Shown here one piece after another: positions 1 to 20,447 of a DNA stretch of 20,447 nt. The DNA is from a virus. The position numbers and the translations under genes were made by a program. Positions within the stretch are counted from its first letter, which is position 1. Each line of letters opens with the position of its first letter. The notes under the pieces are model-generated. The model was given only the letters and a program-made list of their open reading frames with translations, was not told the origin of the DNA and did no database searches. The stretch covers positions 1-20,447 of the IMG/VR virus record IMGVR_UViG_3300031963_001136; one strand, given 5' to 3'.

Positions 1-140
1 CTGAAATCATGGGGAAGCGATACGCGGCGGGCGTCGCTCTCCGGCCTGAGCTTCACAACGAAAAGGATGTCGAGGAACTGGCGGTCGAAATCTGGAGCGA
101 GTTCCGCAACATGGAAATCATGCCCACAATCGCGCAATGA
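1..140 (+). CDS. C-terminus of an upstream virion gene, possibly portal protein (5' truncated)
   Basis: An open frame runs in from the left edge (first full codon at base 3) and stops at TGA 138-140. It gives 45 residues ending in NMEIMPTIAQ. The stop overlaps the next start as ATGA, the junction style used through the window, so this is probably a real gene end. The visible part is charged and probably helical (EKDVEELAVEIW), with no diagnostic motif. In phages with a Bbp19-like gene at this place the preceding gene is commonly the portal (head-tail connector), so portal is a guess from gene order only. It could equally be another head protein. Confidence 0.6.
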   Translation, partial: EIMGKRYAAGVALRPELHNEKDVEELAVEIWSEFRNMEIMPTIAQ

Positions 141-445
141 CGCCCGAAGAAACGCCACGTCAGAAAGAGCTTCGCGTTATTCGCGGAGCCGCACAATCGC
201 TGTCCAAAAACAAGGATTGGGAGCGCGTGTGGATTCACCTGCAAAAACGCTATCCCATCGCCGCGCCAGTTTTTGAAACCGGCCACGAAGGCAACACGCA
301 CCGCGCCGCCAAGAAGGACGGCAACCGCGAAGTGATGTCTCACATTCTCGCGCTCATGACTTTACCTCTAGACGTTGATTTTGAGATCGACGCCATGGAG
401 TTGAAACCCGCAGAAGCAACAAGCACCACCCACGCACCCGTATGA
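137..445 (+). CDS. Bbp19-like phage head/connector-associated protein
   Basis: This is a 102-aa soluble protein with no signal peptide or membrane segment. Residues 26-72 match my memory of the Bbp19-type phage domain: a W..V...L...Y segment, then PVF (44-46), then a GNREV..HIL helix (62-71) with an invariant-looking Arg. Bbp19 family genes lie between portal and capsid/scaffold genes in BPP-1-like podoviruses, and this gene is in that slot. The molecular role is not established; a virion assembly part is likely. It starts inside the preceding stop (ATGA) and ends in the following start (ATGA), so all three frames are probably translationally coupled. Confidence in the gene is high, in the family moderate. 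Confidence 0.72.
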   Translation: MTPEETPRQKELRVIRGAAQSLSKNKDWERVWIHLQKRYPIAAPVFETGHEGNTHRAAKKDGNREVMSHILALMTLPLDVDFEIDAMELKPAEATSTTHAPV

Positions 446-957
446 TTACCATCGAAGGAAAAGCCGTTCTTCGCAACGGCCAGCAAATCGCAGAGCTGGA
501 GGGCGGCGTTGTCCGCTCTCTATCGAAACTCCCGCCCGTCATCATGGGCCAAGTCCGCAAGGCCGCAGGAGCCGACGTGACTTTTGAGGTCATCGCGTTC
601 GAGGCCATCGAAAGCGCCGAGGAAAAGCCCGACAAGACGGAAACGCCCGAGGTCGAGCAAAGCAAGCCCGAACCTGCCGAGGAAACGGACCTGACGACCA
701 TCTACGGTATCACGGTTGCGGCTGACAAGGGGCTGATTCCCATGTACCCGGCTATGCACGAAGCTCTTGGCAGTCGCACGCCCGCCTTTGTGGCCTGGGC
801 GAAAACGATCCTGAGCGCCGATGACTTCGCGCGCGAGTATGCTGGCAAGACATTGCCGACCGTCGAGGAGGTCGAGTTCCAGTTCGGCAAGATCGCCCGC
901 GCAAATGCCAAGCACGAAAAGGCGTCCGAAAGCGAACACGGCGGCGAACCCATCTAA
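442..957 (+). CDS. Hypothetical acidic two-part virion-region protein
   Basis: A 171-aa protein not recognised as a named family. Residues 1-54 look like a small beta-rich domain (ITIEGKAVLRNGQQIAELEG, then DVTFEVIAFE). Residues 55-83 are a disordered linker rich in Glu, Lys and Pro. Residues 84-160 are helical, with hydrophobic positions such as FVAWAKTIL and an acidic VEEVEFQF stretch. The C-terminus is charged and flexible. It overlaps the Bbp19-like stop by four bases and is 21 nt upstream of the scaffold gene, which suggests a head assembly role, perhaps with the scaffold. No catalytic motif, signal peptide or membrane helix is visible. A long minus-strand frame across this gene is a GC-rich shadow. 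Confidence 0.75.
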   Translation: MITIEGKAVLRNGQQIAELEGGVVRSLSKLPPVIMGQVRKAAGADVTFEVIAFEAIESAEEKPDKTETPEVEQSKPEPAEETDLTTIYGITVAADKGLIPMYPAMHEALGSRTPAFVAWAKTILSADDFAREYAGKTLPTVEEVEFQFGKIARANAKHEKASESEHGGEPI

Positions 958-978
958 GCCACACCCAACAGCACCAAT

Positions 979-1854
979 ATGAGCACGACCATCCTCCAAC
1001 AAGGCCAGCAACAGCAGCAAAGCGACGGCCAACAGCAGCAACAGCAACAGCAACAGGGGCAGCAACAGCAAGGCCAGCAAGGCGGCGGGCTGTCCTTCCA
1101 CGAACTCATCAACCCGGACGGCACTTTCGCGCAGGGCTGGACCGACAAGCTGCCCGAGGCCTTCAAGCCATTCGGGCCAAGTGTCGGGCGTTTCCCTTCC
1201 ATTACCGACCTCATCGGCGGTTATGCGAACGCGGAAAAGGCCATTTCGGCCAAAAAGCTCACTCCTCCCGGCGAGAACGCCACGCCTGAGCAGGTCGCCG
1301 AATGGCGGAAGCTCGTCGGCGCTCCCGACAAGCCGGACGGCTACGGCCCCTTGAAGCCTGAAAAGCTGCCTGCGGGTGCCGAGTGGAGCGATGAACTCGC
1401 GGGCAAGCTCGCGGAAATCGGTCACAAACATCACCTGCCGAAAGCCGCGCTGGCTGACCTTGTGGCGCTCAATCTCTCGGCACAGGAAGCGGCGGCCCAA
1501 AAGAACGGCACGGACGCAGAGGCCTACGTTGCACAGCAGACCGAGGCGTTGAAAAAGGAATGGGGCCAAGGCTACGAGGAAAATCTGGCGCAGTCCGTCA
1601 AGGCCGCGAAGCTCCTGGGCGTGGACATCACCGACCCCGAAGTGGGCAGCAACGCGAAGATGATCCGGCTCCTGCATTCGGCCTCGAAGCTCATGCGCGA
1701 AGATAAACTTCTCGGCGGCGACGGCGCGCAGGCGACGCTTCGCGAGCAGGCCGACCAAATCCGCAAGGGCGACGACTACCAGGGCAAGAACGGCCTTGAG
1801 AAGCAGAAGGCCGCGCAGGCTCGCATTGCCGCGCTGCTTGGCGAAAAATTGTGA
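979..1854 (+). CDS. Head scaffolding protein, Gln-rich N-terminus
   Basis: A 291-aa hydrophilic, mostly helical protein directly upstream of the capsid gene, the usual place for a scaffold. After a poly-Gln stretch (residues 7-34) comes a domain typical of podoviral scaffold/minor head proteins: F..L.NPDG.F..GW at 39-53, then SITDLIGGYANAEKAI at 71-86. A linker with TPEQVAEWRKLVGAPDKPDGY (104-124) follows, then long charged helices to the C-terminus (EKQKAAQARIAALLGEKL). Such proteins guide shell assembly and leave or are degraded before packaging. No Shine-Dalgarno sequence precedes the ATG; the upstream 21 nt are A/C-rich. The domain order and position make this call fairly secure. Confidence 0.85.
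   Translation: MSTTILQQGQQQQQSDGQQQQQQQQQGQQQQGQQGGGLSFHELINPDGTFAQGWTDKLPEAFKPFGPSVGRFPSITDLIGGYANAEKAISAKKLTPPGENATPEQVAEWRKLVGAPDKPDGYGPLKPEKLPAGAEWSDELAGKLAEIGHKHHLPKAALADLVALNLSAQEAAAQKNGTDAEAYVAQQTEALKKEWGQGYEENLAQSVKAAKLLGVDITDPEVGSNAKMIRLLHSASKLMREDKLLGGDGAQATLREQADQIRKGDDYQGKNGLEKQKAAQARIAALLGEKL
997..1080 (+). repeat. CAG/CAA low-complexity tract coding poly-Gln
   Basis: Mixed CAG and CAA codons encode 22 Gln among 28 residues (positions 7-34 of the scaffold), interrupted only by Gly, Ser and Asp. The mix of codons means it is not a pure trinucleotide repeat, so slippage is limited. The product is a disordered N-terminal tail. A similar but shorter QQQQ run occurs in the ejection protein at 7041. 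Confidence 0.95.
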
Positions 1855-1861
1855 TGATGGA

Positions 1862-1908
1862 CGCTTGACAACGCGGCGGGTGTTTCACTCCGTCGCGTTG
1901 TCCAAGCG
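1862..1908 (+). promoter_or_regulatory. Long near-perfect hairpin in the capsid leader
   Basis: Bases 1862-1882 pair with 1886-1908 to make a stem of about 20 bp closed by a TTT triloop. There are two single-base bulges (C1902, C1888) and two G-U pairs. It starts 8 nt after the scaffold stop. No T-run follows, so it is not an ordinary intrinsic terminator. It is more likely an mRNA processing, stability or translation-control element separating scaffold from capsid expression. Confidence 0.7.
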
Positions 1909-1909
1909 A

Positions 1910-1968
1910 CCTCTCACACGACAAGAGAGGCAATCGCGAAGCAAGGCTGACGGCCCGCTTCGCGCGGG
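1910..1968 (+). promoter_or_regulatory. Further capsid-leader hairpins with two competing folds
   Basis: CCTCTC (1910-1915) pairs with GAGAGG (1925-1930). Downstream, CGCGAAGC (1935-1942) can pair with GCTTCGCG (1957-1964), or CCCGC (1954-1958) can pair with GCGGG (1964-1968). The last two folds share bases and exclude each other, as in an RNA switch. Regulatory use is inferred; only the complementarity is seen. Bases 1969-2046 show no further strong fold and end in a pyrimidine-rich stretch at the capsid start. Confidence 0.5.
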
Positions 1969-2046
1969 GAACCGAAAGACCGAGCTTGAACGCCAAAGGC
2001 ACCGGACACGCCAAGGCAATCAACCTCTCATTCTTTCTTCACCTTT

Positions 2047-2928
2047 ATGGCTGAAATCCCCTCATTCTACAAAACCGAGTTTGCGACCAACTGGGAGCAG
2101 GCTTACCAGCAAATGAACTCCCGCATGAAGGGTGCCGTCACGGCCTCTCCCTTCACCGGCGCTCGCAAGTGGTTCAACGAACTCGACCAAACCGAGATGT
2201 CCGAAGTGACTGACCGCAAGGCCGACACTGGCGACGGTGACTCCACCGGCTTCAAGTATTGGCTCTTCCGCCGCAAGTTCCAGTTCGTCAAAAGCTGGGA
2301 CGAAGACGACGCCGTTCAACTCGGCGAAATCACGCTCCCGCAGTCGGACGAAATCATGTCCGCTGCCGCCGCCGAAAACCGCCGCGCCGATGACCTCATT
2401 ATTGAGGCCATGGACGCAACGCGCTACATCGGCGAAAACGGCACCGATTCCGACGCCTTCCTTTCGGCGCAATCCATCGCGGTCAACTACGTGCCTTCCG
2501 GCTCGACGGTTGATTCCGGCCTCACGATGGGCAAGCTCCGCTATGCGAAGCGCCTCTTCGACCTCGCCGAAGTGCCCGAGTCGGAACGCTACCTCGCCTA
2601 CGGTGCGCGTCAGCTCGACGACGCCCTTGGCATCACCGAAGTCACCAGCCGCGACTACAACGACTTTATGGCGTTGAAGGACGGCAAGGTTGACCGCTTC
2701 ATGGGCTTTACCTGGGTGCCTTCTCAGCGCCTCAGCGTGGCGAGCAACGTCCGCAAGGTCGTGGCTTGGCACAAGTCCGGCGTCCGCTTCGCTGACCTCG
2801 AACGTCACGTCCACATCGACGTGCTTCCTGCGAAGTCGCACAAGACCCAGCTTCGCGCCGTCAAGCGCATGGGTGCCGTTCGCGCCAAGAACAAAGGCGT
2901 CGTCCGCATCTACTGCAACGAGCCGTGA
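2047..2928 (+). CDS. Major capsid protein
   Basis: A 293-aa protein that forms the icosahedral shell. Its length, position (scaffold upstream, small head protein downstream) and sequence style match short HK97-fold capsid proteins of Bbp17-like and related podoviruses. The N-terminus is F..EF..NW....QQMNS...G, followed by D.TEMSEVTDRKADT (48-62). The F..KSWDEDDAVQLGEI segment at 79-94 is characteristic, followed by a SDEIMSAAAAENRRADDLIIEAMDATRY spine helix region at 99-126. A WVPSQRL strand lies near 224. No cleavage pro-domain is apparent. No Shine-Dalgarno sequence precedes the ATG; the leader is CTTTCTTCACCTTT. The gene has its own structured leader and its own terminator, so it is probably expressed at a different level from its neighbours. 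Confidence 0.88.
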   Translation: MAEIPSFYKTEFATNWEQAYQQMNSRMKGAVTASPFTGARKWFNELDQTEMSEVTDRKADTGDGDSTGFKYWLFRRKFQFVKSWDEDDAVQLGEITLPQSDEIMSAAAAENRRADDLIIEAMDATRYIGENGTDSDAFLSAQSIAVNYVPSGSTVDSGLTMGKLRYAKRLFDLAEVPESERYLAYGARQLDDALGITEVTSRDYNDFMALKDGKVDRFMGFTWVPSQRLSVASNVRKVVAWHKSGVRFADLERHVHIDVLPAKSHKTQLRAVKRMGAVRAKNKGVVRIYCNEP

Positions 2929-2936
2929 TGAATCTC

Positions 2937-2965
2937 GGGGCGCTCCTTTTGGGAAGCGCCCTTTT
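2937..2965 (+). terminator. Intrinsic terminator after the capsid gene
   Basis: GGGCGCT (2938-2944) pairs with AGCGCCC (2955-2961), extended inward by CC/GG, with TTTT directly after (2962-2965). It starts 9 nt past the capsid stop. It probably lets some transcription through to the next gene. Confidence 0.75.
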
Positions 2966-2994
2966 CCTCAAACCTTCACCTTTTTTCTCTTCCT

Positions 2995-3450
2995 ATGGCT
3001 ACCATCTATTCCGACCTCGCAACGGCCCAAAACTCGGCCCTTTCCGATCAGTCCAAGTCTCCTTCGCTCCCGGCCTACGGCGGCGATCTCAAGTATCTCG
3101 ACGTTACGGTTTCCGTCGCGTCGTCCATAACGACCTCTGACGCCATCTATCTTTGCCGCCTTCCCAAAGGCGCGCGGTTGGTGCCGTCTCTTATCTCCGT
3201 CGATTATGGCGACCCCGGCGACGCTCTCACGCTCAAGCTCGGCGATGCCAGCGACGACGACCGCTATGTTTCCGGGCTTGCGCTCGGTGGCTCGGCGGGC
3301 CGCAAAGAACTGACCGAAGGAACGGAAGGTGCCGCGTTCCTGACGCCCTACAAGCTGACGGATGCCGGTTGGCTCATCGCGACTCCAACGACCGTGACGA
3401 GCGCCGCCGCGCACACGCAGGTGTGGCACATCGTTTACACGCTCGGTTAA
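2995..3450 (+). CDS. Small virion protein, probable head decoration or stabilising protein
   Basis: A 151-aa beta-rich protein directly downstream of the capsid gene. The core pattern is L.RLPKGARLVPSLISVDYGD (residues 53-73), then LTLKLGDASDDDRYVSG (77-93), and a C-terminal strand HTQVWHIVYTLG. Small proteins with this 'lPaGarv ... vGda.D.DRY' pattern commonly follow the capsid gene in podoviral genomes, and I take it as a decoration or head-completion protein. The exact function is not shown. There is no signal peptide, and the Thr/Ser/Ala-rich surface fits a virion protein. The leader is SD-less and pyrimidine-rich (CACCTTTTTTCTCTTCCT before ATG), closely resembling the capsid leader; both starts read ATGGCT. 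Strong hairpins flank it on both sides, making it a separately tuned unit. Confidence 0.65.
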   Translation: MATIYSDLATAQNSALSDQSKSPSLPAYGGDLKYLDVTVSVASSITTSDAIYLCRLPKGARLVPSLISVDYGDPGDALTLKLGDASDDDRYVSGLALGGSAGRKELTEGTEGAAFLTPYKLTDAGWLIATPTTVTSAAAHTQVWHIVYTLG

Positions 3451-3500
3451 ACCATTCGCCCTTCGGGTGTGGCGAGGCGCATGCAGTGGCGCACAAAACA

Positions 3501-3545
3501 GCGGGGGCCGTCCTTTCTTGTTGGGGCGGCTCCCGCATTTCTTTG
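3501..3545 (+). terminator. Strong intrinsic terminator after the decoration-type gene
   Basis: A 13-bp stem (3501-3513 with 3524-3536, two G-U pairs) has a 10-nt loop and is followed by ATTTCTTT. It lies between the head genes and the tail genes and probably separates their expression levels. The rest of the 105-nt gap holds no gene. Confidence 0.75.
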
Positions 3546-3555
3546 AAGACGAACC

Positions 3556-4359
3556 ATGACCAAGACTGACATTTTCAACATTGCTCTAGGCCTTATCGGC
3601 GGTAAATCGCTCTCGAATGCTGACACAGACACGACCCCGCAGGCCGTGAGTGGCCGGAAGTTTTGGGAACTGGCGCTCAATGAAGCTCTCAGCGCGCAGA
3701 ACTGGAACTTTGCCACGAAACGCACGCGCCTGAAAGTCACGCGCACGGCCATCACGTCCATTGCCAACAATGGCGGCGTTGTCCGAGTCACGAAAAACTC
3801 GCACGGTCTGGTGACTGACGACCGAGTTGCGATTGAGGATGTACCTTGCGCGGTCGGGTCGTTCTTTGTGACGCGGATCGACGACAACGTTTTCGACCTG
3901 CAAGACAGCGTTTATGCGTCCGGCTATTCGAGCGGCGGAACGTTCCTGAAAATCCCGGCTTTCGGCTGGGACTATCGCCATGCGCTGCCGTCCGATTGCG
4001 TCAAGGTCCGGCGCGTGCTTGATGACCCTGACCGCGACATGGAGGAGAACGATACGGAACCGTTTCGCGTCGAATCAGGCTTCATCTTCTGCGACCTCGA
4101 AACGGCCTTTGTGTCCTACACGTGGCGCAACGAAACAACCTCGACCTATCCGCATGAGTTCGTGGCGGCGCTCTCGACGCTCCTTGCCTCGTATCTGGCG
4201 CAAGACCTCGCTGGACCGGCTGGACGCTCGCAGGAGCTTCGCCAGACCTATGAACGGCTCATGCTGCCGAATGCACGCGGACGTGATGCGCGCGAGGGCA
4301 AGGGCGATACTGACGTGAGCACGACGCAAAGCGAACTCCACAACGCCCGCTTCGCATGA
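3556..4359 (+). CDS. Tail tubular protein A-like (adaptor/gatekeeper), with inserted beta domain
   Basis: A 267-aa protein of the T7 gp11/P22 gp4 type adaptor family, which docks the nozzle to the portal. The family start is clear: DIFNIALGLIGGKS (5-18), then a helix with W..ALNEALSAQNWNFA (38-53). The family continues with W.YRHALPSDCVKVRRVL (138-155), then FVAALSTLLASYLAQDLAG (202-220) and R...RLMLPNARGRDA near the end. Between these, residues 66-133 form an extra module with HGLVTDDRVAIEDV and a GYSSGGTF end. This resembles small beta domains inserted in many phage structural proteins ('v.N.G.v.vt...HGL..gd.V.i'). The gene begins 10 nt after a terminator tail with no clear Shine-Dalgarno sequence and ends in an ATGA overlap with the next gene. 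Confidence 0.85.
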   Translation: MTKTDIFNIALGLIGGKSLSNADTDTTPQAVSGRKFWELALNEALSAQNWNFATKRTRLKVTRTAITSIANNGGVVRVTKNSHGLVTDDRVAIEDVPCAVGSFFVTRIDDNVFDLQDSVYASGYSSGGTFLKIPAFGWDYRHALPSDCVKVRRVLDDPDRDMEENDTEPFRVESGFIFCDLETAFVSYTWRNETTSTYPHEFVAALSTLLASYLAQDLAGPAGRSQELRQTYERLMLPNARGRDAREGKGDTDVSTTQSELHNARFA

Positions 4360-7037
4360 GCATCGCAACCCGAACCTTTCAGGCTTCCTTCAATGGCGGC
4401 GAACTTTCGCCCCTGCTCGACTCCCGGCCCGATGCGGCCATTTACCGCGACGGTTGCCGCGAGCTTCAAAACTGCGTTGTGCGGCCCTACGGCGGAGCGT
4501 TCAAGCGTCCCGGCCTGCAATACGGCGGGGCCGTCAAGACCTCCTCGACGGCGACGCGCTTGATTCCCTTCAAGCGTTCGACCTCGACCAACTACGTTAT
4601 CGAGATGGGGGATAGCTACATGCGCTTTTGGAAAGGCGGCTCTGCCATGACGCGCATTACAAGTGGAACGCCTGTCGAAATCGCATCCCCCTACACGGCT
4701 GCGCAGCTTCAAGCGGTGCAGTTCTGCCAGATCAACGACGTGATGTTCCTTGTGCATCCGTCGCATGCTCCGCGCCGTCTTTCTCGCAATTCGGAGACAA
4801 GCTGGACCCTTGAAGTGTTCCCGTTCGACTTCCCGCCCATGTCGGACATCAACGACACGACGACGACGATCCGCATTCAACCGGGCGTTTCTGCGTGGGC
4901 AACCTCGACGGCCTACACGGTCGGGCAAGTTCGCCTCGAAAGCGGCCTGCTGTATATGTGCGCAACGGCCCACACGTCCGGCACGTTTGCGACCGACCTT
5001 GCGGCCTCGCGCTGGAAAGCAGTTAAGCCTCGCGGGCCTTGGGTGCGCGACGACGACCACGACACCGCCGATATGGTGGACGTGAACGGCACGCGCTATG
5101 TCTGCATTCTCTCGACGGCGGGCCTGATTGCTGGCTCTGGCTACAATGCCAATCCTCGACCCGGCTCCGGTTCCGGCTGGGCTACCTACTGGCTCGCGGT
5201 CGGTGACTCCAATCTTCGCCTCTTTGCCAGTTCCTCGACCTTTTCCGCTGCCGATGTCGGGACGTATTTCCGCATCGACGTAGGATGCTCGAAGCGTTCG
5301 CTTTTCCTGTCCACCAATCACACGGCTGGCGCAACGCACGTCACGGAACCCATGTTCATTGCCGGTGACGCGCTCATTCGCTCGACCATCACAACGACGA
5401 ACTATTCCGGCTATCTGAACGGCGGCGTCAAGGGAGAGCTGTATCTTGAGTTCAGCAAGGACCGTAGCACTTGGGACCGCGTTCGCCATTGGGGCTTCAA
5501 GAACCCGGCAGACGGCAACATTGCCTCGACCTACAACGGCCCCTCGACGGGCGGCTATTACCGCATTCGGTGGGAACCCGGCATTACCTCGACGGCGCGC
5601 GACCAAGGATTTTTGATCGAAGCGACTACCGGCGTCGTGACGGCGCTGGTCAAGATCGACTCCTATGTTTCAGCCACGGAGGTCACGGCCTCCTTTGTGC
5701 TGCCAGACATCACGTTCGCGCCCTGCGAGATTCTGACGCAGGACAATCGGAATTGGTATCGCGGAGCCTTCGGGGCCAACTACCCGCGCGCCGTGGCCTT
5801 CCATGAGGCGCGCCTTTGGTTCGCTGGTGTGTCGGGCGACGCCTCGCGGGCATGGTCTAGCCGCGTCGATGACTTCTATAATTTCTTCACCGGCCCGGAA
5901 GATGACGACGGCATCGACATTACGCTTTCGAGCGTCGAGACAAATCAAATCGAGTGGATGGCCTCGCTTGGCCGGAATCTCGTTATCGGGACGACCGGGG
6001 AGGAGTGGATCATCAACAGCGGCGAATCCGACTCGGTGCTGACTGCCGACAACATGCGCGCCCGCCTGACAACCCGGAACGGCTCCGCGCCGCTTGCGCC
6101 GCAGATGGTGAACGATGCCTTGTTTTGGTGCCCTCGAAGTGCGCGCCGCCTCCATGAGTTCAACTACGATTTCAGCCGCGACGCTTGGAGCGGGTCTGAC
6201 GTGCTGCAATTTGCCGAACATTTGGGCGCTTCGGGCTTGGTCGATATGGACTTTGCGGCCATGCCCGATTCGGTCCTTTGGGCCGTCAATGGCGACGGGG
6301 AGCTTTGCGGCTTCACCTACGACCGACGCCAGAACGTCACGGCATGGCATCGCCACGTCACGGATGGCTATTTCGAGAGCGTCGCGACCATCTACGGAGA
6401 CAATGGACGTGATGAAGTGTGGTTCGTGGTGCGTCGGACCATCAACGGCGCGACGGTTCGCAACGTCGAAAGGTTCTATCCGACCGCGCAGGACTTCGAT
6501 TTCGACACCGCGAGCGATTTCTTCTATGTGGATTCAGGCCTCAAGGTCACGCCCTCGGGAACGTCCATCACGGGCCTTTCGCACCTCGAAGGCAAGGAGG
6601 TCAAGATTTGGGCCGATGGTGCCCGGATCGAGACGAAAACGGTTTCCTCCGGGGCCGTCACGCTCTCGACCGCTGCCACGTCGGCCATCGTGGGCCTTGC
6701 CTATGAGGCCACGCTTCGACCGATGCGCCTTGAAGTCGTGCTAGATGACGGCACCGGGCAGGGGCGGCACTGGCGTCCAAACCGGCTCATTGCCTGCCTC
6801 TACAACTCCATTGGGGGCGAGTTCCGCACGGGCGGCGACTGGACGGCACTGGACTACTCGACCCCCTACGAGCGCGAACAGGCCGACGAACCGGCGCTCA
6901 CAGTCAGGACAGAGCGCATTTCGAGCCACGTCCCGGCAGATTGGGAGGACTCCATCGAACTGCAATTCCGCAGCGCCGATCCCGTGCCTTTTAACTTGCT
7001 CGCATACATTTTGATTCATGAAGTGGAGGGGAAATAA
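4356..7037 (+). CDS. Tail tubular protein B-like (nozzle/stabilisation protein)
   Basis: This 893-aa protein forms the distal short-tail tube. The N-terminus F.ASFNGGELSPLLDSRPD (10-26) with L.NCVVRPYGGAFKRPGL (37-55) is diagnostic of the large podoviral tail nozzle/stabilisation family. The fold is beta-rich throughout. Two adjacent segments, about 178-224 (WATSTAYTVGQV ... YMC ... W) and 235-277 (VNGTRYVCI ... WATYWL), look like the small aromatic-rich carbohydrate-binding type 5/12 modules. The later part has family-like stretches HEARLWFAG, DDFYNFF, GTTGEEWIINSG and DALFWCPRSARRLHEF. It overlaps the preceding stop by four bases (ATGA). No signal peptide or enzyme motif was seen. A long antisense frame across its 5' half is a shadow. 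Confidence 0.88.
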   Translation: MSIATRTFQASFNGGELSPLLDSRPDAAIYRDGCRELQNCVVRPYGGAFKRPGLQYGGAVKTSSTATRLIPFKRSTSTNYVIEMGDSYMRFWKGGSAMTRITSGTPVEIASPYTAAQLQAVQFCQINDVMFLVHPSHAPRRLSRNSETSWTLEVFPFDFPPMSDINDTTTTIRIQPGVSAWATSTAYTVGQVRLESGLLYMCATAHTSGTFATDLAASRWKAVKPRGPWVRDDDHDTADMVDVNGTRYVCILSTAGLIAGSGYNANPRPGSGSGWATYWLAVGDSNLRLFASSSTFSAADVGTYFRIDVGCSKRSLFLSTNHTAGATHVTEPMFIAGDALIRSTITTTNYSGYLNGGVKGELYLEFSKDRSTWDRVRHWGFKNPADGNIASTYNGPSTGGYYRIRWEPGITSTARDQGFLIEATTGVVTALVKIDSYVSATEVTASFVLPDITFAPCEILTQDNRNWYRGAFGANYPRAVAFHEARLWFAGVSGDASRAWSSRVDDFYNFFTGPEDDDGIDITLSSVETNQIEWMASLGRNLVIGTTGEEWIINSGESDSVLTADNMRARLTTRNGSAPLAPQMVNDALFWCPRSARRLHEFNYDFSRDAWSGSDVLQFAEHLGASGLVDMDFAAMPDSVLWAVNGDGELCGFTYDRRQNVTAWHRHVTDGYFESVATIYGDNGRDEVWFVVRRTINGATVRNVERFYPTAQDFDFDTASDFFYVDSGLKVTPSGTSITGLSHLEGKEVKIWADGARIETKTVSSGAVTLSTAATSAIVGLAYEATLRPMRLEVVLDDGTGQGRHWRPNRLIACLYNSIGGEFRTGGDWTALDYSTPYEREQADEPALTVRTERISSHVPADWEDSIELQFRSADPVPFNLLAYILIHEVEGK
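4887..5186 (+). other. Two carbohydrate-binding-like segments inside the nozzle gene
   Basis: Residues about 178-224 and 235-277 of the nozzle protein each have an aromatic-rich pattern: W..S.AY.VG.V, then a YxC strand, then a closing Trp. This pattern is known from type 5/12 carbohydrate-binding and similar phage modules. I infer sugar contact at the host surface; binding has not been shown. Confidence 0.5.
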
Positions 7038-7040
7038 GCC

Positions 7041-7538
7041 ATGGCATTCGCACCCATTTTTGCAGGACTAAGCGCCGCCGCCTCCATCGGGGGACTGGGC
7101 ATGAGCCTTTACGCCAACAAGCAGCAACAGCAGGCCGCCAAAATCGAGGGCGACATGCAGGCGCGCGCGGCGGAGGACGAGGCCAAGCGGAAGCAAATCG
7201 AGCTTGCCGAGAACCAGCGCCGCACGGCCAAGAATCAGGCGGGGGCACGCGCCACGCAGGCGGCCCGCATGGCCTTGAGCGGCACGGGCGGAGGCTCGCC
7301 GCTCTCCATCATGGCCGAGACGCTGACGCTTCAACAGCGCGAGCTTTCTGATACCCAATACGGCGGCGACCTCACGACCCGCGCGTTGACCAACCAAGCC
7401 ACAGATGCCCGCTACGGCGCGGCCTCAAGCGTCGCGGCACTCAAGCAACGCGGGACTGGCCTACTCATCGAAGGCGTCGGCCAGCTTGCGCAAATGGGCT
7501 ACGGCGTGGCTCGCAACTATCCCCGCAAAGCATCATGA
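7041..7538 (+). CDS. Internal virion/DNA ejection protein, gp14-like
   Basis: A 165-aa protein in the T7 gp14 slot. Residues 1-25 are hydrophobic and Ala/Gly-rich (FAGLSAAASIGGLGMSLYA), fitting membrane insertion on ejection. A Gln/Ala/Glu-rich helix follows (26-85), then a GSPLSIMAETLTLQQRELSDTQYGG segment (101-125) and R.LTNQATDARYGAASS (128-143), both typical of this family. It is thought to form the outer-membrane end of the ejection channel. A GGAGG lies 11 nt before the ATG, one of the few Shine-Dalgarno-like sites in the window. The gene ends with an ATGA overlap into the next ejection gene. Family assignment is by pattern and gene order. Confidence 0.75.
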   Translation: MAFAPIFAGLSAAASIGGLGMSLYANKQQQQAAKIEGDMQARAAEDEAKRKQIELAENQRRTAKNQAGARATQAARMALSGTGGGSPLSIMAETLTLQQRELSDTQYGGDLTTRALTNQATDARYGAASSVAALKQRGTGLLIEGVGQLAQMGYGVARNYPRKAS

Positions 7539-9040
7539 GTGCCCGATACCGCAACGGCCAGACTGATTTACTGCAATCCGGCGTTCAACCGCTGGAAACG
7601 GCCCGCATCGCCGCGCCTACCGATGACATCGGGCGCGGCTTGATGAGCCTCGGGGCCAGTGGTGCCCGTGTTTTCGCGGAGTACACGCGAGTCAATGACG
7701 CCCGCGAACTGCTCGAAGCGGAGCAGGACATGCAGAAGGCCGCGAATGACTTTGCGGTTTTCCAGACCCAAAGCCCGGACGAAAAGACCTGGCTCCCGAA
7801 GTGGCAGCAAATTTCCGGCGAACTCGAAAAGCGGAACGGGCAGCGTCGGCTTTCGGCGGATGGTCGTCTCTCGCTCGCGCAGGGTGTGGGCCGCTGGGCC
7901 ACAAACCAAACGGGCCGCGTTCAGGAGCAGGCCTTAAAGCAGACCGCCGCGCGCGCCTTGCAGGCTGGGCAAAATTCCATTAACGCCGCGATTGAGAGCG
8001 GCGATGCCGACCGCGCCCTTGGGGCAATCACGCTTTTGGAGACTTCCGGCACGATCTTTCCCGAACAGGCAGAGGCGATGCGGCAGGATGCGACACGCGC
8101 CCTCAAGACCAAGACGGCGGAAAAGGAGTTCGAGGAGCTTTCCATGATGGCCACGACCAACCCCGCGATGGCGCGAGAGTTGGCCGACGAGGGCGTTAAG
8201 GCCTCTCGCATCTCGGACCTGCAACGGTTCAAGATTAACGCCATGGCCGACCGGCAAGAGGAACAGAACCGCACCGATAGCTTCAACACGTTCCGCCGTC
8301 GCATCGGTGTTGGTGATTTGCCCTCGCCCGACGAACTCAAGGCCGACGCCTCCTTGACGGACCTCGACCGGCAAGAGCTTGTCACGCTCGCGACCTCGAA
8401 GCCCTCAAATGACGAGGAGCTTTTTCAGCGTCAAATCACCGCCATTGGCTCGATGCCCTCGAATGCCGCGCCGTTGGAGCGTGCCAAGTATGAGGCTTTT
8501 CTTGAAGCGAATTTCAGCGGCCCGCATCTCGACCACCTGCGCAGCCTCTACGATGCGCGCTTTGCTTCTGGCGGTGTCGAGGCAGTCCGCACGGCGGAGG
8601 CCTTTCAGGCGCTCGATTCTGCGGCCTTTGATGAGCAGCTTCTTGGAGCCTTCAAGGTCGCCAAAACGGACGAAACCGGCAAGCCGCTGTATCGCAAAAA
8701 GGAGGGCTTGTTCTTCAAGCGTGACGGTCTTTTTGGCGTCAAGGAAGTGCAGCAACCCGCGCAGGAGGAGCCGGTTTTCGAGGAGGATGCGGCCAAGAAA
8801 ACGGAAGTACTGCGCAAGGTCGCCGAAATCAAAGAGACGATCACGCGCGAAGTGAAGGCCGGAACGCTCAAGACCTCCGAAGAAGTCTTTTCACGCATCT
8901 CCTCGCTGGCTCGCGCGCCCATCAATTCCCGCGCTGCCTCCGAAGTCTTGCCCGCTGCCCTGCTGCTCCTTCCTGAAAACACAGGATCGACGCCGCCAAA
9001 CCTTGACGACATCCTGAAAAAGCATGCCCCAAATCCTTGA
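7535..9040 (+). CDS. Internal virion/DNA ejection protein, gp15-like
   Basis: A 501-aa, almost wholly helical, charged protein between a gp14-like and a giant gp16-like gene. The N-terminal pattern fits podoviral ejection proteins: G.Q.LETARIAAPTDDIGRGL, then ASGARVFAEYTRVNDARELLEAEQDMQKA. Next come helical repeats resembling tetratricopeptide-like pairs (NSINAAIESGDADRALGAITLLE at about 150-172, NPAMARELADEGVKASRI at about 210-227). The last 150 residues are Lys/Glu-rich, and the C-terminus (LDDILKKHAP) overlaps the giant gene by 17 nt. It has no membrane segment or enzyme motif. It probably builds the periplasmic part of the ejection channel with the flanking proteins. The start is fixed by the ATGA overlap with the upstream stop. 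Confidence 0.75.
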   Translation: MSARYRNGQTDLLQSGVQPLETARIAAPTDDIGRGLMSLGASGARVFAEYTRVNDARELLEAEQDMQKAANDFAVFQTQSPDEKTWLPKWQQISGELEKRNGQRRLSADGRLSLAQGVGRWATNQTGRVQEQALKQTAARALQAGQNSINAAIESGDADRALGAITLLETSGTIFPEQAEAMRQDATRALKTKTAEKEFEELSMMATTNPAMARELADEGVKASRISDLQRFKINAMADRQEEQNRTDSFNTFRRRIGVGDLPSPDELKADASLTDLDRQELVTLATSKPSNDEELFQRQITAIGSMPSNAAPLERAKYEAFLEANFSGPHLDHLRSLYDARFASGGVEAVRTAEAFQALDSAAFDEQLLGAFKVAKTDETGKPLYRKKEGLFFKRDGLFGVKEVQQPAQEEPVFEEDAAKKTEVLRKVAEIKETITREVKAGTLKTSEEVFSRISSLARAPINSRAASEVLPAALLLLPENTGSTPPNLDDILKKHAPNP

Positions 9041-12000
9041 GAGTGAAGCCTTCGCGCTGGCGCAAGGTGTCGACGCCATGACGCCCGAGAACCAAGCGCG
9101 TGCTGCTGACGTGCTGCGCCGGTATCGGGAGCAGCAACGCGAATACGGTTTGCCTGATTTCCCGACCGCCGAACAGCAACGGCGCGAAGGTGAGGACCGC
9201 TATTTTTCCCTGTTCGACGACTTGAAGAATGTGGATGCCGCCTCGCCGTCGTTCTCGACCGGCCTCCGTCTTTCGGCAAATCCCGATGCCGACCGGGCGC
9301 GGGTCGTCAATACGGCCTTCTTGGCTCGCCAGTATGGCAAGACGGCGGAGGAAGTTTCTCGCGCCTTCCCGTTCTTCCGCGACGACTTCGCGGCCAAGTC
9401 CGGCGCTGAACCAGGCCTCGAAGATGCGGCCTTTTACCAGCATGCCGCCAAGATCGCGAAAGGCCAGAAGGCCGCGCGCGACGTGCAGGAGCGTTCCCTG
9501 AATGAAGGGTTCCGCGCTGCCGTCGAGGGCATGGGGAGCCTTGAAAAGCTCGCCGAAGTCCGCGCGCAGGCGGCAGGCAACACCGATAATGAGATTGACG
9601 CCAAGGCGTTCCTTTCGGCCTACGAGCAGACCCAGGCCGTCATGAGCAGGCACGCGGGTTTCATCCGCGAGTTTTCCGATGCCATCGCGTCCGATATGGA
9701 CGGCGGGCAAGTTGACCTCGGGCCGCTGAACGAAAGGCTTCTCGACCTGCCCGGAACGGAGCGCCGTCTTGTGCTGGCGGCTCTGCGCATGCAGGCCGAA
9801 AAGGGCAGCGAGAAGGTCAAGGAGTCGAAGGGTGGCAAATACGATCTTTTTGCCGGTAAGTTCCTGCAACAGACCGGCGAGGCAGCGGGCCGATTGGCTC
9901 GAAGCGCCGCGATGGATCAGCCACGCATGGAGCGTCTGATTGAATTAGTGCCCTCGTCCGGCGAAGTGCTGGCCTCTGGCGAAATCAAGACTGCTGAACA
10001 GGCCCGCGCCTATGTGCGCGATTCGCTGTTTCGCAGTGATGCGGCGGAGCTTTCGGCCACGATGGCAGGACCGGGCGGCTTTGGGGGTATGCCGGTCGAT
10101 GACGACCGCGTGCGCGTCACGCTTGATGCAGAGGCCCAAAAGCTCATCCGTGACGCCAAAGAGCGAGAATTGAAGCGTCTGCGAGTCCAGAACGAAATCC
10201 GGCAGATTGGCGAAATTGCCGACCCTATCCCGAACGTCTTTGCCTCGACTATTGGAACCAGCGGCGCGGCTTTGGGCCTCATGGCTGGAACTCGCGGCCT
10301 TGCGGCTCCGGCGCTTTGGAATGCCTACACGAACATTGAATACAACGATCTGAGCTTGAAATACCCGCAGATGACCAGCGCGGACAAGAAGCTCGTCGCT
10401 GGCGTTTCCGCTGCCGTTCAAACGGCGCTCGATTACGTGGGCGTGAAGGCGCTCAACAAGCTGCCCGGTATCAAGAGCCTCGTTTCGCAGCCGTTCACGC
10501 GTCAGCTTGCGGCGCGCGCCTTGGCTCGCGGTGGCGTCTCGTTCGCGTCTGAAAACGTCGTCGAGGCCGCGCAGGACATCGCAACGCCTGCCATCATCGA
10601 AGCCCTGCGGGTGGACGCTCCAGGCTTTGATGCAGCGGCGGAGGCTCGCGACTTCTGGAAGGGCCGCGCCGATGTGGCGATTGGGCTGCTTCCATTGACG
10701 CTCCTCGGCATTGGGGCCGCGTCCGTGAACGAGTATCGCGGCGCGAAAGAACTGCTGACGTGGAACGACCAACTCGGGGCCGCTGGCGTGGTGGAGACGG
10801 ATCGCGCCGCCATCAGCGAGGCCGCACAAGCGGGCGACGTGGCGAAGGCGCAAAGTCTGCTCATAGAAGCCTGGGGCCGTCGTTCGCCCGAAGTCGCCGC
10901 CGAATATCAGGACGCCATGAGTCAGCGCCAGAACGACCTCGCCAGCGCGACGGCGGAGCTTGAACGCCTTGGCGCCATGCCGACCCTCGCCCGCGATGCG
11001 GACGGCTGGACGGTGACGAGCGACGGCAAGACGGCCAAGTTTGCGACATGGGAAGAGGCGCGAGAAGTCGCGACCGCTGCCATGAATGACTTGGAGCAAA
11101 AGCAAATCCTTCTCGCGACTGAGCTAACGGATCGCCTGCTAGGCGGCAAGTTTGGCGACCTTCAAGAAACCTCTACCTTGAGGCCACAAGAAGAAACGCT
11201 GGGCGACAACGTTCGCGAAGGCACCCTGACGGCTGAGACAGCTATGGAGGCGGCGGTTGCTGGCGGGATCATCAAGGGCGTCACAATGTCGGAAGCTCGT
11301 GCCATTGCGGGCGAGGTTTTTGGCGATAACCCCAGCGAGCGGGCTATGCGCTTTCGGGAAGATGTCGAATCCGCTGTTATTCTTGGGCGCAACGAAACGG
11401 CGGGCGGCGTCTCTCGCAGCACAATCAATCTGGCCGACAACAAAGCCGCGTTCCTGACCGCATTGGAGGAACCCCTAGAAGGTCGAGTTAAGCACGGTCT
11501 AACGACGGGCGTTTTTCGCCGCGAGTCTTTGGCGAAAATCATTCAAGGCGTCGAACAGGCCACGGGCGAAACATTCCTCGAAGGCTCGACATGGGATGAA
11601 ATCGCCGCTTCATCGGAAACCGCTCCGCGCCCTCTCATCGAGGCTATTTCCCGCGTCATTGTTGCGGATGTCTTTGGACGCATGAAAGAAGGTAAATGGT
11701 TTGCGCCCGGATCGGCTTCCAAGTCCTTGAATCTGAACGACCGCGAACAGTCGGCCTTTGCCGCTATCCTCAAGATGTTTCGGGATTACTTGGTCGCTGT
11801 TTTGCGCGCGGCCTCGAAGCTCGCCAAAGCACGCCAAGAAGGCAAGCTAGGCGGCGAATACGATGCTCTTTTTGATGCTCTCACGGGTGGCAGTTCGCAG
11901 CTTGAGCACGATGCAGGCGCGACCAAAGAGGCGGACGCCATCGCGGCGGAGGCCGTCGATACTTCCGGCTATTCGCCCGAGAATCCGGGGCCGAATGGCG

Positions 12001-15000
12001 AGACGTTTTCTTTGTCGGCGAGCGAGATCATCACGCCGGAAAATAAAGTTGCTGATAGTATCATGGGCAAGCCTGCCGCCGATATTTTCGCCGAAGTAAA
12101 AAAACGTCATGGTGTAACTCGGTCCATTTATGAGGCTGGTTACATTCTGCCGGATGGAACAATGCTTGATTTCTCAGGACGTGCAGACGCAGGCGATTTT
12201 AAGCAAGGACCGGATTTGATTTTTAGGCCAACAGGCGGGCGCGATTGGATGAAGGATCAACGCGGAGTAGATCATCGCGAAATTGAATGGCAGGATATGC
12301 CAAGTTATAAAGAGACATGGGAACCAATGGTTGCCTTTCTCCGGCTCGGAGCCGTGCGCGTAGATGCTAACAGCGGCATGATTTCTATGCACAGTCGAGC
12401 CAAAATCACTGCTGCTCAGGCATCGGCCCTTAAATCCATTGTTGTTGCTGCGGACGGCGCATATATTGACCTTGAGGATGACGCAAGAAATCGTTCCTCG
12501 ATGCAATTAAACGGCGGCAAGTGGGGCAAGGTGAATGGATTGCTGACACGGTGGGCAAATGGAGAAACTCCACAATTTGAGGGCGAAACCTTCTCCATCC
12601 GCGCCGTCTCTTCAGCTGATGCTCGGTTTCGTTTTGATGGCATCGCTAAAGAAGATCCAATTAACGACGGCAGTCGAGTTGGGACAGCATGGCAAGGTAA
12701 AGTCAAACCGACCACGCAAGACACCAACAACGGAATTGCCACGGTGACACCAAAGGGACTGAAAAAGCAGATGGGAATGCTAACCCAATTTATCGACGGC
12801 GTCCCCCTTCCAAAATATATCACGGACTTGACCGACCCAACAGAGAGGATGAGAGCATTCATCGCTTTCCAAAAGGGAAATCTTTTGGCGCTTTATGATG
12901 CTTTTGAAAAGTTATCGCCGGATTACGTTGTCAGATCAACTCACTGGTATGATGGGGCAAGACTAATCGCTGAAAGAATTCGTGATTCATATAATCTGAC
13001 CGTTGAGCAGTCGTCTGCAATTATTGCAGTCTTCAGCCCGATGAAAGATTGGTTCCAAAATGTAGCAATGGGACAGCGGTTTGCTGACATCATGGCAAAC
13101 TACAAGGACACTGTAATTACCAATAAAGGGATGCGCGGAGCAGTTGATGAAATGGTCAATGCTGCCGAGAATGGAAAGTATCTCAATGATGCGCTCAAAT
13201 TCATTGATGGTCGCACCATTGCTGATTTGCTAACGGACAAGTCTGAAGGTGGCAGGAAATTGGCGGCGGTTGCGGTTAGGCTTTTATCTACTCACGTTCA
13301 CGGTTTGACGCATGATGTGCTAACTCCCGAAGGTGAATCAATGGGAGTGCGGAAAAACCTTGATGGTTCAAACAAGAAAATGGTTTGGCAGTCCTACGCT
13401 TTTATCGTGAAAGCTATTTCCATTTACGAGAATGGCAGTCTTGAAAACATTTCAGAGACACTTGGAACTGAGCATAAGATTCGCAATTTTTACAACAACA
13501 TCATTTCACCAACATCTCCTTTTGGGGATGCCACTGTGGACACTCATGCAGTCAATGCTGCGGTTTTGTTTCCGATGGGGGGCAGTGCATATTTAACGAC
13601 TTTAAACTTTGGCGAGGCTGGCATGGCTGGAGGTGGCAACTCTGGCTTATATTGGCTTTTTCATGAGGCACTCCGTGAGGCAGCAGCAGAACGTGGCGTT
13701 CTCCCGCGTCAGATGCAGTCCATCACCTGGGAGGCAATTCGTGGATTGTTTCCAGACACCATGAAGCGCAACAAAAAATTTGTTGCTAAGATTGTCGATA
13801 TCTGGGAATCTTCACCAGATGCTGAATCTGCTAGATCTCGAATCCTTGAACTGGGAATCACTCCACCCGAATGGGCAAGAGTGGGTTCCAGTGTTGTTGG
13901 AAGCGAGGCAGGGATGGCAGGAAATCTTGGGCAAGCAATTGACTCCGAAAGAAGTGTTCGATCTGGAATTCGACAAGGACGCAAAAGCGGACCTTCTAGC
14001 GCAAATGTAGGTCAATCCTTTTCCCTCCGTCCCGGCGATTTTGCCGCCCGCATGGAGGCCAAGTTTTCGCTTTTTCAGGCCAAACCGGAATTGCGCCTTG
14101 CCATCGCGCAGGTTGCAAAAGAGCGAGCTTTGCGTCTCGGTGCCGAGTGGATCGCCAAAGGTGACGTGATCCGCACCGCTAAGGACATCGGCAAAGAGCA
14201 GGCATTCCGCGAGGCTGACGGCTTCGACCGGCGCATGAAGGCCTATCTCGATGGCCTTTCCGAAAATGCACGTCAGACGCTCGAATTTGAGCCGTCCGCG
14301 CTCGAAGATGACACGCTCGTTTCGGCCATGCTGGACTTCGGCAAGCTCATGTCGTTCACGACGGCGAAGCGTTCCGGCAAGGTCGAGGCCAAGAGCGGCG
14401 ACTACGACGGCCAGCCGTGGCTTCCTGCCTCCTTCTTCTCGAAGGGCGCAGGCATCATGCCGGACCAAATGGCGCAGGCCATGAGCGACCAAGGCCTAAT
14501 CCCTGACGCCTACACGGACACGCTTTGGGCTGAACTCGGGAAGCGCATCGAAGCGACCCGCAAAGACAAGGCTGCGCATCGTGAGGCCGTGCAGTCCTAC
14601 AAGGACGCGCAGAAAGCCGCGAAGGCAGAAGCCAAGGCGGAGGCGGAAGCCTGGGCAAATCAGGCCCGCAAGACAGCCGGAAGCCCGAAGGCGCAACGCG
14701 ACATGCTGAAAGCAGCCCTTCGCACGCTGGACGGCATCCTCGCCGCCGCTCCGCCCGAAGTCCGCGCCCGTGTGGGCGGATACGTGAAGCTCGCAGGTCT
14801 GGCGACCGACGAGGCCATGTTGGCCGAAATTGAACGCCGTATCGACAAGATGAACCGCGAGCTTGAGAAGTATCTCAAGAAGGAAGGCCGCGCCGAACTG
14901 ACGCGACTCTTCAAGAAGGCGGCTCCAAAGAACGAATCCGGCGAAAAGGCACAAGGCAAGATTGGCCCCGAGTTCCACGCATGGTTTGCCCTCGCGGAGT

Positions 15001-17303
15001 CGGCGGCGGAAATGTCGCCCGAGAAAGCAGACGAGGCTATCGTTGCGGCAGAGCAGGCACTTGAGGCCGACGTTACCGCCGCGCAGCTTGCGGGTCTGTC
15101 TGCATGGCTGGGCCGCGAAGTCTCGGATTTGGACGAGGCCCGGACCTTGCAGGACATTCGCCTTACGGTGCTTCAAACGTTCGGCAGCACGCTTTACAGC
15201 ACGGACGCGCAGGCACCGCGCAACGCCGCTGAAATCATGGCTGCGGTCGATGCCGCCAAGGAGCAGTACATCAAGGGTCGCGTGACCCATCTCGAAAAGA
15301 TGGCGGCTCGTCGCGAGCGTCGTCAAGAATGGCGCACAAAGGGCATTGCGTTGGTCGGCGGTGCCGCAACGGGAGATTCGGTGCGCGGCCAAATGGCCCG
15401 CAGTCCTTCCGACCTCAAGCGTCTGGCGTCGGACTACCTCGACACCGGCCTTGATGCCAGCGGCTTTTTCCGCTCGCTACTCGGGGAGGGCGACCTTTAC
15501 CAGACCGTCCAGCGCTCCATCTTGGAGGCCGACGCCCAAGAGCAAGACGCCATGAAGGCGCGACGCGCTGAGTTCGCGAGGCTGCTCAAGAGCACGTTTT
15601 CGGGTGGCAAAACGGCACGTCTGCGCGGCCTTTGGGAATTGCAGCGAATCCAAGAGGGAACGCCGCTCGGCACCTTCTCGCAAATGCAGGCCGTGCAATT
15701 TACGCTCTGGTTTCAAGACCTCGATTCCCGCGAATGGCTGGCCTCTCACGGCTACGGCGAGGAGTGGCAGGCCAAGGCGGAGAAATGGCTGACGCCAGAA
15801 GCCAAGAAAATCCGCGCTTGGCTGCTCGAAAAATACGGCCAGCAATACGACCGCATCAACCCTGTTTTCCGCGAGCTGCGAGGCGTCAACCTGCCGCGCG
15901 TGGAGGCCTACGGCGGCATGCGCCAAGTCGAGAACATGGGCAAGGACGGCAGCGTTGCCCTCACTGCTGACAACATGGCGGGCGGCATGGCGGCGGGCTT
16001 CACAAAAACGCGCGTCTCGTCTCCGACTGGACCGCCTAAAAACGTCGATGCGCTGGCGAACTATTGGGGCAATGCCTTTCAGGTCGAGCACTACATCGCA
16101 TGGGCTGAACCGTTGGCCGAAATGCGCGCCGTCGTGGGCCATCGCGACTTTCGCATGGCCGTCGAATCCAACCTTGGAGCGGCCAAGAGCGCGCAAATGA
16201 TGCGTTGGATTGACGATCTGGAGAAGTCCGGCCAGCGAAACGCCATCATGAACACCCTGAGCGGCGACTTGATGCAGCGATGGGGGAGCGCCGCCTCCGC
16301 GTCGGCCCTATTGTTCAAGGTCGGGGTTCTGTTGAAGCAAGCAACCGCCGCGCTCGGTAGCGCCTTCAAGGTGGGCCTCGGCAGCTATGCGCGCAGTCTT
16401 GGCCGGGTGCTTTCGGGTAGTTCCTCGATTTCGCTCCGCGAGGCGTGGAATAGCGACTCCGTGCAACGCCGCATCAATGACTATGATCCCGAGATGCGGG
16501 AGGCCTTTCAGGCCCACCAAAAGCGCCGGTTCGAGAACGAAATCCTCGATGTCCTGACCCAATACCCAAATCGAGCACTCGAAGGCGGATGGTATGCCAT
16601 CGGGTTCACGGATGCGGTTTTCACGACCGTTAGCGCGGCGGTCGCGCATGACGCATCCTATCGCGAAGGGCTGGCGGCAGGGCTGAACAGCGAGCAGGCA
16701 ATGGCCTACGCGGGCGAGCAAATGACCCTGATCGTCAAGGAGACGGCGCAACCCGACAGCACGGCGACGAAATCGCAGTTCGAAAACTCGGTCGGCAATC
16801 CTTGGCTCCGTGTCATTTTCGCTTTCCAGAGCGCGAACCGCCAGGCTTTCGGCCTGAGCCTGCTATCCTACAAGCACGGCGACAAGTTCGCGTCTCGCCT
16901 GATCCTCGGGCATCTCATCATCCCCATCGTCTCGCAGACCATCGGGAACATGATCCGCGACGGCTTCACGGATGCGGACGATGATGAAATTTGGACGCTC
17001 AAGGGCTATCTGGCCTCAATGCTCCTCGGGCCGTTCTCTGGCGCGTTGCAGCTTGGGCCGTTGCTCGAAGTTCTGGCGCAGAAAACGTTTGGCGCTGAAC
17101 CGCGAGTTGCTTCAAATCCTGCGGCCACGGCCCTTACGGCGCTTGGCTCCATTCTCGAAGGCGACTTCGACAGCGGCGACATTGGCCGGGTCGTTACGGA
17201 ATTGAGCAACATTCTCGGCGGTCGAGCCTCGGCGACGGGCGCGGGCTGGAACATCATCCGCCAATTGCTCGGCTTGCAGGAGAACGCCGAAAACGACCAG
17301 TGA
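9024..17303 (+). CDS. Giant polyvalent ejection protein (2759 aa)
   Basis: One uninterrupted 2759-aa frame in the T7 gp16 slot. Segments in order: 1-330 charged helices; about 406-433 and 551-568 hydrophobic, likely membrane-interacting; 600-990 charged helices, with no HExxH or lysozyme motif seen; 995-1189 module A; 1190-1665 module B, glycosylase-like; 1666-1960 a common polyvalent module (GDFAARMEAKF, later GDYDGQPWLP and GIMPDQMAQAM). About 1848-1884 is an Ala/Lys/Glu coiled coil. From about 2270 comes the C-terminal domain shared by large phage polyvalent proteins (INPVFRELRGVNLPRVEAYG, then ALLFKVGVLLKQA), with hydrophobic stretches near 2627-2690. It probably travels in the capsid and is ejected with the DNA, carrying enzymes into the host. 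The start overlaps the gp15-like gene by 17 nt and has only a weak GAAAAAG upstream. Domain names follow recalled family patterns and were not searched. Confidence 0.85.
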   Translation: MPQILESEAFALAQGVDAMTPENQARAADVLRRYREQQREYGLPDFPTAEQQRREGEDRYFSLFDDLKNVDAASPSFSTGLRLSANPDADRARVVNTAFLARQYGKTAEEVSRAFPFFRDDFAAKSGAEPGLEDAAFYQHAAKIAKGQKAARDVQERSLNEGFRAAVEGMGSLEKLAEVRAQAAGNTDNEIDAKAFLSAYEQTQAVMSRHAGFIREFSDAIASDMDGGQVDLGPLNERLLDLPGTERRLVLAALRMQAEKGSEKVKESKGGKYDLFAGKFLQQTGEAAGRLARSAAMDQPRMERLIELVPSSGEVLASGEIKTAEQARAYVRDSLFRSDAAELSATMAGPGGFGGMPVDDDRVRVTLDAEAQKLIRDAKERELKRLRVQNEIRQIGEIADPIPNVFASTIGTSGAALGLMAGTRGLAAPALWNAYTNIEYNDLSLKYPQMTSADKKLVAGVSAAVQTALDYVGVKALNKLPGIKSLVSQPFTRQLAARALARGGVSFASENVVEAAQDIATPAIIEALRVDAPGFDAAAEARDFWKGRADVAIGLLPLTLLGIGAASVNEYRGAKELLTWNDQLGAAGVVETDRAAISEAAQAGDVAKAQSLLIEAWGRRSPEVAAEYQDAMSQRQNDLASATAELERLGAMPTLARDADGWTVTSDGKTAKFATWEEAREVATAAMNDLEQKQILLATELTDRLLGGKFGDLQETSTLRPQEETLGDNVREGTLTAETAMEAAVAGGIIKGVTMSEARAIAGEVFGDNPSERAMRFREDVESAVILGRNETAGGVSRSTINLADNKAAFLTALEEPLEGRVKHGLTTGVFRRESLAKIIQGVEQATGETFLEGSTWDEIAASSETAPRPLIEAISRVIVADVFGRMKEGKWFAPGSASKSLNLNDREQSAFAAILKMFRDYLVAVLRAASKLAKARQEGKLGGEYDALFDALTGGSSQLEHDAGATKEADAIAAEAVDTSGYSPENPGPNGETFSLSASEIITPENKVADSIMGKPAADIFAEVKKRHGVTRSIYEAGYILPDGTMLDFSGRADAGDFKQGPDLIFRPTGGRDWMKDQRGVDHREIEWQDMPSYKETWEPMVAFLRLGAVRVDANSGMISMHSRAKITAAQASALKSIVVAADGAYIDLEDDARNRSSMQLNGGKWGKVNGLLTRWANGETPQFEGETFSIRAVSSADARFRFDGIAKEDPINDGSRVGTAWQGKVKPTTQDTNNGIATVTPKGLKKQMGMLTQFIDGVPLPKYITDLTDPTERMRAFIAFQKGNLLALYDAFEKLSPDYVVRSTHWYDGARLIAERIRDSYNLTVEQSSAIIAVFSPMKDWFQNVAMGQRFADIMANYKDTVITNKGMRGAVDEMVNAAENGKYLNDALKFIDGRTIADLLTDKSEGGRKLAAVAVRLLSTHVHGLTHDVLTPEGESMGVRKNLDGSNKKMVWQSYAFIVKAISIYENGSLENISETLGTEHKIRNFYNNIISPTSPFGDATVDTHAVNAAVLFPMGGSAYLTTLNFGEAGMAGGGNSGLYWLFHEALREAAAERGVLPRQMQSITWEAIRGLFPDTMKRNKKFVAKIVDIWESSPDAESARSRILELGITPPEWARVGSSVVGSEAGMAGNLGQAIDSERSVRSGIRQGRKSGPSSANVGQSFSLRPGDFAARMEAKFSLFQAKPELRLAIAQVAKERALRLGAEWIAKGDVIRTAKDIGKEQAFREADGFDRRMKAYLDGLSENARQTLEFEPSALEDDTLVSAMLDFGKLMSFTTAKRSGKVEAKSGDYDGQPWLPASFFSKGAGIMPDQMAQAMSDQGLIPDAYTDTLWAELGKRIEATRKDKAAHREAVQSYKDAQKAAKAEAKAEAEAWANQARKTAGSPKAQRDMLKAALRTLDGILAAAPPEVRARVGGYVKLAGLATDEAMLAEIERRIDKMNRELEKYLKKEGRAELTRLFKKAAPKNESGEKAQGKIGPEFHAWFALAESAAEMSPEKADEAIVAAEQALEADVTAAQLAGLSAWLGREVSDLDEARTLQDIRLTVLQTFGSTLYSTDAQAPRNAAEIMAAVDAAKEQYIKGRVTHLEKMAARRERRQEWRTKGIALVGGAATGDSVRGQMARSPSDLKRLASDYLDTGLDASGFFRSLLGEGDLYQTVQRSILEADAQEQDAMKARRAEFARLLKSTFSGGKTARLRGLWELQRIQEGTPLGTFSQMQAVQFTLWFQDLDSREWLASHGYGEEWQAKAEKWLTPEAKKIRAWLLEKYGQQYDRINPVFRELRGVNLPRVEAYGGMRQVENMGKDGSVALTADNMAGGMAAGFTKTRVSSPTGPPKNVDALANYWGNAFQVEHYIAWAEPLAEMRAVVGHRDFRMAVESNLGAAKSAQMMRWIDDLEKSGQRNAIMNTLSGDLMQRWGSAASASALLFKVGVLLKQATAALGSAFKVGLGSYARSLGRVLSGSSSISLREAWNSDSVQRRINDYDPEMREAFQAHQKRRFENEILDVLTQYPNRALEGGWYAIGFTDAVFTTVSAAVAHDASYREGLAAGLNSEQAMAYAGEQMTLIVKETAQPDSTATKSQFENSVGNPWLRVIFAFQSANRQAFGLSLLSYKHGDKFASRLILGHLIIPIVSQTIGNMIRDGFTDADDDEIWTLKGYLASMLLGPFSGALQLGPLLEVLAQKTFGAEPRVASNPAATALTALGSILEGDFDSGDIGRVVTELSNILGGRASATGAGWNIIRQLLGLQENAENDQ
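12006..12590 (+). other. Module A of the giant protein (residues 995-1189), exchangeable domain
   Basis: This module is bounded by ETFSLS (993-998) and ETFSIR (1188-1193). It contains AGYILPDGTMLDFSG, DHREI, and LRLGAVRVDANSGMISM, then Q.SAL..IV and a YIDLEDD end. I recall this 'GY.LPDG..LDFSG ... DHR ... GAVR' pattern from many large phage polyvalent proteins, where its function is unknown. The DNA is more AT-rich than upstream, starting near 12,040. Confidence 0.6.
12591..14018 (+). other. Module B of the giant protein (residues 1190-1665), helix-hairpin-helix DNA glycosylase-like
   Basis: This module runs between FSIR (1190) and FSLR (1666) in DNA richer in A+T than its flanks. Residues 1308-1360 include WYDGARLIAERI and IIAVFSPMKDWFQNV. 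After a helical stretch comes LGTEHKIRNFYNNI with K1485, then VDTH with D1506. Endonuclease III-type glycosylases have a LPGVGRK Lys and a VDTH Asp 18-19 residues apart, after an 'IAVLLSAQ' helix, and the order here is the same. Base-excision or DNA-binding activity is inferred. A related uncharacterised phage domain without activity is the main alternative. Confidence 0.5.
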
Positions 17304-17505
17304 CCAGACATCCGGTGCCGTAGCCGGTGGCGAAAATGCCGGGAAGCAGGATAATGCATCCGATGATGCCCTTGCCGGTGCCCTTGCGCATCGTTCCGTC
17401 CAACGTGTCCCGGCTCGCGTCCGCGCCAAGCAGGAACACGACGGGAAGCCAGAAGAGAAACCAGAAGGTAAGCCAGATTTTCACGCCGCAAGTCTGCCCT
17501 GACAT
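17254..17505 (-). CDS. Small two-helix membrane protein, holin-like candidate
   Basis: An 83-aa protein on the opposite strand, the only convincing minus-strand gene. Residues 8-27 (VKIWLTFWFLFWLPVVFLLG) and 46-68 (IIGCIILLPGIFATGYG core) are strong membrane segments. They are joined by a basic loop (R32, R40, K41, K45), and the tail is basic too (RFRR). Third codon positions are mostly C or G, as in the + strand genes, which supports real coding. Its 3' end overlaps the last 50 nt of the giant gene tail to tail. No good Shine-Dalgarno sequence precedes the ATG; a GTG at codon 8 is an alternative start. Holins have this size and shape, but the reversed orientation would be unusual. A superinfection-exclusion or other membrane protein is also possible. 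Confidence 0.55.
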   Translation of the reverse strand: MSGQTCGVKIWLTFWFLFWLPVVFLLGADASRDTLDGTMRKGTGKGIIGCIILLPGIFATGYGTGCLVTGRFRRSPASRAIGG

Positions 17506-17556
17506 TCCGAAGCTGTCCAGTGTAGAAAAGCCTGCGGTTCGGTGAATAGGAAACGG

Positions 17557-17589
17557 GCACGGTTTCTCCCGGTGAAGGAAAAACCGTGC
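17557..17589. promoter_or_regulatory. 9-bp inverted repeat
   Basis: GCACGGTTT (17557-17565) is a perfect inverted repeat of AAACCGTGC (17581-17589), with 15 nt between. It lies 52 nt upstream of the minus-strand membrane gene. It could be an operator or an mRNA hairpin in that gene's leader; no T-run follows on either strand. Confidence 0.55.
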
Positions 17590-17809
17590 GCTGCGTGTAC
17601 GGAGCCATGAGGTTTCCGAGCACTTGCGCTGAGACAGCCCACGGTTGACCAGAATAACAGGCTGTTGTCTCAACGGGTTCCGCCGCCTCTCGGGCAGCAG
17701 TCAATTTTACGGCTCCTTAAATCGCAGTCAGGGAGCCACCGTTGCAATCAGTCTTTGCCAAGTGACCTCCTTTTCAGGTGAGAGTGTTGGCGCTAGAACG
17801 ACCCCAAAC

Positions 17810-17843
17810 AAAAAGCCGACCTCTGGCAGATGATCGGCTTTTT
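17810..17843. terminator. Bidirectional intrinsic terminator
   Basis: AAAAAGCCGA (17810-17819) pairs with TCGGCTTTTT (17834-17843) across a 14-nt loop. The A-run and T-run give a U-tract in both directions, and the minus-strand reading continues as TTTTTGTTT. It can stop read-through from the giant gene on + and any transcript entering from the right on -. Confidence 0.8.
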
Positions 17844-17956
17844 GCGCTGCCCCCTTTGGGTTCGTGCGCTTTATGGGCGGACGCTCCTGCCAGAGAGCAA
17901 CCTATCGTTGTAGGGTTCTATCGGGTGAATCTCCTTTCGGAAAGTCAATCGCGATT

Positions 17957-18010
17957 TCACGCACTTTTTCCGGGGTTTGCCCCAAAAGTCACGCAGTTTT
18001 TCCGGGGTTT
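17957..18010 (+). repeat. Two 22-nt direct repeats, 32-nt period
   Basis: Copies at 17957-17978 and 17989-18010 differ at one base only. Each begins TCACGCA, has a T-run and ends CCGGGGTTT. The spacing is three helical turns, which would place two bound proteins on the same DNA face. Confidence 0.85.
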
Positions 18011-18025
18011 ACTTGGGCTTGGCCG

Positions 18026-18080
18026 GTTCGCTTACCGTTCGCTTACCGTTCGCTAAGCGTTGGCTAAGCGTTCGCTTAGA
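18026..18080 (+). repeat. Five tandem 11-bp iterons with a 16-bp palindrome
   Basis: Units at 18026, 18037, 18048, 18059 and 18070 read GTTCGCTTACC twice, then GTTCGCTAAGC, GTTGGCTAAGC and GTTCGCTTAGA. The last two create the perfect palindrome CTAAGCGTTCGCTTAG (18064-18079). The array ends 53 nt before the next start codon. It is probably a protein-binding array (operator, or replication or packaging site). Confidence 0.85.
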
Positions 18081-18133
18081 GAAAGCCGTAGCCGGGACTT
18101 GACACGCCCGCGCCCGTTTCCCCGAAGTTGCGC

Positions 18134-18415
18134 ATGACCAACGCGGCTTTTCTCTCCTCCGTTCAAACCAGTGGCACCGGCACGAATTTCGTTACGCTTC
18201 CGTCCTCCATCTGCAACGCCGTTCATGTCCTGAATGGGACCGGCACAACTCTTGCGTTCAAGCGCGGAAGCGATTCGGCTACCTTTGAGATTCCGACCGG
18301 CTCAGGCTATTCGTTCTACGGCATCACAAACGCGAACCAGATTTCCTTCAAGCGTGCCGATGACTCGAACACGCAAGTCACCCTCAAGAGCATCGAAGCC
18401 GAATACGAATCATGA
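18134..18415 (+). CDS. Small beta-rich protein preceding the spike esterase
   Basis: A 93-aa protein, unrecognised as a named family. It is Thr/Ser/Asn-rich and likely all-beta: FVTLPSSICNAVHVLNGTGTTLAFKRG, then ATFEIPTGSGYSFYGI and ISFKRADD. The sequence alternates polar and hydrophobic residues as in phage baseplate or tail-attachment proteins. I chose ATG 18134; a TTG at 18128 in frame would add two residues. No Shine-Dalgarno sequence is present. A TTGACA occurs at 18099 but lacks a matching -10 box. The gene ends in an ATGA overlap with the SGNH gene, so the two are probably coupled and act together, perhaps as spike adaptor and spike. Confidence 0.7.
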   Translation: MTNAAFLSSVQTSGTGTNFVTLPSSICNAVHVLNGTGTTLAFKRGSDSATFEIPTGSGYSFYGITNANQISFKRADDSNTQVTLKSIEAEYES

Positions 18416-19803
18416 TTCACTCCGCCAAATTCGGCGGGATTAACCGCCCGCGCAGGCGTCCGCGATTTGTGACAAGCGGCAGTTCAACTTTGCCTGAAAC
18501 GCTTGAATACATTACGCGATTGGTTGCGGCGGGCGACAGCCTGACGAGCGAACAGACCACGGCGCTGAATACGTGCATCGACACCTTGAAAACAGGGGGC
18601 GTGTGGGATTTGCTGGACGAGGTTTATTGCTTTGGCGGAAGCACGCTGGCGGGCCAAAAAGTAAAGCTCAAATACGCCTCGGGCAACGCAGACACGTTGA
18701 CGACGTTTAACATGACCAATGCTGACGCCTCCATGACGGGCGGCTTTGGTCCGGGCGCTACCAATGCCAACAAGTATGCGACAACGGGCTACATCCCGGC
18801 CAGCTATTCCCGCACTTACACGGATTTTAGCTATGGGGTTTCGATGCTTGGACAACCCAGCGCGGGCGGTGGTAATGGTAATTTTATCAATGACACGCCG
18901 GTTTCGACGATCTTTAAGCTGACTCTGAACCCCAATTATGGCGGGCTGTGGCCGACGATTGCCAACACTTGCGTTCCCGGTCAGATCAATGGATTTCACA
19001 GTTACTCACTGACCAGCAGTGGGCAGCGGCGCGGGATCGACGATGCAATTGTAGATTTGTCAACGCACGCTCAAACGCCTACGTTTCCAACGCAAATCAG
19101 CCTTTGGCGCAGCGCGTTCAATAGCAGCACCGATTTTGCCACCGGCAAGATGGGCTTTGCCTTTGTGGGCGCAGGTTTGACCGATGCGCAGCAGCGAACA
19201 CTCGGCGGCGCGGTTCGCGCTTTGGAATACGCTTGGGGGCGGCGCTCCGCTCCGAATGGTCGCATTGTGTTTATGGGTGACTCAATCACTCAAGGGTCAA
19301 ATGCTTCTCCTGTCTATACAGCGCGCTTTGGGTCGCTGGTTGCGGCCTCGGCTTCTTTGCTAGAAATCAATCTCGGCGTTCAAGGGGGGAAATTGATGGG
19401 CACAGCGGGTAGCTCACTCAAGAATCGCTACGGTGACGCCTTGTTGGCGACGCCGCAAAAGGTGGTCATCATGATCGGGACGAACGACGCGGCCTCTGTT
19501 TATTCGAGTCAGTTCCGCACGGATTATGACACCGTTCTGAGCGGGCTCATCAGTGGCGGCATGAGCGCGGCTGACATCGTGGTTTGCTCGTTGCCGTTTT
19601 GCACCAATACCGGAGCGCGGCCACAAGCCAATCAACAGCTTTATGCAGATGCGGCGTCTGCTGCTGCGGCGGCGGTTGGGGCTGTGTATGTGGATATTTT
19701 TGCACTGACGCTCGCAACCCCCAGCTACATTTCAGCCGACACCATTCACCCGACGACAGCCGGTCACGCTGCTATTGCAACTGCCATTTCTGCTGCGCTA
19801 TGA
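18412..19803 (+). CDS. SGNH/GDSL-family esterase, probable tail spike or fibre deacetylase
   Basis: This 463-aa protein has two parts. Residues 1-280 are beta-rich with many Thr, Gly and Asn. They contain ATTGYIPASYSRTYTDFSYG and a GFAFVGAGLTDAQQRTLGGAVRALEYAWGR end, which looks like the tail of a lectin/laminin-G-like phage domain. Residues 284-463 are an SGNH hydrolase: GDSITQG with nucleophile S291, NLGVQGG with G322, GTND with N358, and DTIHP with D443 and H446. All four conserved blocks are present, so activity is likely; the substrate is probably an acetyl or acyl ester on surface polysaccharide. No signal peptide is present, which fits a virion protein. ATGA overlaps join it to both neighbours. 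It could instead be a lysis-related esterase. Confidence 0.82.
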   Translation: MIHSAKFGGINRPRRRPRFVTSGSSTLPETLEYITRLVAAGDSLTSEQTTALNTCIDTLKTGGVWDLLDEVYCFGGSTLAGQKVKLKYASGNADTLTTFNMTNADASMTGGFGPGATNANKYATTGYIPASYSRTYTDFSYGVSMLGQPSAGGGNGNFINDTPVSTIFKLTLNPNYGGLWPTIANTCVPGQINGFHSYSLTSSGQRRGIDDAIVDLSTHAQTPTFPTQISLWRSAFNSSTDFATGKMGFAFVGAGLTDAQQRTLGGAVRALEYAWGRRSAPNGRIVFMGDSITQGSNASPVYTARFGSLVAASASLLEINLGVQGGKLMGTAGSSLKNRYGDALLATPQKVVIMIGTNDAASVYSSQFRTDYDTVLSGLISGGMSAADIVVCSLPFCTNTGARPQANQQLYADAASAAAAAVGAVYVDIFALTLATPSYISADTIHPTTAGHAAIATAISAAL

Positions 19804-20285
19804 GCAATCCGCTGACTGAACACACCGATGCACAAGCGCCCGTGCAATTTGGCACAGTGTGGCGCGTGATGGCGGTGTTATCCTTCCTGATGCTGTCCTC
19901 GATGTGCGGGGGCGTGTTCCTGTGGGGGCTGTGGGTCACTGGCTCCATCTCGACGCACAGCAATCAAATCAGCGTGCTTTTTGAGCGCACTTCGGGCGGC
20001 AAGGGCATCACGCAGAGCGTGAACGTGGGCAGCGCAGAGGCTGATACCGAGATGGTGGACAGTGCCAAAACGTGGCTGACTACCAAAGACGTAGCGGAGC
20101 GCGAGGGCTGTGACGAGCGAACCGTTTTGAACTACATCGCACGCGGTCAAATCGTGCCAATGCCCGAGAAGGACGGCAAGAGCTGGCGCATTTCCGCAGG
20201 GTTCCGAATCATTCCGAATCCCGCCGAATCTGGCGGAAAGGTCGCGGTCAAGATCGAACCTGAATGCGAGGAGGCCACGCCATGA
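19800..20285 (+). CDS. Membrane protein with C-terminal excisionase/MerR-type helix-turn-helix
   Basis: A 161-aa protein whose start is fixed by the ATGA overlap with the esterase stop; a longer in-frame extension upstream lies within the esterase gene and is Cys-rich noise. Residues 22-49 form one membrane segment (VMAVLSFLMLSSMCGGVFLWGLW core). After a polar linker, residues 91-136 read TWLTTKDVAEREGCDERTVL and NYIARGQIVP, then SWRISAGFRI. This is the excisionase/MerR-like DNA-binding pattern: a TTKDVAE helix, a recognition helix, and a wing ending in R-I. Membrane-tethered DNA binding is unusual in a phage late region. It may be a regulator sensing the membrane, or a lysis-region membrane protein with a co-opted domain. 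ATGA also joins it to the next gene. Confidence 0.75.
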   Translation: MSNPLTEHTDAQAPVQFGTVWRVMAVLSFLMLSSMCGGVFLWGLWVTGSISTHSNQISVLFERTSGGKGITQSVNVGSAEADTEMVDSAKTWLTTKDVAEREGCDERTVLNYIARGQIVPMPEKDGKSWRISAGFRIIPNPAESGGKVAVKIEPECEEATP

Positions 20286-20447
20286 GCCGTCGCGTCGTCT
20301 ATTTCATTTTGAACGGCATCCACACGAACCCGGCACAAACGGACGGCTGGGTGGATGAGGCCGCGACGCTGCTGAACCGGCAGACGCCCGATTACGTGAA
20401 GCCGGAAAAGTTTGAGTATTACACGACGGCGCTGACTCGCAGGCTGT
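20282..20447 (+). CDS. Probable alpha/beta hydrolase (N-terminal part, cut by window end)
   Basis: The 55 visible residues start MSRRVVYFILNGIHTNPAQT and go on GWVDEAATLLNRQ, then EKFEYYTTALTRRL. A VVYFILNG strand followed by a GI.T loop and a W..EA helix resembles the first strand and oxyanion region of lipase-like alpha/beta hydrolases. I recall phage proteins with this 'NGI.T......W' and 'EKFEYY...L.RR' pattern. The nucleophile motif would lie beyond the window. It begins in an ATGA overlap with the membrane HTH gene, so it belongs to the same coupled cassette. The substrate is unknown; a membrane lipid or ester is a guess. Confidence 0.5.
   Translation, partial: MSRRVVYFILNGIHTNPAQTDGWVDEAATLLNRQTPDYVKPEKFEYYTTALTRRL

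Follow-up and report, generated by a model that had tools for sequence, protein, structure and literature searches.

A predicted HhH-GPD DNA glycosylase module within a giant, probable ejection protein of a phage with a T7-like virion gene block

Do some phages send a DNA glycosylase into the cell together with their genome? The question is raised by a 20,447-base virus record (IMG/VR IMGVR_UViG_3300031963_001136, positions 1 to 20,447), referred to here as the window, which carries a T7-like virion gene block on the + strand, as identified from its ORF list and PHROG profile matches (Table 1). An earlier note on this DNA had described an endonuclease III-like (Nth-like) module inside a virion ejection protein; the protein in question is 2759 aa long and its gene lies at the T7 gp16 position. 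Polyvalent ejection proteins are known, as are HhH-GPD glycosylases, but neither their combination nor a fold-level function for the family concerned, DUF7178, was found in the searched literature. A literature search for DUF7178 itself found no paper, and one phage paper in which 'internal virion protein' and 'DNA glycosylase' both occur deals with a T4-type pyrimidine-dimer enzyme that is unrelated.

The module and its family

Pfam detects a sole domain in the 2759-aa protein, DUF7178 (PF23802; E = 1.6e-23, 84.1 bits against a curated cut-off of 27), and the module is also a member of PHROG 3842; no function is assigned to either family. Because the region matches DUF7178 at this level, the Lys/Asp pattern that first drew attention to it is more than chance. 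The motifs reported in the earlier note were recovered at the same positions of ORF 9024-17303, with IIAVFSPMKDWFQNV at residues 1333-1347, LGTEHKIRNFYNNI, including K1485, at 1480-1493, and VDTH, including D1506, at 1505-1508, and the Lys-Asp gap is 21 residues as first claimed. The span originally given to the module (12591-14018, residues 1190-1665) is indeed bounded by successive FSIR/FSLR linkers, but the homologous module is narrower, at about residues 1210-1620.

Table 1. Features of the virion gene block and of the DUF7178 module (residue numbers refer to the 2759-aa polyprotein)
Feature	Coordinates	Strand	Evidence
Major capsid protein	2047..2928	+	phrog_3437, E 3.3e-53
Tail tubular protein A-like	3556..4359	+	phrog_394
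Tail tubular protein B-like	4356..7037	+	phrog_376, E 3.4e-175
Cys-free internal virion protein at the gp14 position	7041..7538	+	phrog_418, E 1.2e-7
501-aa protein, gp15 position, 0 Cys	7535..9040	+	Gene order
2759-aa Cys-free polyprotein, T7 gp16 (internal virion/ejection protein) position	9024..17303	+	Synteny
DUF7178 module (1210-1620), predicted HhH-GPD DNA glycosylase fold	12651..13883	+	Pfam, AF2, Foldseek
Helix and loop IIAVFSPMKDWFQNV (1333-1347)	13020..13064	+	S1338, P1339, W1343, N1346 invariant
Insertion of ~100 residues (1360-1457)	13101..13394	+	Invariant R1419, P1435, W1455
KA helix ...IVKAISI... (1458-1469)	13395..13430	+	Alignments, AF2 model
Helix-hairpin-helix (1473-1494): helix, turn G-T-E, helix from H1484-K1485	13440..13505	+	DSSP on AF2 model
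K1485, predicted Schiff-base nucleophile	13476..13478	+	65/65 embedded; aligned K in 58/58 stand-alone
D1506, predicted catalytic Asp of HhH-GPD motif (TVDTH)	13539..13541	+	65/65 embedded; aligned D in 58/58 stand-alone
C-terminal motif RQMQSITWEAIR (1562-1573)	13707..13742	+	Q.xITW core common to stand-alone relatives
Tail-fibre/hydrolase-like protein	18412..19803	+	Weak PHROG tail/hydrolase matches

The same module is present in hundreds of other phages. An IMG/VR scan with six peptides, none of which contained K1485 or D1506, returned 226 encoded relatives, and 80 loci were kept. The conservation expected of catalytic residues was borne out, since neither K1485 nor D1506 varies in the 65 distinct phage homologues, whose identity falls to about 36%; H1484, R1487, F1489, N1492, T1504, T1507 and H1508 are likewise invariant. 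A separate genome scan used patterns that included the HK motif, and lysine conservation in that set is left out of the evidence.

Most of the 124 annotated phage records feature DUF7178 as a stand-alone protein of ~200 aa encoded by a separate gene, unlike the window, where it forms a single module within the 2759-aa polyprotein. The hosts of these phages include Mycobacterium, Streptomyces, Microbacterium, Synechococcus and Roseobacter, among others, and a few depositors have labelled the gene 'glycosylase' or 'N-glycosylase/DNA lyase'. K120 and D138 are invariant in the stand-alone sequences, and a profile-profile alignment of the embedded and stand-alone forms (99.6% probability) places K1485 on K120 and D1506 on D138. 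Large DUF7178 proteins were also observed in bacterial assemblies of Bradyrhizobium (L196, L197 and L200), Pseudofulvimonas (L189) and Jannaschia (L190), where they probably represent prophages.

Predicted fold

The AlphaFold2 model of the window module (60 sequences; pLDDT 92.0, pTM 0.90) comprises a helix at 1473-1480, a short turn, and a helix at 1484-1494 with K1485 at its second position; D1506 immediately precedes, and caps, helix 1507-1514. When this model was compared with the PDB by Foldseek, the best match was Pa-AGOG (1xqp, probability 0.85); among the other matches listed, Pfu AGOG ranked 18 (probability 0.30) and the rest were low-probability, mostly helical proteins. For the stand-alone homologue L100 (AlphaFold2 pLDDT 95.1, pTM 0.90), ranks 1-16 were all 8-oxoguanine DNA glycosylases (MjOgg, Pa-AGOG, TmOgg, SsOgg and OGG1), with probabilities of 0.91-1.00 and TM-scores of up to 0.62. 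Foldseek E-values were 0.015 or above, and the fold call is based on the probabilities, the TM-scores and the fact that the best matches are all of one kind. An HhH-GPD fold is thus predicted for both forms, most clearly for the stand-alone one, as the earlier note had anticipated, and on these models residues 1210-1620 almost certainly adopt it; this grading, like those of activity and delivery below, is our judgement.

The superfamily feature of a helix-hairpin-helix followed by a conserved Asp is present in the AlphaFold2 model and in the alignment, as is the hairpin Lys of bifunctional members, represented by K1485 and its stand-alone counterpart. Relative to the LPGVG hairpin signature, the first glycine is kept (G1481, 94%) and the second is replaced, with the hairpin shape still predicted in the model. 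The Lys-Asp gap in Nth is 18 residues. In Pab-AGOG it is 32 (K142 and D174; PMC9638937), and since the gap varies in the superfamily to this extent, the 21 residues found here are no objection. The hairpin lysine of bifunctional HhH-GPD enzymes serves both the glycosylase and the lyase steps (PMC9638937); the invariance of this lysine therefore points to a glycosylase/lyase, and we regard the modelled module as probably active in both capacities.

The relationship to Nth itself is less direct than first proposed. By eye, FSPMKDWFQN, IVKAISI and HK...VDTH of the module can be matched to LSAQATDVSVN, NSKAENI and RK...VDTH of E. coli Nth; in this reading the IIAVFSPMKDWFQNV helix and loop are the positional counterpart of Nth LLSAQATDVSVN, and the KA helix, which corresponds to the xxKAxxI helix of stand-alone relatives, is also that of Nth YNSKAENI. 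Sequence profiles lend this match no support, with hhalign of the module against a seven-sequence Nth-type set giving less than 1%. The module likewise has no match to the Pfam HhH-GPD profile PF00730 or in NCBIfam, and no real match emerged when PDB sequences were searched with the module itself, with an alignment of it or with two alignments of stand-alone members. The four-cysteine Fe-S cluster of Nth is also absent, because there is no cysteine in residues 1210-1620. The endonuclease III-type order of motifs holds at the level of the predicted HhH-GPD fold, but in structure the module comes closest to 8-oxoG glycosylases of the OGG2/AGOG type rather than to Nth, and since no sequence profile links the module to Nth, it appears to be a distant OGG2/AGOG-like branch. 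It resembles OGG2 (MjOgg, TmOgg and SsOgg) and AGOG in its predicted all-helical HhH-GPD fold, its HhH lysine, the Asp before the next helix and the lack of Fe-S cysteines, and differs from them in having no detectable sequence similarity, no second hairpin glycine and, in the embedded form, a ~100-residue insertion. This insertion region (1360-1457) is far shorter in stand-alone relatives.

Probable delivery and possible roles

The 2759-residue polyprotein contains no cysteine but 43 tryptophans, so a general shortage of rare amino acids does not by itself account for the absence; the two preceding proteins are also cysteine-free. In a set of 69 carriers, 12 of 137,042 residues are cysteine (0.009%), compared with 0.36% for the remaining long ORFs of these loci and 2.5% (299/11,726) where DUF7178 stands alone, although the carriers are mutually related (single-linkage clustering yields one group) and these counts are not independent samples. 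Cysteine is also missing from three ejected proteins, T7 gp15, T7 gp16 and N4 vRNAP (over the 3342 residues analysed), whereas the portal and several tail proteins of T7 and N4 contain some. Internal virion proteins of StenR_269 and Zobellviridae have been described as lacking cysteine too (PMC10747016). The near-complete loss of cysteine from embedded as opposed to stand-alone forms may offer a simple sequence marker for ejected phage proteins. Ejection of an enzyme of giant size is possible, as N4 vRNAP demonstrates, and that enzyme is believed to refold once in the cytoplasm (PMC12633501). The polyprotein shares its gene position, giant size and lack of cysteine with T7 gp16 and N4 vRNAP, but has no sequence match to them, and their cargo differs, being an endolysin-type domain in gp16 and an RNA polymerase in N4.

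A domain search of relatives revealed ART-PolyVal and LPD38 domains, and a weak GNAT match, in related carriers. All three belong to the polyvalent-protein toolkit (PMC5512222), and on account of ART-PolyVal and LPD38 the related carriers can be classed as polyvalent proteins. Like the polyvalent proteins described from phages and from conjugative elements, the window protein is a giant multidomain putative effector within a virion gene block; unlike them, its own Pfam content is DUF7178 alone, and the partner domains are found in its relatives. The polyvalent-protein paper of Iyer et al. 2017 (PMC5512222) nowhere mentions a glycosylase domain. Because of the gene order, a cysteine absence like that of ejected proteins and the polyvalent architecture of relatives, we consider it very likely that the polyprotein is delivered with the phage genome, on support that is circumstantial but strong.

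The module also differs in conservation from its surroundings. Its core is 65-86% identical to those of three related carriers, with most flanks at 20-30%, and against L002 the module is 98-100% identical, with identity dropping to 17-75% outside. By these comparisons the module behaves as an exchangeable cassette. We lean towards the general view that an active glycosylase/AP lyase is injected with the phage genome as an exchangeable part of polyvalent ejection proteins, so that bases would be excised on entry, ahead of phage gene expression, either for repair or to attack DNA of the host or DNA that is modified. On this view, DNA would be edited or defended by phages while it enters the cell; if true, base excision joins the known activities of polyvalent proteins, and the widespread DUF7178 acquires a testable function, both as a small gene of marine and actinobacterial cultured phages and as a module of injected giants.

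As to the target, we slightly favour a bifunctional glycosylase/AP lyase, delivered by the virion, that acts on the entering phage DNA. The polyprotein would be packaged in few copies, threaded through tail and envelope, and refolded at the inner membrane. K1485, activated by D1506, would then attack C1' of a flipped-out base, which would be excised through a Schiff base, and the strand would be nicked by beta-elimination. The likeliest target would be a lesion such as 8-oxoG in incoming phage DNA, met before any phage gene is expressed, and host enzymes would complete the repair. Entering phage DNA is favoured since an enzyme present in few copies where the DNA comes in would be well suited to rare lesions on a passing molecule, and since free phage suffers oxidative and UV damage. 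Against repair, a lyase-based pathway needs host polymerase and ligase; against the explanation as a whole stand the lack of Nth-type profile similarity, Foldseek E-values of at least 0.015 and the missing second glycine of LPGVG.

The same delivered enzyme may instead attack host, competitor or defence-modified DNA, acting as an entry effector that leaves abasic sites and nicks to the advantage of the phage. We hold this reading as tentative, though as a target such DNA is nearly as plausible as that of the entering phage, because of the conflict-type partners and the left-end stand-alone copies: carriers also hold ADP-ribosyltransferase and possibly acetyltransferase domains within a polyvalent class built for conflict (PMC5512222), and stand-alone copies lie among small unknown genes at the left end of the T7-like phages S-CBP2 and P12053L. 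Swapping of the module between carriers as a cassette would also fit an attack, but few copies per virion are expected by analogy with gp16, and the enzyme would have to act on something that the phage's own DNA lacks, a substrate of which no example is known.

Two further readings would dispense with base excision. HhH motifs bind DNA non-specifically, and the module may be catalytically idle, retained in the ejection channel only for DNA binding or for structure. T7 gp15-gp16 binds DNA, according to a title cited in PMC12633501. We find an idle domain improbable, given that the Lys and Asp are invariant in embedded and stand-alone forms, that the same domain stands alone in most of the 124 phage records, and that the module is conserved far above the surrounding channel regions. 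Phages have reused the glycosylase fold for thymine hypermodification, and the module may be a base-modifying rather than base-excising enzyme, comparable to the amino acid:DNA transferases of phages (ADDT, PF18724; matched by Pseudomonas phage M6 gp51 at 2.3e-48). We find this about as improbable as an idle domain: hhalign of DUF7178 against ADDT gives 0.1-0.3% probability, the module has no Pfam ADDT match, the two hairpin signatures differ, Microbacterium phage Cece has a stand-alone DUF7178 yet no ADDT match, and an enzyme arriving with the virion would be at work before there is any modified DNA.

Other features of the locus

Directly N-terminal of the DUF7178 module, residues 1000-1185 (12021-12578) form a separate conserved-looking domain (YILPDGTMLDFSGR...DHREIEW) with only a weak match, to PHROG 9837. 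Part of it matches L040, where it is placed after DUF7178, in swapped order. FS(L/I)(S/R) linker motifs occur three times in the polyprotein at domain edges (12006-12017, 12591-12602 and 14019-14030; residues 995, 1190 and 1666), and also ~97 aa upstream of the DUF7178 domain in L004 and L073. The FSLR/FSIR linkers are not put forward as cleavage sites, as they are not enriched across relatives (14 found vs 10.6 expected).

Two close relatives differ from the window in and around the module. L002 has an in-frame TAG inside the module (near 6184) where the window has CAG, and L001, otherwise almost the same as the window, lacks ~103 bases just past it (~14030-14132; near 7139 in L001); these are either sequencing or assembly errors or real variants. 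Between the polyprotein and the next ORFs, ~820 bases (17304-18127) contain no convincing gene, and the tail-fibre-like protein beyond them features an SGNH/GDSL-type hydrolase motif, FMGDSITQG.
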